Below are positions 1 through 49,907 of a stretch of 49,907 nucleotides of DNA, one piece after another; the first letter of the stretch is position 1; every line of letters starts with the position of its first letter. Below the pieces are notes generated by a model, which had not been told where the DNA came from, did not search any database, and saw only the letters and a program-made list of their open reading frames with translations. The DNA lies in the IMG/VR virus record IMGVR_UViG_3300010397_000053, positions 1-49,907 of that record; one strand, 5' to 3'. Source of the DNA: a virus. The position numbers and the translations under genes are program-made.

Positions 1-776
1 GAAGCCACTACCGTTGCGCCGTTGAAGGCCAAGCCACGGAAGCCTACGCCAACTTCGAGTTTGGTGTCCTGGAATCGCTGCTGGGTCTGGAATTTGCTCT
101 TGAGGTAGGAGAACCCGATAGGCGTGGTGACGATCAAGTTGGGTTCGTACTGACCGGAACCGTAGAAAGCGTTCATGTACTGCTGATCCACGGTGTCATA
201 TTGCAGAGCGCCCGAAACCGCCGTTGGAGTTGAGTTCAGCGATGGGCTGTAGGTGGCGCGAGTCAACCCACCATAGGTAGCATAGGTATTGCCATCCCAC
301 GATGCGACTAAGCCATCATTCAGCGCTTCTGCGAGTCCATTGACGTTGGATGTGTACCCGGCATTGATACCGTTCAGGTACGTCAGGATGGAGACAAACG
401 CCCCAGCCGACATATAGCCTTCGTCAACACGCGCTTTGAGCAGTTTCACGGCCGCCAATCCGCCTTTGTTGAATACCTGAAAATCTTCCTGATAAAGCGG
501 GACGCTTACTTGCAGCAGTTTCACGTCAAAGCGAAGCTGTTGTTCGGTCTGCCGCTGGGCGATGTTGAACTTTTTGCCCTTCTGGTAGGGTCCACCAATC
601 AGCGATTGGTAGATAAAATCTTCATTGATCGAAGAACCGCCGTCGAAACTTTCCTTGAGGTTCTGGCGCAGGAAGTAGTTGAGCGGATCTTGGTTAAAAA
701 TGGCATCGACGAGGGCCGGAGTTGTACGGATATACCTCCGGGTCGTCACGTTAATCTGGTCAAGATTGTCAGGCAT
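1..776 (-). CDS. Major capsid protein, 3' end cut by the window edge
   Basis: The 258 visible residues match the phage major capsid protein type in which an N-terminal segment (begins MPDNLDQINVTTRRYIRT) is followed by a hydrophilic scaffold-contact region, an ATYGGLTRATYS-like loop near residue 165 and a C-terminal FRGLAFNGA strand. It would form the icosahedral shell. The ATG at 776 is the first possible start after the upstream gene. No clear Shine-Dalgarno precedes it, but a small hairpin (CGGGTA/TACCCG) lies between the two genes. It follows scaffold-like and endonuclease genes in the usual portal-scaffold-capsid order. The end is missing because the window starts inside the gene. The family call is from remembered sequence patterns, so the class is firmer than the subfamily. 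Confidence 0.85.
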   Translation of the reverse strand, partial: MPDNLDQINVTTRRYIRTTPALVDAIFNQDPLNYFLRQNLKESFDGGSSINEDFIYQSLIGGPYQKGKKFNIAQRQTEQQLRFDVKLLQVSVPLYQEDFQVFNKGGLAAVKLLKARVDEGYMSAGAFVSILTYLNGINAGYTSNVNGLAEALNDGLVASWDGNTYATYGGLTRATYSPSLNSTPTAVSGALQYDTVDQQYMNAFYGSGQYEPNLIVTTPIGFSYLKSKFQTQQRFQDTKLEVGVGFRGLAFNGATVVA

Positions 777-798
777 ATCAATGACTTACGGGTAAAAG

Positions 799-1338
799 TT
801 AAAGTACCCGCTTAACTCCTTTTTTGATGTATTCAATCATTGCTTCAAGCGTCCCAACATTGTCCTTGACCTTTCCCATAGCGACATTGCAGTCGTCACA
901 GATCCAGCCCCGGAAAACGTTTTCTTCATGGCAATGATCGAGACACATCTTTCCGCCTTGCCCACATATTTCACACTTTTCGGGTTCCTTCAAAAGATCG
1001 GGAAGCCCCTTGACGTGCTTATATCTGGACTTGCGGAGGCAAGCCTTTCTACGCACCAACCTTTCGGCTGCTGAGTAGACAGTCTTTTTGCCGCTTTTCT
1101 GTCGCGGGAATGATGCCCTGATAGCATCAATAACTTCCTGTTCTTGATCGGCGGCGATATGCTTGCCAACGGAGATGTAGTAGTGCTTCCGCTTAACGGC
1201 TCTGGTCAGTTCCACATTTTCGTAGTACTTATTTTTGCCGTTAGCTTCATGCCACTTCTTGAAGGCGGCAGCCGTCTCTTGCTTGTGGTTCTTTCGGTAT
1301 TCCCGGAAGTAAGCGAGTTTTGCTGCCGTCATTGCCAT
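799..1338 (-). CDS. Recombination endonuclease VII-like (HNH/His-Me) homing-type endonuclease
   Basis: This is a 179-residue basic protein. Its C-terminal half carries CEICG, LDHCHEENVFRGWICDDCN and a following AMGKVKDN segment, the signature of the Endonuclease_7 family: two CxxC zinc pairs around a D-H-C-H catalytic core. Such proteins cleave branched or double-stranded DNA and often act as free-standing homing endonucleases. It sits between scaffold-like and capsid genes, a favoured site for such elements. It starts at ATG 1338, three bases after the upstream stop, with no Shine-Dalgarno. A second in-frame ATG lies two codons later. A packaging-associated resolvase role like T4 gp49 is possible but less likely given the other mobile endonucleases here. 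Confidence 0.85.
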   Translation of the reverse strand: MAMTAAKLAYFREYRKNHKQETAAAFKKWHEANGKNKYYENVELTRAVKRKHYYISVGKHIAADQEQEVIDAIRASFPRQKSGKKTVYSAAERLVRRKACLRKSRYKHVKGLPDLLKEPEKCEICGQGGKMCLDHCHEENVFRGWICDDCNVAMGKVKDNVGTLEAMIEYIKKGVKRVL

Positions 1339-1341
1339 GTG

Positions 1342-2118
1342 TTAGTGTGTCCCGCTCCCTGGAGCGGAGTTCCACGTTGACAGTAATTCCATGTCCAGAT
1401 CCTTCGGGATACTATCCGCTGGAGTAGGACGAAACATTTGCGATTGTTCTACTGGCACGGGATTCGTCGGCAGGTTGTTCTGGGAGCGTAGATCGCGTTC
1501 AATCTGGGCGCGAGTTTCCTTTTCCCAGTTCTTCCGGCTTTCTTCTTCCTGTGCTTTATTACGCGGTTCAATGAATTTCTCATACACGTCAACGATAGGG
1601 ACGGAGCCGGGAGGCAAACCGCGTTCCTGCGCCATCTTGACAGCCAACTGGTCGAGCGCTTCGGTGTCGAGTTCTTCCTTGAATCTAACCACATGGCGCG
1701 AAGCCAGCCGCGAAACGTCCTTGACCACCGATCCCAACCGCTGACCAATCGATTGGACGCCCTTTTCCCAATCCGCCTTGGTCATGTACTGCGTCGGATC
1801 GAAGTTCGGGGCTACGCCTGTCGCCTGCGCCTGCTGAAGCTCGCCAAGCACCTTCTGGTATTCGGTCTGCAACTGCTTATAGCTGGCGTCGGCTTTGGGA
1901 TACCAGTCCTTTTCGAGATAATCGTTGCGTTGCGTTAAGGTTTGAACTCTACCCACCTGCGCGTTGTAGTCCTCGGTTGCGGTCTTGAGGATTCCATTGA
2001 GTTTGGTGCCGAGTTTGTCATTGCCTGCAATTTTATCGAGGGCGGCAACGACAGCATCATCGCTCATCCCGGCCTCTTGCATTGCGGCAACTACGAAGTC
2101 TTTGAAATTGTTAGCCAT
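1342..2118 (-). CDS. Putative scaffold protein
   Basis: The product is 258 residues, highly charged and mostly helical by composition. A central heptad-like stretch follows LTQRNDYLEKDWYPK, a Gln-rich coiled segment follows, and it has a charged tail. These are features of phage head scaffolding proteins, which assemble inside the procapsid. The gene lies one endonuclease gene upstream of the capsid gene. The start at ATG 2118 (MANNFKDFV) is chosen because AAGGA sits seven bases upstream. The open frame runs further upstream, but that extension overlaps the neighbouring gene and is Arg-rich noise. No sequence-specific scaffold motif is recognised, so the role rests on position and composition. 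Confidence 0.65.
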   Translation of the reverse strand: MANNFKDFVVAAMQEAGMSDDAVVAALDKIAGNDKLGTKLNGILKTATEDYNAQVGRVQTLTQRNDYLEKDWYPKADASYKQLQTEYQKVLGELQQAQATGVAPNFDPTQYMTKADWEKGVQSIGQRLGSVVKDVSRLASRHVVRFKEELDTEALDQLAVKMAQERGLPPGSVPIVDVYEKFIEPRNKAQEEESRKNWEKETRAQIERDLRSQNNLPTNPVPVEQSQMFRPTPADSIPKDLDMELLSTWNSAPGSGTH

Positions 2119-2119
2119 A

Positions 2120-2476
2120 TCATCCTTGTGGTAATTGCGGCGGAGGTAGTGAACTGCTCCCGGTGATCGCAGGCGGATTCGATGCGTCGGTAGGCGCAAC
2201 CATTCCACCCGGACCAGCGGGGGCACTTCCAGCCCCGGCGCTCATCGCGGACGGTACTGCAACGCGGAGCTTACTGATGGCCTCCGCAGCCACGGGTGCC
2301 AGCGAAGGCATTGCCTGCGCGAGCGATTGATAACCCGTTTCAATCTGACGAATGGCGTCCATGACTGGGCTGATGCCGGATAACCCGGACGCTGGGTTTC
2401 CTTGCCCTGAACTCTTTACCGTTGTGGAAGTCTGATCCGGCAACGGCGGCAACGATGGCTGTGATCCAGTTGCCAA
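2120..2476 (-). CDS. Pro/Ser/Ala-rich hypothetical protein of the head gene block
   Basis: A protein of 118 residues with Pro-, Ser- and Ala-rich ends and one short helix-like core (PVMDAIRQIETGYQSLAQAM). No known domain is recognised. The likely start is TTG at 2476, directly after the upstream stop, with AAGGGGA about twelve bases before it. The only internal ATG is far inside the helix core. The stop overlaps the spacer before the scaffold-like gene, so it belongs to the same leftward operon. A minor head or scaffold-associated role is a guess from position only. Confidence 0.6.
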   Translation of the reverse strand: MATGSQPSLPPLPDQTSTTVKSSGQGNPASGLSGISPVMDAIRQIETGYQSLAQAMPSLAPVAAEAISKLRVAVPSAMSAGAGSAPAGPGGMVAPTDASNPPAITGSSSLPPPQLPQG

Positions 2477-2665
2477 CTATAGTTTCCCCTTGGGCGACTT
2501 CAGTTTCCCCGAATCCCCACCACCGGGGCGCGTGAACTTATTTGTTTTGGTCATGGAGCCTTCATCGGCCATCCACTTTACGCGATGCGTCATTCCGCCC
2601 ACGTTCTCATCGACGGACTGCGCTAACTTGCCGTTCATCCCACCTTCGCGTTGCCCCGATGCCAT
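2477..2665 (-). CDS. Small basic hypothetical protein
   Basis: A protein of 62 residues, Gly- and Lys-rich, ending GGGDSGKLKSPKGKL. Its ATG overlaps the stop of the gene before it (TAATG), which indicates translational coupling. It is one of four tiny basic genes between portal and scaffold. No domain is recognised. Confidence 0.6.
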   Translation of the reverse strand: MASGQREGGMNGKLAQSVDENVGGMTHRVKWMADEGSMTKTNKFTRPGGGDSGKLKSPKGKL

Positions 2666-2799
2666 TACTTCTTCCCCTTCATATGTTCCAGCTTGCCGCC
2701 CTTTTTCTTGCCGAAGTGGTGCATCTTCCCAGACATCTTGGACTTGCCGGAGTGCTCCATGCGTTCTTCCTTCATTTCGGCTTTCATGGAATCTTTCAT
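2665..2799 (-). CDS. Tiny Lys/Met/His-rich protein
   Basis: A protein of 44 residues with repeated Lys, Met, His and Glu (begins MKDSMKAEMKEERMEHSG and ends LEHMKGKK). A GGAGAA box sits just before the ATG at 2799, and the TAA overlaps the next ATG. Small Lys-rich proteins of this type are common between portal and capsid genes of phages. A DNA- or scaffold-binding role is only inference. Confidence 0.6.
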   Translation of the reverse strand: MKDSMKAEMKEERMEHSGKSKMSGKMHHFGKKKGGKLEHMKGKK

Positions 2800-2806
2800 G
2801 GTTCTC

Positions 2807-2983
2807 CTAGTGGTGCATCTTGGAAAGAGTTTCGGCTAGGCGTGCCCTACGCCCAAGTTTCCCGCCAGCAGAGGCAGCTTTAGTGAGTTTGGATTTTGGG
2901 ATTTTTGTTCCTTCAGGAACGCCGAGTTCACGATGAAGTGCCCCCGGCTTTTTTATAGCGGATTGAATCCACTTCTCTCCCAT
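2807..2983 (-). CDS. Small conserved basic phage protein (PGALHRELGVPEG type)
   Basis: A 58-residue basic protein beginning MGEKWIQSAIKKPGALHREL and containing GVPEGTKIPKSKL and an Arg-rich end. I recognise this pattern (W-I-x-x-A-I/V-K-x-P-G-A-L-H-x-x-L-G-V-P-E-G) as a recurring small protein beside phage portal and capsid genes. It has no established function. It is the first gene after a possible promoter (2998-3026) and has no Shine-Dalgarno before ATG 2983. Confidence 0.7.
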   Translation of the reverse strand: MGEKWIQSAIKKPGALHRELGVPEGTKIPKSKLTKAASAGGKLGRRARLAETLSKMHH

Positions 2984-2997
2984 AGGTATTGGTTAGA

Positions 2998-3026
2998 AAA
3001 ATAACATAGTTAACTTGGTGCGTCAA
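2998..3026 (-). promoter_or_regulatory. Putative sigma70-type promoter between portal and small head genes
   Basis: Read on the minus strand, TTGACG (3026-3021) and TATTTT (3003-2998) are separated by 17 bases. The predicted start is about seven bases before the ATG at 2983, so the leader would be very short. The 14-base motif at 3037-3050 lies ten bases upstream of the -35. Confidence 0.45.
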
Positions 3027-3036
3027 CTATAGTTAA

Positions 3037-3050
3037 TGCTTCAATGTAAC
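3037..3050 (-). promoter_or_regulatory. Copy of the GTTACAWTGAAGCA intergenic motif
   Basis: The minus strand reads GTTACATTGAAGCA directly after the portal stop codon. The identical 14 bases occur at 30083-30096, and a one-base variant occurs at 40970-40983. Its place just upstream of a promoter-like pair suggests a regulator site. Confidence 0.45.
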
Positions 3051-5045
3051 CTAACTCTCCTTCATAATGACTCGTGGCCCCTCTTGCCCGGTCGCTTTGC
3101 GGCCTTCCGGAGACACCGCACCGCCTAATCCATGATTCTGGCACCAGATGATCCTCTCCGGTACAGTTCGCACTCCATCCGGCAGATTGCCGATATTTGG
3201 GACGTTGAAAATCTCCCATAGCGTGTAGGTGTCGATGATCCCGCCGCGCCACATCATCAGATAAACCAGCTTTTGTTCGGTCTGCGCCGCCGATAGCAGC
3301 GATCCCGGCTGAATCTTGAAAGCGAAGCGCCGTAGGAACTCTTTGGCTCGATTGTACTTCGGCAGCGGCCCCCGCATGAGGGATTGCGGCTTCAGGTTGC
3401 CGTCTGTGTCGAAATCGTCCATGTGGACGTAATCGGGCATCATGGTTCCCGGTTCAAAGTCAAAATCATCCTGCGTCATGCCGCCTGGACCCAAAATCGT
3501 CACGCGCATCGGGAAAGTGTAGAACTCTGTGAAGTTATACGCCATTTGCTTGGCGAAAGTGCGCGTAAACGCTTCCATGATGCGGGAACGGAAGCGAATG
3601 GCAGGTGTCATGGCCCGCATGATCGATTCAACCGTCGAATTTGACGGAAGTTGGCCTAGATTCATCATTTCGGACATATCGATGATGCCCGAAAGTTCTT
3701 TCATCTCCTGTAGAATCCACTTGATCTGCTCAAAGATGCCCTGATCGAGCGGTGGAGGCGGCACAACCTGGATTCCCTTTCCAGCCATCGGGTTTTGCCA
3801 GAGTTTCATGCCAGCAGCACGGGTATTTGCCGCCGCGAAGGTCGATTTCGAGACGTTGGCCTTGTCTGCGATCAAAGCGGGCTGGGCGACTTGCGCGGCG
3901 TGGTCATCGACTACCCGCAATAGCTTGTTTAGCGACCTCTGGAGCGGCAAAAGGTCCCAAACGGGCGCTTTACCGAGCCAGGAGAAAGGCTGCGGATTTA
4001 ATGTAATTTTAATGATTGGGAATTGTGCGTGCCAGTATGGGCTGGGCTGATCTACAACCTTTTTCGTCCCTACCCACTGGATCATGCGGCGGTTGGGGTA
4101 TAGCGGTTCCCCTACTTTGACCACGTAAGACCAGTTGTCGGCAGGTTCGCGGCCATTTGGCCCTTCGATGAAGTTCCCCATCTCCACGTCTTTGCCCGTG
4201 AAGCGCGATCCCATGTCCTTTTGCGTGTTATTGCGGTTGTCCTTCAGGTAGGCGGTATAGAGCCAAACAGTAGGGATGCGCGGAAGATCGTTATTCGTCG
4301 CGCTGCCATTCTTCATCGAAGCCCAGACAGGGCCGATGATCTGCGAAGCAGTATCGTAAGCCCGTTCCAGCAGCGTCATATTGCTGCCGTCTGTCTCCGA
4401 CTTCACTTCTATGCCGTATTTGTCGCGGATGTAGCTGGTGGGGACTTTCTTCTTGACGATGACGCCACGGCAGGATTCAAGGGATTCGTAGCCTGTAGGA
4501 TCAATGGGGATAACGTTTCTAGGGTCCTCTGCAATTGCGTCAATGTCCCCAATATCCTGATTCCAGAACAGGTGAATGTAACCTGTGCCTGCGACAACGT
4601 AGTATTTGATGGCGTCGGCAAGTCGAAGGTCGATATTTCGATCTTGATACCAAAATGTCGATAGTTTCCCGTAGATTTCGGCATGTTGCTCAAACCTGCG
4701 ATTCGCTACCGAATAGTCCCAGAACGGCTTGGTATCGGTCATCAGCGCCGCAATATCTTCCGCGATCTTAGCAATGCGGTTCGTGCGCGTCTGCGAGAGT
4801 TTAGTAGTGTTGATGCCGCCAGCAAACGCTCCATCGCTGTCGTCAATCGACATGATGGCGTCGATGGCACGTTGGATCTGTGACCATCCAGGTTGTGCGG
4901 CTAGGAAGGCTTCCCCTTCTTCGCGCTTCTGCATCAGCCAGTTTAGGATGTCGTCGCCAACGTTGCCGGGATCGGGCGGTAACTGCGGGGTTGGATTAGC
5001 GGGCGCTTGTGCTAGGCGGTTGATCGGTGCGTCGGTCGCAGCCAT
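3051..5045 (-). CDS. Portal protein
   Basis: At 664 residues it has the size of large phage portals, the dodecameric ring at the packaging vertex. Visible features are an N-terminal helical region with TRTNRIAKIAEDIAALMTDTKP, a DIRNVIPIDPTG-type beta segment (here EDPRNVIPIDPTGYES), a stretch with PFSWLGKAPVWDLLPLQRSLNK and a helix-rich clip/stem region. An LPSNSTVESIMR segment follows, typical of portals in metagenomic phages. ATG 5045 (MAATDAP) is preferred over an upstream TTG at 5066, although no strong Shine-Dalgarno is seen at either. It lies between packaging genes and the head genes. The fold call is by pattern memory, and position supports it strongly. Confidence 0.85.
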   Translation of the reverse strand: MAATDAPINRLAQAPANPTPQLPPDPGNVGDDILNWLMQKREEGEAFLAAQPGWSQIQRAIDAIMSIDDSDGAFAGGINTTKLSQTRTNRIAKIAEDIAALMTDTKPFWDYSVANRRFEQHAEIYGKLSTFWYQDRNIDLRLADAIKYYVVAGTGYIHLFWNQDIGDIDAIAEDPRNVIPIDPTGYESLESCRGVIVKKKVPTSYIRDKYGIEVKSETDGSNMTLLERAYDTASQIIGPVWASMKNGSATNNDLPRIPTVWLYTAYLKDNRNNTQKDMGSRFTGKDVEMGNFIEGPNGREPADNWSYVVKVGEPLYPNRRMIQWVGTKKVVDQPSPYWHAQFPIIKITLNPQPFSWLGKAPVWDLLPLQRSLNKLLRVVDDHAAQVAQPALIADKANVSKSTFAAANTRAAGMKLWQNPMAGKGIQVVPPPPLDQGIFEQIKWILQEMKELSGIIDMSEMMNLGQLPSNSTVESIMRAMTPAIRFRSRIMEAFTRTFAKQMAYNFTEFYTFPMRVTILGPGGMTQDDFDFEPGTMMPDYVHMDDFDTDGNLKPQSLMRGPLPKYNRAKEFLRRFAFKIQPGSLLSAAQTEQKLVYLMMWRGGIIDTYTLWEIFNVPNIGNLPDGVRTVPERIIWCQNHGLGGAVSPEGRKATGQEGPRVIMKES

Positions 5046-5080
5046 TAGCCGCAAGCATAACACCAAATCGTTAACGTTCG

Positions 5081-5332
5081 CTAACTCTTATTGTTAACTA
5101 GTCTAGCCTTGGCCATTTTCCTCAAAATCGTATGCAGTGCAATGTGGCATTGTCGGCACAACCAACGGACCTTTAAGGGCTTCGAGTAATTTTGGTGATG
5201 AGCTTCTATTGGTTTCTTAAGGCCACACTTATCACATTTCTTCGGCTTCTTTATGTGCCCGAAGAATAGGTGGTAATTGAGAATCTGGTTTGCATTTACC
5301 TTGAGGTTGGCTAGGTTTTTAATTCGGGCCAT
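5081..5332 (-). CDS. Small HNH-like zinc endonuclease
   Basis: A protein of 83 residues. The N-terminus is basic (NLANLKVNANQILNYHLFFG), followed by CDKCGLKKPIEAHHQNY and VRWLCRQCHIALH. This is the short CxxC-HH-CxxCH form of HNH nucleases found scattered in phages. It would be a homing-type nicking or cutting enzyme. Starts at ATG 5332, two bases after the upstream stop. It lies immediately before portal, another conserved late gene. Confidence 0.75.
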   Translation of the reverse strand: MARIKNLANLKVNANQILNYHLFFGHIKKPKKCDKCGLKKPIEAHHQNYSKPLKVRWLCRQCHIALHTILRKMAKARLVNNKS

Positions 5333-5334
5333 TG

Positions 5335-5859
5335 TTAGTCTGCGTGTCCAGAACCGAAGTCGAAGTTCGATGCTTCGTGCCGCAGTCCCTTCTCTTTTTC
5401 GAGTTTTCGTATTTCTTGGTGGGTTTCAAGTTCCTTATACTGCGTGAATCCTGCGGCCTGATACTTGGGATGAATGCCGCGATCCGTGCGCCCCGGAGTG
5501 CGCGTCTCGCCCGTAGCGGGGTTGTAGAGCAACTTAACGCGCTCCGTTGGATGGATGTTGGAATCCCGCGTGTAGAAGGTGCCTAGTTTGTGGTCCCCGG
5601 AGCCTTTGCAAGGGAAGTTCCAGATGCCGATGCGGTAGGGGGTAGAGCAATCGGGGCAGAAATCAGGGGTTTGTATTTTGCGAAGATCCTTCGGTAGGTA
5701 GTTTCGCGGGTGCTTCCATTTATCCCATCTAACCACAATCCTGCTATTTGTTACTTTTTCTATGGTCCCATAGCCAGGATTGTAGTTAGGGTTCGATGCT
5801 TTCCCGCACCACCAAACCCTATCGCCAATCGAAAAATTAGCAGCCTGCATAGCCAGCAA
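5335..5859 (-). CDS. Conserved phage hypothetical protein with Cys/zinc-like motif
   Basis: A protein of up to 174 residues. The N-terminal part looks like a small beta barrel (SIGDRVWWCG, GYGTIEKVTNSRIVVRW). The middle has FCPDCSTPYRIG, a possible half zinc site. The C-terminal part has HPTERVKLLYNPATGETRTPGR and ends SNFDFGSGHAD. The pattern recurs upstream of phage portals with no assigned function. TTG 5859 has AAGGA five bases upstream. ATG 5850, three codons in, is the alternative start. It overlaps the upstream gene by 23 bases. Confidence 0.7.
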   Translation of the reverse strand: MLAMQAANFSIGDRVWWCGKASNPNYNPGYGTIEKVTNSRIVVRWDKWKHPRNYLPKDLRKIQTPDFCPDCSTPYRIGIWNFPCKGSGDHKLGTFYTRDSNIHPTERVKLLYNPATGETRTPGRTDRGIHPKYQAAGFTQYKELETHQEIRKLEKEKGLRHEASNFDFGSGHAD

Positions 5860-6190
5860 GCAGTTCCTTTACCCGCTCCCGCACGAACTTGGGGAAATAC
5901 TCCGTAGGATGGCAGCGCGACTTCAGGCGGTTCAGCAGGTACGGCTCCAGCGTAATGTCACCTTCCTCCAGCCCCTTGACGGATAGCGTGGTGACGTTGC
6001 GAACGGCAAGCATGAGATCGTCCACATCTGCGATATTGCGGCCAAGGAGTTTGGTTAGTTCCGCGACATCAGCCTTGGACAGAGTTACGATAGGCTCCTG
6101 ATTGGCCTTAAGCCTGTCAACTTCCGGGAAAGGGACTGGCCTATTATCCACGTATCCTTTGGGGTATATTGTTTCCTCAATCATTCTCAT
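5837..6190 (-). CDS. Hypothetical protein, portal-proximal
   Basis: A protein of 117 residues, starting MRMIEETIYPKGYVDNRP and ending in a helix-rich PKFVRERVKELLAGYAGC. The ATG at 6190 shares ATGA with the stop of the KTSC gene, with AGGAGA upstream, so this start is favoured over the longer open frame. No domain is recognised. It is co-transcribed with its neighbours. Confidence 0.6.
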   Translation of the reverse strand: MRMIEETIYPKGYVDNRPVPFPEVDRLKANQEPIVTLSKADVAELTKLLGRNIADVDDLMLAVRNVTTLSVKGLEEGDITLEPYLLNRLKSRCHPTEYFPKFVRERVKELLAGYAGC

Positions 6191-6444
6191 TGCAACCTGT
6201 TCTCCTGTTCTTTTACTATTGGGTAACGCGAGAGAAAGCGGTGATAGTACGTTCCCGCGCTCTGCCCATCCTTCATCCACCGCAGATATGAGTGGAACAC
6301 AACCACGGGCACGTTGGCGTGCAGGTAGGTCTTTGGCTCTGGGGAACGCTCATGCTCAAACGTCACCGACAGGCGCTTAGAAGCGTCGTCGTAGCTCACA
6401 GCCTTTATGTGCCCTGATTTCGGGTTGTGGGTGAAGATTGCCAT
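6187..6444 (-). CDS. KTSC-domain protein
   Basis: A protein of 85 residues matching the KTSC domain: I-K-A-V-S-Y-D near residue 13, L-S-V-T-F-E, then KTYLHANVPVVVFHSYLRW and SAGTYYHRFLSRYP. KTSC proteins are small phage and bacterial proteins of uncertain role, sometimes beside lysyl-tRNA synthetase-like or RNA-related genes. Here it sits in the packaging operon. ATG 6444 follows the upstream stop by one base (TGACATG). A GTG at 6486 is a longer alternative. Confidence 0.75.
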   Translation of the reverse strand: MAIFTHNPKSGHIKAVSYDDASKRLSVTFEHERSPEPKTYLHANVPVVVFHSYLRWMKDGQSAGTYYHRFLSRYPIVKEQENRLQ

Positions 6445-6445
6445 G

Positions 6446-6631
6446 TCAATGGACACTATAGGCTGGTTCTGCCGAGTAGTACCCACCTACTTGTGGATTG
6501 AATCTTAGGACGTAATCTTGATCTACCGTTACGGGAACCTTGTGAGTTCCCTTTAGTAGTATCAAAATCTTACTGCAATCCTTCTGGTTATCGATCACCT
6601 GAAGTATTTCGTATTTCTTTACCGTTGCCAT
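6446..6631 (-). CDS. Small hypothetical protein
   Basis: A protein of 61 residues, beta-rich by eye (KKYEILQVIDNQKDCSKILI, VPVTVDQDYVLRF). The ATG at 6631 lies 13 bases inside the end of the upstream membrane-protein gene. No domain is recognised. The tight packing supports it as real. Confidence 0.55.
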   Translation of the reverse strand: MATVKKYEILQVIDNQKDCSKILILLKGTHKVPVTVDQDYVLRFNPQVGGYYSAEPAYSVH

Positions 6632-6768
6632 GACAGGTTGACGTTCCTGATACGGTCGAGTTTAGCACGCGAACGGCGTTCATCGAGCCATCTTAACCCG
6701 AGCATTCCGCTTCCGAGCGCGGCAAAGACAACGCCCAGTTCAAATAAGAATAGTGCAGAAAATAGCAT
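6619..6768 (-). CDS. Small single-span membrane protein
   Basis: A protein of 49 residues: a hydrophobic span MLFSALFLFELGVVFAALGS followed by an Arg-rich cytoplasmic-type tail. The ATG at 6768 shares one base with the terminase stop (TGATG), so it is coupled to the terminase gene. The function is unknown. The positive tail predicts an N-out or membrane-anchored topology. Confidence 0.6.
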   Translation of the reverse strand: MLFSALFLFELGVVFAALGSGMLGLRWLDERRSRAKLDRIRNVNLSWQR

Positions 6769-7625
6769 CACCACCCACCTCCTGAGATTCGATCCATCGT
6801 CCGCTCCCAACTTTCTTCCATTTCCTCCAGTGTGCAATCGCTCGCCTGCAATGACGGCGGTTCGTTCGTCATCTCCACTACTTCTTCTTCGGTTCGTTCG
6901 AGCGATAACGACCAGCCGTTAGCCATCCACAGAGCAAGGTTAAAGGCTCGCACGCGGTCATCGTGCCCACCTGGATTCTCGGCATACTGCTTATCTGGGT
7001 TCATGCGGCAATCAGCGTATTCTTCGGCCAGCCAGGGTGAACGCACAATGGCATTGCGGAGATTCAGGTGCCGCGAAGATTTCACCCACAGATCACGATT
7101 AGTGGTGGGCGTTGCGATCCAACCCAACTGCTTAGTGGGAGACACGGCGGTATCGGCGTAGCGTTCCCAGCGGAAGTGGTTCAGATAACCCAATTCGATC
7201 ATTTGTCTATAGGTCATCGTGCCGGGGCCTGGGTGCACTTCACAACAGCAACCACACTGATCTTCTTCGACCCCCGCATATAATCTGCCAATGATATTTG
7301 CTGTAAACCCTAACTCGAACGCATCAACTGGAGCGGCATATTCACACACCTGTTCGTCTGGTTCGGTCAGACCTCCGTTACGTCTCCCAAGCATAACTAC
7401 TTGAATACACCCATTGTCCGTTTTACCGTCCTCTTTTGTTCTGGCGTAACGATTCCACCCCGTCCTGCCTACAGTCGGGTCAATGCCCATCACATACTTT
7501 CTATGTTTCTGAGGAGCACGCCACATCCAAACGATGCCCCTTGGGTCCTGATCGAACTCAGACGCATCCATGCGCTGTATATTCCCGGAATTCCCAACCG
7601 AAAGGGCCGCAGGAAAGTTGCTCAT
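6768..7625 (-). CDS. Terminase large subunit, C-terminal nuclease fragment
   Basis: A 285-residue protein that is the RNase H-like nuclease half of TerL, which cuts concatemeric DNA during packaging. Visible signs are KYVMGIDPTVG near residue 45 (first catalytic Asp) and GHDDRVRAFNLALW near residue 230 (Asp pair near the end). Between them lies a central region with AEEYADCRMN. There is no ATPase domain. That half is encoded separately upstream (8103-9353), with an HNH gene between. The ATG at 7625 shares ATGA with the HNH stop. The reading frame is the same as that of the N-terminal half. Confidence 0.85.
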   Translation of the reverse strand: MSNFPAALSVGNSGNIQRMDASEFDQDPRGIVWMWRAPQKHRKYVMGIDPTVGRTGWNRYARTKEDGKTDNGCIQVVMLGRRNGGLTEPDEQVCEYAAPVDAFELGFTANIIGRLYAGVEEDQCGCCCEVHPGPGTMTYRQMIELGYLNHFRWERYADTAVSPTKQLGWIATPTTNRDLWVKSSRHLNLRNAIVRSPWLAEEYADCRMNPDKQYAENPGGHDDRVRAFNLALWMANGWSLSLERTEEEVVEMTNEPPSLQASDCTLEEMEESWERTMDRISGGGW

Positions 7626-8113
7626 ATGTGCTTCCAACTTGCCTTTCGTCTAATAGCGTGGATGCTTACTACAGCCATTCCAAAGGCTGCGGCTATTTCA
7701 CGTGCGCTACACTCAGCAGCCCGAATCGCGCGGATATGTTCTTCTGTTAGCTTTGCACCACTAGCTCTTTCGCCTTGTTTATTAAGGCGCATCCTGCCTT
7801 TGTCGGTAGCATCAATGATATTTTCTCTATGCGTTCCTTGAAAGAGATGCATAGGGTTGCAGTATGGCGGGTTATCGCAAGTATGGAGAAGTTCCAATCC
7901 AGGGACCAGTTCCTCCACTTCTAGTTGGTACACCACGCGATGCGCCTTAACGTCCCGTCCATTCAGCCAAAACTTACCATAACCGCCCTTAACGTAACGG
8001 ACCCCACTGTACTCCCAGCATTGATTTGGTTCGCCGCGAGTCACAAATTTCCAGAATCTAGCGATGTCGCTATCGGATAAAATAATCTCTCGGTTAGGAG
8101 GTCTACTGCTCAT
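7622..8113 (-). CDS. HNH homing-type endonuclease inserted in the terminase gene
   Basis: A protein of 163 residues. The HNH_3-type core is KAHRVVYQLEVEELVPGLEL, then LHTCDNPPYCNPMHLFQGTH, which is the usual H...H-x-C-D-N-P-x-C-N-P-x-H-L arrangement. The C-terminus (GAKLTEEHIRAIRAAECSAR, then EIAAAFGMAVVSIHAIRR) is an HTH of the type found on intron- or site-specific homing enzymes. It overlaps the N-terminal terminase fragment by 11 bases and the C-terminal fragment by 4. It therefore fills the whole gap in another reading frame. It probably arose by insertion into terL. Confidence 0.88.
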   Translation of the reverse strand: MSSRPPNREIILSDSDIARFWKFVTRGEPNQCWEYSGVRYVKGGYGKFWLNGRDVKAHRVVYQLEVEELVPGLELLHTCDNPPYCNPMHLFQGTHRENIIDATDKGRMRLNKQGERASGAKLTEEHIRAIRAAECSAREIAAAFGMAVVSIHAIRRKASWKHI

Positions 8114-9353
8114 AGCCGATCACCTTTGCATTGGTCTCTATGTGGTAAGGCATCCCCAGAAGAGAAGTGGATCTAAACCACTCTATCGTCTCCAGCGGCA
8201 AAGCGGCATGAGCAGAGTGTTGAAAACTCTGTTCTGGAGTAGCCGGATAATTAGTGAGGAAAATATTGAGCGTCCCCATCTTCTGCGCCTGTTTGCGCTC
8301 CGTCTCCCACCAGTACAGTTGATTCCTACCGATGCGAACTGTCTCTCCGCCCATGAACTCAGGAGATGTTCTTTCGATGAGGTCCGCATGTTCTTTACTG
8401 GCGGCATCTGGCTCCCAACCATCGGGCGCAATCAGACGATTCTTGTTGCTGTTGCAATAATGGGGCGTAAACACGTAAACCCAGCGCTCAAAGCCTTCTT
8501 CGCGCTTGCGGATGTACTCGGTGAACTGATGCCAGAAGTTGAACTGCCCTCTGCCGTTAGCGGTGCTCTCAAACGCCACAAAACTGCTCACGGCCTTGGG
8601 AACGGCGGGTAAAAAGTCGAATTGCAAGCGCCACGGGTCAGGCCAAAGCGCAACTTCGGTCATGTGGGAGATGTCGAACTGCTGTCCGGTGCCGACTCCG
8701 GCCTCCTGGTTGGCCTGCTGGTATGTAATCGAGGATTTTAGCGCCTCAAACGTCATCCCGCCGTTTTTTACGTCGAACTGGATGGCAGGCTTCAAGAACC
8801 ACGGCAGATTATCGAGCCAGATGTGATCGCGGGTGTAAAGTTCGCCAACTTTGGTGTCATCAAGAGACGCGGCAATGGCGCGAGTGCCGCGAAAGAGCGT
8901 CATCCGGTGCCCGGTGATGAGGCGCATAGTGGCGGTAGCGAACTGCTGGCGCGTTTTATGCCACACGGCCATGATTCCGTCCGTAAACCCGTGCGATTTT
9001 AGCTCCCGGTAGGATTCTTCTTCACGTTTGGCGATGAGGGCCAGCGCCCGCTCCTGTGAAGGCCAAAATTCAGGGATAACGCCGTTCCCGGACTTGGATT
9101 GCACCGAAGTATCGAGTTGAATGAAGCCGTAGCGGAGCGCCCAGTAGCGGAAATCGAGTTTGCAAAGCCGCTGTTCATTGCGGATGAAGGCGGATTCGCG
9201 TTCGGTAAGCTGAGATTGCCCTTTGGAATCGTCAAATTTCTTCTGTAGACGTTCGGTAATCGAGCAAACTTCGTCTACGGAGCGCCGTTCGACTTCGATT
9301 CCACGCTGTTTGAGCGCGAAAATCTTCTGTTCAACAATTTCTGCTGAATACAC
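8103..9353 (-). CDS. Terminase large subunit, N-terminal ATPase fragment
   Basis: A 416-residue protein and the packaging motor half of TerL. A degenerate Walker A region is VWHKTRQQFATATM near residue 130. The Walker B-like segment is DISHMTEVALW near 230. The coupling motif FESTANGRGQFNFW follows near 270, and a YPATPEQSFQHSAH segment near 380 is typical just before the nuclease linker. The protein then stops where a full TerL would continue. It starts at GTG 9353, sharing one base with the upstream stop (TAGTG). Function presumably needs association with the separately made nuclease fragment or RNA-level joining. Confidence 0.85.
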   Translation of the reverse strand: MYSAEIVEQKIFALKQRGIEVERRSVDEVCSITERLQKKFDDSKGQSQLTERESAFIRNEQRLCKLDFRYWALRYGFIQLDTSVQSKSGNGVIPEFWPSQERALALIAKREEESYRELKSHGFTDGIMAVWHKTRQQFATATMRLITGHRMTLFRGTRAIAASLDDTKVGELYTRDHIWLDNLPWFLKPAIQFDVKNGGMTFEALKSSITYQQANQEAGVGTGQQFDISHMTEVALWPDPWRLQFDFLPAVPKAVSSFVAFESTANGRGQFNFWHQFTEYIRKREEGFERWVYVFTPHYCNSNKNRLIAPDGWEPDAASKEHADLIERTSPEFMGGETVRIGRNQLYWWETERKQAQKMGTLNIFLTNYPATPEQSFQHSAHAALPLETIEWFRSTSLLGMPYHIETNAKVIGYEQ

Positions 9354-9607
9354 TACTTGTCCTTGAACCGATCATCCCAACTCTCGGCTTCCACGTCATC
9401 CTCTGGCTGCATTCCGACAGGAACGGAATCGTAGCTGATCTCAGTTTCCATTTCCTTTTTGGTGAACTTGCGCTTGGGATCTGGGATGGTGATGCCGTGG
9501 AGTTCTTGAAGCTCGATCTTGCGAATGTGGTTCTGAAGTTCGAGCGCGTCTGCCATGCGTTCGATGGAACGCGAGAGTTTGACGGCGGAGCGGAGTTCCT
9601 TAAACAT
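9353..9607 (-). CDS. Small charged protein between terminase genes
   Basis: A protein of 84 residues: an N-terminal helix (SIERMADALELQNHIRKIEL) and an acidic tail with DDVEAESWDD. The ATG at 9607 lies inside the end of the putative small terminase gene, an 8-base overlap. This start is favoured over a longer upstream frame. No domain is recognised. A terminase accessory role is possible from position only. Confidence 0.6.
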   Translation of the reverse strand: MFKELRSAVKLSRSIERMADALELQNHIRKIELQELHGITIPDPKRKFTKKEMETEISYDSVPVGMQPEDDVEAESWDDRFKDK

Positions 9608-10469
9608 CGGGTTGGTGTTCCACAACCTGCAAATCGTCCATCTCATCGATCACGGAATCTACCGAATGATCGGACATATTGACATTCACCTGGATACCGC
9701 CCTTTTGCTTCGTCCATCCAACCTTTTCCCATATGAGTTGTTTATCGGCTGCGGAACCAATGGTAATCTTGTGGCCTTTGCCGTCGCATTCTGGGCAGGT
9801 AGCAAATTCCTGCCCATCGAAGAAGTCCCTATGCTTCTCAGGAATCTCGATACGCTTCAGACCATCGCAGCGGGGACAGGTCTTGCGGTCACCTAGCGAA
9901 TCGTCCATGACCTTTTTCGCATTCTCCGGCATCCGGTCCACGATCTCAAGGAAGGCATTCGCCAGTTTGTCATCCCGCCAGATACGGGCCAGATCGGTAT
10001 TGTTCAGACCGCAGCTTTTTGCGATGTAAGTGAGGGACTTGTTTTGAAGTTCGCCGCACTTCTTCAGGAACTTCGCCACTCTGGGGTCTTTGACATTCTC
10101 CTCCATTGCCTGAATGAACCCCGGCTTGCGGGCGATCTTTTCCATGAAGGGTTCAAGTTTGTCGGAGGGACGGTAAAGTTGGACATCAGGTCTATTCGGA
10201 TTCCAGCGGACAGGGATTTCCGGTTCCTTCTCTGGATCAGGCAACACGATGTCCATTCCCGGAGGCGGTGTGGGCAAGCGAAACGGCGGCGGGTCTATCG
10301 CTAGTCTTTTGCGCTTGGCGGCACGGGCTTTGGCGACGATACGCATGTGTTTGGAGCGGTTCTTGCGTTCCTTGGCGGTGCGCTTCTTTTCCTTCTCGGC
10401 CTGCCGTGCGTGCATGTCAGCAACGAGTTTGGCAAGGCGTTCTTCTTTGGTGAGGTTGGAGGCAGGCAC
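9600..10469 (-). CDS. Putative small terminase subunit-like DNA-binding protein with zinc ribbon
   Basis: A 289-residue protein. The N-terminal 60 residues are very Lys/Arg-rich. A helix-turn-helix-like segment LTYIAKSCGLNNTDLARIWR lies near residue 145. A DnaJ-type zinc pair, CPRCDG near 195 and CPECDGKGH near 220, follows. DNA binding next to terL is the usual arrangement for TerS, which recognises the packaging site, so that role is inferred. The start is GTG 10469, four bases after the upstream stop. A transcriptional regulator is an alternative. Confidence 0.55.
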   Translation of the reverse strand: MPASNLTKEERLAKLVADMHARQAEKEKKRTAKERKNRSKHMRIVAKARAAKRKRLAIDPPPFRLPTPPPGMDIVLPDPEKEPEIPVRWNPNRPDVQLYRPSDKLEPFMEKIARKPGFIQAMEENVKDPRVAKFLKKCGELQNKSLTYIAKSCGLNNTDLARIWRDDKLANAFLEIVDRMPENAKKVMDDSLGDRKTCPRCDGLKRIEIPEKHRDFFDGQEFATCPECDGKGHKITIGSAADKQLIWEKVGWTKQKGGIQVNVNMSDHSVDSVIDEMDDLQVVEHQPDV

Positions 10470-10472
10470 GGG

Positions 10473-10643
10473 CTACCGCACTTTCCCCTTCTTAACATCG
10501 GCGGCGTGTTTGCGCTCCATTTGCTTACCTTTGGCGGTGATCTTGTTGCCGTGCATGGCACCGATCTTGTTCATGGTTCCGTAGATTGCGTGCTTGTTGT
10601 TGCCGTACTCGGACTTCAGTTTATCCTCAAAGAATTTTGGCAT
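10473..10643 (-). CDS. Small conserved basic phage protein (YGTMNKIGAMHGNKITAKG type)
   Basis: A 56-residue basic protein containing HAIYGTMNKIGAMHGNKITA followed by KGKQMERKHAADVKKGK. I recognise this as a recurrent short protein of phage genomes with no known role, usually near terminase or head genes. The ATG is at 10643, with GAGGAGG thirteen bases upstream, a rather long spacing. Confidence 0.7.
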   Translation of the reverse strand: MPKFFEDKLKSEYGNNKHAIYGTMNKIGAMHGNKITAKGKQMERKHAADVKKGKVR

Positions 10644-10705
10644 GGCAAGGTATCGTCCTCCTCTGGGAATTCATCATCGTCAGGCGGGTCTTGATCGATT
10701 CTCAT
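10616..10705 (-). CDS. Possible 29-residue acidic leader peptide
   Basis: An open frame starting MRIDQDPPDDDEFPEEDD. It overlaps the next gene and ends inside it. It has no Shine-Dalgarno, but TATTTT lies six bases before its ATG, as at other operon heads in this window. It may be a leaderless first gene or a coupling peptide for the downstream gene. Confidence 0.35.
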   Translation of the reverse strand: MRIDQDPPDDDEFPEEDDTLPCQNSLRIN

Positions 10706-10711
10706 AGCGTC

Positions 10712-10717
10712 AAAATA
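10712..10717 (-). promoter_or_regulatory. Putative -10 element for the packaging operon
   Basis: The minus strand reads TATTTT six bases before ATG 10705. No good -35 is visible, so an activator or non-consensus promoter would be needed. The spacing matches the other suspected leaderless starts. Confidence 0.3.
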
Positions 10718-10729
10718 CCACCAAAAGAA

Positions 10730-10759
10730 GGGCGGCGGGTAAATGGCAACCTGCCGCCC
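10730..10759. other. Strong GC hairpin in the divergent promoter region
   Basis: GGGCGGC pairs with GCCGCCC, extended by GGT/ACC, around a short loop. It lies between the leftward packaging operon and the rightward small-gene operon. No T-run follows it on either strand, so it may be an operator or mRNA structure, not a classical terminator. Confidence 0.45.
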
Positions 10760-10794
10760 AAGTCATGGAGGAAAACAAAACAACACGCCTGATT

Positions 10795-10808
10795 GTTTCA
10801 TTGAAGCG
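10795..10808 (+). promoter_or_regulatory. Plus-strand variant of the GTTACAWTGAAGCA motif
   Basis: GTTTCATTGAAGCG matches 12 of 14 bases of the motif, here pointing towards the rightward genes. It is followed by an imperfect 30-base hairpin at 10835-10864 (GCGGC/GCCGC arms). Confidence 0.3.
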
Positions 10809-10903
10809 ACCGCTTGTCAATGGGAAAGTTTTAAGCGGCCCGTCCTCGGAGGAAAACGAGCCGCGCCCTCTGTGGTGTCAGAGTGACTGATGTGATGCAG
10901 TCA

Positions 10904-10932
10904 TTGACACGATACCCGACTTATGGCAATAT
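10904..10932 (+). promoter_or_regulatory. Possible promoter of the first rightward operon
   Basis: TTGACA (10904-10909) and CAATAT (10927-10932) are separated by 17 bases. The -10 is weak. Transcription would begin a few bases before ATG 10943. This would place the GTG at 10883 upstream of the transcript. Confidence 0.35.
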
Positions 10933-10942
10933 TGCAACCGTG

Positions 10943-11116
10943 ATGCAGGAACCCACAACCGAAATCGTTCACGGATACACGCCGGATGAGCTTAACGCCA
11001 TCATAGACAAGAAAGTCCTAGCCGAGAGGGAGCGATGCGCCAAGGTCTTGGAACGATGTGCCCAAAAACTCATGACACTCCAAGAGATTGTCGCAGAGAT
11101 CAGGAGCGGCAAGTGA
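10943..11116 (+). CDS. Small hypothetical protein with Cys-containing helix
   Basis: A protein of 57 residues from ATG 10943. The frame is open from GTG 10883, which would give 77 residues. The body is helical and charged: YTPDELNAIIDKKVLAERER then CAKVLERCAQKL. The longer start lies upstream of a possible promoter, so the shorter is preferred. The stop overlaps the next start (GTGA). The function is unknown. Confidence 0.55.
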   Translation: MQEPTTEIVHGYTPDELNAIIDKKVLAERERCAKVLERCAQKLMTLQEIVAEIRSGK

Positions 11117-11229
11117 CAAAGGAAGCGCCTGTGCCGACACAACCCGACTACCGCGACATCTGGAGCGTAGCGAGCGCGGACGAGATCTTCAAGACGTTGA
11201 TTCCGGGATGGAAGGCGGCTGAGAAGTGA
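11113..11229 (+). CDS. Tiny hypothetical protein
   Basis: A protein of 38 residues. GTG 11113 overlaps the previous stop and has AGGAG six bases upstream, which decides this start over longer frames. The sequence holds DYRDIWSVASADEIFKTLI. No domain is recognised. It is coupled to both neighbours by GTGA overlaps. Confidence 0.55.
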   Translation: MTKEAPVPTQPDYRDIWSVASADEIFKTLIPGWKAAEK

Positions 11230-11477
11230 GTTTGTTCTATCGGTTTGCATACCGCCCAATCATGAGGCTGGCGCACCGATTCCATTGGCATTACGCACCC
11301 CCTTGCTATCCAGAAGGAGATACCCAACTATGGTGTCGTTGGTGCGGATTCCGCCAAACTATCAATTTTTCCATACCTGACCCTGAGAAAACTCAGGAGC
11401 CAGGGGCGCGCGAGCGCAGAGCCGTAACCCTCACGGGCAAAGCGGCCACGGTTGCAACGAAATCAAGAGCAACCTGA
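11226..11477 (+). CDS. Small basic hypothetical protein
   Basis: A protein of 83 residues starting at GTG 11226 (GTGA overlap). It has an aromatic and His-rich start (FYRFAYRPIMRLAHRFHWHY) and a CYPEG...LWCRWCGF segment that could bind zinc. The tail is Ala/Thr/Arg-rich and may be untrustworthy. It is the last gene before the large non-coding stretch. Confidence 0.5.
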   Translation: MSLFYRFAYRPIMRLAHRFHWHYAPPCYPEGDTQLWCRWCGFRQTINFSIPDPEKTQEPGARERRAVTLTGKAATVATKSRAT

Positions 11478-11657
11478 AGGCGCGGCTACCCGGAGGAGAC
11501 TGCGCCAAATACGAGCGCAGCGGAAACCGGATGTCCACTAAATCATGCGATGGCCCACGCCGAAAGCGTGACCGCCTTGGACCCTCCTGCAAGCTCCCTG
11601 CCTCTGCCCAGAGGTAGGGCGTAAACCAATTCCTTGCGCCTGCGGCGATCCCCGGTG

Positions 11658-11741
11658 TTACCTGTCCTTGCTCCCAATCCCTTCCAGAAATCCACAGAAC
11701 CACGCCACAACGACAACCAAAGATAATACCCACCATGCCAT
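11658..11741 (-). CDS. Possible 27-residue membrane peptide
   Basis: The sequence MAWWVLSLVVVVAWFCGF is a single hydrophobic span, followed by a short charged tail. There is no Shine-Dalgarno. The motif variant GTTACAGTGAAGCT ends exactly at the ATG, the same arrangement as at the gene starting at 40970. That likeness is the main argument that it is real. Confidence 0.35.
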   Translation of the reverse strand: MAWWVLSLVVVVAWFCGFLEGIGSKDR

Positions 11742-11755
11742 AGCTTCACTGTAAC
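11742..11755 (-). promoter_or_regulatory. Variant of the GTTACAWTGAAGCA motif before a tiny membrane peptide
   Basis: The minus strand reads GTTACAGTGAAGCT, matching 12 of 14 positions, with the ATG immediately after. Within it TACAGT sits six bases from the ATG and could act as a -10. Confidence 0.3.
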
Positions 11756-12314
11756 ACGCTTCACACAAACTAGCACTTTCTAAAATTTTCACATAGCCGT
11801 ATAGACTCAACGCGCCGCCCTCGCCCCCCTCCGGTGCCACCCCTTGACAATGTGGCGCTGGTCCTGGAGTCGCCGCGCAGCAGCTTGTATTGCATAGACT
11901 ATTAGTCTAGTAGTTTACTAGTAAGTGTCGCAATTACAACAGTTTACGCTTCCTATAACAGCTATTATGTAAACATTGGAGTGCTGTGGAGTCCTAGCCG
12001 CATAAGCTGTGGCTAATGTGCAACATGCGCTGCTGATCGCCAGCAGCGGCACTGAAGCCGCGAAACACGCTCTGGCTAAGGGTTGGGATGTGAGCGGGGT
12101 TTAGCTTTGCCCAGTTTGGCACAGTTAGACAGTTATCTAAGTGTCGAAGTGTTTAAGTGCAAGTGTAGTGTTTTCAATGCGTGATGGCATATTAAGATGT
12201 GCGGGTATAAATGCGTAGGTATCCGAAATAGGGTGATGCGAACAAAATGAGAACTATATTTAGCTTGTAATCAGTAGTTTGGGTGGTTTATTTGGGTATG
12301 AGCGTATTTAGTAC

Positions 12315-12343
12315 TTGACTATGATAATCACATACCTTATGAT
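12315..12343 (+). promoter_or_regulatory. Sigma70-type promoter of the small zinc-protein operon
   Basis: TTGACT (12315-12320) and TATGAT (12338-12343) are spaced by exactly 17 bases, near consensus. The predicted start is at about 12350, where the first ATG begins, so the mRNA would be leaderless. Confidence 0.65.
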
Positions 12344-12351
12344 AATCACAT
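12321..12351 (+). repeat. Direct repeat operator ATGATAATCACAT x2
   Basis: Two perfect 13-base copies (12321-12333 and 12339-12351) lie 18 bases apart. They cover the promoter spacer and the -10/start region, with a partial third unit (GATGATAAGCACA) after them. The spacing places both on nearly one helix face, as for a repressor. Confidence 0.6.
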
Positions 12352-12757
12352 GATGATAAGCACAGCGCAGCGTTTACGGGCGATGATAGAGGCCGCTGAA
12401 GCTAAAATAATTGAGAAAGACTCGAATTATCAGACCGCAGAAGATGGTCGGTTTCAGGTTTATCTGACCCCAGTCGAGCAGCGCACCCGCTCTATGGAGC
12501 CCCACTACCGTGTTGGATATTATCTACTGGTTGATGGAAAGTGGAAGCGCACCAATAAGGCCGCGTTCGTAGCGGAAATGGAGGAGCAAGAAATACGCAA
12601 GTATGCCGATTCACAGACCACTGATGAAGGATTCCCCCTTAATCCAAGCGCTATGGTCTGCCCGCGTTGCGGGTTAATGTGCGAGATCGGGGACCATAAA
12701 CTCCCCGAGTCTTGCATACGAGCCCTCAAATCAGAGTTAATCCGCAACAACCGATAG
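12350..12757 (+). CDS. Hypothetical protein with C-terminal Cys pair
   Basis: A protein of 135 residues. The N-terminal helix (TAQRLRAMIEAAEAKIIEKD) precedes a beta-rich middle, and a C-terminal VCPRCGLMCEIGDHKLPESC could bind zinc. ATG 12350 lies at the predicted transcription start with no Shine-Dalgarno. ATG 12383 is an alternative. It heads an operon of about 15 small genes. No family is recognised. Confidence 0.65.
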   Translation: MMISTAQRLRAMIEAAEAKIIEKDSNYQTAEDGRFQVYLTPVEQRTRSMEPHYRVGYYLLVDGKWKRTNKAAFVAEMEEQEIRKYADSQTTDEGFPLNPSAMVCPRCGLMCEIGDHKLPESCIRALKSELIRNNR

Positions 12758-12779
12758 CTAGCAGCCTAAGGAGCACCAC

Positions 12780-12956
12780 ATGGAAAGCACAAAGCAAACC
12801 GAAATCGAAATCGAGATAGAAGAAGATGAGATTGACGAAAGCAATCCGCATGGAGCGCGTTGCGCCGCTTGTGGTGAGTTGCTATTCGATGATGAGTGCC
12901 TAGACTGCGACGATGACAAGAACTTCGGTGAAGCGTGCAGGCGCTTCTACGCCTAG
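12780..12956 (+). CDS. Small acidic zinc-ribbon protein
   Basis: A protein of 58 residues. It has an acidic start of alternating Glu and Ile (TEIEIEIEEDEIDE) and then RCAACG...ECLDCDDD, two CxxC pairs forming a short zinc ribbon. AAGGAG lies eight bases before ATG 12780. It is probably a protein-interaction or nucleic-acid-mimic peptide, but the function is unknown. Confidence 0.65.
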   Translation: MESTKQTEIEIEIEEDEIDESNPHGARCAACGELLFDDECLDCDDDKNFGEACRRFYA

Positions 12957-12976
12957 CCAAACCTCAGGAGGAAGCA

Positions 12977-13252
12977 ATGACAACGAATGAGCGTGAAGCG
13001 TTGACGCCTGAAATGACCGCGATTGTGGCCGCTTATGGGTTGCGGCTGGACAAGATCACAGATAACTATGCGTTTTACTCGCTTGGTGATGCTGAAATCT
13101 CAATCTATCGGCACCAGGATAACTGGTCTTCGATGCGTCCAAATGCAGACGGCACACATCGCGTAAATCTTGGGCGCACTGCCGAATCATTGGAGCGGTT
13201 CATCCATCGCGCAGACCTAATGCGCGTAGCAGCCCAGGAGGTTCACCCGTGA
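12977..13252 (+). CDS. Hypothetical protein, early operon
   Basis: A protein of 91 residues starting MTTNEREALTPEMTAIVAAY. AGGAGG four bases before the ATG makes this start clear over the longer frame. The fold looks alpha/beta and it has no cysteines. Its end overlaps the next gene by four bases. No family is recognised. Confidence 0.65.
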   Translation: MTTNEREALTPEMTAIVAAYGLRLDKITDNYAFYSLGDAEISIYRHQDNWSSMRPNADGTHRVNLGRTAESLERFIHRADLMRVAAQEVHP

Positions 13253-13431
13253 AGTGTCCTGAGTGCGGAGGGGATTGCATCATCGGCGATTGCGGAATAC
13301 ATCCAGAGGGATGCCTATATGGTGGATTTTCCTGCGGATTCTGGGTGGTTGTCGAAGGTTGTCAGCTTGAGCATCCCGTATACCACCAACATGCAGAAAA
13401 TGAGCCATGTCCCTTGGAGGCCATGAAATGA
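13249..13431 (+). CDS. Cys-rich small protein with zinc ribbon
   Basis: A protein of 60 residues beginning MKCPECGGDCIIGDCGIHPE, with seven Cys and several His, consistent with one or two zinc sites. GTG 13249 is preceded by AGGAGG. The stop overlaps the next ATG (ATGA). The function is unknown. Confidence 0.6.
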   Translation: MKCPECGGDCIIGDCGIHPEGCLYGGFSCGFWVVVEGCQLEHPVYHQHAENEPCPLEAMK

Positions 13432-13724
13432 CTAGCGCCGAATCCCTGCGCCTCCGCTGCTTGCGCTGCAATCACTCTTGGCTGCGCCGCACAGACGATG
13501 CGCCCAAGTGCTGCCCTGCGTGTAAGAGCCGCCGATGGTATGAAGTTACGAGAAAAGAAAGAGGAAAGAAAATGAAACCGCCAGTGTGGTCCAAGATGAG
13601 TGAGCGCCCCAGGACGATGACGGCAGAGATTTGGGCCATTCACTTCGAGGATGCCGACTGTGAAGCAGAAGTGTTTAAAGGAGAAGGCGCGGAGGAAGCG
13701 GCCCGGTTGGATCAAAGTATCTGA
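13428..13724 (+). CDS. Zinc-ribbon protein with a second C-terminal module
   Basis: A protein of 98 residues. The N-terminal ribbon is LRCLRCNHSW...KCCPACKSRRW, the form seen in many phage zinc-ribbon proteins. The C-terminal half (MSERPRTMTAEIWAIHFEDA) is separate and looks like an appended module. ATG 13428 overlaps the previous stop, with TGGAGG upstream. Confidence 0.6.
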   Translation: MTSAESLRLRCLRCNHSWLRRTDDAPKCCPACKSRRWYEVTRKERGKKMKPPVWSKMSERPRTMTAEIWAIHFEDADCEAEVFKGEGAEEAARLDQSI

Positions 13725-13757
13725 CGCTGAGGCCGACAGACTCCGAAGGGAGAAGCG

Positions 13758-13856
13758 ATGAAAACTCCCGCCGAGTTAGACCGCATCGTCGATGTGGTCC
13801 TGAATCACAAAGTTCCCGCTCGACCAAAACGGAAGCGGAAAAAGAAGGGGAAATAA
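13758..13856 (+). CDS. Tiny basic protein, paralogue of the one at 15654
   Basis: A protein of 32 residues. The N-terminal helix MKTPAELDRIVDVVLNHK is followed by a Lys/Arg tail (RPKRKRKKKGK). The pattern MKxPxxLDxIxDVxLxxK plus basic tail is repeated in the gene at 15654-15779. Nucleic-acid binding through the tail is inferred. AAGGGAG precedes the ATG. Confidence 0.55.
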   Translation: MKTPAELDRIVDVVLNHKVPARPKRKRKKKGK

Positions 13857-13860
13857 GAAA

Positions 13861-14307
13861 ATGAGCCGATCTGGATACAGCGACGATTTGGATGACAACT
13901 GGCAACTTATAAAATGGCGCGGAATGGTGGCGAGTGCCACGCGCGGGAGGCGTGGGCAGAAGTGTTTGATTGATCTTCTCGCGGCGCTCGATGCGATGCC
14001 AGAGAAGGCGCTCATCGCGCACGAACTCGAAACCAAAGACGGCGAGGTGTGCGCTCTCGGCGCTCTCGGTAAAGCGCGCGGAATCGATATGCAGAAGCTC
14101 GACCCGGAAGAACCGGAGTCTGTCGCTGCCGTATTTGACATTGCAACGCCGCTTGCGCAGGAAATTGTCTACATGAACGATGAGCATCTGGATTCCGTCT
14201 GGAATGAAGCCACGAAACGGTACGACGACATCACCCCGGAAGTGAGATGGGCGCGTATGCGGGCTTGGGTCGCATCGCAGATCAGGCCAGCGGTCGTAAA
14301 CACTTAA
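13861..14307 (+). CDS. Conserved phage protein of unknown function (MSRSGYSDD type)
   Basis: A protein of 148 residues beginning MSRSGYSDDLDDNWQLIKWR, with GRRGQKCLIDLLAALDAMPE and EVCALGALGKARGID in the middle. It ends with RMRAWVASQI. I recognise this as a common protein of early or accessory regions of phages and prophages, without an assigned activity. It is mostly helical. It starts four bases after the tiny basic gene, with AAGGGGA upstream. Confidence 0.75.
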   Translation: MSRSGYSDDLDDNWQLIKWRGMVASATRGRRGQKCLIDLLAALDAMPEKALIAHELETKDGEVCALGALGKARGIDMQKLDPEEPESVAAVFDIATPLAQEIVYMNDEHLDSVWNEATKRYDDITPEVRWARMRAWVASQIRPAVVNT

Positions 14308-14322
14308 GTTATGGAGCGGGGC

Positions 14323-14341
14323 ACTCATGTATATAATTCCC
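14323..14341 (+). repeat. 19-base direct repeat, copy 1
   Basis: ACTCATGTATATAATTCCC is identical to 15784-15802, and the similarity continues as AAAAAT versus TAAAAT. It spans the start of the MYIIPKN gene, so the two copies look like a gene-start duplication. Confidence 0.7.
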
Positions 14342-14437
14342 AAAAATCTCAAGGACAACTGGGACTGCTATTTACTGGCAAACGCCGAGCGGGACTCCAG
14401 CGGAGGAAAGAAAGATGAAAACAAGACAAGTAGTTAG
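14327..14437 (+). CDS. Tiny hypothetical protein MYIIPKN
   Basis: A protein of 36 residues starting MYIIPKNLKDNWDCYLLANA. Its first 19 bases (ACTCATGTATATAATTCCC) recur exactly at 15784-15802, where the copy stops after five codons. GGAG lies 11 bases upstream. It overlaps the next gene by 23 bases. Confidence 0.45.
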   Translation: MYIIPKNLKDNWDCYLLANAERDSSGGKKDENKTSS

Positions 14438-14573
14438 ACGCGAACTAGTCAGCGCGAGGCTTGAGCGCTTCGAGGGTCATGCGGTACCGAAAGACCTGCT
14501 ACCACGCAAAGAACGCCGTAAGCTCGCAAGAGCGCTGGCGGCTGGCGACTGGAAGAAAAGGCCATCCGCATGA
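14415..14573 (+). CDS. Small Arg/Lys-rich hypothetical protein
   Basis: A protein of 52 residues, strongly basic (RKERRKLARALAAGDWKKRP at the end). GGAGG about ten bases before ATG 14415 supports the start. The stop overlaps the next gene (ATGA). It may bind nucleic acid, but this is inference from charge. Confidence 0.6.
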   Translation: MKTRQVVRRELVSARLERFEGHAVPKDLLPRKERRKLARALAAGDWKKRPSA

Positions 14574-14740
14574 AATACCTTAAAGCGTGGGTATGTGCTG
14601 CGTGCGGTTGCATCCAGCCTGAACTGGAAACACACGAATGTCCTACATGGGACTGTCGGTGCGGGGCCAGTGAGTTTATACGCGATGAAATCACTATCCC
14701 CGATACAGCGCAGGTGGGGACCAAGGAGAGCGAGCTATGA
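14570..14740 (+). CDS. Small zinc-ribbon protein
   Basis: A protein of 56 residues with CAACGC...CPTWDCRCG, a four- or five-Cys ribbon, and an acidic tail. The ATG overlaps the previous stop and its stop overlaps the following ATG, both by four bases. Confidence 0.6.
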   Translation: MKYLKAWVCAACGCIQPELETHECPTWDCRCGASEFIRDEITIPDTAQVGTKESEL

Positions 14741-14913
14741 AAGGCCTATACCACGCCCAGCGCGGTCACGATGAGATTTTGCGTCCGCACCTCGTCTACC
14801 AGCGCAAGCAAGTCAATGACGGCGTATGGAGGCCGATAGTAGCCTTCCTGATCTGCATGGCCTTTGGCGCGATGCTGCTATCGAGCGTTTGTGATTACTT
14901 CGGGGTGAAGTGA
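14737..14913 (+). CDS. Small membrane protein
   Basis: A protein of 58 residues. A basic cytoplasmic-type N-terminus is followed by the span IVAFLICMAFGAMLLSSV near residues 34-51, so it is probably anchored in the inner membrane. AAGGAG lies ten bases upstream. It is coupled to both neighbours. The function is unknown. Confidence 0.6.
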   Translation: MKGLYHAQRGHDEILRPHLVYQRKQVNDGVWRPIVAFLICMAFGAMLLSSVCDYFGVK

Positions 14914-15155
14914 TGAAAGCCATAATTGATGGATTTGAGATCGTGAAACGCCAGTCTGAAGCATGGGCTGTGTACGACGCAACCGTGACGCCATTTTGTT
15001 TCGAGGAAGACGGAACTCCGTTGAATCGCTGTAATGACTGTGGCGTTCTAGTAATTCAGGGCGACGAACTGTGCGGACACTGCTATGAAGAGCAGCGCCG
15101 CGCGGAAGAATGGGATGCGATGCACCCAGAGCTACGATGTCCACCAAGGGAGTAA
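14913..15155 (+). CDS. Zinc-ribbon protein
   Basis: A protein of 80 residues. The N-terminal half is alpha/beta. The ribbon CNDCGVLVIQGDELCGHC with a following Glu/Arg helix is a complete CxxC-x10-CxxC site. The start is ATG 14913 (TGATG overlap) rather than the adjacent GTG. The function is unknown. Confidence 0.6.
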   Translation: MKAIIDGFEIVKRQSEAWAVYDATVTPFCFEEDGTPLNRCNDCGVLVIQGDELCGHCYEEQRRAEEWDAMHPELRCPPRE

Positions 15156-15158
15156 CTA

Positions 15159-15473
15159 ATGAGCAAGATCGTGACGACAGAGTTAGGGCGTTTCCGTTCG
15201 GTCCAGGATTTGGGCGGTAGAAAATCGTTCCTGTTTGAGTGCCCAGAGTGCAAGGAATGGCTTCCGCTGTCAGAACAGCATCTATCAGGCGAACTAGCGC
15301 CGGTCCACTTTGCTCGTACAGACGACATGGTGACGATGACCCATCAGCGGGTATGCTCATTCGCAAAGAAGGACAATTACGGAGCGGCTCTAATAGCGAC
15401 ACTACAGGCCAGAATCCTGATGGGCGAAGCGCCTCACGATACGGATCACGCCAGCCTGAATCTTGGAGAGTGA
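15159..15473 (+). CDS. Hypothetical protein with FECPEC motif
   Basis: A protein of 104 residues. SFLFECPECKEWLPLSEQHL holds one CxxC. A later VCSF and several His residues could complete a metal site. GGGAG lies upstream of ATG 15159. No family is recognised. Confidence 0.6.
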   Translation: MSKIVTTELGRFRSVQDLGGRKSFLFECPECKEWLPLSEQHLSGELAPVHFARTDDMVTMTHQRVCSFAKKDNYGAALIATLQARILMGEAPHDTDHASLNLGE

Positions 15474-15653
15474 ATGATGCTAACCGGCTGGCGCTACTGG
15501 TGGAACCGCTACCTCGGCTGGATTCCGTTTCAACCATGCCGGATCTGCTGGCGCTGGTATTGGGGCGGCTTGCCGATGGAAGGCTGGCAGGCGTCCTACC
15601 GGGAATATTGCTCGAAACGCTGCTATGACGATGCAGGCGGAGGATTGTACTAA
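15474..15653 (+). CDS. Tryptophan-rich small Cys protein
   Basis: A protein of 59 residues with eight Trp and seven Tyr, and CRIC plus CSKRC as a likely zinc site. It begins at ATG 15474 or 15477, one base overlap or adjacency with the previous stop. It ends directly before the next ATG. The composition is very unusual for a soluble protein. The function is unknown. Confidence 0.55.
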   Translation: MMLTGWRYWWNRYLGWIPFQPCRICWRWYWGGLPMEGWQASYREYCSKRCYDDAGGGLY

Positions 15654-15779
15654 ATGAAAGTGCCCAAAGACTTAGACACGATAACTGACGTGATCCTTGC
15701 CTACAAACCGCCCGAAAAGGCAAAAGCCACGAAACGGCGAGAAAAACGGAGAGCCAAACGTGCTCAAAAGAAACGGTAA
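15654..15779 (+). CDS. Tiny basic protein, paralogue of the one at 13758
   Basis: A protein of 41 residues. MKVPKDLDTITDVILAYK is followed by a long Lys/Arg tail. It aligns along its length with the 32-residue gene at 13758-13856. Its end overlaps the end of a minus-strand gene. Confidence 0.5.
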   Translation: MKVPKDLDTITDVILAYKPPEKAKATKRREKRRAKRAQKKR

Positions 15780-15931
15780 CTATACTCATGTATATAATTC
15801 CCTAAAATAGCGGCATCCAGTTTTTTTACGGTTTCTTTGGAGCTTTGACTTTGGTGAACATAAAGCCGGTCTCTGGCTATCATGCAAGCCTCATACAGAG
15901 CCATGAAAGATTCCCAATTATCGTCCTGCAT
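15764..15931 (-). CDS. Small helical hypothetical protein, convergent to the early operon
   Basis: A protein of 55 residues beginning MQDDNWESFMALYEACMIAR, with KETVKKLDAAI. GGAGAGGA five bases before ATG 15931 makes the start convincing. Its last codons run over the truncated repeat and the 3' end of the opposing gene, so its C-terminus may have been altered by that duplication. The function is unknown. Confidence 0.6.
   Translation of the reverse strand: MQDDNWESFMALYEACMIARDRLYVHQSQSSKETVKKLDAAILGNYIHEYSYRFF
15784..15802 (+). pseudogene. Truncated copy of the MYIIPKN gene start
   Basis: The 19-base repeat is followed by TAAAAT, so the copy encodes only MYIIP before a stop. It follows a paralogue of the tiny basic gene, just as the intact copy follows that family two genes earlier. 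This supports a small segment duplication. Confidence 0.5.
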
Positions 15932-15961
15932 TCTTCCTCTCCCTTCGCGCATAGCGCAACT

Positions 15962-16168
15962 TCAAACAACACTGATCTTTGGGATCTTAAGAGCCTCGAT
16001 CCCTGCGCCCAACTTCAGCGACTTCTCCAAAGCATCCGCTCTCCGCAAGTTCCGCCGCTCCCCATCCCATTTAGGAAGCTTGCTCAGGCTCTTTACCCTG
16101 CGGCGCCACCGCAGGAGGCCCCGCTCAGGCTGAATCAGCCCTGGGTTCCCTGCGTGCTGCGAATGCAA
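15962..16168 (-). CDS. Possible basic hypothetical protein, TTG start
   Basis: A protein of 68 residues with a strongly basic body (GLLRWRRRVKSLSKLPKWDG, RRADALEKSLKLGAGI). It directly precedes the 15764-15931 gene in the same direction. The only start is TTG 16168, without a Shine-Dalgarno, because a stop lies just before it. It may be a 5'-damaged gene. Confidence 0.4.
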   Translation of the reverse strand: MHSQHAGNPGLIQPERGLLRWRRRVKSLSKLPKWDGERRNLRRADALEKSLKLGAGIEALKIPKISVV

Positions 16169-16403
16169 CTATGGAGCGCATTAAGCTATTGCCTTCTGGC
16201 TTGCCTTGTAATACTGGGGACGCTCCACCGGCGCAAGGAACTCCATACACCGGCCCTATCTGCGTGGCCGATGCGTGTGAATTTTTGAAATCGAATTGTT
16301 GAGGTAAATGCATTCTGCAACCAATCCGGGGGCGGTGTTGCAGTACCGCCCCTCGTCCAGTGACATCCAATCCCTCGGCCGAGGGAACAGCATGGCGTCA
16401 CGG
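16169..16403. other. Intergenic region with two strong hairpins
   Basis: It holds GGGGCGGT/ACCGCCCC (16329-16352) and the 14-base palindrome CCCTCGGCCGAGGG (16372-16385) downstream of the methyltransferase gene. They may end transcription, although no T-run follows. A 43-codon plus-strand frame (16171-16302, begins MERIKLLPSG) is open but has no ribosome site. Confidence 0.4.
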
Positions 16404-17087
16404 TTACTCTAACACAAGTTGCTCAGGCGCTTCAATAGCTGGCGCATTGAAAGGGAGAACTTCTTGGCTCAGGCGCTTGGCCGCGGTCTCGCAATAGCGC
16501 TCCTCGATCTCGATGCCTATTGCTGCGATTCCTGCGGCCTTAGCAGCGATTAGCGTGCTTCCGCTACCTGCGTAAGGGTCCAGGACCGAACAGGCCACCG
16601 TAGCGCGAATAAGGCGCTTTAGGATGCTGGTCGGTTTTTGGGTTGGATGTAACTCATTTCCAGTGCGGTCGCCATAAAGCACATCGGGAATACGCTCCCT
16701 GAAGGCGTGCATGGGTCCGGGATAGAAGCATATGGCCTCCCACTGGCGTCCATGTTCGTGCTGCAGGTCGCCCATTGACCAGTTATTCTTCACCCAAACC
16801 AGTACCGATTTAGGGGGTGGCATATCCCGTAAATTGTCCCATCTACAGAACACGTAAGCCGCTACAGAAGCATGACTTATTACTCTGTGAACCATACCAA
16901 CATCGAGAGCGCCGTCGCCAACTATAGGGTCGTGCTTTTCGGCCCTATGGTTGGATTGGAAGGACATCCCATAGGGCGGATCGGTGATAACCAAGTCAGG
17001 CTGCTGATCTTCACGGAGTGTCGGCATAATCTCCCGGCAGTCACCGTGGTAAATCGTGATTCCCGCGTGCTGGTAGTATGGCTTCAC
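16404..17087 (-). CDS. DNA methyltransferase (DPPY type, solitary)
   Basis: A 227-residue amino-methyltransferase that would methylate adenine N6 or cytosine N4 in DNA. Motif IV is TDPPYGM near residue 35, LHPTQKP near 148, and SAM motif I is DPYAGSGST near 172. This DPPY-first order is the beta-type arrangement. The middle is short, so target recognition is compact. The start is GTG 17087 (MKPYYQHAGITIYHGD), a start typical of this phage family. No restriction enzyme is nearby, so it is probably an orphan used for protection from host restriction or for regulation. Confidence 0.9.
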   Translation of the reverse strand: MKPYYQHAGITIYHGDCREIMPTLREDQQPDLVITDPPYGMSFQSNHRAEKHDPIVGDGALDVGMVHRVISHASVAAYVFCRWDNLRDMPPPKSVLVWVKNNWSMGDLQHEHGRQWEAICFYPGPMHAFRERIPDVLYGDRTGNELHPTQKPTSILKRLIRATVACSVLDPYAGSGSTLIAAKAAGIAAIGIEIEERYCETAAKRLSQEVLPFNAPAIEAPEQLVLE

Positions 17088-17235
17088 TCACCCTCCGTGT
17101 CTCCACATAGCTGCAATTCTGGCAGCACCGCGCCGTCTCAGCGCCTTCCTTCGACCACAACGGCATCTGCGCTTCACCGCACTTGCAACAGTTGTCGCCC
17201 TTCGCTATTCCCGGTTGTTGTTGTTCTAGTACCAT
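17041..17235 (-). CDS. Small zinc-ribbon protein overlapping the methyltransferase start
   Basis: A protein of 64 residues with CCKCG...RCCQNC, a compact zinc ribbon. Its last 16 codons overlap the methyltransferase gene in another frame. No Shine-Dalgarno is seen, but it fills the only gap in a continuous operon. Confidence 0.5.
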   Translation of the reverse strand: MVLEQQQPGIAKGDNCCKCGEAQMPLWSKEGAETARCCQNCSYVETRRVSEAILPARGNHDLPR

Positions 17236-17241
17236 GAACTA

Positions 17242-17565
17242 TTAGAGTAGCTTATTTGTGTTACGTTTCAACTCATCCTCGAACACTGCAAGCAAGTATG
17301 CCTCACGGTTCAATATCCCCTCACGCCGCTGCTTGTCCCGGAAGTCAGGGCGCGTTAGCAGATTGTAGTAGCAATCAGCAAATAGCCGCCCAGCGCGTTG
17401 AGATGTTGCCTGTGCCGCTATCGCCCTGTCGATGGCCCATGACAGTACATGCGGCGGGATCGCTGTTAGATCACGCTCTAGCGCCCCCTGAACGAAACCA
17501 TCACGGTAAGAGAGAGCGCCGGGGGTAGGATAATCCGGTTCAAATGCTGGTTGCGGCGCGGTCAT
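17242..17565 (-). CDS. Hypothetical protein, methyltransferase operon
   Basis: A protein of 107 residues, mostly helical (SYRDGFVQGALERDLTAIPP, then RAGRLFADCYYNLL). The ATG at 17565 overlaps the DUF1064 stop by four bases. No family is recognised. Confidence 0.6.
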   Translation of the reverse strand: MTAPQPAFEPDYPTPGALSYRDGFVQGALERDLTAIPPHVLSWAIDRAIAAQATSQRAGRLFADCYYNLLTRPDFRDKQRREGILNREAYLLAVFEDELKRNTNKLL

Positions 17566-17948
17566 ACCTTCACCACCCTGTAATCAGCATTCGGATACAG
17601 CGCCTTGAACAGCTTTAACTTTATCTTGTACTCCGGTGTTTCCCAACCCTTTACCTCGTGGTATTGGAGATCACCATCAAGCAGGCTAACCTCGAAATCC
17701 ACCACCATCACGCACACCCTTACGCCCTGAACCCACAATGGAATCTTAACCTGCCGATTCCATCCTAAAATCTCGCCAGCGGCCTTCAGCCCATCCAGCC
17801 TAAAAGCGTATAGAGCCTCCGCCTTGCTATCGTAAACGACGCCATTGTACGTGCGATCCGAACGCGGCGCTACGTTCCGCACCCTGCCCTTGGGACGCGC
17901 CAGCAGCGCCTTAACCTCAGCGGCGGTATAGCGGCCAGCATTAGGCAT
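17562..17948 (-). CDS. DUF1064 PD-(D/E)XK nuclease-like protein
   Basis: A 128-residue protein matching DUF1064: YNGVVYDSKAEALYAFRL near residue 35, VMVVDFEVSLLDG near 82 and YHEVKGWETPEYKIKLKLF near 95. Glu in SKAEA, Asp in VVDF and the E-x-K in HEVKG are the residues of a PD-(D/E)XK nuclease core. The family is found in phage replication or recombination regions. A role as DNA nuclease or junction resolvase is inferred, and the biochemical activity of this family is not established to my knowledge. It overlaps the upstream gene by eight bases. Confidence 0.8.
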   Translation of the reverse strand: MPNAGRYTAAEVKALLARPKGRVRNVAPRSDRTYNGVVYDSKAEALYAFRLDGLKAAGEILGWNRQVKIPLWVQGVRVCVMVVDFEVSLLDGDLQYHEVKGWETPEYKIKLKLFKALYPNADYRVVKV

Positions 17949-18204
17949 CGTCGCTCGATTCCATTGGATGCGTTGGGTTGATCTTTAGTAGCTTGCCGAT
18001 GTGCTTATAGAAACATTGTTCCCCGCATAAGTCCAGCACCCGATAGGCCTCTGTATATTCCTTGAGAGAATGCGGCCCCGCTAAAGATCCTAATTCAATC
18101 CACGGTCCCCCCACTGTAGATGGGATTACGCCAATCTGGTGCCAGTGGTTGCTTTCGCCCTTAATCCTGCCGCATTCGTCGCACTTGGTTCCAGAGAAGT
18201 TCAT
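17941..18204 (-). CDS. Zinc-binding hypothetical protein
   Basis: A protein of 87 residues. KCDECGRIKGESNHWHQIG and LDLCGEQCFYKHIGKLL form the CxxC...CxxxC pairs of a common small phage zinc protein. The ATG at 18204 overlaps the upstream stop (ATGA). The function is unknown. Confidence 0.65.
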   Translation of the reverse strand: MNFSGTKCDECGRIKGESNHWHQIGVIPSTVGGPWIELGSLAGPHSLKEYTEAYRVLDLCGEQCFYKHIGKLLKINPTHPMESSDDA

Positions 18205-18395
18205 TTGATTGGCCTTGCGTCCACCAACCCACGCCTTACCAACTCAGCAATGTAACCGGGCAGGTAATAGGAAGAATGCTTTGCGCGTTCCTTGATGACT
18301 CTGGATGTGTGCCAGTCTATCTCGAATGTCATTCTTACCGTTTCTTTAGTGAAGGGCTGCTTCAACTTATTCCGCCGTGGTCCATTTTGTGCCAT
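18201..18395 (-). CDS. Ribbon-helix-helix-like DNA-binding protein
   Basis: A 64-residue basic protein: a Lys/Arg-rich N-terminus, the strand TVRMTFEIDW, helix HTSRVIKERAKH and helix PGYIAELVRRGLV. This strand-helix-helix order fits MetJ/Arc repressors, which bind operators as dimers. It heads the leftward operon and faces the rightward operon across an AT-rich region with a 7-base inverted repeat, so it is probably an autoregulator and divergent repressor. ATG 18395 is preferred, and 18410 is an in-frame alternative. Confidence 0.6.
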   Translation of the reverse strand: MAQNGPRRNKLKQPFTKETVRMTFEIDWHTSRVIKERAKHSSYYLPGYIAELVRRGLVDARPIK

Positions 18396-18423
18396 GCCAA
18401 AGACTACCATAGCAAAAAACAAA

Positions 18424-18449
18424 TTGCAAATAATTCTTGATTTTTGCAA
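18424..18449. promoter_or_regulatory. Inverted repeat operator candidate TTGCAAA-12-TTTGCAA
   Basis: Perfect 7-base arms at 18424-18430 and 18443-18449 flank 12 bases. The right arm lies in the spacer of the rightward promoter, so a bound protein would block it. Confidence 0.5.
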
Positions 18450-18465
18450 AAACAGGCAGTACTAT
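18437..18465 (+). promoter_or_regulatory. Sigma70-type promoter of the 18471 operon
   Basis: TTGATT (18437-18442) and TACTAT (18460-18465) are 17 bases apart. The ATG at 18471 is only five bases beyond the -10, so the transcript would start at or next to the start codon. Confidence 0.6.
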
Positions 18466-18470
18466 GGGTC

Positions 18471-18722
18471 ATGCTCAACATAGAACGAAAAGCCGCTCTC
18501 GAAGCTAAAGAGTTCTGCCGCGATTGCCACAAGTTCTGCACTTGGGATGAGTGCGAGAACTGCTACAATCCTCTGTGCGAGGATTGCCAACTACTGTACG
18601 AAGGCAAAACTCGCTGCCATAAGTGCCATACGGCGGTGATAGCTGATGATGGGCACATCGATGACTGCCCCGCATGGGCCGGAGAGCCTTGTAAGTGCTG
18701 GGTTTATGCGGAGGAATTATGA
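18471..18722 (+). CDS. Cys-rich zinc protein heading an operon
   Basis: An 83-residue protein with 11 Cys, among them CRDCHKFC, CENC, CEDC, CHKC and CKC. These suggest two zinc sites in a RING-like or treble-clef form. ATG 18471 is chosen because the promoter places transcription start there. A longer frame would begin inside the promoter. Its end overlaps the next gene by four bases. The function is unknown. Confidence 0.6.
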   Translation: MLNIERKAALEAKEFCRDCHKFCTWDECENCYNPLCEDCQLLYEGKTRCHKCHTAVIADDGHIDDCPAWAGEPCKCWVYAEEL

Positions 18723-20023
18723 CGGAGGAGTTGACCATCATACCATCCGCCACGCTCATGCCTGTTATGAGCATCCAGCAGGCGGCGGAACGCCATAACA
18801 TGCTGGTAGAGTACACCAAGTCTGTGATGGTGAAAGATCAGGACTTTGGCGTAATCCCTGGCGTAGCTAAGCCATGCCTCTATAAGGCTGGCGCAGAGAA
18901 GTTGCTTTCATTATTCGGATTCAGCCCTTCATTTTCTCTAATCCAGCGCACCGAAGATTGGATTGGCGTGGATCACGGCGGCGAACCGTTCTTCTACTAT
19001 TTCTACAAGTGTCAACTGCTGCGCGGTGGAGGGATTCTAGGAGAAGGCGATGGCTCTTGTAATTCATGGGAAAAGAAGTACCGCTATCGTAATGGGGATC
19101 GCAAGTGCCCTCAGTGTGGCAAGCCCACCATCATCGTCGGCAAGCAGGAATATGGTGGCGGGTTCATCTGCTTTTCCAAGAAAGGAGGTTGCGGGGCTAA
19201 GTTTGGATCGAAAGATCCGTTAATCACCGGACAGGATACCGGGCAAGTCCCAAACCCAGATATAGCAGAGCAAGTTAATACGCTTCAGAAGATGGCTCAG
19301 AAGCGTGCTCTAGTGGCTGCTGTTTTGATAGCCTGCAATGCTTCCGCGTTCTATACGCAAGACGTTGAGGATATGCAGACCATCGAAGTGACGCCCACGG
19401 AAACGCGGGATGAGGTCGTGGAACGCCGCATAGTAGAAGAAAAGGCCAAGGCGTCAACCGTTTCCAAAGCTACCATTGTGGAGTTAGCAGACTTCCTGGA
19501 TACGCCGCCCGATATGCCAGAGCCGCCGCTAATGGCTCCTGCTGTCAAGAAGTCGCCTAAGTCATCGGCTTATGAAATGCGCGAAGCGGCCAAGCAGCAA
19601 GAGGCAGCCGAAGCACTAAAGGGCGATGGTGCGCCCAAGGAAACGCGCAAGCGGGGCGCTATCAGCTTCGCGGCACTCAAATGGTGGGGCGCTATGAAGT
19701 CTGAAATCAAAGACCTAACCGGGACAACGGAACTATACTACAAGCGCCTTGATGAATACGGGTTTAAGCACGCCGATGAGATTGCTACAAAAGAACAGGC
19801 CTTGGCTATCGGCAACAACCTGAAGGCCGATGTTGCAGAACTGAAGCGGTCCAAAGATGACAAGGCTTTGCTACTCGAAGCGCAGACGCATGCGCTCCGC
19901 ATCGGCCCTTACGCAACGCAAGCCGTTCTCAAGCGCAAAGGCTTGGAAACTGTTGAGGAAATCCTAAACCTTGGCGGCGACGATCTTACGGACTTGCTAA
20001 AGGAGTTGAAATCCACAGCATGA
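18719..20023 (+). CDS. Large conserved phage protein (MTEELTIIPSAxLMPVM type), zinc-ribbon insert
   Basis: A protein of 434 residues. The N-terminal region has HNMLVEYTKSVMVKDQDFGV, then LYKAGAEKLLSLFGF and GEPFFYYFYKCQL. Next come a zinc ribbon CPQCGKPTI...GGCGAKF near residues 130-162 and a conserved VNTLQKMAQKRALVAAVL helix near 195. A charged C-terminal linker ends with a helical ALRIGPYATQAVLKRKGL module. I recognise the N-terminal part from many phage early regions, with no firm function. A role in recombination or DNA annealing is conceivable but not shown. GGAGG lies six bases before ATG 18719. Confidence 0.7.
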   Translation: MTEELTIIPSATLMPVMSIQQAAERHNMLVEYTKSVMVKDQDFGVIPGVAKPCLYKAGAEKLLSLFGFSPSFSLIQRTEDWIGVDHGGEPFFYYFYKCQLLRGGGILGEGDGSCNSWEKKYRYRNGDRKCPQCGKPTIIVGKQEYGGGFICFSKKGGCGAKFGSKDPLITGQDTGQVPNPDIAEQVNTLQKMAQKRALVAAVLIACNASAFYTQDVEDMQTIEVTPTETRDEVVERRIVEEKAKASTVSKATIVELADFLDTPPDMPEPPLMAPAVKKSPKSSAYEMREAAKQQEAAEALKGDGAPKETRKRGAISFAALKWWGAMKSEIKDLTGTTELYYKRLDEYGFKHADEIATKEQALAIGNNLKADVAELKRSKDDKALLLEAQTHALRIGPYATQAVLKRKGLETVEEILNLGGDDLTDLLKELKSTA

Positions 20024-20253
20024 GTCAAATGAAAGAGCAAGTAAACCGCGAAGTGTGCGTGACCATCCTCGATAGTCCCTACGCGACCAACATTGAAAAG
20101 AAGATGGCTGGTATCTGTTTATTGCTCCTGGACGAATGCGAGAGCCTGCGGAAGCGGCTTGCAAATACAGAGCGTAGCATTGAAATACTTTCAGACACCG
20201 AGACAGTTCAGGCCATTGCATCCGGCGAGTCGGTTCCAGGAGCAGGGGAATGA
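20020..20253 (+). CDS. Small helical hypothetical protein
   Basis: A protein of 77 residues: KKMAGICLLLLDECESLRKR, then a short ILSDTETVQAIASGE tail that resembles the end of Phd-type antitoxins. No toxin partner is adjacent, so that idea is weak. The ATG overlaps the previous stop. Confidence 0.6.
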   Translation: MSQMKEQVNREVCVTILDSPYATNIEKKMAGICLLLLDECESLRKRLANTERSIEILSDTETVQAIASGESVPGAGE

Positions 20254-20543
20254 GCAAGCATACGCCGGGTCCGTGGCAGAGGGACGGATCACACATCTAT
20301 GGTCCTGATCCAAAACGAAAACTGATATGCCAGTTGCACTATGACGGCGCACTATCAGAGGAAGCCGGAAACGAAAGCCTAATCGCAGCCGCGCCCGAAC
20401 TGTACGCAGGATGCGCTGCCGCTCTGAACATGGTGGACGGCAACGGCGCACCGCCCGATTGGGACTGGCTACGCAGAATAATTGCCAAGGCAGAAGGCCA
20501 ATCCATCGGCAGCAAAGATCCCGCATCGGAAAGGGGGAAGTGA
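20250..20543 (+). CDS. Conserved phage protein (HTPGPW type)
   Basis: A protein of 97 residues starting MSKHTPGPWQRDGSHIYGPD, with NESLIAAAPELYAGCAAALN. This HTPGPW...LIAAAPEL pattern is very widespread in phages and prophages, still without a proven function. ATGA overlap with the previous gene. Confidence 0.8.
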   Translation: MSKHTPGPWQRDGSHIYGPDPKRKLICQLHYDGALSEEAGNESLIAAAPELYAGCAAALNMVDGNGAPPDWDWLRRIIAKAEGQSIGSKDPASERGK

Positions 20544-20547
20544 GTAG

Positions 20548-20835
20548 ATGTTCCCTGTGATGAACAAAGTAAACGGCAGCTATGGAGAGGCGCTGAAGGA
20601 CTGCCCTAGCGCCGTTCCGTGGGGACTGCTTGGCCCAGACGAAGAACGGCAAGCCCAGCATAACCACGGTCAAACGCTTCGGAGATTGGCAGAGCGGGGC
20701 GGGTTGTCGCCGCGTGAGTTGTATGCGGTGCTCCGCCATGAGGATTTCAACTACTCCAGCACGAACGAACATGCCATCAAGTACATCAATGGCCGCGTGA
20801 AGCTGCATTACGATGCGAGTGAAAGGGGAAAGTGA
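20548..20835 (+). CDS. Conserved phage protein (NHGQTLRRLAERGGL type)
   Basis: A protein of 95 residues. VPWGLLGPDEERQAQHNHGQ is followed by TLRRLAERGGLSPRELYAVL, a pattern known from many phage genomes. It probably forms a small helical bundle of unknown role. It is in the same operon as the previous gene, four bases apart. Confidence 0.75.
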   Translation: MFPVMNKVNGSYGEALKDCPSAVPWGLLGPDEERQAQHNHGQTLRRLAERGGLSPRELYAVLRHEDFNYSSTNEHAIKYINGRVKLHYDASERGK

Positions 20836-20922
20836 GTAGTGAATATTCCAAGGATGGCGTTTGTGAGATTGCGTCCCGGACGGACCAAAGAAAGAAGGGA
20901 ATGTGGAACGCAGGAGCCAGAA

Positions 20923-21339
20923 ATGAGCCAGTATAGCGACGAGGACTACACTTTAACGGAAACGCAGTGCGAAGAACGCTGCGATGAGTTGCGGAGCCAG
21001 TTGGATGAAGCAAACAAAATCATCGAGTCTTTGGGCCAAGAGTCCGATCACTTTTGCAAGCAAGCCGATAAGTTGCGGATCCAAGTAGCGCGGCTAGAGG
21101 GGGAGTTGGCGGAAGCGCAATGGCGTCCGATTGAGACAGTTCCGAAAAATGGCGATGAAATCATTTTGGTGTGGACAGGAACCCGTGTCCTGCCAATCGG
21201 GATTGGTCTGCTAAAGACCGCGACCGACGAATCGACGCCGGAGCATTTGCGATTAATGCCGACTTACTGGCGACCGCTTCCCGATCCACCACGGTCTGCA
21301 CCTGAAACCGACGCGGCATCCTCCCGCGACGATGTATAG
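20923..21339 (+). CDS. Coiled-coil protein with DUF551-like C-terminus
   Basis: A protein of 138 residues. The N-terminal coiled coil (CEERCDELRSQLDEANKIIE, then KLRIQVARLEGELAEAQ) precedes a DUF551-like unit, WRPIETVPKNGDEIILVW ... YWRPLPDPP. AGGAG four bases before ATG 20923 decides against the longer frame from 20839. DUF551 is a phage domain of unknown role. Confidence 0.75.
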   Translation: MSQYSDEDYTLTETQCEERCDELRSQLDEANKIIESLGQESDHFCKQADKLRIQVARLEGELAEAQWRPIETVPKNGDEIILVWTGTRVLPIGIGLLKTATDESTPEHLRLMPTYWRPLPDPPRSAPETDAASSRDDV

Positions 21340-21348
21340 GGGGTGTGA

Positions 21349-21555
21349 ATGAGCGAGGATATGAGGACGCAGCTTGAGCGAGAGCGTGAACTCTCGGATC
21401 AGCTTGTGGACGTGCTAAGACGAACACAAGGCGCATTGTACGAGTGTGGTTGCGAATCATGCGAGGCTACGCTACAGAAACTTTGCGCCGTACTCACTAA
21501 GCACGCGGCAATAAGGGCTACTGCTGTCCGTAGTTCGGGAACAGACCCCGCATAG
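21349..21555 (+). CDS. Small helical Cys protein, end of operon
   Basis: A protein of 68 residues: RTQLERERELSDQLVDVLRR then CGCESCEATLQKLC, a possible metal site. Its last 38 bases overlap the opposing gene, so the two operons converge tail to tail. Confidence 0.55.
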   Translation: MSEDMRTQLERERELSDQLVDVLRRTQGALYECGCESCEATLQKLCAVLTKHAAIRATAVRSSGTDPA

Positions 21556-21865
21556 CTGCCCCGCCCTCATTCTGATAGTGGTAGCCGATCACGTCCAACC
21601 GCTGCGCTGGCGTTAGGGACTTCCATACGAACTTCGGTAGGCAGATGTATGTCCAGCGCGGGACACCAGCCTTGGTGCGATAGCCAATGGCATCAATCAC
21701 ACGGATCGTAATGGCAACTGGATCTCCCAGTAACTTCGCCGTTAACAGAGTAGATGGCGCAGGGAACGGATCACCCGCAACGTAGTCAGTACCTAGCACC
21801 AGACCCGCTTGCTTGGCTATGTCCGTGGTGAACGCGGCTGGATTGTTATTATTGTCGGTTCTCAC
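21518..21865 (-). CDS. Conserved phage protein (MRTDNNNNPAAFTTDIA type)
   Basis: A protein of 115 residues beginning MRTDNNNNPAAFTTDIAKQA, with LTAKLLGDPVAITIRVIDAI and DVIGYHYQNEGGAAMRGLFP near the end. The pattern recurs in phage late regions, often beside lysis genes. I know no firm function, and a peptidoglycan- or virion-associated role is a guess. The GTG start at 21865 overlaps the upstream stop (GTGA). Confidence 0.7.
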   Translation of the reverse strand: MRTDNNNNPAAFTTDIAKQAGLVLGTDYVAGDPFPAPSTLLTAKLLGDPVAITIRVIDAIGYRTKAGVPRWTYICLPKFVWKSLTPAQRLDVIGYHYQNEGGAAMRGLFPNYGQQ

Positions 21866-22086
21866 GGTATCGGTTTGAAATCCGGCAACCCTTTATAGAT
21901 TTCGTCCGCCGTCTTGCCAGTAGCGGCCATCTGCGCCTTAAGAAGCCCTGAAAGCATGTTCTCGATTATCATTGCGGGAGCCGCGAACGCCGCAACCGGA
22001 GTAGGTGTTGCTGCCGCGACTGCGGTGATAATCTCAGCCCACTTCAGAATATTGGCGGCATCAGCCTCGAATTGTGGAAGTGTCAT
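21862..22086 (-). CDS. Small Ala-rich hydrophobic protein
   Basis: A protein of 74 residues. A hydrophobic middle (IITAVAAATPTPVAAFAAPA) could be one membrane span, followed by a helical tail. A holin-like accessory is possible but unproven. It overlaps the lipoprotein stop by four bases. Confidence 0.5.
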   Translation of the reverse strand: MTLPQFEADAANILKWAEIITAVAAATPTPVAAFAAPAMIIENMLSGLLKAQMAATGKTADEIYKGLPDFKPIP

Positions 22087-22448
22087 GGCTTATGGTAGAG
22101 CGCTTGCAACCCAGTTAAGGATGTAAGGACCTGTTGTATTTGTGCTTGAACTTGCGTAGGATCTGGGTTACCGCCGCTCAGGACCGCCGTGTGATAGACA
22201 AGCCCCGCCGCCTTTGCGGTTTCATAGATACCAATAGCTTGATTTAGTGGATCTTTCAGGCCGGGATAGGTTGGGACTAGCGGTATAAGCCCTTGGATTA
22301 TAGCTGCTGCATCCGAGAGGCCAGTGGCTATCTTTTTATCAATAGCGGCTGGGGTAGATACCGCCACCGGAGGCGGCGTATTTGGCGCGGTAGCTGTGCC
22401 TCCGCAGGACGCAAGAAGGAGCGATAGAGTTAGTACGGCGTGTTTCAA
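22083..22448 (-). CDS. Lipoprotein, candidate outer-membrane lysis component
   Basis: A protein of 121 residues. The signal is MKHAVLTLSLLLASCGG with lipobox LLASC, so Cys15 would be lipid-modified. A Pro-rich linker then leads to a helical body. Such small lipoproteins near membrane proteins can be outer-membrane spanins. This one is larger than a typical Rz1-type o-spanin, so the role is open. It implies a Gram-negative envelope. Confidence 0.65.
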   Translation of the reverse strand: MKHAVLTLSLLLASCGGTATAPNTPPPVAVSTPAAIDKKIATGLSDAAAIIQGLIPLVPTYPGLKDPLNQAIGIYETAKAAGLVYHTAVLSGGNPDPTQVQAQIQQVLTSLTGLQALYHKP

Positions 22449-22930
22449 AGGATTGTTCCCGGAGGTGCAGTGCTCTGACCCGTATCAGGATGCAATCCAG
22501 TATCAGGCGGCGTAGGTGCGTGGCCGCCGTAGTTCTGCCCGGTACCAGCAGCCCATGAATCAAACAGGTTATTGGACTGTTCATCCCCGCGATTGCAGGG
22601 AATCTGCTTGATGGTCTTGAAAACGATGTTCGCGTATTGCAGCCCCGACGCCATTGGCTCCCAACCTTCCGGTTTGTGGTACTTAGGGTTTCCTTTAAGC
22701 GTCTCCGCGTATGCGACTAAGTTTTTGGCATAAGCAAGCGGATCGTGGTACTGAGCATCCAGAGCTGGGTTGTTGTTGAACTTGTTGTTCGGGTCCTTTA
22801 GGTCGCCGTCAATGGCGAGGCCCATGCCATAATCCACGGAGAAGCGAACATCCACGGAGTAGCCATTCAGAAAATACTCTGGCATCGGTGCAGGGACTTG
22901 ATAATACGGAGGGTTTAGCCATTCGCTCAT
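22445..22930 (-). CDS. Hypothetical late protein
   Basis: A protein of 161 residues, rich in Tyr, Asn and Pro (NPPYYQVPAPMPEYFLNGYS), with a Gly/Pro-rich tail. No domain is recognised. It starts at ATG 22930, six bases from a perfect TATAAT. It heads a lipoprotein-containing operon, so it may act in lysis or at the envelope. Confidence 0.6.
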   Translation of the reverse strand: MSEWLNPPYYQVPAPMPEYFLNGYSVDVRFSVDYGMGLAIDGDLKDPNNKFNNNPALDAQYHDPLAYAKNLVAYAETLKGNPKYHKPEGWEPMASGLQYANIVFKTIKQIPCNRGDEQSNNLFDSWAAGTGQNYGGHAPTPPDTGLHPDTGQSTAPPGTIL

Positions 22931-22936
22931 GGCGCG

Positions 22937-22942
22937 ATTATA
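22937..22942 (-). promoter_or_regulatory. Perfect -10 TATAAT six bases before a start codon
   Basis: The minus strand reads TAGTATAATCGCGCC then ATG. The -35 at the expected place (GTGCAA) is weak. The arrangement predicts a leaderless transcript. Confidence 0.5.
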
Positions 22943-23215
22943 CTACTTAATCACGCGGGTTGCACGTACTTCATCTTCTGTACGCTGAATCCTACGTTCA
23001 ATTTCATCTTGCTTCACTTGGAGCGTCTGGATGTCCCCGATCTTCGCAACAGCAGCGTCAATACTCGTTAGATGTGCTTCTATGGCCAAGATGCGGTTAT
23101 ACGTCGCCCCGGCCCAGAACACCATTCCTAACAGGAATGATGTCCCTACAGATCCTATGATTACTTTCAAGGATTGCCCAATCTCCGGTATAGGGGATTC
23201 CTGAACTTCCGCCAC
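22943..23215 (-). CDS. Membrane-anchored coiled-coil protein, i-spanin-like
   Basis: A protein of 90 residues from GTG 23215. The span VIIGSVGTSFLLGMVFWAGA lies near residues 18-37, followed by a coiled coil (IQTLQVKQDEIERRIQRTED). The layout resembles an inner-membrane spanin. The start is the first possible one after the upstream stop. Confidence 0.5.
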   Translation of the reverse strand: MAEVQESPIPEIGQSLKVIIGSVGTSFLLGMVFWAGATYNRILAIEAHLTSIDAAVAKIGDIQTLQVKQDEIERRIQRTEDEVRATRVIK

Positions 23216-23219
23216 TGTT

Positions 23220-23582
23220 TCAGTTACCCGGAGTTTCCTTGGGCACGATTGGTTCGACGTGCTTTTCCTGGACCGTGGTAATGGTCTTAGGTTCACTTAT
23301 CGTTGCAGGAGTTAACGTCTGAACCGTGGTCGTTATTTCCTTGTAATCTGGCAATGGCTGGCCTACAAGAAACTTGGAAATGCTCACCAACGCGCTTGCA
23401 CAAAACAGCGCACCCAAGGCTACATAGTATTTGCTGGTAAAGACGTTGAAATCATGACTATCTAAGGATGGAAGAACAATGGCTCCGGCGATGACGGAGG
23501 CTCCGCCGCTGATCCCTGCGGACATCAGGCCGCGAAACCATCCTTGTATGTCTAAGGCGCGTGCTCCGGCTAGACTTACCAT
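23220..23582 (-). CDS. Two-span membrane protein, holin candidate
   Basis: A protein of 120 residues. FRGLMSAGISGGASVIAGAI and YYVALGALFCASALVSISKF are two spans, joined by LDSHDFNVFTSK. The C-terminal tail is Thr/Pro-rich. Similar proteins with a SGGAS motif and a DPxxFN-type loop recur in phages and prophages as putative holins. GGAGGG sits before ATG 23582. Confidence 0.6.
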   Translation of the reverse strand: MVSLAGARALDIQGWFRGLMSAGISGGASVIAGAIVLPSLDSHDFNVFTSKYYVALGALFCASALVSISKFLVGQPLPDYKEITTTVQTLTPATISEPKTITTVQEKHVEPIVPKETPGN

Positions 23583-23594
23583 CGGCCCTCCAAC

Positions 23595-23612
23595 GGGCGG
23601 ACAACGCCGCCC
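23595..23612. other. GC hairpin upstream of the holin-like gene
   Basis: GGGCGG and CCGCCC flank a six-base loop, just upstream of the ribosome site of the 23220-23582 gene. It may tune translation or attenuate transcription. Confidence 0.35.
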
Positions 23613-23629
23613 TATTGGGGCTTATGTTA

Positions 23630-24116
23630 TCACGATTTTACCAATGGAGTGTTGAGCCTAGCGAAATCCCCGAATAATTCATAGGCCACTAGATTGTATG
23701 CCAGGGCCGCGTCCACCTCATCTCGAAACCTGCCAAGATGGTGGGTATGGCCGTCTTTCTTAACCTTCGCCTCCCATTTTTTCTTATCTTTAGACCAACT
23801 TACTCCTTTGTATTTTGAGGACCCGCGCGTTTTACGTTGGTTAGCCATATTCTGAGACTGGTTACTGCGCCTCAAGTTGTACCTTTGGTTGTTTAGGGCA
23901 TCAGCATCATGATGATCTATTCCCTTTTGCCCCATGATGGCATTGTGCATGAAAATCTTTTGGGATTTCCCGATGGTCCGAACAGCACATATGCGCGTGG
24001 TATTGGGGGTGGATTGCACGCGCGCGTGCCATTTGAAGGAATTTATGAAAATCAAAATCCTCCGAGTCTACTAGAGCAACATACCCATTCGTAAGTTGTA
24101 TAATTTTGGCAGCCAC
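23630..24116 (-). pseudogene. HNH endonuclease with AP2 domain, frameshifted
   Basis: Two frames make one protein. GTG 24116, with GGGAGG upstream, reads MAAKIIQLTNGYVALVDSED. Near position 24060 the frame must change by one base to continue INSFKWHARVQ. Then follow the HNH part (MHNAIMG...DHHDADALNNQRYNL) and an AP2-type DNA-binding domain (KYKGVSWSKDKKKWEAKVKK, then HLGRFRDEVDAALAYNLVA). The shift lies at a run of four T, where removal of one T restores the family pattern. It is either a decayed homing endonuclease or a sequencing error. Confidence 0.8.
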
Positions 24117-24148
24117 AATCGCCTCCCTAAAGGCTATTTGGTTAGGAT

Positions 24149-24177
24149 CTCGCGCAACGCCAATAACGCTGCGCGAG
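24149..24177. other. Strong 8-bp hairpin
   Basis: CTCGCGCA and TGCGCGAG enclose a loop with further short pairing (ACGC repeats). It lies between the coiled-coil gene stop and the endonuclease. No T-run follows, so it is a weak terminator candidate. Confidence 0.4.
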
Positions 24178-24188
24178 TCCGTAATTAA

Positions 24189-24650
24189 TTAAAGCGTAGG
24201 CGGGGGAGGGGGCGGAGGAACTGAAGGAGCGCCCTTGGCGGCGATAGCCTGAAGTACGGCAACCTGAGCGTCGGAGGCATCGCTAGTGGCCTGAGCCTTA
24301 TCCGCGATGGCCTGAAGCTGCGCTACCTGTGCATCCGTCAGGGTGGTGCCTACAGGAACTGCTGCAAGGAAAGCGTCAATCTCATCGCTGATCTTCTGAT
24401 CGGTGTCTGCGATGGTCTGGATATTGGCTGCGAGTTTGTTGGTCGTGGTGTCGATCTTGCCCAGAAGGGCGTCCATTTCTTGTTGGGTCACTTTGATTTC
24501 TCCTAAGGTGGTTTGGTTTTGGGTAACGAGTGTTAGAACCTGGGTCAATAGGCTCTTAAGGTCGGGAGATGCGTCCGTTCCATCGTGGTGGATGGTAAGC
24601 GTCACATTGACGTTCAGTGGTCGATTATCGTTCTGGCCGTGTGGGTCCAT
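24189..24650 (-). CDS. Coiled-coil protein with poly-Pro tail
   Basis: A protein of 153 residues. A beta-like start (LNVNVTLTIHHDG) is followed by long heptad-rich helices (QQEMDALLGKIDTTTNKLAA, AQVAQLQAIADKAQATSDAS) and a PPPPPPP end. It forms a rod-like oligomer by appearance. It lies in the membrane/lysis block, one base overlapping its neighbour. A fibre or spacer role is possible. Confidence 0.6.
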   Translation of the reverse strand: MDPHGQNDNRPLNVNVTLTIHHDGTDASPDLKSLLTQVLTLVTQNQTTLGEIKVTQQEMDALLGKIDTTTNKLAANIQTIADTDQKISDEIDAFLAAVPVGTTLTDAQVAQLQAIADKAQATSDASDAQVAVLQAIAAKGAPSVPPPPPPPTL

Positions 24651-24856
24651 TACGGATGCCTATATGGGAAGAATCCAGGAGTAGCAGGCAGCATCCCGAT
24701 AAGCCAGTAAATCACAAAGATCACCACCATGACAATCATGACGATGCGGACGATGTTTTGTGGAGGCTCCGGGATGTACCGCAAGAGGTAGAATATGAGG
24801 CCTATGATCAGGCCGAAGATCAGAACGTATACCAATGCGTAAAGTAATCCTGGCAT
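24650..24856 (-). CDS. Small two-span membrane protein, holin-like
   Basis: A protein of 68 residues: ALVYVLIFGLIIGLIFYLL, a Pro-containing IPEPPQ turn and IVMIVMVVIFVIYWLIGML. This is the pattern of small paired-span proteins (Thivi_2564-like) common in phages beside lysis genes. AAAGGAG lies eight bases before the ATG. Confidence 0.65.
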   Translation of the reverse strand: MPGLLYALVYVLIFGLIIGLIFYLLRYIPEPPQNIVRIVMIVMVVIFVIYWLIGMLPATPGFFPYRHP

Positions 24857-24879
24857 CGGGACACTCCTTTCAGGTACCG

Positions 24880-24908
24880 ATAATACTACGTTGCACGCCG
24901 AACGCCAA
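24880..24908 (-). promoter_or_regulatory. Promoter upstream of the two-span protein
   Basis: TTGGCG and TATTAT on the minus strand are 17 bases apart. The leader of about 16 bases includes AAAGGAG, so this is a conventional arrangement. Confidence 0.5.
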
Positions 24909-24910
24909 TG

Positions 24911-25159
24911 CTATGAAGGGTTAGCCTTCTCCTCCGCTATCCCCGCTAGCTTTCCTTCGGCAATGGCAGCAGTCTTGATTATCTCTTGCATGTGCTCCAT
25001 CTTACCGTTGACATCATTCCGAACAACCTCAATGGCCTTAGTAGTCTCCCTGTGGTTTTCGTTCTGACGGTCTGACCATATTTTGACGAAAGCGGCCAAG
25101 ATCGCCAATAGAAGGCTATTGACGCTACTTACCACCACAACTATGGTCGCATCGCTCAT
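24911..25159 (-). CDS. Membrane-anchored helical protein
   Basis: A protein of 82 residues. The N-terminal span is TIVVVVSSVNSLLLAILAAF, then a long charged helix (KMEHMQEIIKTAAIAEGKLA). The layout is like an inner-membrane spanin or holin accessory. The ATG overlaps the upstream stop by four bases. Confidence 0.55.
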   Translation of the reverse strand: MSDATIVVVVSSVNSLLLAILAAFVKIWSDRQNENHRETTKAIEVVRNDVNGKMEHMQEIIKTAAIAEGKLAGIAEEKANPS

Positions 25160-25800
25160 TTAGTAGCGAGGCAAGCCCCGCCTGCTGCCGCTACGTCAAT
25201 CAGTACAACGTCTTGCACGTTGGTCTTGGTGTCGCCATTGCGGTCAGCCGCCGTTCCATTAAGAACCGCCGTGACTTCGATAGCAACATCGGCGCTATTG
25301 ACTGCGCCATCCGCATTCAGGTCACAGAAATTACTTACGGATACGGCAAGCGTAGGGTTTATCGTCACGGCAATAGCCGCACCTCCAATCGTTGACCCTA
25401 CCGCGTTGCTGGGATTGAACACCAGACACGGAGAGTTTCCAGGGCAACTGGCGCTCAAGGGAACTTGATAGGTGACAACCGCCAGCACTCCATCCGCGAT
25501 GAGGGTCTGATTGATCCCGCTCACCAGAATCAGGCCGCTGGAGTTGCTGGATACCGACTTCCCCGCTGCTATTGCCGCCGCCCCTGCCGTTGCCGCTGGC
25601 GTCCCCATAGCCTGTGACGGCGTAAACTGCCATTGGACGCCAGCAGGACCCGTGGTTGATGTGTTACCGCCGCTCATGGTGTCCGTACAGGTCAGCGTGG
25701 CCCCCGGCTTTACCACAGAAGGGAGACAGGTGCGCGTGATGGTGATAGCTGCCTGTGCCCAAGAGACTGAAGCAATGGAGATTACGAGAAGTAGTTTCAT
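25156..25800 (-). CDS. Secreted protein with cohesin-like domain and dockerin-like segment
   Basis: A protein of 214 residues. The signal peptide is MKLLLVISIASVSWAQA. Residues 20-150 resemble a cohesin beta sandwich (GVQWQFTPS, LVSGINQTLIADGVLAVVTY). Residues 158-205 hold a dockerin-type duplicated calcium loop: DLNADGAVNSAD and DRNGDTKTNVQD, each with Asp/Asn at positions 1, 3, 5, 9 and 12. Cohesins and dockerins bind each other to build multi-enzyme complexes, and both in one short secreted chain is uncommon. AGGAGAG precedes ATG 25800. It lies next to a 1408-residue secreted protein that also has a dockerin-like segment. It was probably acquired from a host-type genome. Confidence 0.65.
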   Translation of the reverse strand: MKLLLVISIASVSWAQAAITITRTCLPSVVKPGATLTCTDTMSGGNTSTTGPAGVQWQFTPSQAMGTPAATAGAAAIAAGKSVSSNSSGLILVSGINQTLIADGVLAVVTYQVPLSASCPGNSPCLVFNPSNAVGSTIGGAAIAVTINPTLAVSVSNFCDLNADGAVNSADVAIEVTAVLNGTAADRNGDTKTNVQDVVLIDVAAAGGACLATK

Positions 25801-25808
25801 TGACTCTC

Positions 25809-28800
25809 CTAGTGAAGATTAGCCCGGACGGTTGTAAGGTGGATTCCATTTGTTCCACGACTCGTTGATACCCGATACATGCGAAGATCGGTAACACTTG
25901 CTGGAAGCGTGGTCAGCGGTACTTGGTGCGCTGCGCGGGTCTGCGCCAGCATTGATGTAACAAAGGTTGTTCCATTGCTACCAGCATTGGCAGTTGGAAT
26001 AGAACTAGTTCCAGGAACCGTGGTGGTGCATTCACGATGGATCAGCAACCCGCTAACTCCTGCGGGAGAAGTGTTGTCTATGAAATACGGATTTATGACC
26101 GTGCAATCCTGATTGCCACCAGATTGCATAACTTGCGTATTTGTACCGTTCCCGGAAATTACAGTACGATCTTGCGGATTACTGGTTAGGATCGATACCT
26201 TACCAATCAAGTTAGAGATCGCTATTCCTGGCGTGGCTTGCCCGATGTTGTTTGCAAGATTGGCATGGACTCCATCGAATGTAACCAAGGCACGTCCAGA
26301 GATATTTGCAAAGGCTGGCCCCCCTGTCTCGCTCCACCCATCCCGCACTAGAAGCGTTCCGCCATTGCTTACCCTATATGGGACAGACTCTCCGTTATCC
26401 GTTGTCGAGAAGAAGCGTACCATCCCTGGAACAGCAGTACCTATTGAGGCAAGCGGCCCTCCAGTAACATTTACCCCAGTCCCAGAAGTAGATGCGTGCG
26501 AGGTATCTTCAATATCCAGAACGGCATTATCCAGGCCGTCATAGAACAGATTTGCGTTGGCTGCTAGATTATCCGCGCCCATTTGTACGCCATGCAGGAA
26601 CACCCGCGATCCTGACTGGTCGATGCCATACGCTCCGATACCATCCGCTTGTAGTACAGCGTTCACCCTAAAATCGCGCAATGTCGCATGGGAAGGACCA
26701 CCGATCAGAACAACTGGCCCTGTTCCTGCTGTTCCGGTCCAATTCAGCATTGTTGCAAAGAATCCATCTCCGGTCAGTTGAAGATCAGAGTTAGCGGGGA
26801 TAGAAAGCGGCACATTGATGCTATAGGTTCCCTCTGGTAAGTGAACTACGGGACGCGATCCATTCAATGCCACAGCACTATTGATGGCGGTCTGGATAAC
26901 CGATGCGCTTGCCCCAGCCGCTACCTCAAACACCATCCGATTGAGGTTTGGCTGAAATCCCGGTAATGTCGGCTCAGTTGTATTGATTGAACTTGGAGAA
27001 ACAATCTGTGTCCCAGTTTCAAACAATCGGTTTCCTGCTGCGATAGGGCTTGGCCCTAATGTGAACTGATTACTAACCGCAATGCCATCGGAGGAAATAA
27101 GCGCAGAAGGCAATGTGGCGCTGGCTTGGAGAGTAGCATTATCCACAAACAGCACAGGGCCTTGATTCCCTATACTCATCGCCTGAGAAGTCTGATTGAT
27201 GAATGTATTGCTGCCAATGGTCATTGGGGCTGGATTGCCAGTGCCAGCCGTTTGAATCGCATACGGAGAACTCGTAAAGTAGTTGTCGCGGAAGCTGAAG
27301 GGTAGAGTATTCCCAATGTTTATATCGGAGATAGTGGATGATCGGAAGATCGAATTATAGGAGTGGAAATTACCAGCCCCCACATTGGTCCCATCGTAGT
27401 TACCAATCGCAATGTTGCAGTGGTCGAAAACCGAGTATCGTACCCAGATGTCGAGTGCATTGTAGTTACCGACGAACACTCCGGCCCCGGTTATATTCGA
27501 GAATTGATCTCTAAGAATACTGACCTCAGAACAACCATTCACAAGCCAGCCGCATTGAATACCTGTCCAGGCATTGCGGAACACATCATCCGTGTACTCA
27601 TTCCCGGTATCGAAGAAAGCACCACTGTTGTTAGACTGCTGGACTAGGATAGCGCTTGGATTGCCCCCGCCATCAAATGTTATGCGGTCGAACTTGCTGT
27701 AACTGACTCCATTCACATGCAGCAGCGGACCAACTCCAGATAATTGGAAGGTTACGCATGTGGGATCTGCCCCCAGAACCGAAATTCCTTCCTTGGATGT
27801 GATCGTAAGCCCAGTTATCGTGTATGTTCCACATGGAACATATAAGACATGGCTATGCCCTACCGTCCCAAGATCATTCAGAGCGGATTGGATCGCGGCG
27901 TTGCTGGTGCCATAGGACGTAACTAAGTTTGTCCACGATGGGAACGGACCAACGAACTCATCATCACTGGTAGCAGGAGTAGGCCCGATCACGCAAGCCT
28001 GCCCTAGCGCAGCGTTTACCACTCGCTGCACATCGACCACGGTACAGGTTCCGGTTTGAGTAAGGCTGTTCGTGCAAGCCACCGTCCCCAAGGCCATATT
28101 GGTCTGGAGTTGAATATCCGTTACGTTCGGCGGCGTTGTCCCGGTCTTAGGAGAACAAGTAGGCGTACTCAGTAAGCGCCACGCCAGCGCGTTGTCTATC
28201 CCCGGTGCTCCGAATGCTTCTCCATAGTTCTTACCCAGGTTCCCGTAAAGGAAGCTGCCGTGAACGCATGGCGTTGGTTGAGTATTGCAATCCGCCGCCG
28301 CCGCTACAGTATCGGTCACCAGCCCATCGCACGCTGAACCGGAACATGGCAGCGTCTTGAAGCCAATAACCGCCGCACTAGTCAAACCTGCCGTGGGACC
28401 ACCCAACTGAGAAGATATACACTCATCCGTCCAGGTCTTATAGGTGGCATTGAGCGTCACGGAGTAGAGCCAAGCTATCCCACCGCAGACCGTGCGCGTC
28501 AAGTTACGGTCACCCGTTCCGTCACCGCAATAGGTGGCGGAGGAGTTACAGACAGCAACCGCAGACGGCGCGTAAGCTACTGCGCTCCCGCTAAGATTAC
28601 CCACTTCCCCATACAGTCCATACGCTTGTGTCAGTGTCGCGTGCGTATTGTCTGAGCATGAGGAAAACTTATAGATAGTACGAGTACTATTAAGCCCGAT
28701 GAATGGATTGGCTGTGCATTGCGCCAGGAAGTCAGTTCCGATTCCGACTACGCTGGTCGAACCGTTGGTAATTGATACGGTGCCCGATCCAGGGTATACC

Positions 28801-30035
28801 GTCGCCTGCTCGTTCGACTGGGAATTGACCTCATAGTAAACTCCGCGATTCGCAGTATCGCGCCCGTAGTTGTTCTGCCATTGTACGGCGGTGGTGATGG
28901 CCGTAAGTGTGGACGCTGCTAGCGTAGTGCTGTTGCAACCCTGCGTTGTCGTATCGTTCAGCGACTCATACGCCGCTTCCATCGCCTTGATATTGATGGC
29001 TTCTCTCCAAGGCGAAGCCCCATAGATGAATGGTGCGGTGAATGACTTCGGAGCGTTCACAAAGCTGGGGTTCAGCATGTACTCCGCCTGCCCCCAAGAT
29101 CCATCTGCGGATTGCTTCGAGTTCCAGATCGGGACGTAGGTAGTCAGCCATGAGCAATACTGAGCGTGCCGCGTTGGGTCGGTGTCTGTCTTGGCTCCTA
29201 GCGCCACGTCCCAGAGCGTGTATCCGGCTTCCCGGTTGTCGATGGCGGGGCTATTGGACGGATCACCAAACAGTTGAACGAGTTTGGTAACTTCGGCATA
29301 TAGGCCGGGGAACCGCTCAGAATGACCTTCCCCGGCACGGAAGAACTGCGAAATCATCGAAGCCGCACGGGGGTAAGGATAGGTATAACCGTGGTCAATC
29401 ACCCATTGCCATTGAATATCAGCATAGGCTCTGGCCTGCGTCAGATATGTGGCGTTCAGCGTCCGGTAGTACAGGCGGTAAAGCGCAATCCCCACGTCAT
29501 AGTAGTTCCAAGTGACTATTGGGTTGGTCTGCGTCCAGGAAAGGAAATTCCAACCGTGGGAATCCGGCCCCGGCATCAGATACGCCGTGATCCCAGAGAA
29601 AGCACCAGTGAAAATGTTGCTCTCGCAGACAATCGAGTTCACGGTAACGCTGATAATGGCGCAGATTTGCCGCCCAGTTCCAGCGCCGTCCACCGTGTTC
29701 CAGGCGAAAGTAACATAGCCTTGGCCGGAAAGAGGTGTGCGAAGGTCTGCTGTAGTGGTGACGGTTGAACCAGAACCGGAGAATGACACGGTACCGGATA
29801 GCGCCGCTCCTAGCGTTGGCGTCTCCGCCAGCGCTGCCGGAGCCATGTTATCGGCGGTGCCCTTCTCGGCCAAGTCGCCATAGACCCAAGGGGACGCGCC
29901 GTAAGGGATTAGCGGACCTAACAGGCTGTTCTGGATGGAGGATAACCCGGTGTTGCACCAGTTATTTGCCCCAGTGGTGCATTGAGCAGACAACGAAACT
30001 GCCAACAGCATCCCTAATATCAGCAGTTTCTTCAT
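25809..30035 (-). CDS. Secreted giant protein: alpha/alpha-barrel-like N-terminus, dockerin-like segment, two beta-helix domains
   Basis: A protein of 1408 residues. MKKLLILGMLLAVSLSAQ is a clear signal peptide. Residues about 150-400 are Trp/Tyr-rich helices (QARAYADIQWQWVIDHGYTY) like an alpha-barrel polysaccharide-active enzyme. About 635-685 is dockerin-like (NVTDIQLQTNMALG and TVVDVQRVVNAALGQAC), but the Asp/Asn calcium ligands are missing. Two pectate-lyase-3-type beta-helices follow, from about 700 (ILYVPCGTYTITG-like strand, here VLYVPCGTYTITGLTI) and about 1040 (VVHLPEGTYSINVPLSI). These domains suggest host glycan cleavage. A tailspike would not need a signal peptide, so it is either a secreted enzyme or a host-derived gene in transit. 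TATACT lies seven bases upstream of the ATG. Confidence 0.7.
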   Translation of the reverse strand: MKKLLILGMLLAVSLSAQCTTGANNWCNTGLSSIQNSLLGPLIPYGASPWVYGDLAEKGTADNMAPAALAETPTLGAALSGTVSFSGSGSTVTTTADLRTPLSGQGYVTFAWNTVDGAGTGRQICAIISVTVNSIVCESNIFTGAFSGITAYLMPGPDSHGWNFLSWTQTNPIVTWNYYDVGIALYRLYYRTLNATYLTQARAYADIQWQWVIDHGYTYPYPRAASMISQFFRAGEGHSERFPGLYAEVTKLVQLFGDPSNSPAIDNREAGYTLWDVALGAKTDTDPTRHAQYCSWLTTYVPIWNSKQSADGSWGQAEYMLNPSFVNAPKSFTAPFIYGASPWREAINIKAMEAAYESLNDTTTQGCNSTTLAASTLTAITTAVQWQNNYGRDTANRGVYYEVNSQSNEQATVYPGSGTVSITNGSTSVVGIGTDFLAQCTANPFIGLNSTRTIYKFSSCSDNTHATLTQAYGLYGEVGNLSGSAVAYAPSAVAVCNSSATYCGDGTGDRNLTRTVCGGIAWLYSVTLNATYKTWTDECISSQLGGPTAGLTSAAVIGFKTLPCSGSACDGLVTDTVAAAADCNTQPTPCVHGSFLYGNLGKNYGEAFGAPGIDNALAWRLLSTPTCSPKTGTTPPNVTDIQLQTNMALGTVACTNSLTQTGTCTVVDVQRVVNAALGQACVIGPTPATSDDEFVGPFPSWTNLVTSYGTSNAAIQSALNDLGTVGHSHVLYVPCGTYTITGLTITSKEGISVLGADPTCVTFQLSGVGPLLHVNGVSYSKFDRITFDGGGNPSAILVQQSNNSGAFFDTGNEYTDDVFRNAWTGIQCGWLVNGCSEVSILRDQFSNITGAGVFVGNYNALDIWVRYSVFDHCNIAIGNYDGTNVGAGNFHSYNSIFRSSTISDINIGNTLPFSFRDNYFTSSPYAIQTAGTGNPAPMTIGSNTFINQTSQAMSIGNQGPVLFVDNATLQASATLPSALISSDGIAVSNQFTLGPSPIAAGNRLFETGTQIVSPSSINTTEPTLPGFQPNLNRMVFEVAAGASASVIQTAINSAVALNGSRPVVHLPEGTYSINVPLSIPANSDLQLTGDGFFATMLNWTGTAGTGPVVLIGGPSHATLRDFRVNAVLQADGIGAYGIDQSGSRVFLHGVQMGADNLAANANLFYDGLDNAVLDIEDTSHASTSGTGVNVTGGPLASIGTAVPGMVRFFSTTDNGESVPYRVSNGGTLLVRDGWSETGGPAFANISGRALVTFDGVHANLANNIGQATPGIAISNLIGKVSILTSNPQDRTVISGNGTNTQVMQSGGNQDCTVINPYFIDNTSPAGVSGLLIHRECTTTVPGTSSIPTANAGSNGTTFVTSMLAQTRAAHQVPLTTLPASVTDLRMYRVSTSRGTNGIHLTTVRANLH

Positions 30036-30042
30036 TGGTGCA

Positions 30043-30048
30043 AGTATA
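30043..30048 (-). promoter_or_regulatory. -10 element TATACT seven bases before the giant gene
   Basis: The minus strand reads GGGTATACTTGCACC followed by A and ATG. The 15-base block recurs with one change at 40594-40608. No good -35 is seen, but two copies of the 14-base motif lie upstream (30063-30096), possibly replacing it through an activator. Confidence 0.5.
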
Positions 30049-30062
30049 CCCGAATTTTGTCT

Positions 30063-30096
30063 TGCTTCATTGAACCAGTATGTGCTTCAATGTAAC
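30063..30096 (-). promoter_or_regulatory. Two tandem copies of the GTTACAWTGAAGCA motif
   Basis: The minus strand holds GTTACATTGAAGCA (30096-30083) and a shortened GTTCAATGAAGCA (30075-30063), 21 bases apart. They lie in the divergent region between the giant gene and the glycan operon. Confidence 0.5.
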
Positions 30097-30132
30097 AGTA
30101 GCTCCATGTTAGCCTTTTGGGGCGGAGGTGGA

Positions 30133-30321
30133 ATGTCCACAAAAACGAAGGAATCAATGATTATCTGGCTGGCGAACAATCGCGGCGTCCTAAGCAAGAT
30201 CGCGGAGGAGATGCGGCCCAAGGTAACGCCGCAGTTCGTGGGGCAGGTTTGCAGGGGAACGCGAAAAAGCAAGGACGGAAAAATCGAGCGGATTCTACGT
30301 GCTGCTGGAGCGCCACTTTGA
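30133..30321 (+). CDS. Small HTH-like DNA-binding protein
   Basis: A protein of 62 residues. ANNRGVLSKIAEEMRPKVTP QFVGQVCRG forms an HTH-like pair of helices, ending in a basic RKSKDGKIERIL. GGAGG six bases before ATG 30133 decides the start. It heads the glycan operon and faces the motif-rich divergent region, so a regulator of either side is likely. The family resembles the phage Cro-like proteins that recognise operator repeats. Confidence 0.6.
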   Translation: MSTKTKESMIIWLANNRGVLSKIAEEMRPKVTPQFVGQVCRGTRKSKDGKIERILRAAGAPL

Positions 30322-31520
30322 GCCGTTTCGATGTAACTAAACCCGTACCAATTTTGATTTTGGGCGACAGCCCGGATGGGGTAACTGGCCTTTCTCGCAT
30401 CTGCCATGACGTTGCTTGGATCATATCCACCATGCCAGAGTTCAGGCTAGGCGTATTAGGACGCCAAGGGCTTGGCCGATCCTACTTCCCGTGGACTTCC
30501 TACCAGTTCAGCGCCCATCAGCAATGGGGAGAGGGACAGATCAAGGAAGCATGGGATGACCTGTCGCAAGGGCAGAGCGGCATCATATTCACCATCTGGG
30601 ACGCCACTAGATTGCTCTGGTTCGCAGATCCGATGGGGATGCCGGAGAACATTCAGCAATGGCTGGCAACAGGGGCAGTCGACCGCTGGGGATTGTTCAT
30701 GCAGGACTCTGAAGGCGTTCAGCGCGGCAAATTGCCGCTAACAGCAGCCCATGTGATGTCCAAGTTCGACCGCGTAATGCTGGCTTCTAAGTGGGCTTAT
30801 GGCATCACCAAGGCAACGCTAGAAGGCCATCCAGAGGTTGACTGGCTACCACATCCTCTGAATACTGACCGCTTTTTGCCGCAGGACCGCATGGCTTCGC
30901 GTTCGCACTGGGGCGTAGGAGAAAAGGAAATCCTGATAGGCTGCGCTATGGCGAATCAGGCGCGGAAGTATTGGCCTGTGGTGTTTGAGTCGCTATCTCT
31001 CATGCGGCCTACCACTGCGGGACTCCCTAAACTGTGGTGCAAGGTCGATAAGATCAGCCCAGAACCAGGATGGGGTTACTGGAATCTCGAAGCGCTAGCC
31101 TATGAGTACGGCCTTGGCAATCGCGTAATCCTTGACGTTAACAAACTCAGTGACCGCGATATGGCGCTGCGTTATTCGGCCTGTGATGCAACGGTGCTTA
31201 TATCAGGGGCGGAAGGGTTCGGCTACCCGATAGTAGAATCGCTTGGCTGTGGTGTGCCTTGCGTCACTGGGCAGTATGGTGCTGGCGGAGAGTTAGCAAG
31301 CCACGCTGTTGTGCCAACGGGATTCCGTATAGAGACGCAGCACAATGCGCGTTGGGCTACATATGAAGCGGAGCATGTAGCTAGGGCGCTGGAGACGGCT
31401 ACAGATCAAGTGCGAAGCGGGGACTGGGAACGTGAGTGGGGACAGGAACAGGTGGCTCATTTGAATGGGGCTAAGATTGGCAAGCTATACCAGCGATGGC
31501 TTAGGAAGGGGCTGCAATGA
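30318..31520 (+). CDS. GT-B glycosyltransferase (GT4-like)
   Basis: A protein of 400 residues. The start ILILGDSPDGVTGLSRI and the C-terminal GAEGFGYPIVESLGCGVPCV form the donor-binding E-x7-E pattern of GT4-like retaining enzymes. HPLNTDRF near residue 190 is also typical. It would transfer a sugar from a nucleotide donor. TTG 30318 is chosen because it overlaps the previous stop (TTGA). GGAG lies upstream. It is the first of five glycosyltransferases in the operon. Confidence 0.85.
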   Translation: MSRFDVTKPVPILILGDSPDGVTGLSRICHDVAWIISTMPEFRLGVLGRQGLGRSYFPWTSYQFSAHQQWGEGQIKEAWDDLSQGQSGIIFTIWDATRLLWFADPMGMPENIQQWLATGAVDRWGLFMQDSEGVQRGKLPLTAAHVMSKFDRVMLASKWAYGITKATLEGHPEVDWLPHPLNTDRFLPQDRMASRSHWGVGEKEILIGCAMANQARKYWPVVFESLSLMRPTTAGLPKLWCKVDKISPEPGWGYWNLEALAYEYGLGNRVILDVNKLSDRDMALRYSACDATVLISGAEGFGYPIVESLGCGVPCVTGQYGAGGELASHAVVPTGFRIETQHNARWATYEAEHVARALETATDQVRSGDWEREWGQEQVAHLNGAKIGKLYQRWLRKGLQ

Positions 31521-32224
31521 TCGTCTGCACCATCACCACCGATGCCAATAAGAACACGGAGCGTTTCAGGAGTTTCTTTGCAGACAACCCACTAGCCTCC
31601 GAAGTATGGAAAAACGATCCCAACATAGGCGTGGTCCCAGCGATGCAAAAGCTATACGAAAACAATGCCGATGAGGATTATATCTGTCTGGTACACGACG
31701 ATGTTACGGTCTACGATACCAACTGGGCAGAGCGTGTCCGCGCCGAGTTCGATGATCCAAAGGTTGCCATCGTTGGCTTCGGGGGTGCCACTGGCATTGG
31801 TGTGGATGACATCTACAAGACGCGCTACCAGATAGAGCAGCTTCAGAGGATCAACTACGCGAGCAACCAACGCGATTGGGAGACGCATGGATCGTATGAG
31901 GCTGGCAGCAAGGATGTGGCGGTAGTGGACGGCTTCTTCATGGCTGTGCGTACCTCATTCCTGCGGGAGATTGGCGGGTTTAAGTGGTTTCCGCATCGCT
32001 TCCACTGCTATGACACTGCGCTATGTGTAATGGCGCACCGCAAGGGCTATCGTGTTCGCATGGTGGGCGTCGAGTGCCAGCATCACGGCGGCGGCACTTC
32101 TACCACTTCGGAGTACAAGAAGTGGTGCCTTGAGAACGGCACTACGATGGAGCGCGAGCACGAAGAACCGCATCGTTGGATGTACGAGTTTTTCCGCGAT
32201 GAATTGCCCCTGAGGATCAAATGA
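31517..32224 (+). CDS. GT2-like glycosyltransferase
   Basis: A protein of 235 residues. CLVHDDVTVYDTNW holds the acidic metal-binding motif near residue 57. VVDGFFMAVRTSFLREIGGF and a later Asp/His pair are typical of GT2-fold enzymes that act on glycans. The N-terminal MIVCTITTDANKNTERFRSF is nucleotide-binding. ATGA overlaps join it to the genes on both sides. Confidence 0.8.
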   Translation: MIVCTITTDANKNTERFRSFFADNPLASEVWKNDPNIGVVPAMQKLYENNADEDYICLVHDDVTVYDTNWAERVRAEFDDPKVAIVGFGGATGIGVDDIYKTRYQIEQLQRINYASNQRDWETHGSYEAGSKDVAVVDGFFMAVRTSFLREIGGFKWFPHRFHCYDTALCVMAHRKGYRVRMVGVECQHHGGGTSTTSEYKKWCLENGTTMEREHEEPHRWMYEFFRDELPLRIK

Positions 32225-32394
32225 CAGACAAGGATCTAGAAAAACTAGCAGACGCAAGCCTTAAGGCAAGCATTGAGTATTACGATCAAGATAAACTTAG
32301 GTCCTCTTTCGAGAAGCAGGCGCTAGTGGCGCTTTGGACCGCTAACGCATTGCTTGCCGACATTGCCTTATCCCTCCGATACTCTCATGACTAA
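32221..32394 (+). CDS. Tiny helical protein inside the glycan operon
   Basis: A protein of 57 residues, all helical by eye (LEKLADASLKASIEYYDQDK, ALVALWTANALLADIAL). The ATG overlaps the previous stop by four bases, and its end overlaps the next start by eight. The function is unknown. Confidence 0.6.
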   Translation: MTDKDLEKLADASLKASIEYYDQDKLRSSFEKQALVALWTANALLADIALSLRYSHD

Positions 32395-33109
32395 CATTTG
32401 TCTCATAACTAACGGTTCCCGGCCCCGACTGCTGGAGCAAACGCTGCGGACGCTGTACGAGAACACGCCAGCGGATCAGTTCAACCTTACGATGGCGTGT
32501 GATGGTATCGCCATAGATATGATTGCTGCGATGCGACAGTATATAGACGACAACTTAAGCGTGATAGCCTCTATCCCCGGACCACACATTATCGGACGCC
32601 TCAAGAACCTAGGTGCCTACTGGTCAGAGAAGCAGTTCAGGCGCGGCGAGTGGCTGTGCTTCATCGATGATGATGTGGCGTTCATGTCGGGATGGTTGAA
32701 GCGAATGCAGCAGGCGTTTGCGGAGCGCAACCAACTGCGATTACTTGGTGGAGTTAGGCATCCCTACCATCAAGTGAATGAAGAATGGGCTGCTGTTGTA
32801 TCTCATGGAGGCATGAACTCTTGGCCTTCTGATGACGCGCAGGAAGTTGAGATAACCGACGCTGTGGCAGGCTACTGTCACTTCATGCGCTGGTCAACGT
32901 GGGCTCGTTTCGGCCCGTATGACGCCACAGCCAAGGGCACGGGGCAATCGGAGGACTACGCTATCTGCCGCAAGATCGTGGACGCTGGCGGTAAGGTTGG
33001 CTATATCTACCCACCTGTGATGGCCCACTGTGGTCTGACTGATAGCAGCGGCAAGCCGATACTGGGCGCGGAACTGATCGAGAAGCAGGAAGGCATCCTA
33101 TACCTATGA
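32387..33109 (+). CDS. GT2 family glycosyltransferase
   Basis: A protein of 240 residues. NICLITNGSRPRLLEQTLRT at the start and WLCFIDDDVAFMSGWLKRMQ with the DDD metal motif near residue 90 define a GT-A inverting enzyme. GQSEDYAICRKI near 195 is the catalytic-base region. The start is ATG 32387, inside the end of the preceding tiny gene. Substrate unknown. Confidence 0.88.
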   Translation: MTNICLITNGSRPRLLEQTLRTLYENTPADQFNLTMACDGIAIDMIAAMRQYIDDNLSVIASIPGPHIIGRLKNLGAYWSEKQFRRGEWLCFIDDDVAFMSGWLKRMQQAFAERNQLRLLGGVRHPYHQVNEEWAAVVSHGGMNSWPSDDAQEVEITDAVAGYCHFMRWSTWARFGPYDATAKGTGQSEDYAICRKIVDAGGKVGYIYPPVMAHCGLTDSSGKPILGAELIEKQEGILYL

Positions 33110-33660
33110 GGCTCTACAAAGAAGCGATGGAGATGACTAGCAAGATTTCGGTTGACCTGATCCTAAGCGAAGAAGAATGTTCCGGCTTCTGGGATCTCAT
33201 GGCGCAGATACCTCCAGGCGGAACGGCTGTAGAGATCGGTTGCTATCGCGGACGCAGTTCATCGCTGATGCTTCAGGCAGCGCAAGACAACCACTTCCTG
33301 TCTATCCACATTGATCCTTGGACTACAGGCGAGGCGCATGAATGGATGGGTATGGCGCAGAAGATTTCAGTTCCGTTTGTGGTGCTTAAGATGACCAGCG
33401 AACAAGCTCTGGCGCTGCCTTGGCTTGCCAATGTCCCACTGGATCTGGTTTACATCGACGGCGACCATGAAACGCCTGCCGTTGAGATTGACGTGAAGTG
33501 GGGAGAACGAATCAAGCCGGGAGGCATCCTTTGCGCCCATGACTATGGCCGCGACTTCCTGTCAGGCGTGGAGATTACGCTAAAGAACTACGTCAGAGAT
33601 CCCAAGTGGCAGATGCTTGGCGTGTGGGGAACGTTAGCGGCATGGAGGAAGGTGCTGTGA
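33106..33660 (+). CDS. Class I SAM-dependent methyltransferase
   Basis: A 184-residue protein. AVEIGCYRGRSSSLML is the SAM-binding glycine motif, LDLVYIDGDHETPAV is the acidic post-IV motif and GGILCAHDYG follows. This is the Methyltransf_24 pattern, found in sugar- or O-methylating enzymes of polysaccharide clusters. It overlaps both neighbours by four bases. The sugar or protein acceptor is not evident. Confidence 0.85.
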   Translation: MRLYKEAMEMTSKISVDLILSEEECSGFWDLMAQIPPGGTAVEIGCYRGRSSSLMLQAAQDNHFLSIHIDPWTTGEAHEWMGMAQKISVPFVVLKMTSEQALALPWLANVPLDLVYIDGDHETPAVEIDVKWGERIKPGGILCAHDYGRDFLSGVEITLKNYVRDPKWQMLGVWGTLAAWRKVL

Positions 33661-34313
33661 AACTGGCCTACCTAGCCACCTGTTTCTTCGGATCGACCGA
33701 TGACATTTGGATGCTACGGGACTCTGCCATAAAGTTTGGCGTTGACCTGAAACTGTACGGCCTAGGGAAAGCGTTCCTGCCAGGGTTCATCGACATCAAA
33801 GTTACGGCCATGCTGCCAGAGCTAGAGGCACTTTTAGCGCAGGGCTACAGTCATGTTCTCTACACTGATGGCCCTGATACATTCTTCGTCAAGGGACCGC
33901 GAGAGATAGAGGCGGCATACGCGGCGTTAGGGCATCCAGCATGGCTCATCAGCGCTGAGACAAGCTGCTATCCGCACACTGCCCTTGGTCCCGTTCTCCC
34001 GATGGACAAGCGCTGCCCTAATACGGGGCAGTACATGGGCGAGATTGGCGTAATCCTGGAAGGCTGGAAGAAACTTAAGTCTCTCTACGATGATGGCACT
34101 GACAACGAGCAAGGCTGGGTGATTCGCGGCATCGTGGATGGCATGCTGCCAGAAGTCACGATAGACATGGGCAGGTACATCTTTCGCAGCGAAGCCGACA
34201 ACTACTTTCCCGGCATGAGCGGCTGTGTGCTGCACTTCAACGGCGGCTATTGGAATCCAAGCGAAGGCAAGCGGGACAGGATGCTGCCAGTTTGGGAGCG
34301 CGTCAATGGTTAG
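33657..34313 (+). CDS. PLOD-like glycosyltransferase
   Basis: A protein of 218 residues. SHVLYTDGPDTFFVKGP carries the acidic D-x-x-D region, and AWLISAETSCYPH matches the FSAE-x-x-CWP feature of the PLOD/procollagen glycosyltransferase GT domain. A late VLHFNGGYW resembles its closing motif. GTG 33657 overlaps the previous stop and has GGAGGAAG upstream. Acceptor unknown. Confidence 0.7.
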   Translation: MKLAYLATCFFGSTDDIWMLRDSAIKFGVDLKLYGLGKAFLPGFIDIKVTAMLPELEALLAQGYSHVLYTDGPDTFFVKGPREIEAAYAALGHPAWLISAETSCYPHTALGPVLPMDKRCPNTGQYMGEIGVILEGWKKLKSLYDDGTDNEQGWVIRGIVDGMLPEVTIDMGRYIFRSEADNYFPGMSGCVLHFNGGYWNPSEGKRDRMLPVWERVNG

Positions 34314-34809
34314 ACTTTGCGTTGGCAGCGGGCAACGTCCATTCGCCAAGCCATTTATCAATGTCGATTTGAACCCTCGATGGAAACCAGATGTGGTAGC
34401 CGATGGTGCCTCCATGCCGATGTTCAAGGATGATAGCGCGGATATAATAGTGCTCCACCACGTAGCCGAACATGCAGGGTGTGGCGAATCCCATCCAATG
34501 CTGGTTGAATGCCGCCGAATCCTCTGCAAGAAAGGTTCCCTATTAGTATTCGTTCCTGATATGAAGGCATTGGCAAAGTGCTGGCTGAAAGGGAATATCA
34601 GTACTCAGATTTATCTGACTAATGTATACGGGGCCTATATGAATGACGAAGCCGACAGGCATCGTTGGGGGTTCACGAAAGAGACACTAACTGACACACT
34701 GCTATGCGCTGGGTACACCGATGTCAAGCCTTTCGATTGGCGCAAGATTCCAGGCGCAGACATAGCTGGACCTGACTTTTGGATTCTTGCGATGGAAGGT
34801 ATCAAGTGA
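34306..34809 (+). CDS. SAM-dependent methyltransferase (Methyltransf_11-like)
   Basis: A 167-residue protein. LCVGSGQRPFAKPFINVDLN is motif I, DVVADGASMPMFKDDSADII is the acidic loop, and VLHHVAEH is the motif IV-like segment. It resembles small methyltransferases of glycan clusters. ATG 34306 overlaps the preceding stop by eight bases. Confidence 0.8.
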   Translation: MVRLCVGSGQRPFAKPFINVDLNPRWKPDVVADGASMPMFKDDSADIIVLHHVAEHAGCGESHPMLVECRRILCKKGSLLVFVPDMKALAKCWLKGNISTQIYLTNVYGAYMNDEADRHRWGFTKETLTDTLLCAGYTDVKPFDWRKIPGADIAGPDFWILAMEGIK

Positions 34810-35681
34810 GTGACCTAGCCGATGCCCGTTACCAGTTGATCGCGCCGCTGCTACGCCGCTACAAGCGCCGTTTCACTGTCTTAGACCTTGGCGCTGGCAT
34901 CAACCCCTACATGGCGCAGCGGATCAGCCGCGAGTTCGACGCTGTGGTTGTGGCTTTGGAGCAGGATGAGATTGCGCCAGAGGAGTTGGCGAAGTTCGGA
35001 CCCCGTGCGCTGTGGCTGCGGAAGAAGATGAGCTTTGAGGATATGTTGCGGTTAGTGCGCTGCGAAAGATTCGACGTTGTTTTGGCACTTAATATCCTGC
35101 ACCACTTTGGAGAGGAGTGGGATTTAATAGCAGGAACGCTTCAATTGCTTGGGCATGAAGTGATTGTGCAAACTCCAGATGCTTCTGATGAAGGAACCTG
35201 TGGTCGGGACATCACTCCTGCCATCCAGAAGTGGCTAGATGGAGAAAGGATAGGCGACAGCATCCAGTTCCCAAGCCATAACCCAAGACCGATCTATCGC
35301 CTAGATGGTTCCGTCCTTTCGACTATTACGATGTCATCATGGACATCTCCAGTGAACTGCATTGAAGCTGACATATGGGCTACTCATTCTTCTTGTGAGA
35401 TTAGACTACGTCATAAAGGAATTGGCTATCGCCCCTACATCCACGGCCTAAACCTCTGGAACTTCGCGCAACTCAACGGGCAGTGGCCGCGCAAAGAGCA
35501 AGTGCTGAAGCTAATCCATGAGTTCCCGCTAAGACAAGAGCGGCATGGTGACATCACGCCGCACAACTTCCTGTTCGACGGCGCTGAGTTGCATCTGATC
35601 GACGGCTATGAGGGCTGGGAGTTTGACGACAAGGAGAACTTGGCAAAGACGGAGCGGATGATGGCAGAGGTGCTTCAATGA
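34806..35681 (+). CDS. Methyltransferase fused to a kinase-like catalytic segment
   Basis: A protein of 291 residues. The N-terminal half has VLDLGAGINPYMAQRI and VVLALNILHHFGEEWD, a Rossmann methyltransferase. The C-terminal third carries HGDITPHNFLFD near 247 and LHLIDGYEGWEF near 262, the H-G-D-x-x-x-x-N and I-D-x-x-E pattern of APH/WaaP-type small-molecule or LPS kinases. Only about 25 residues follow, as in heptose kinase-like proteins. Both activities are inferred. The GTG start at 34806 overlaps the previous stop. Confidence 0.7.
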   Translation: MSDLADARYQLIAPLLRRYKRRFTVLDLGAGINPYMAQRISREFDAVVVALEQDEIAPEELAKFGPRALWLRKKMSFEDMLRLVRCERFDVVLALNILHHFGEEWDLIAGTLQLLGHEVIVQTPDASDEGTCGRDITPAIQKWLDGERIGDSIQFPSHNPRPIYRLDGSVLSTITMSSWTSPVNCIEADIWATHSSCEIRLRHKGIGYRPYIHGLNLWNFAQLNGQWPRKEQVLKLIHEFPLRQERHGDITPHNFLFDGAELHLIDGYEGWEFDDKENLAKTERMMAEVLQ

Positions 35682-36415
35682 ATCAGAATGGCCTCATTAT
35701 CCTTTTGGCGAGGAACAACGTCGCACTATCCCGCGAGTGCCTGAAATCTCTAAGATCGCAGACGGTGCCAGTCACGATCCTAGCCGTCGATAACGCCTCT
35801 ACCGATGGCACAAAGCAGTGGCTACGGGCAGAGCGCGGCATCCGCGTGATGAGCTTTGAGCAGCAGGTATCTGTCGCTGAAGCATGGAACACGGCGCTGC
35901 GCTGGGGATGGTCGCAGGGGCACGATGAAGCGCTAGTGGTAAACAATGATACTTGGCTGCTACCTGAGACATACCAGACGCTATCGGACTGGGCCGCTGC
36001 TGACGATGGGCGCACAACGGGGATGGTGACGTGTGTTAGCCGGAGAGAACGGAGCGAGTTGGTGTACGATAAGCCGTTTAGCCATCGCCCCAACCCCGAC
36101 TACAGTTGCTATATGATTCAGCGATGGGCGCATGAGCGAGTGCCGTTCGATGAGAACATACTTATCGCATTCGGTGAGGACTCCATGCACCACGTCACCT
36201 GCCATCGCCAAGGCATACGCTGTGAGTGTATTGACCTGCCATTCCTGCACCACGGCAGTCAGACCGTGAAGCGTGCCGATGAGATTGAGCGTAGGCGCAT
36301 CGGTAGGCAGGCCGACAAGAACCGCGAATACTTCTTCCAGAAGTGTGGCAAGCGGATCGGGACTGAGGGCTATGATGAACTGTTCACCGATGCGACGTTT
36401 GGCATCGACTACTGA
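35678..36415 (+). CDS. GT2 family glycosyltransferase, rhamnosyltransferase-like
   Basis: A protein of 245 residues. VTILAVDNASTDGTKQWLRA and VVNNDTWLLPE are the donor and metal motifs of WbbL/rhamnosyltransferase-type GT2 enzymes. FGEDSMHHVTCHRQGIRC is the catalytic-base region. The ATG overlaps the previous stop. The 3' end overlaps the opposing gene by seven bases, closing the operon. Confidence 0.88.
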   Translation: MNQNGLIILLARNNVALSRECLKSLRSQTVPVTILAVDNASTDGTKQWLRAERGIRVMSFEQQVSVAEAWNTALRWGWSQGHDEALVVNNDTWLLPETYQTLSDWAAADDGRTTGMVTCVSRRERSELVYDKPFSHRPNPDYSCYMIQRWAHERVPFDENILIAFGEDSMHHVTCHRQGIRCECIDLPFLHHGSQTVKRADEIERRRIGRQADKNREYFFQKCGKRIGTEGYDELFTDATFGIDY

Positions 36416-37887
36416 ACAGGTGGCTGCGGAGGCCAAGTGGGTGGCGGGAAGAAGCCTCTTGGCGCTGGCGGCGCTGCAATCATCGTAGGAATCGTTGGTG
36501 CTGGTAGTGGCTGCATGGCTCTCATAGCATTCACAACATCGGCACGCGCTTGTTCTGGCGTGCGGTGGTAATTACGTCCTGTGGACGGTTGGTACGGATT
36601 TCCACTGGCGTTCTTAACGTTGCGGATATGGGCGTTGAACTGCGCTTCAGGCATTGCCGATACTTGTTCTGGCGTCATGCCTTTACTGGTGAAGTACTGC
36701 CCAATCTCCAAGTTCTTACGCGTCGTGTTCCCGCGAAGCATGTTTACTAGGTTCGTCTCATTATCGGCAGGATTCACGCCGCCAAGGGGCTTGGAGATAG
36801 AAGACGCTGGAGTTACGACTCTTCCATTCATCGGATACTCAGCTACAGGCAGTGATATTCCGCCTGCATTTACGATTGGGACCATATCTCCAGTTACGGG
36901 GTCCTTGCGTATTTCTGTTACTATTGCTCGCTGTGGCTTACCGCCGTGAACCCCCAATGATTGAGTGAACTCAATTTCATCGCCAATATTAGGTAATGCA
37001 GGAGCGGGAGCGGTGGTCGGGATAGTGGGCGACGGGAGCGGTGAAGGAGCAGCTTTCTTAGGTGCCGTCAATCCAGGAGTAGGAGCGGCTTGCGTTTTGC
37101 CTGCCGCAATCTTATCCCTAAGTTGCTGCTGAAGATTAGGAGTTAAACGATCCCACCATGCCTGTTGAACGCCTTCGGGCGGAGCGTTAGGCGCTACCGA
37201 TACTGGCGCTGCTGCCGTGGGAGAAGGAGAAGGAGGCCCAACCGGAGTAGGTGTGGTTGCCTGTGCCGCTGCTGGCGGATTCTTCTTCGCTAGGTAACGG
37301 GCATTGGCTTCGCGCCAACGCTTAGGCATCATGTACTCTTTGGCGGTGCCTATGGTTTCCTCAGAGGGAAGAATTTTAGCCCTTACCTCTGGGGTTCTAG
37401 CCGCGAATGGTGCCAGTAGCTCAGTAGCATGCGCGGTCCCCTGCCCCGGTTGACCCCCACCTAGTTCTTCTCCAGCCTGTGCTGCCGCTGGACCTACGAA
37501 CGGCATCATAGAAGCCAGCCCATACCCAGCGGCCCCCATATAGTTGCCTTCCTTGAGGGCTTGTGCGGCTTTAGGGCGCAGCGCAAGGCGTGCTTGGGTA
37601 GCATTCCTTAATGTATCTCCGGGGTTCATTGCGGCGCTTATTACGCCACCCGGAAGGGCCATTAAATCACTACCGATGGTCGAGAGGAAGCCCTTATCCT
37701 CTGGTTGGCTCGCGGATGAGTCGGTAGCGGGATGCAGGCTAGCGGCACTCTGGTATAAGACGGTTCCTTGATCCTTGGCTGGCAATGCCGCAAAGTTAGG
37801 GTCCACCGTCCGCATGACCTTAAGGCGTTCGCCAAGCGGTAGCGCGTGGAAATTAGGGTCAGCCAGTATCTCTTGTGGCGACGGCAT
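36409..37887 (-). CDS. Internal virion-like protein with DPNFxALP repeats
   Basis: A protein of 492 residues. The N-terminus repeats DPNFHALPLGERLKV and DPNFAALPAKDQGTV, a motif of internal or ejected virion proteins in short-tailed phages. The centre is Pro-rich and low in complexity. The C-terminal part has AEYMPNGRVVTP-like beta strands and a charged helix. Ejection with DNA is inferred. It is directly joined to the following virion genes on the minus strand. Confidence 0.6.
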   Translation of the reverse strand: MPSPQEILADPNFHALPLGERLKVMRTVDPNFAALPAKDQGTVLYQSAASLHPATDSSASQPEDKGFLSTIGSDLMALPGGVISAAMNPGDTLRNATQARLALRPKAAQALKEGNYMGAAGYGLASMMPFVGPAAAQAGEELGGGQPGQGTAHATELLAPFAARTPEVRAKILPSEETIGTAKEYMMPKRWREANARYLAKKNPPAAAQATTPTPVGPPSPSPTAAAPVSVAPNAPPEGVQQAWWDRLTPNLQQQLRDKIAAGKTQAAPTPGLTAPKKAAPSPLPSPTIPTTAPAPALPNIGDEIEFTQSLGVHGGKPQRAIVTEIRKDPVTGDMVPIVNAGGISLPVAEYPMNGRVVTPASSISKPLGGVNPADNETNLVNMLRGNTTRKNLEIGQYFTSKGMTPEQVSAMPEAQFNAHIRNVKNASGNPYQPSTGRNYHRTPEQARADVVNAMRAMQPLPAPTIPTMIAAPPAPRGFFPPPTWPPQPPVQ

Positions 37888-40041
37888 TTAGCGTCCTAGT
37901 GAACGTAAGTATTCTTCGGCATTCTTGGGAGGAGCGGGCGCAGGAGGAGCCATGCCCGGAGGAGTAACTGAACTACCACCACGAATCAACAGCGCCAGCC
38001 GTGGATCAACCACGCCGGGGTTGGTGCGCTCCAGATTCTTGATAGCAGTCAATGGTTCATCGCCAAGCGCCTGCATCTTCTTTTTAAATGTGGCGGAACT
38101 GGTTACGCCAGATAGCCCGATCATGGGAAGTTCGCGCTCTAGCCCCTGCTGGCTCCAGCGGAAAGCCCCGCCGCTGGTTAGTTTGCGGAATCCGGTCACC
38201 GTTGGGATCGCGTTCATTAGAGCATTGAAGTAGTCCACTTCCTCTGGCTTCATCTGCTCAAAGATAGTGCGTAGCGCCTTGGCTTTTTCGTCCGCCGCAG
38301 CCTGCGGAATGCCGAGTTTATAGGAAAGCGTGGTGCCTAGATTGCCAGCGCTAAAGCTAACCGGACCCGCGCTAGCGCCCAAATGTTCTGCGCCTGAGTC
38401 GCCGCCAGCATCGAGAACCATTCTGAGAGCTTGTCCGAGGCGTTGCTTGGCTCCGGTATCGTCGGCTAGATTGGCATACGATGATAGTGGGCGAAAGGTC
38501 GGATTATCGGGATCACCCCAAAGTTGATGGCTGGCAACCTCAATAGAGTTCTTCATGGGAAGAACCTGTGATGGGCCAAGGGCCTTGGTCCCTATTACGC
38601 GGCTACCACGTGGCGCAGGCGCTATGGGAGTTAGTGGCGCTGCGGGCATAGCAGAGGGAGGTCCAGATGCCGTAGGCGCACCCGCTGGAGGATTGGGCGG
38701 AGGCAAAGACGGAGCAGCAGCCCCGGAACCAAGCCTCTGAGTGACACTGCCGCTACTCATTGGGGCGGTTATGATTCTATCGCCCAAGTTAAACGCCTGA
38801 TCCCGCGTAGAAGTACGCACTACTTTTGCAAACGCGGCATTCGGAGCATATGGTTCACGGTAAACCTCTTGTCCTAACCGATCCCGTGCCACTATATCCC
38901 GCTTTTCTGGATGCGCTGGATCGGGAGTTTCCACCCGAACGATAGGCGGAACTGAGGTAGGCATGACCTCAGGATCCCCACCAGCGCGTACGAAGGACCT
39001 AAGATCATAGAACTTCAGGGGGTCAACTGGCTTACCGAACTTATCGGTCATCCCCGGATTGGATTCAAGCAAGTCTTTTCCTGCTACTGGGCGCGAACTT
39101 AAAACACCGGGATCGATCTTTAGAGATGGTGACCCATTCGCGCCAATCTCCGAATATACGTGACCGCTTCCGCCCTCTTGCCTCATGCGCTTCATTAGGG
39201 CTTCATTCTCTTTTCGATTGAAGTCCGATATGGCCTTCATTCTTTCCAGTTCGGCAGCGTTCTTGGCCTTCAGTTCTTCGATGGTGGCTGGCAGTCTGCC
39301 GCTAGCTTCTGCGCCAACTTTCAAGCCAGCCCCGCGTGCCGCAAACTCCTGCTGTTCTTCTGGGGATCGTAGATTAAGCGGTGCACCTCCCGTATCCACG
39401 ATAGGAGATTGGAAGCGATTACGATGCGGCGGAGTAGCCCAAGCGCCATTGTCAGTTGGCGTGTTTGTAGGCGCTACTGTGTTGAACCCCGGAGATGGCA
39501 GGCCACTGACAGGAGGAGGAGCGCCAGCCTGAGACTGAGGAGCAGGAGTCGGAGACGCTGCCGCAGGAGAAGGTGCGCCTGCGGCACTAGTAGGGTTTGG
39601 CGGTGCTAGCCCCTGTAATCCCGTAGGAACCTGCGGACCTTGCGACATGCCGCCTGCTGGACCTTGCACATTGTCAGGACCGGGAGGAGTCAGTCCCGTA
39701 CCTTGCGCTACCTGTTGCTGTGCGATCTGGTTCTTTTGGTCCTGTTGCTGTTGCTGCTGCGCCTTGGCCTGATTCGCTTGCTGTGTTCCTTGAGAAATCT
39801 GCTGTTGCCAATACTGAAGCTGGGCGGCAGGGATAGCCTTAGCCCCTTTGGTGCGGGCAGTATAGGCCATTTGATGCAGGCGAAATTGATCTTCTGGACT
39901 ACGCCCTTGCTCCGTAGCCATCTTATCGAAGGCTTCCGCCATCTCTTGATTGGCTTTGTCTTGAGCGAAATTCTTGATAGTGTTCTGTTGCGCGGCGTGT
40001 TGCCCAAGCCCCTGAATGATTCCCGCTAAGATTGCGCCCAT
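37888..40041 (-). CDS. Large internal virion-like protein, Gln/Pro-rich
   Basis: A 717-residue protein. It starts with a glycine-rich hydrophobic MGAILAGIIQGLGQHAAQQN, followed by Gln-rich coiled coil (QQANQAKAQQQQQQDQKNQI) and Pro/Ala-rich linkers. An alpha-helical C-terminal domain from about residue 480 follows. The make-up is that of a membrane-penetrating or internal virion protein of podoviruses. No catalytic motif (such as a lysozyme Glu) is recognised. Confidence 0.6.
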   Translation of the reverse strand: MGAILAGIIQGLGQHAAQQNTIKNFAQDKANQEMAEAFDKMATEQGRSPEDQFRLHQMAYTARTKGAKAIPAAQLQYWQQQISQGTQQANQAKAQQQQQQDQKNQIAQQQVAQGTGLTPPGPDNVQGPAGGMSQGPQVPTGLQGLAPPNPTSAAGAPSPAAASPTPAPQSQAGAPPPVSGLPSPGFNTVAPTNTPTDNGAWATPPHRNRFQSPIVDTGGAPLNLRSPEEQQEFAARGAGLKVGAEASGRLPATIEELKAKNAAELERMKAISDFNRKENEALMKRMRQEGGSGHVYSEIGANGSPSLKIDPGVLSSRPVAGKDLLESNPGMTDKFGKPVDPLKFYDLRSFVRAGGDPEVMPTSVPPIVRVETPDPAHPEKRDIVARDRLGQEVYREPYAPNAAFAKVVRTSTRDQAFNLGDRIITAPMSSGSVTQRLGSGAAAPSLPPPNPPAGAPTASGPPSAMPAAPLTPIAPAPRGSRVIGTKALGPSQVLPMKNSIEVASHQLWGDPDNPTFRPLSSYANLADDTGAKQRLGQALRMVLDAGGDSGAEHLGASAGPVSFSAGNLGTTLSYKLGIPQAAADEKAKALRTIFEQMKPEEVDYFNALMNAIPTVTGFRKLTSGGAFRWSQQGLERELPMIGLSGVTSSATFKKKMQALGDEPLTAIKNLERTNPGVVDPRLALLIRGGSSVTPPGMAPPAPAPPKNAEEYLRSLGR

Positions 40042-40042
40042 G

Positions 40043-40582
40043 TTATATCCCCGCGATCAAGGCACCGATAGCCTGCCCGATGCCATTCCCTGCGTTGTAA
40101 TCAAACTTGTGTTGGTCCAAAGCTAATCCTCCAGAAGAACCAGCCGCCCCCGCGCTAATCCCTAACAGGCTAGAACCAATTCCGCCTTCTGTGCCTGCGA
40201 TGTTCGATAGCCCCTGTGCCGCGTTCTGGCGTGCCTGCGAGATCATGTTAGTGACGGCACTAGCTTTCTGATATGGGAGTTGTGCTGAAAGCGCAGCACG
40301 CCCACCACCCATAGGCGCAAACTGATCCACTTGCTGCCTTGCCTGCTGGTAAGCACCCTGTAGTTGATTGATTTGTGGAGACAAAGCCCCCGCTACATCA
40401 GATGGATTACCAGATAGAATCGAAGAATAGTAGCTAGTAGGGGCCTTAAAGCTAGTGGATGAATCCCCAAGAAACCCCATGCCTGTATTAGAGGCATTCT
40501 GCGAAGCCGCGTTTAGCTGGTTGTACGCAGTCTTTTGGTAGTTATCGGGTCCCGCACCAAATAGCTTTCCAAGGAAGGACAT
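40043..40582 (-). CDS. Ala/Gln/Ser-rich virion protein
   Basis: A protein of 179 residues starting MSFLGKLFGAGPDNYQKTAY. It is rich in small residues (SSLLGISAGAAGSSGG) with helices, and it is close in style to the neighbouring internal virion genes. AAGGAG precedes ATG 40582, which decides against a longer frame. A small internal virion protein is likely. Confidence 0.6.
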   Translation of the reverse strand: MSFLGKLFGAGPDNYQKTAYNQLNAASQNASNTGMGFLGDSSTSFKAPTSYYSSILSGNPSDVAGALSPQINQLQGAYQQARQQVDQFAPMGGGRAALSAQLPYQKASAVTNMISQARQNAAQGLSNIAGTEGGIGSSLLGISAGAAGSSGGLALDQHKFDYNAGNGIGQAIGALIAGI

Positions 40583-40593
40583 GCGTGCTCCTT

Positions 40594-40608
40594 GGCGCAA
40601 GTATACCC
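40594..40608 (-). promoter_or_regulatory. GGGTATACTTGCGCC promoter-like block
   Basis: One base differs from the block at 30037-30051 before the giant gene. TATACT would act as -10, with an mRNA leader of about ten bases carrying AAGGAG. Confidence 0.5.
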
Positions 40609-40970
40609 TAAGTCAGGACTTTCATGTAAACAGACACATCCATCTTAGCCATCCCCATGTTTTCCGCAATTCCATTAGTGACTTCGGATGCCGTAAAGGA
40701 ATAGTAAGTCGCAGGGATCGCTTCCTTGGCGGAAAGTTCATCTTCTAGTGTACGGAATAGCCCCCGGATGCAGTACGGTGTATGCGCCACCAACGGTTCA
40801 AAGTGCATCTGTAACTGGCACACCAGGAAACCAACGATAGCCTGCGGGTCGTCGTCGGTGAAAGCCGCTGCTATCATGGCAAACTTGGGATCAGGCAGCG
40901 CGTAGCCGCGAGACGTGAACTCATGTTCCAGCAGCGGCCATTCTTCAACGGTCAATAGGCGGTAGGTCAT
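40608..40970 (-). CDS. GNAT-like acetyltransferase/virion accessory
   Basis: A protein of 120 residues. YRLLTVEEWPLLEHEF, a central AIVGFLVCQLQMHFEPLVAH strand and a C-terminal NIAENMGMAKMDVSVYMKVL resemble the GNAT fold of small phage tail-region proteins, but the acetyl-CoA loop is not clear. The GTTACAATGAAGC motif ends exactly at its ATG. Confidence 0.5.
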   Translation of the reverse strand: MTYRLLTVEEWPLLEHEFTSRGYALPDPKFAMIAAAFTDDDPQAIVGFLVCQLQMHFEPLVAHTPYCIRGLFRTLEDELSAKEAIPATYYSFTASEVTNGIAENMGMAKMDVSVYMKVLT

Positions 40971-40983
40971 GCTTCATTGTAAC
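40970..40983 (-). promoter_or_regulatory. GTTACAATGAAGCA motif touching a start codon
   Basis: Its last two bases begin the ATG of the 40608-40970 gene. TACAAT within it, five bases before the ATG, could itself be the -10. Confidence 0.45.
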
Positions 40984-41003
40984 ACCACAGTCAATGGATG
41001 CTT

Positions 41004-41552
41004 TTAGGTCCCCTGCCAGAAGGCACTCAGGGTCGAGTTCAGCGGATCAACCGTCGAAGTTCCCGCTGCTGCTAGTGGCTTGCGGATTACCAGCGTGCAT
41101 ACCTCATTGCCCAACTTCGCTGCTACCTGCCATGATTGGTGCATCATTACGGAGCCATCGGTGGCCTGATTGACTACCGCGAAGTGTTCGATGGTTGTGT
41201 TATTGACCGTTAGCCCTAATGTGAAGTCAACGCTGGGATCACCAGCAATGATGAGCGATACAGCAGCAGTAAGCATCCATGTTCCCTGCCTATTGAGTTG
41301 CAGTGACACACTGAAAGCGTTTCCAGGTGGCGTGTCTGTGTTGATGACGGTCACTGGGACGCCTGATCCCTTAGAGAACAGACTTGTCGGCCCATAGTTA
41401 GCGCGTAGACTATCCACAGCGTCGAACATCTGCCGATGCGCGTTGTCTATTACCGTGTCGCCAGTCGAGATCGGGCGGTACTGGCGCACCTGTGGCGTCT
41501 TGGCAGTGGTCTGCGATGAGGAGCGCCCTGTTAGCTTTTCAAATGGCGTCAT
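41004..41552 (-). CDS. Fibre-region protein, beta-rich C-terminus
   Basis: A protein of 182 residues: an N-terminal basic helix, then beta strands (GNAFSVSLQLNRQGTWMLTA, VSLIIAGDPSVDFTLGLTV), like a C1q/TNF-type jelly roll seen at fibre ends. Receptor contact or fibre-cap function is inferred. The start overlaps the previous stop by four bases. Confidence 0.5.
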   Translation of the reverse strand: MTPFEKLTGRSSSQTTAKTPQVRQYRPISTGDTVIDNAHRQMFDAVDSLRANYGPTSLFSKGSGVPVTVINTDTPPGNAFSVSLQLNRQGTWMLTAAVSLIIAGDPSVDFTLGLTVNNTTIEHFAVVNQATDGSVMMHQSWQVAAKLGNEVCTLVIRKPLAAAGTSTVDPLNSTLSAFWQGT

Positions 41553-42166
41553 GTGCCTTGATTCTCCAATGGCTCATTGACCAGCGCAAGTTGCTCCTGC
41601 CCTGTGGCTGGAGGAAGGATGCAGAACGGCGGAGGCGGTGGACCAAATGGCAATACGGTGATGATGCATCCGCTAGGCGGCGGAGGGGTCGCCACCGAAG
41701 ACTTCCAGTTACCTGCGCCAATTTGTTCCTGCCATACCATTGCTACATCGCCAGATCCTAATAGGAGCGGCTGGAAGGCGAGCGCAGCAGAATTGAAATC
41801 GGCGGCGAACGGGAAAGCTACTGGAGATCCGAACGTCCCAGTCCCGGTGAGATCCACTGTAACGATATTCGTGCTAGTGTCGGACGCTGTGGTCTGATAT
41901 GCGACAATCGCGTTCGTTCCGGTGCCGGGGTAATGTACCGCCGCTGCGTCCTGATTAGTAGTAGGACCAACGCCGCCGCGAGTCCATGTAAGCCCGTCAT
42001 CATCACTGAAGTAAATGACAAGATTCGTGTTGCTAATCGCGCTCGCAGCCTCTTGGCAGATAAGCCACCAACGGGTGCTAATCTTGAATTGCCCAATGAT
42101 TCCGAAGGGGGCATACTGGATTATCGGATAAGCTATTGGTGCGATAAATACCGGCGTTACGGGCAC
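41549..42166 (-). CDS. BNR/Asp-box fibre protein with C-terminal NEP tag
   Basis: A protein of 205 residues. YFSDDDGLTWTRG is an Asp-box (S-x-D-x-G-x-T-W) of sialidase-type beta propellers, and it has only about one clear copy. The C-terminus CIL-PPATGQEQLALVNEPLENQGT shares its layout with the end of the 43960-45540 product. It probably binds glycans at the virion surface. Confidence 0.6.
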   Translation of the reverse strand: MPVTPVFIAPIAYPIIQYAPFGIIGQFKISTRWWLICQEAASAISNTNLVIYFSDDDGLTWTRGGVGPTTNQDAAAVHYPGTGTNAIVAYQTTASDTSTNIVTVDLTGTGTFGSPVAFPFAADFNSAALAFQPLLLGSGDVAMVWQEQIGAGNWKSSVATPPPPSGCIITVLPFGPPPPPFCILPPATGQEQLALVNEPLENQGT

Positions 42167-42360
42167 TATTCCAAGACCTCAATACCATGCGCTTTCGCGA
42201 ATGCTAGGGCATCTGCATGTTTGCCCATAAATTTTATTTTCCCATCCACCCGAAGCATCCACTTACGTACTATGGAGACTGAGTTTGTGCGCTTCACCAC
42301 ATCACCGCAACATTCGTGCTCAGCGCACATATGCTCGAAATATGTTAGTGTGGCTTTCAT
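42166..42360 (-). CDS. Small Cys-containing protein, paralogue of the 43772 gene
   Basis: A protein of 64 residues: MKATLTYFEHMCAEHECCGD near the start and ALAFAKAHGIEVLE at the end. The layout matches the 63-residue protein at 43772-43963. It is joined to the fibre genes by overlapping start and stop codons. It may be a chaperone or a structural adaptor of the fibre. Confidence 0.6.
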   Translation of the reverse strand: MKATLTYFEHMCAEHECCGDVVKRTNSVSIVRKWMLRVDGKIKFMGKHADALAFAKAHGIEVLE

Positions 42361-43772
42361 GTGTGTGCCGTATTCCCCAATGAGTCAGTGACCTGAATCA
42401 CATAAGCAAACGTACCAGCCGCATCTGGTACTCCACTAACAACACCTGTAGAGGAATCAATACCCATCCATATTGGCCCTGATAGCAGGGAGAATGTATA
42501 GGGCGAAACGCCGCCAGTAACTACTGGAGCATCGCTCACATAAGGTACACCAACCGTGGCTGTGAGCGGGGCTACGGGGCAGAGGATGGAGAGAGCCGTA
42601 CCAAGCGGTCCCTGAAGAAATATCTGGATCGCACAGAAGCCATCTCCAAGAATGTCATTACCGAAGTATCCTGTAGTGAGCGCCATAGCCAATGGGCTAT
42701 CGGACACAATTACGGAAATTGGGGCATCGTCATCGTATATTGTCTGCGGAGGCGTCGGGGGATCTGTTACCTCATCCCATAGCAAAGTGGGGCTGGCATC
42801 CCAAGCCCCCGGCGGTTGTGGTTGCGAGTACCACTGAATCGTTGCATGGTTGAACGGGTTGGGATCTACGAGGTAGACAACCAAATAAAGCACGGACTCA
42901 TCAGGGCGCACTGCAATTTGCGTAGACCTGCAAACTAGGGCTGGATTCGCCGCTGGTTCAATCGTAAATACCGGGGCGCTCGAAGGTGTCCCACGCAGTA
43001 CATTTACAAAGGTCCCAGAAATAGTCCCTTGAAGCGGAACTACAACCTCATCCTGCGCTGTGAGGTACAGCCCATAGTTGAACACCACCCCTGGACCGAT
43101 CCCAGCTATGATCGTATCGCTCCCAAGCGCCCCCGCTACAAACTGGCAATACTTAATCTGGTTTGTTCGGTCGTCCCTCCGCCAAATGTGAACCCGATCA
43201 GAAGCATCTGCAAGGACAGTCAAGAGCGACACAGTGTTGCCGCCAGTGCTCGCCTGAATCGTAATCGGAGTTTGCCAAGCTCCGTTGTAAAGCACTACCT
43301 TTAAGGCGTCGTTTCCACCTCCGGTTGGGGCTTCCCAAACGACAACACGGTCTCCGTTTGAGAGCATCGCGTGTTGCAATGGGTATAGGACGCCTGCGCC
43401 GAAGATCGAACCGGAAGGCCCACCTGTTACGGGAGCGCTCCATGTATCGGTTGCCGTATTGAAGGTTTTTAGCCTTAGTTCGTTGGGGGATATATTGTTG
43501 AATACGAAAGAAATTAAAGGCCCATGTGCGTTATCTTCCGCTACGTCACAGTTTGAACCAAACCGACTTTCGTTAGCCTGATCCTGCATTGTCCAGGTAA
43601 CGCCATCATCCGTGCTCTTGGAAACTCCGGCAAACTTTTGACCAAACGGAACGATTGTGAAATCTTCGATTGCCGCATACCAATTAGATCCACGCTTAAA
43701 TGGCCCTTGGAACCGCGATAGAGGCTGGCCGAGATTCGTAGCGGTGGATTCAATGAGGTAAGGAGTCGCCAT
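42357..43772 (-). CDS. Asp-box beta-propeller-like fibre protein with putative Ig domain
   Basis: A protein of 471 residues. SKSTDDGVTWTMQD near residue 53 is an Asp-box. Repeating strand pairs follow, as in a sialidase-like propeller. The C-terminal 75 residues (PLTATVGVPYVSDAPVVTGG, then GVVSGVPDAAGTFAYVIQVT) match the putative-Ig He_PIG domain, common in secreted proteins of Solibacter-like bacteria. It is a likely surface glycan-binding fibre. It starts at 43772 by overlap with the preceding small gene. Confidence 0.65.
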   Translation of the reverse strand: MATPYLIESTATNLGQPLSRFQGPFKRGSNWYAAIEDFTIVPFGQKFAGVSKSTDDGVTWTMQDQANESRFGSNCDVAEDNAHGPLISFVFNNISPNELRLKTFNTATDTWSAPVTGGPSGSIFGAGVLYPLQHAMLSNGDRVVVWEAPTGGGNDALKVVLYNGAWQTPITIQASTGGNTVSLLTVLADASDRVHIWRRDDRTNQIKYCQFVAGALGSDTIIAGIGPGVVFNYGLYLTAQDEVVVPLQGTISGTFVNVLRGTPSSAPVFTIEPAANPALVCRSTQIAVRPDESVLYLVVYLVDPNPFNHATIQWYSQPQPPGAWDASPTLLWDEVTDPPTPPQTIYDDDAPISVIVSDSPLAMALTTGYFGNDILGDGFCAIQIFLQGPLGTALSILCPVAPLTATVGVPYVSDAPVVTGGVSPYTFSLLSGPIWMGIDSSTGVVSGVPDAAGTFAYVIQVTDSLGNTAHT

Positions 43773-43963
43773 CAGGAAACCTCATAGCCCTTTGATACAG
43801 CGAACTCCCGCGCTTCCGCTTCTGTATCGAAACCCCATGCGGCTATGCCGTATGTCAGTTTGTAGCGCCGGATCTTCTTAGCTTCACCGCGCACTTCGAT
43901 AACTTCGGCTTTACATTCACCATCCGTACACCAGTGTTCTAGCGGCGTTATGGTAGCTGTCAT
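43772..43963 (-). CDS. Small Cys-containing protein, paralogue of the 42166 gene
   Basis: A protein of 63 residues: MTATITPLEHWCTDGECKAE and EAREFAVSKGYEVS. With the 42166 protein it shares M-x-A-T-x-T-x-x-E-H-x-C...E-C and A-x-x-F/A-A-x-x-x-G-x-E-V. It sits between the repeat fibre and the propeller fibre with ATGA and TGATG overlaps. Confidence 0.6.
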   Translation of the reverse strand: MTATITPLEHWCTDGECKAEVIEVRGEAKKIRRYKLTYGIAAWGFDTEAEAREFAVSKGYEVS

Positions 43964-45540
43964 GTTCCCACCTGTTCCACTGGTTCATTCAACAGCAATA
44001 GCGGCGATGCGTAAGACGGCGGCGGCACAAGGATGCATTGCGGAGGAGCAGGATGCGATGCCTTTACTATTGTCACTACCTCTGTAACCCCAATATCATC
44101 GGATACTGTGAAACTTAAGTTACCACCACCTCCTCCGCTTACCAAGGCGATGCTTATGGACTCGCTGACAGAGGATGAATCGCTGGGAGCAACGGAGGAT
44201 CGGAGCGGGGTTATAGTAACGGACTCTGTACCTGTGGCCGTATCGTTGACAGCAATGAAAGCCACATTGCTGACAAGGGACAGTGATACGTTTTCCGCGA
44301 CGGTTGACGAATCAAAGATCGAGAATACCTGTGCCGCTGCTGCCAGCACCGATTCCGTGACTGTAGACGAATCACTGACGCTGATGTTGTAACCACTAGC
44401 GGTAGTGGTTGTGGACTCGATAACAGTAGAGGCATCGAATACCGAAACCTGAATGGAGTTGGTCGCAATGCTGACGGACTCCGCGATCGTGGATGTGTCG
44501 CTGACCGACAAGAATTCCACTGAGGCAGTCTGGGTAGAGAAGAACTCGGAAACGGTAACGGAATCGAAAACGCTGGGGTTGTACCCACTCAAGCTAAGAC
44601 TGAAGGACTCGGTAACAGCAGGGGAATCGGAAACCGAAATCCTCTTGGTAATGAACTGGCTGGTGGATTCCGTAACGGTGGCCGTGTCATTGACCGATAC
44701 AGTACTGCTGAATTGAACAGGATCGGACTCCGTGACTGTGGAGGTATCGCTTACGGAAAGCGTGATGCTGCTGAGTGTTAGCGTGACCGATTCGCTAACG
44801 GACGCAGCATCGCTTGTGGTCAGGAACGAGATACCGCTGACCAGCGATAGCGACACGTTTTCAGCCACCGTCGATGAATCGAATATCGAAAAGGTGTTGG
44901 TTACGACCTCATTGATGCTTATGCTTTCCGTGATGGTTGAACTGTTAAAGACGCTGAACTGTGGGGTTGTCTGTTCCGTTACGGACTCGGAAACAGTAAC
45001 GGTGTTATTGGTACTGAGGGATGTGATCGTTTTCTCAGTGACGCTCTCAGTAACTGTGGCTGTATTGTTTACGCTGACCTGAAGTGCCTTAGCCAGCGTT
45101 ACCGACTCTGTTACCGTAGCCGAATCGCTCACCGACAGCGGAAGGTTTACAAGCAGCGCCCCAAATGTAGCCGTAGTTGGTATGGAGTTAGCCGAAGCAT
45201 CTGACGCTGTAACCCCATTCAAATCAATAGGGATTGGGTTGGCGGCAGGATTCGCCGCTATCTGAAACGTAGCTACAGCCAAGACACCATCGGGGATGAC
45301 GTTGCTGTTCAGCCCACTGACAATACACAGCGAACCGCTCTGGCTGAGAGTCTTGGATGCCGCAGTCCCAGCCGCACCAATCACTACCGATGTCAGCGTT
45401 ACGTCTGCCGTGTTGCTGAACGTCCATTGAACCGCTGTAGGCGCTGCCCCACCCGTAGAGGCGATAGTGAGGTTAAGTACCACGCTCGATCCAGGCGTGC
45501 CGCTGCCGGAAGCGAGAGTGAGCGCGACATTAGCGGCCAT
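43960..45540 (-). CDS. Fibre protein: cohesin-like head, about 17 TVTES repeats, C-terminal NEP tag
   Basis: A protein of 526 residues with no signal peptide. Residues about 1-130 resemble a cohesin (AVQWTFSN, CIVSGLNSNVIPDGVLAVAT). From about 145 to 490, about 17 units of roughly 21 residues each contain a core like SVSDSSTVTESVTL. These would make a long beta-solenoid or fibrous shaft. The C-terminal end is CILVPPPSYASPLLLLNEPV then EQVGT. It probably is a trimeric tail fibre. Two repeat units, FSIFDSSTVAENVSLSLVS, are near-identical, showing recent duplication. Confidence 0.7.
   Translation of the reverse strand: MAANVALTLASGSGTPGSSVVLNLTIASTGGAAPTAVQWTFSNTADVTLTSVVIGAAGTAASKTLSQSGSLCIVSGLNSNVIPDGVLAVATFQIAANPAANPIPIDLNGVTASDASANSIPTTATFGALLVNLPLSVSDSATVTESVTLAKALQVSVNNTATVTESVTEKTITSLSTNNTVTVSESVTEQTTPQFSVFNSSTITESISINEVVTNTFSIFDSSTVAENVSLSLVSGISFLTTSDAASVSESVTLTLSSITLSVSDTSTVTESDPVQFSSTVSVNDTATVTESTSQFITKRISVSDSPAVTESFSLSLSGYNPSVFDSVTVSEFFSTQTASVEFLSVSDTSTIAESVSIATNSIQVSVFDASTVIESTTTTASGYNISVSDSSTVTESVLAAAAQVFSIFDSSTVAENVSLSLVSNVAFIAVNDTATGTESVTITPLRSSVAPSDSSSVSESISIALVSGGGGGNLSFTVSDDIGVTEVVTIVKASHPAPPQCILVPPPSYASPLLLLNEPVEQVGT
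44060..45150 (-). repeat. In-frame protein repeat array (about 63 bases per unit)
   Basis: Units recur with a conserved GACTCNGTNAC-like core on the plus strand, which encodes TVTES on the minus. The DNA copies near 44270-44325 and 44840-44890 are strongly alike. Length varies by a few codons between units. Confidence 0.7.
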
Positions 45541-45548
45541 TAGTCCTT

Positions 45549-45576
45549 AGGATACCCGCATTTGGGGGTATTGCAA
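45549..45576 (-). promoter_or_regulatory. Promoter of the fibre operon
   Basis: The minus strand reads TTGCAA, a 16-base spacer and TATCCT. AAGGACTA then leads into ATG 45540, so the leader is only a few bases. Confidence 0.5.
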
Positions 45577-45605
45577 CGCAATGGACGGGTTGTAATAGTT
45601 AAGGG

Positions 45606-45980
45606 ATGAAGAAAACCTTGGTTCCAGACCCCAAAGTTTTAACAGTAGATGAGCAGGGCAACCCTTGCAGTGCGGCTGTATTGGATGAAAACGATATAGC
45701 CTACGACCCCACCCAAATGACCATGGATCTTACTAAGGCGGAGAAGCGGCGCACGACTGCTCTTATGCTAGCTATCCAGGCATACGAGAAACTCATCATC
45801 AAGGATGCCGAATACCTCAAGGAAATGCACAATGAGGCGCGGCGCGAAGGCGGTCCAATCATCCAACCAGCCACTATGAATGCTATGGTTGAGGCCGCTA
45901 TAAACTTCGACGCCTTTATTTCTGGTCGATTTGAACATCCCAAAATTGAACCGCCAAGCGAAGAAACTCCCGCCGCATAA
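45606..45980 (+). CDS. Isolated plus-strand hypothetical protein
   Basis: A protein of 124 residues, helical (TKAEKRRTTALMLAIQAYEK) with an acidic Pro-rich end. TGTAAT lies nine bases before the ATG and there is no proper ribosome site. It is the only rightward gene in the tail block and no family is recognised. It may be a late-inserted moron. Confidence 0.6.
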   Translation: MKKTLVPDPKVLTVDEQGNPCSAAVLDENDIAYDPTQMTMDLTKAEKRRTTALMLAIQAYEKLIIKDAEYLKEMHNEARREGGPIIQPATMNAMVEAAINFDAFISGRFEHPKIEPPSEETPAA

Positions 45981-46035
45981 CTCACCCCTGCCGACTCAGC
46001 GGACGCGCGGGTTCACTTCAATGTGGACGGCAGGA

Positions 46036-48990
46036 TCAAATCTTAGCTTTAGTATCCCGTGAGTAGTCACCCATCGGCTGCTTCGACAGGAACTTACCAG
46101 TCGATCCAAACTGCTTCACGCGCACTTCTAGGTCACGTTCAAAGACGCGGAATCCTGCTTCGCCCGTCATGGAATAGCTAACCGCACGGCACTTCATAGC
46201 CTGAAGTTGCTGGTAAATCTTGTCGTATAGGCTAGCGGTTGACGGCAGCGCGTAGGTAAATGGCGACAGAGGGTTGCCAATAGCATTGACTGTCAGCGTA
46301 ACTGGAGCGCTGGAGATCAGCGGGAGGTAGGCGTCCCGGTGGGTCAGCCAACCCTCAAAGTCATGCGTGGTTTCTTGCGTTGTCCAAGTGGTCACAAGCT
46401 CCGGCGCAATGTTGAATATCCACTCTATCCCTTCGATGCGCCAGAAGTTAGGATCGGTCGGAGCGAAGCGCACTAGATGGCTGATGAATGGCGTGTTGAA
46501 CGAATAGGCTACGGTGCGCTCCCCATTGTGGAGAACGGTGGATGGCGTGTATAAGTGGGCTGTATTGGTATCATCCAACACTTGAACTGTACGCGCCACA
46601 TTCAAGGTATCAGCGCGTAACTTAAAGCCTTGGATGAACTTCGCACCAGGGTATCCGCAGTCGGTCCAATCCGTGACACGCAGGGCACTGACTTCGGGCT
46701 TTGGTAACCATGTCGGACCCCATTGATAGAGAATCGTCTGCCCTGAAGTCGATGAGCCATAGATGTATAAGCCCATGTTGTAGGCGTACTGGCCGCGCCC
46801 TGAGTTGATGTCGCCAATAACGCGGTGCCTGCCCGTCAGGTTCAAACTGCCTGTAGCTAGCGTGGAGAATGACGTGAAGTTATCGAAGCCAACCTGCGCC
46901 GTGATGGTGTTGCAGCGGGAGTCTAGGTCAATCTCGATGTCGCCCCAGTGTTTGCGTGGACGTGGATCACCGGAGTCAAAGGCGCTGGTGAGTAATACCC
47001 AGTTGATCGGATTGCCAAAGTCGGTGTCGATCCCGAAGTTGGTTTCAGCATAGGCCGCTAGGAATCCCGTAACGGTCCCCATCAGGAGCCGCGTAGCTGA
47101 AATGTTTGGCGTCACGAAGTCCTGCATCGTCTCGAAGTAGATAGTGCTGCATTGCGGGGTGTAGTCGTCGCGGCTCTGCCAGCCCATGAACTTTCCTGTG
47201 GACGTGTCGAACTGGCCTACCAACGTGCGGTAAACGTCTGATTGATCCAGGTAAAGGAAGTATATGAATCCATCGCCATAGGTTAGGCGGAAGGTATCCG
47301 GCTGCTGGAAATCAGGCGGCGAGAATCCGCCTACTACTGTCAGCCCATCAATCACAGGGAAGCTATTAGAACCACCATTGATGCCAGCGACTTCATGTGG
47401 AAATATCGGGTATAAATCCTCATCGGTCAATGATATAGGAGCGCCACCGCTGGTTATGTAAATGCCATCCTTCGCCACAAAAGCGATGCCGAAAGGCGTT
47501 ACACACAGAGCATAGCGGGCAAACATCCCCTTGGAGTTTGGAACTTCGAGAGCCACGAAGTTAGAAATCTGTCCCAGCGACGGATATAGTGCCCACATGC
47601 GATTTGTCGAGAACACAAACGAATTTCCGCTATAGAGACAGCCATTCATCAGCGGTTCAGAGGCGTTCGTAATGTCGAGCACGTTAGCGCCGGGGCTGGA
47701 CTCAGGATGGTTCCCCTTCGACCAATAGATTGCACCTGGACGCAGCGGATCGCCCACCGCGAAGTTGAAGATTCCGGTTAAGCCTCCACCGAACGGCCCC
47801 CAGATGCAGGGCAACGCCTGACACATCTTCTCCGGGTTGGTCATAATCCACGTCGCGCCAGTTATCGACGGGGTGTCCTCAAGGATTTCGACCGAAGTAG
47901 CGCTATCAGGAGAACGATAAAAGGTAAATAGTGTGCCGTTAATTGCAATCTGGTTTCCTAGTGGGTAGAACGCTGCCGATCCGGGAGCGTTATATGGTAG
48001 TAGACTGTCGCCGCCCGTGATTGTTACAGTAGCTCCCAACCCTGTTCCGGCAGATACCACATCGCATGTTCCGTTCTTGCTTGTGTCCAGCGTATCCCAA
48101 GGCTGGTTGTCATCGAACTCCGCAATTTCATTTGAGGCAATCGCTAGATCGTTGAAGCCGTCATAGAAAGTAGCAGTAGCCGAGTTCGGCATAGTCCCGA
48201 TATAGGTCCAGTTGGTAATGGAACCACCATAGCGGTAGACATCCAACCATAGAACCTGTGAGTCAGGATGGGCGGAAGGAGCCGTCACAATAATACTAGA
48301 TGGAGGAGTTACTGCCCCAGGAGCGGATGATGGAGATAGTCCGTTTACGTCCCGAATCGGCGGTCCCAAGTTGGAGACACAGCCTGTATTGGTCTTTGAA
48401 TCTACCCGCGCCCTGAAGCGGTAAACATAAGGGTTCCCCGTAGTCCCAATGTCGGGGCCATTCGCCAGAGGCGCATTGATAGCAGCCGTAGGAGCAAAGT
48501 TCGGGGGCGCAATGCCAGCCGTGAATACTTGCTGTCCGCTAGAAGCCTTGCGGAACTGGTTAATGTCGGCCACGAAAGCCCACGGGCGCGGGTTAAACTG
48601 ATTACCCACCACTGCAAAGGTCAGCGGATTGCCAGAGTATCCAGCGTCCAGAACCGACAGAAAGCTAGGTTCTAGCGTTCCCGCAGCGACTACCCCCGTA
48701 GCTATCTCCAGGCTCGTAGAAACTCCCACAAGCCGCGTATGGGGCTGGTAGACACCAGGATTTGAGGATGGCGAAGGAATTGGGTCATTCCAAGAGAAAA
48801 TCGAGTGGATCGGGGAAGCTACTGGGTTATTGGCGCTAGCGGCCTGTATTCCCTGACGCTGTTGAACTCGCCCGCCGTACCGCCTGAAGTTAAACATAAG
48901 CCGCGCAGAGTTGGGCGGCATCTCATCCACCGGATTGGAGAGATTGAACTTATGCGGGAATTGGAAGGCTGTTCGCTGATAGTCGGCCAT
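46036..48990 (-). CDS. P22 gp10-like tail/stabilisation protein
   Basis: A protein of 984 residues. MADYQRTAFQFPHKFNLSNP is followed by VDEMPPNSARLMFNFRRYGG. It has a long beta-rich body with VSNLGPPIRDVNGL and the segment RLTYGDGFIYFLYLDQSDVY. The pattern matches large propeller-like proteins that close the portal or tail tube of short-tailed phages after packaging, though P22 gp10 itself is about half this length. Position between the fibre genes supports a neck or tail hub role. It overlaps the following gene by one base. Confidence 0.7.
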   Translation of the reverse strand: MADYQRTAFQFPHKFNLSNPVDEMPPNSARLMFNFRRYGGRVQQRQGIQAASANNPVASPIHSIFSWNDPIPSPSSNPGVYQPHTRLVGVSTSLEIATGVVAAGTLEPSFLSVLDAGYSGNPLTFAVVGNQFNPRPWAFVADINQFRKASSGQQVFTAGIAPPNFAPTAAINAPLANGPDIGTTGNPYVYRFRARVDSKTNTGCVSNLGPPIRDVNGLSPSSAPGAVTPPSSIIVTAPSAHPDSQVLWLDVYRYGGSITNWTYIGTMPNSATATFYDGFNDLAIASNEIAEFDDNQPWDTLDTSKNGTCDVVSAGTGLGATVTITGGDSLLPYNAPGSAAFYPLGNQIAINGTLFTFYRSPDSATSVEILEDTPSITGATWIMTNPEKMCQALPCIWGPFGGGLTGIFNFAVGDPLRPGAIYWSKGNHPESSPGANVLDITNASEPLMNGCLYSGNSFVFSTNRMWALYPSLGQISNFVALEVPNSKGMFARYALCVTPFGIAFVAKDGIYITSGGAPISLTDEDLYPIFPHEVAGINGGSNSFPVIDGLTVVGGFSPPDFQQPDTFRLTYGDGFIYFLYLDQSDVYRTLVGQFDTSTGKFMGWQSRDDYTPQCSTIYFETMQDFVTPNISATRLLMGTVTGFLAAYAETNFGIDTDFGNPINWVLLTSAFDSGDPRPRKHWGDIEIDLDSRCNTITAQVGFDNFTSFSTLATGSLNLTGRHRVIGDINSGRGQYAYNMGLYIYGSSTSGQTILYQWGPTWLPKPEVSALRVTDWTDCGYPGAKFIQGFKLRADTLNVARTVQVLDDTNTAHLYTPSTVLHNGERTVAYSFNTPFISHLVRFAPTDPNFWRIEGIEWIFNIAPELVTTWTTQETTHDFEGWLTHRDAYLPLISSAPVTLTVNAIGNPLSPFTYALPSTASLYDKIYQQLQAMKCRAVSYSMTGEAGFRVFERDLEVRVKQFGSTGKFLSKQPMGDYSRDTKAKI

Positions 48991-49907
48991 TAGTTATAGT
49001 TTTTCACGAAGTTAGCCCAACAGTTAGTACCGTCATAGCTGAAGTAAAGCACGTCTACCGCATTCGCTCCCACCGATGGAGTGATTGCGCCCGCACTACC
49101 ACCCGATACCTTCCATGTACATCCAGTGCCTAGCGTCAACCCCTCACCTCCGGTTCCGTCCTGCTTGATCCATAGCGTATAGATTCCGCCGTTGACCAGT
49201 CCCGTGAGATTGAGGGTCCGTGAACCTGAGTGAACTGTGAATGTAATATCAGCGTTTGCCACAACCACCGTCCCAATAGCCCAAGTCACAGTGGCAGCAT
49301 CAGTCAGCGTGGAATAAGAGGTGGTGATGTCTTTTAACAATCCCCCATTAGTCGCATCCCATCCTGCTAAGTGTCCAGCCACAGTAGTAGCTGGGCCTTG
49401 AGCCAAGCGCAAAGTCGGACCCGTTGAACTGCTTGTATATGGTTCCGTTGAATTTACCGTAGTACCGTTATCCGTGATGCTTGAGTTGGTATACCCCGTA
49501 GTGCCAACTCCCTTTGGCAAAATGTTTGCCGTGATGCTTGAGAAAGTTGGAACCGCCAAGCAATTCAAGCCGCTGGCCTGTCCAGAATCCCCAATGATGG
49601 CCTGATTGTCAGCGCATTTGGCGAAGCGAATGTTATTCGTACCATTGTGAGTGATGATGTCACCCTTGGTCGTTAGAGGGGATAGATTATTAAAACAACT
49701 TGTCTGCGAAGAAGCGTTGCATCCCCCATTGGCTAGACCCAAAACCCCTATAACTCCCGTGGTTAGTGGTAACGCCGTAGCATTAGCCAAGTTTATAGCC
49801 GAAGGGACCCCAAGATCCGGTGTAATCAGGGCAGGGGAAACATTGTAAACCTGTGCCCCCGTACCAGTCGCGCCCGTGCTGGTTACTCCCTCAAAAGTGG
49901 TATGGCC
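48990..49907 (-). CDS. Tail fibre protein, 5' end beyond the window
   Basis: The reading frame stays open to the window edge and shows 305 residues. The repeat-like segment ALITPDLGVPSAINLANAT and LPLTTGVIGVLGLANGG is typical of phage fibre shafts with T-x-A-L-P/T-P-x-L-G repeats. A C-terminal beta domain (TLNLTGLVNGGIYTLWIKQD) ends the protein. No start is visible, so it is only the C-terminal part. Confidence 0.8.
   Translation of the reverse strand, partial: GHTTFEGVTSTGATGTGAQVYNVSPALITPDLGVPSAINLANATALPLTTGVIGVLGLANGGCNASSQTSCFNNLSPLTTKGDIITHNGTNNIRFAKCADNQAIIGDSGQASGLNCLAVPTFSSITANILPKGVGTTGYTNSSITDNGTTVNSTEPYTSSSTGPTLRLAQGPATTVAGHLAGWDATNGGLLKDITTSYSTLTDAATVTWAIGTVVVANADITFTVHSGSRTLNLTGLVNGGIYTLWIKQDGTGGEGLTLGTGCTWKVSGGSAGAITPSVGANAVDVLYFSYDGTNCWANFVKNYN

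Follow-up and report, generated by a model that had tools for sequence, protein, structure and literature searches.

The window, a 49,907-nt stretch of DNA from a soil-type phage (IMG/VR record IMGVR_UViG_3300010397_000053), carries three consecutive, overlapping genes on its minus strand. The first encodes the ATPase polypeptide of a large terminase (8103..9353; 416 aa, GTG start), the second an HNH_3-type endonuclease with a C-terminal HTH-like tail (7622..8113; 163 aa, ATG start), a putative passenger at the terminase junction, and the third the terminase nuclease polypeptide (6768..7625; 285 aa). The portal gene (5066-3051, minus strand) lies downstream of the nuclease gene, later in the packaging region. 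The end of the ATPase gene overlaps the start of the HNH gene by 11 bases (8103..8113, minus strand), equivalent to a 4-base ATGA in the nearest relative, IMGVR_UViG_3300024251_000007 (L002), and the HNH stop overlaps the nuclease start by 4 bases (ATGA, 7622..7625, minus strand), equivalent to 8 bases in L002. The original prediction had described this gene order with its 11- and 4-base overlaps, as well as a single reading frame shared by the two terminase halves across a 480-base gap (7626-8105), and both descriptions were confirmed from the sequence. The ATPase ORF stops 34 residues past YPATPEQSFQHSAH, with the C-terminal end ...GMPYHIETNAKVIGYEQ. For the nuclease, the ORF has a longer, mechanical start at TTG 7637, but ATG 7625 is the likely start because L002 starts at the homologous ATG. 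Together, the two polypeptides amount to 701 aa (416 + 285) compared to 712 and 711 aa in fused relatives, indicating that no terminase sequence was lost at the junction.

Searches of Pfam, PHROGs and NCBIfam with the two halves gave no terminase assignment, only a spurious autoinducer-domain match. Using a profile of seven ATPase sequences, we found matches to the ATPase of T4 gp17 (PDB 3ezk, 2o0h and 3cpe; E = 2e-6 to 9e-6). The structure model of the ATPase half was poor (pLDDT 49), and its top two PDB matches (E = 0.04 and 0.08) were both to the ATPase domain of T4 gp17. For the nuclease half, a sequence profile searched against PDB returned nanobody noise only, but fold comparison succeeded: the best Foldseek match of the AlphaFold model (pTM 0.64) was the RB49 gp17 nuclease (E = 1.4e-6, probability 1.0), and the five best PDB matches were all RB49 and T4 gp17 nuclease domains (E = 1.4e-6 to 5e-6). 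The window's terminase thus resembles T4 and RB49 gp17 by profile in its ATPase half and by fold in its nuclease half, whereas gp17 is a single chain and the two domains in the window are separate genes. By computation, the halves are genuine terminase parts, namely a gp17-type ATPase and a gp17-type nuclease of the RNase H fold.

Conserved residues were examined next to selection on both genes. The ATPase motifs K-x-R-Q, H-x-T-E and E-S-T were kept in an 84-sequence alignment. In the nuclease, Asp49, Glu129 and Asp223 were invariant among eight aligned sequences; in the 84-row alignment the Glu of this acidic triad was again invariant, and both Asp columns contained either Asp or a gap, with no substitute. 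Between the window and L002, dN/dS was 0.027 for ATPase codons 1-271 and 0.006 for nuclease codons 151-285. Purifying selection this strong on both genes indicates that neither half is decaying. The P-loop Gly position (ATPase residue 138, about 8942-8940, minus strand) was occupied by Gly in 62 of the 84 sequences and by Ala in 11, and it was Phe in the window and L002 only. Because of this replacement, the ATPase activity of the window's protein is uncertain; the Phe occurs despite the strong purifying selection on the gene.

To place the locus among its relatives, we gathered sequences from IMG/VR using alignments of each half, with metagenome contigs recruited by motif patterns, and removed near-copies, leaving 83 non-redundant relatives with both halves. 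The terminase was split in 69 of these, either as adjacent genes (n = 34) or with other sequence in between (n = 35), and fused into one ORF in the remaining 14, although these proportions do not represent an unbiased sample because of the motif-based recruitment of metagenome contigs. Adjacent pairs overlapped by 4 bases (ATGA type) in 16 cases and by 1 base in six, with the nuclease in another frame; the same relative frame of the nuclease recurred in 26 of the 34 pairs, as 4-base and 1-base overlaps give. Upstream of the nuclease starts in adjacent pairs we found Shine-Dalgarno-like sequence, which averaged -5.6 kcal/mol (1.6 below the value for shuffled sequence) and was below -4 in 23 of 34 pairs, and the signal at the window's own nuclease start was weak (-3.3 kcal/mol). 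In the insert-bearing class, ATPase and nuclease were in random relative frames (11/15/9). Inserts ranged from 112 bases to 3.5 kb, the larger ones with several genes, and most began by overlapping the stop codon of the ATPase gene by 4 bases. Besides HNH genes and numerous short ORFs, they encoded proteins of the DNA methyltransferase, Methyltransf_24, glycosyltransferase, HTH and radical SAM types. Junction HNH genes (Pfam HNH_3) were found in the window, L002 and L050, which are few of the 84 sequences overall.

These relatives bear on how the window makes its terminase. The original prediction proposed either a two-piece enzyme or joining at the RNA level; the first is the most likely, the split being kept with and without inserts, while the second finds no support in the insert-free relatives, in which the halves lie in other frames and there is nothing to splice. 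If RNA joining did take place, the 480 bases with the HNH gene would be a self-splicing intron, or part of one, and the spliced RNA would encode full-length terminase. Precedents exist in ICP1, where HNH-3 endonucleases are found in spliced introns and terL is itself spliced (PMC10448857), and in Campylobacter phage IBB_35, whose terL is reported to contain an intron and an intein (PMC3322345). In the window and in L002 alike, both halves are also in one frame on either side of the gap, but such agreement means little alone, occurring at chance level in 11 of the 35 insert-bearing relatives, some of which have several genes and up to 3.5 kb at the junction. The gap lies wholly inside the 492-base HNH ORF, with no room outside the ORF for a separate ribozyme core, and the insert RNA folds no more stably than shuffled sequence (z = -0.41). 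An RNA covariance search gave no Rfam intron match in the window or L002, a negative that carries little weight because Rfam also misses the proven ICP1 terL intron, used as a positive control. Since the halves are in different frames in most relatives, there is no intron to remove from these, and RNA splicing of the terminase is unlikely in the window, where we give a self-splicing intron very little credence.

With nothing to splice and no frame continuity, the terminase of insert-free relatives must consist of two polypeptides unless the ribosome shifts frame. Programmed -1 frameshifting at the overlaps would produce a fused terminase in these phages, and the recurrent relative frame of the nuclease in adjacent pairs is compatible with it. 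However, slippery XXXYYY motifs were present in only 4 of the 34 adjacent pairs, ribosome-binding-like sequence precedes most nuclease starts, and frameshifting cannot span the insert-bearing cases, including the window, making this an extremely improbable route to a fused protein. A reading of the HNH region as an intein was rejected, given the ATPase stop codon at 8105-8103 and the position of the HNH gene in another frame.

Next, we mapped split and fused states on an unrooted tree built on both halves. Six changes were required compared to 13.2 with shuffled labels, and five compared to 11.4 after removal of three long-branched rows and use of a mixture model. The window and L002 were sisters with full support in a 13-row clade, 12 members of which are split, including relatives with no insert at all (for example, L009, L012, L110 and L028). 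Two fused sequences, L049 and L015 (the latter present in three distinct metagenome records, L014-L016), were nested in clades of split members, which suggests that the fission is old and that apparent re-fusion occurs. Re-fusion is the simpler reading for both, with the direction of change read from an unrooted tree.

The same comparison argues against the claim that the HNH gene split the terminase. Insertion-free relatives whose gene is intact had been expected to date the event; what we found instead were insertion-free relatives whose gene is split. In 34 relatives the gene is split without any insert, many of them with a 4-base ATGA, and 35 have assorted genes at the junction, others than HNH among them. 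The split therefore predates the present HNH gene, and it probably arose early in the clade, before that gene arrived. The opposite history, in which an intact terL was broken in two by insertion of an HNH gene, with later HNH losses leaving the split bare, has some basis: HNH-type genes occur at the junction in the window, L002 and L050, some terminases within the clade and beyond it are fused (L001, L015, L017, L165 and L168), and genes in pieces through homing endonucleases are documented in work cited in PMC2988022 and PMC10448857. We nonetheless regard it as improbable. Most split relatives, close ones included, show a clean ATGA overlap or an unrelated gene and no endonuclease remnant, and non-HNH genes occupy the junction in most insert-bearing relatives. 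Repeated loss of an insert that leaves an exact 4-base stop/start overlap is also less likely than insertion at an existing boundary. What is new here is the breadth of the split clade, the apparent re-fusions and the many inserts found at one junction.

We then examined the HNH gene itself. Its protein matched Pfam HNH_3 (E = 5e-5, just under the curated cut-off) and PHROG HNH/endonuclease families (E down to 8e-25), and an HTH-like, DNA-binding tail was assigned to its C terminus by inspection. Relatives of the family were present in 667 phage records, many at unrelated positions, and a pattern search of IMG/VR found no close relatives of the protein. L002 has the same arrangement with another HNH gene: the two HNH proteins are 38% identical, compared to about 91% for the terminase halves together. 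Identity in 40-base windows fell from ~0.9 outside to mostly 0.3-0.75 between about 8480 and 7181, delimiting an exchange tract of ~1.3 kb (7181..8480, minus strand) centered on the HNH gene. Its edges were sharp and left flanks of about 370 and 440 bases around the gene. Synonymous difference was 0.40 in the codons beyond the tract (ATPase 1-271; nuclease 151-285). Within the tract, across ATPase codons 274-416, nuclease codons 1-150 and the HNH gene, it reached saturation at 0.81-1.05, and the terminase codons there gave 0.83-1.05.

Free-standing endonucleases co-convert their flanks in T4 relatives (PMC2988022), and the tract is what co-conversion, or recombination centered on the HNH gene, would leave, as seen in one phage pair only. 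Ordinary recombination may instead have produced it because further identity dips and mosaic stretches occur elsewhere along the comparison of the window with L002. The best reading of the HNH gene is that of a free-standing, homing-type and exchangeable passenger that probably did not cause the split. About 50 bases before the tract edge, near position 6812 of L002, the ATPase gene of that phage has a 1-base frameshift (CAGTTAAC compared to CAGTTCAAC), which is either a sequencing or assembly error or real.

The position of the HNH gene within the terminase operon, with start and stop codons that overlap those of its neighbors, could alternatively mean that its product itself contributes to packaging, in the manner of HK97 gp74. 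Terminase-adjacent HNH proteins can act in cos cleavage, as discussed for HK97 in PMC10448857. However, the junction, which is the site surveyed, is free of HNH genes in most relatives that share this terminase. The divergence of the HNH proteins between the window and L002, set against the similarity of the terminase pieces, and the frequent occurrence of the family at unrelated genome positions likewise make a packaging role doubtful for this protein.

Taken with the results above, our best explanation, in which we have considerable confidence, is a large terminase made from two genes as two translationally coupled polypeptides that assemble non-covalently, with an early split and an HNH gene that came later as a homing-type passenger. 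Under this model, the ATPase and nuclease genes would be consecutive units divided at the interdomain hinge. A single message would serve all three genes, with termination on one gene coupled to re-initiation on the next at their overlapping stop and start codons, and the ATPase and nuclease polypeptides would come together at the portal as a non-covalent packaging motor. The HNH gene would have settled at a tolerant gene boundary and been exchanged with ~0.4 kb of flank on each side; its protein, if active, would cut alleles that have no HNH gene and spread through repair. We infer the translational coupling, the non-covalent assembly and the homing activity, and conservation of both halves suggests that they function jointly.

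More speculatively, the motor of this clade may have a dissociable nuclease. Its halves, long separate, re-fusable and separable by kilobases, might then allow the dose and timing of cutting to be set apart from those of pumping, and the junction would be a place where cargo genes land. We offer this only as a tentative possibility.

Several known systems resemble the window in part, although the phrase 'split terminase' was not found in the literature searched. According to reviews, the large terminase is a single polypeptide whose ATPase is N-terminal and whose nuclease is C-terminal, and the nuclease domain has been called universal (PMC7824862). Among phages of Arthrobacter, BillyTP and most other members of cluster AY are known to have a two-gene large terminase (PMC11920828; record PP978841), so that, as in the window, the enzyme comes from two consecutive genes, here in a cultured phage; unlike the window, BillyTP has no endonuclease gene between the halves. 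As a homologue of the window's split, the cluster AY terminase was rejected for want of a significant profile match. Because it is not detectably related, separation of ATPase and nuclease probably arose more than once.

Other comparisons involve endonuclease genes. In phage Aeh1, nrdA likewise encodes an essential enzyme as two pieces, and mobE, a gene for an HNH-type homing endonuclease, lies between them. In contrast to nrdA, the window's split occurs without an endonuclease in most relatives, so the endonuclease would not be its cause. ICP1 similarly has HNH-3 genes between fragments of essential genes (terL and tape measure), and related phages there, like the window and L002, have differing HNH genes at the same locus (PMC10448857). 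The ICP1 fragments are joined by RNA splicing, whereas the relatives of the window argue for separate polypeptides. Finally, the ATPase half has a distant relative in the Tunturiibacter phage Tunturi_1 (PP887698), with 25% identity over residues 1-304. The portal gene of that phage is also downstream and an HNH gene is nearby, but, unlike the window, Tunturi_1 has a single fused large terminase of 723 aa.

A mostly split clade with fused members nested in it provides a natural experiment that asks whether pumping and cutting must be covalently linked in order to be coupled. Such a clade further illustrates how the boundary between two genes, when it falls at a domain hinge, turns into an insertion site for passengers. 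On the practical side, because Pfam, PHROGs and NCBIfam recognize neither half, annotation and phylogeny based on the terminase will miss or fragment this marker gene in these phages.

Additional features were observed among the relatives. Three of them (L067, L069 and L070) have an in-frame insertion of ~250 aa at the Walker A motif of the ATPase, near residue 138. Those of L067 and L070 have Intein_splicing as well as Hint- or LAGLIDADG-type matches, mostly below Pfam cut-offs, and are likely inteins; that of L069 has no Pfam match. The sole relative from a bacterial or archaeal genome collection, L170 (QHVT01000038.1), is found in an Acidobacteria metagenome-assembled genome and, along with the distant Tunturi phages, hints at Acidobacteriota hosts.

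Elsewhere in the window, a second small endonuclease-like ORF (5332-5081, minus strand; PHROG 2340 endonuclease, E = 1e-16) lies just upstream of the portal gene and looks like another recent insertion because it has no aligned counterpart in L002. Several large ORFs at 48990-36409 (minus strand; 984, 717, 526, 492 and 471 aa) and a 1408-aa ORF at 30035-25809 have no PHROG match at E = 0.001. Opposite to the structural genes, a gene block on the plus strand (30117-36415) includes glycosyltransferase-like and methyltransferase-like proteins. Upstream of the terminase, a 289-aa protein (10469-9600, minus strand) with DnaJ-like zinc-binding CxxCxG repeats is kept in L002 and is a candidate small terminase or other packaging factor.

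Follow-up and report, generated by a model that had tools for sequence, protein, structure and literature searches.

T4-type phages carry sequences at gene boundaries, combining an early-type promoter with a stem-loop (PeSL), that mediate gene shuffling, as described in passages of PMC4503421. In cluster K mycobacteriophages, short conserved sequences (SAS/ESAS) lie just upstream of the starts of various non-structural genes, and half of them are accompanied by inverted repeats (passages of PMC3203893). Small Cys4 proteins encoded in clusters of small phage ORFs, represented by TraR and lambda Orf73, have also been described (parts of PMC9239242).

Here, we analyzed a viral DNA of 49,907 nucleotides (IMG/VR record IMGVR_UViG_3300010397_000053), hereafter called the window, and focused on an operon of small genes at positions 12350-15779. 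As in T4, the sequence at gene boundaries is conserved and gene bodies are exchanged, which was also observed in the window's own operon. However, T4 contains many promoter and stem-loop copies, whereas one promoter per genome was observed here; the joints are start/Shine-Dalgarno (SD) junctions, gene-end linkers and zinc-knuckle codons, and no T4-type genes were seen. The 13-bp cluster K SAS (GGGATAGGAGCCC) had no match in the window with up to 2 mismatches and, in contrast to the SAS, the linkers here are of several types, some of them within coding ends. The Cys proteins of the operon are likewise small and clustered, but differ from TraR and lambda Orf73 in having no family match and other spacings. 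The exchange logic resembles those of T4 PeSL and mycobacteriophage SAS, with the operon belonging to neither, and the operon probably represents a new form within an already known type of gene-shuffling arrangement. A survey of the literature gave no direct precedent for zinc proteins at such a density in phage early regions, although novelty is not thereby proved because the coverage was open access only. The features of the locus are as follows.

12315-12352, plus strand: promoter-start slot (-35 TTGACT, 17 nt, -10 TATGAT, ending at ATG), a sigma70-type match
12350-12757, plus strand: gene 1, 135 aa, C-terminal CPRCGLMCEIGDHKLPESC module, apparently leaderless
12760-12799, plus strand: junction block with the SD and start of gene 2; 40/40 identity to relative L053, the proteins diverging past MESTKQT
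12780-12956, plus strand: gene 2, 58 aa, CxxC-x8-CxxC, net charge -14
12951-12988, plus strand: junction block with the gene 2 stop, SD and gene 3 start; 97% identity to L053, bodies unrelated
12977-13252, plus strand: gene 3, 91 aa, without Cys
13249-13431, plus strand: gene 4, 60 aa, 8 Cys, GTG start
13428-13724, plus strand: gene 5, a chimera of a zinc-ribbon A head (C11, C14, C29, C32) and a ribbon B tail
13758-13856, plus strand: Lys/Arg-rich gene, 32 aa, similar by eye to 15654-15779
13861-14307, plus strand: phrog_25637 protein (function not known), 148 aa, E 2.4e-48, 41 viral loci
14327-14437, plus strand: small ORF, 36 aa, starting inside a 25-bp repeat that recurs at 15784-15808
14415-14573, plus strand: basic protein, 52 aa, with a junction (GGAGGAAAGAAAGATGA) common to L053 and L141
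14570-14740, plus strand: zinc-ribbon-like protein, 56 aa, 6 Cys
14737-14913, plus strand: anchor gene, 58 aa, probable membrane segment (by eye), conserved in L053, L141, L142 and L144
14913-15155, plus strand: 80 aa, CxxC-x10-CxxC, net charge -9
15159-15473, plus strand: 104 aa, CPEC plus H/C, a weak case (3 Cys)
15474-15653, plus strand: Trp-rich, 59 aa, CRIC...CSKRC
15654-15779, plus strand: Lys/Arg-rich, 41 aa, last gene of the operon
17041-17235, minus strand: 64 aa, CxxC-x18-CxxC, separate unit; partial 90% match, disrupted in L053
17941-18204, minus strand: 87 aa, CDECG...NHWH...CGEQC, separate unit; homologs in L045 and L141 (54-57% identity)
18471-18722, plus strand: 83 aa, 12 Cys, CxxC-x8-CxxC-x4-CxxC-x9-CxxC, third unit; overlaps the next gene by ATGA
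18719-20023, plus strand: phrog_10048 protein, proposed RAD52/ERF-like ssDNA-annealing protein

A conserved promoter-start slot precedes unrelated first genes

A 38-bp promoter block was identical in five phages, and the five first genes that follow its ATG were mutually unrelated. The block occurred once in the window, with one match per relative stretch, and contains two direct copies of TATGATAATCACAT that are 18 bp apart; the promoter repeat was not found in the relative L045, and the block had no match in the bacterial or archaeal genome contigs of the collection searched. The chance of all five first-gene frames (377 codons) staying open was approximately 1e-8 to 8e-8, and the ATG was therefore considered the true start. 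The TATGAT hexamer begins 12 bp before this ATG, matching the leaderless bacterial genes predicted in part of PMC3160421, and the operon promoter is apparently sigma70-like (host-type) and leaderless. The C-terminal 31 aa of gene 1 shared 74% identity with a small protein that is separate in L045 and has a different N-terminus.

Across 12350-15779, the window and its close relative L003/L053, the terminases of which are 98% identical, had only patches in common. As judged by such comparisons, the operon is hypervariable and built of gene cassettes that can be exchanged; because the promoter/start signal and gene joints are kept while genes are swapped, it has the look of an interchangeable kit for handling the host. 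We consider it reasonably probable that this is an accessory operon of a tailed phage, in which cassettes are swapped at short joints and the zinc-knuckle cargo serves host takeover or anti-defence. A single sigma70-like, apparently leaderless promoter would drive approximately 15 small, tightly coupled genes, the bodies of which would be traded among related phages through recombination at joints that are short and conserved, namely the promoter-ATG slot, SD/start junctions, gene-end linkers and zinc-knuckle codons, possibly via a nearby RecT/RAD52-like annealing protein. Zinc-knuckle proteins would make up about half of the cargo and would most likely act as small, structured adaptors, produced early, that bind host or defence proteins, with the conserved basic ribbon A more likely binding nucleic acids.

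Candidate functions of the Cys-rich proteins

Host takeover or anti-defence is most likely the purpose of the operon, since short, quickly swapped genes behind a host-type promoter, with no known family, have the look of genes with such roles. The original prediction had proposed peptides that redirect host polymerase, nucleases or ribosomes or counteract defence; these features fit that general idea, but no polymerase, nuclease, ribosome or defence target was identified. The Cys-rich proteins had no match above the curated cut-offs of Pfam and NCBIfam (best E 0.0085, below cut-off), the best E against PHROGs was 0.021, and tblastn of five of the 11 Cys-rich proteins against phage records yielded nothing. 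A gene of L144, read by eye as GIY-YIG-like, was not confirmed as such by Pfam. At the nucleotide level, megablast with 10-20 kb of the window gave no match. Relatives of the window terminase in phage records were found in two Acidobacteriota (Tunturiibacter) phages (25%) and two marine phages (28%), and relatives of phrog_10048 in five MAG loci (three Acidobacteriota, including two Bryobacterales, one Verrucomicrobia and one Chitinophagales), giving a weak and uncertain host assignment.

A possible, if rather unlikely, alternative is an anti-defence island, in which every cassette blocks a single host defence system and swaps follow the defence content of local hosts. The rapid cassette turnover between close relatives and the DNA methyltransferase gene adjoining the operon are consistent with such an island; however, inhibitor families were not recognised, and PADLOC profiles gave no match for the Cys-rich proteins other than 17041-17235 (10 of the 11), which is a weak test of anti-defence because PADLOC contains mainly defence proteins. 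It is doubtful that the zinc-knuckle proteins act as transcription factors by binding host RNA polymerase (RNAP) in the manner of TraR and lambda Orf73, two small C4 zinc-finger proteins, of which the latter binds RNAP and reprograms host transcription (parts of PMC9239242). Although small acidic proteins are present in the operon, DksA/TraR was not matched in Pfam, NCBIfam or PHROG, the CxxC-x17-CxxC spacing occurred in 1 of the 11 Cys proteins (18471-18722), within a run of four CxxC, and the varied Cys spacings argue for several targets.

Proposed exchange at gene junctions

Within the operon, the sequence that phages have in common was confined almost entirely to gene junctions and two anchor genes; for the anchor gene 14737-14913, comparison with L141 yielded a dN of 0.07 and a dS of 0.70. 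Outside orthologous genes, 21 of 27 shared blocks touched a gene start, compared with 20% expected (0 of 100,000 simulations). The blocks were counted once per genome and hence lack independence, and the gene starts and orthologous stretches were assigned manually. Linker I and linker II (a GGGC-GCAA-GCCC hairpin) each had 5 occurrences in 4 phages, beside unrelated genes. Linker I was not found in the window, nor was the hairpin of linker II, for which six matches at 2 mismatches were obtained vs 7.4 expected by chance. The junction evidence of the window itself consists of a handful of blocks.

Junction conservation could reflect selection on translation signals together with shared ancestry, illegitimate recombination replacing the bodies and the joints being uninvolved in exchange. 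Several of the shorter shared blocks are indeed SD-like (GGAGGAAAGAAAGATGA), and most mosaic joints of phage genomes lack findable boundary sequences (parts of PMC3029335). However, this explanation appears unlikely: blocks of 27-48 bp exceed any SD and include coding ends with identical amino acids (QPREEGKAK) in unrelated genes, one linker was found twice in a single genome, and the joint of the ribbon chimera lies within coding sequence. The DNA of this chimera (13428-13724) matches two separate L053 genes, and its joint at 13532-13536 falls inside the second-knuckle codons of the ribbon genes. A frame check indicated that the ribbon B tail is frameshifted and reads on into the gene from ATG 13572, which is probably a separate gene start. 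Ribbon A tails differ among relatives, and the ribbon family is fused, as judged by eye, to RHH-like and HNH-like domains; in a profile search of ribbon A against solved structures, the best E was 0.12.

The gene at 18719-20023 occupies the slot where the sister phages L053 and L142 have RecT genes. In Foldseek searches with a poor model (pLDDT 56), the top 15 PDB rows were all RAD52 (best E 1.4e-3), and the BFVD matches included ERF and Rad52. Its slot position is that of RecT, and the fold signal toward RAD52/ERF is weak, whereas a family-level sequence match above cut-off is absent: Pfam gave no RecT/RAD52 family match, and the E of 0.0025 to phrog_2760 (RecT-like) fell short of the cut-off. 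On this weak fold signal, we propose that phrog_10048 may be a RAD52/ERF-like annealing protein. It is conceivable, though improbable, that the locus generates diversity, with the phage's own annealing protein (RecT or the RAD52-like phrog_10048) trading whole genes at the promoter-ATG slot and linkers and recombining zinc-ribbon genes within knuckle codons. If this were true, zinc knuckles would be both protein folds and recombination seeds, yielding new chimeric host-binding proteins.

Density of Cys-rich genes

The accessory operon that we favor is also distinguished by its composition. Under a loose criterion, which asked for a CxxC together with one further Cys/His pair, 8 of its 15 plus-strand genes qualified, in agreement with the original prediction of at least eight short genes with Cys pairs or clusters among about fifteen, each of which was located where predicted; under a strict criterion (two full CxxC knuckles), 3 of 15 did. 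Shuffling within each protein yielded a mean of 1.73 loose-criterion genes (0 of 5000 shuffles reached 8) and 0.23 strict-criterion genes (6 of 5000 reached 3). Cys accounted for 4.2% of operon residues, compared with 1.38% for the remaining window genes and 1.38% for the background. This background comprised 80 viral loci (735 kb), taken from 86 stretches retrieved with a random 14-mer rather than from annotated phages, and its densest 3.43-kb stretch contained 4 loose-criterion genes, compared with the 8 in the operon, a stretch picked after being seen; the simple gene caller used includes spurious ORFs. The density, which had been called unusual, is confirmed as such, and it recurs with different genes in the relatives (6/12, 6/11, 4/10, 2/8 in L141 and 0/6 in the fragment L144). 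Of the 8 operon Cys proteins, 5 carry a negative net charge. Across four Cys-rich families, compared in six pairs, C or H was retained at 33 of 36 Cys columns, and the Cys-rich genes with homologs were under purifying selection; most other operon Cys-rich genes had no homolog. Although small ORFs with Cys pairs are no rarity in viral DNA (94 of the 832 small genes in the 80 loci met the loose criterion), the excess over equal stretches, the recurrence of other Cys genes in relatives and the purifying selection make it very unlikely that these are ordinary orphans, short phage genes that came together by chance and share no meaning in their Cys content, a reading already disfavoured. The main feature, namely that genes are swapped as cassettes flanked by conserved junctions, is visible only via the relatives and was out of reach of the original prediction.

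The further Cys-rich genes predicted at 17041, 17941 and 18471 are real but lie outside the operon, the first two in a minus-strand unit and the third in a plus-strand third unit. In the two homolog comparisons of 17941-18204, Cys was kept at 4 of 5 columns in one and at 4 of 4 in the other. The 12-Cys protein (18471-18722) was 65% identical in L053 (dN 0.23, dS 2.44), with C/H retained at 11 of 13 Cys columns, and its spacing is cross-brace-like, similar to RING/FYVE motifs. The predicted structure had a pLDDT of 45 and gave no usable model, so the cross-brace is a reading of the spacing; in a profile search against solved structures, the best E was 0.81.

Implications

A list of orphan Cys-rich genes becomes a system open to testing: a single plug-in slot whose promoter and start codon are known and which holds a different gene in each phage. 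Gene shuffling is tied to short defined joints, including the codons of a protein fold, and a function is proposed for phrog_10048. Sequencing of further relatives would provide an inventory of small proteins that interact with the host, many of which would be Cys-rich and outside any known family.

Density of Cys-rich genes in the operon

The IMG/VR virus record, 49,907 bases in length, carries a portal gene (phrog_156) and the following features:

8103–9353, terminase-like gene
12315–12352 (+), 38-bp sigma70-like promoter block (the slot), ending at the ATG of gene 1
12350–15779 (+), operon of 15 short genes, most preceded by a Shine-Dalgarno sequence and several joined by ATGA overlaps
13428–13724 (+), ribbon gene (gene 5)
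16404–17087 (–), DNA methyltransferase gene (PF01555) adjoining the operon; its product may protect against restriction
17562–17948 (–), DUF1064 gene, also adjoining the operon
18471–18722 (+), gene of the 12-Cys protein
18719–20023 (+), phrog_10048 (a PHROG of unknown function), in ATGA overlap with the 12-Cys gene
30117–36415, gene run in which 30117–31520 matches a glycosyltransferase family and its neighbours are glycosyltransferase- or methyltransferase-like by eye

The original prediction described an unusual density of Cys-pair genes in 12350–15653, and this observation is correct and exceeds chance, as judged by shuffling and by an outside yardstick, for a stretch that was chosen post hoc. 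All eight genes named encode a CxxC together with a further Cys/His pair, only three having two full CxxC pairs. Shuffling residues within proteins yielded a mean of 1.73 such proteins, and eight were reached in 0 of 5000 trials. Cys accounts for 4.2% of residues in the operon versus 1.38% in the window's other genes. Among 80 viral loci drawn by random 14-mer (735 kb; 80 of the 86 stretches retrieved), 94 out of 832 small ORFs passed this test, with at most four such genes in any 3.43-kb stretch. The further genes proposed at 17041, 17941 and 18471 do exist, but they do not belong to the same unit: the first two lie on the opposite strand, and the last is part of a third unit.

A conserved promoter and start codon before unrelated genes

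Database queries with the terminase returned one close relative (L003/L053, contig 3300024251_000007; protein 98% identical), those with the annealing-type protein returned L045 (66%), and those with the ribbon gene returned L141, L142 and L144. Cys-pair genes, counted with simple gene models in the relatives, numbered 6/12 in L053, 6/11 in L142, 4/10 in L045, 2/8 in L141 (without its first gene) and 0/6 in the L144 fragment, compared with 8/15 in the window. Across 12350–15779, the window and L053 have sequence in common only in patches, between which lie differing genes, many of them Cys-rich.

Patches common to the window and L053
Promoter through the ATG
40 bp spanning the gene 2 start
38 bp spanning the gene 2 stop and gene 3 start
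Head of the ribbon gene
40 bp at the tail of the ribbon gene
Short Shine-Dalgarno matches
Start of the 14737 gene

The slot, TTGACTATGATAATCACATACCTTATGATAATCACATG (38 bp), is identical in five phages; in IMG/VR the promoter pattern hit just four contigs (those of L141, L142, L003 and L162), and the block is absent from L045 and the L144 fragment. The frames following its ATG remain open for 135, 71, 76, 54 and 41 codons, and no two of the proteins they encode are related. Because five random frames would be open that long with a probability of only about 1e-8 to 8e-8, the ATG is a genuine start codon. A –10-like hexamer, TATGAT, begins 12 bp upstream of it, the spacing described for leaderless genes of bacteria in a survey that predicted such genes in 3/3 Acidobacteria genomes, at an average of 13.3% of genes (PMC3160421). 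Two direct copies of TATGATAATCACAT inside the slot are perhaps an operator.

Common blocks at gene joints

We sorted by place the exact common blocks of at least 16 bp in six operons. Outside orthologous genes, 21 of 27 blocks touched a gene start, compared with 20% expected, a level reached in 0 of 100,000 simulations; this enrichment is indicative, since blocks were counted once per genome of occurrence and gene starts and orthologous stretches were placed by hand. Five of the remaining six were copies of linker I or II, at gene ends or intergenic, and the sixth was the remnant of a repeat (15784). Linker I (CAGCCACGCGAG, followed in most copies by GAGGGGAAAGCGAAAT) and linker II (ACCACAACCGGGCGCAA) each occur in five copies in four phages, two of them in L053, and are flanked by unrelated genes; a full GGGC-GCAA-GCCC hairpin is present in three of the five linker II copies. 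Both linkers are absent from the window, whose junction blocks are of other types.

A near-identical 25-bp repeat (ACTCATGTATATAATTCCC...) in the window begins a 36-aa ORF at 14323–14347 and recurs as a five-codon remnant at the operon end (15784–15808). The Lys/Arg-rich genes at 13758 and 15654 also resemble a pair, and a past duplication is likely.

L053 carries a pair of ribbon genes, A (LLCLRCNHSW...CCPACKSRLW) and B (...DCPYCKSRYWNELREKKEESK), separated by about 0.5 kb, and the window's ribbon gene fuses an A head (54 bp identical, to 13532) to a B tail (from 13536), the joint falling within the second-knuckle codons. One extra base there shifts the frame, and translation reads on into another start codon (13572). 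The additional base, though not the joint, could be put down to a sequencing error. B-type tails also occur in L141 and L144, and a linker-I tail in L142. The C-terminal module of gene 1 recurs in L045 behind a different N-terminus. At 3133–3632 in L144, a gene that is GIY-YIG-like by eye, with its own terminal zinc ribbon, is joined to a ribbon A leftover, as if it had invaded a ribbon gene; a Pfam search of this gene did not confirm the nuclease reading.

Possible targets of the Cys-rich proteins

Purifying selection acts on those Cys-rich proteins that have homologs (ribbon A, dN 0.07, dS 0.46; 12-Cys protein, dN 0.23, dS 2.44), and C or H is kept in 33 of 36 Cys columns over six comparisons. 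None of the Cys-rich proteins reached the curated thresholds of Pfam or NCBIfam, PADLOC matched none of the 10 of 11 searched, and PHROGs gave weak matches only (best 0.021). Ribbon A is a basic protein, unfused in most viral relatives; its fusions, judged by eye, to domains resembling RHH (in L157) and HNH (in L152) suggest that it contacts nucleic acid. Of the eight Cys proteins in the operon, five are acidic, a property more in keeping with protein targets. In lambda, Orf73 is a small protein with a C4 zinc finger, encoded within a small-ORF cluster; it acts on RNA polymerase and increases phage yield (PMC9239242), and is a precedent for the operon proteins, not a homolog.

A candidate annealing protein and possible recombination at short joints

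The operon logic is similar to that of T4 PeSL cassettes (as described in the citing paper PMC4503421) and of cluster K mycobacteriophage start-associated sequences (PMC3203893), although the sequences or copy numbers that define them are not found here.

In sister phages, the place of phrog_10048 is taken by RecT genes (L053 6198–7319 (–), PF03837, E 7e-23; L142 9919–11145, PF03837, E 7e-21). A poor structural model of phrog_10048 (pLDDT 56) gave a weak fold signal: the top 15 PDB rows were all RAD52 (best E 1.4e-3), and ERF/Rad52 were among its matches to viral proteins. We propose that phrog_10048 is probably a RAD52/ERF-like annealing protein of an unrecognised family, and an annealing protein such as this could drive recombination at the short joints.
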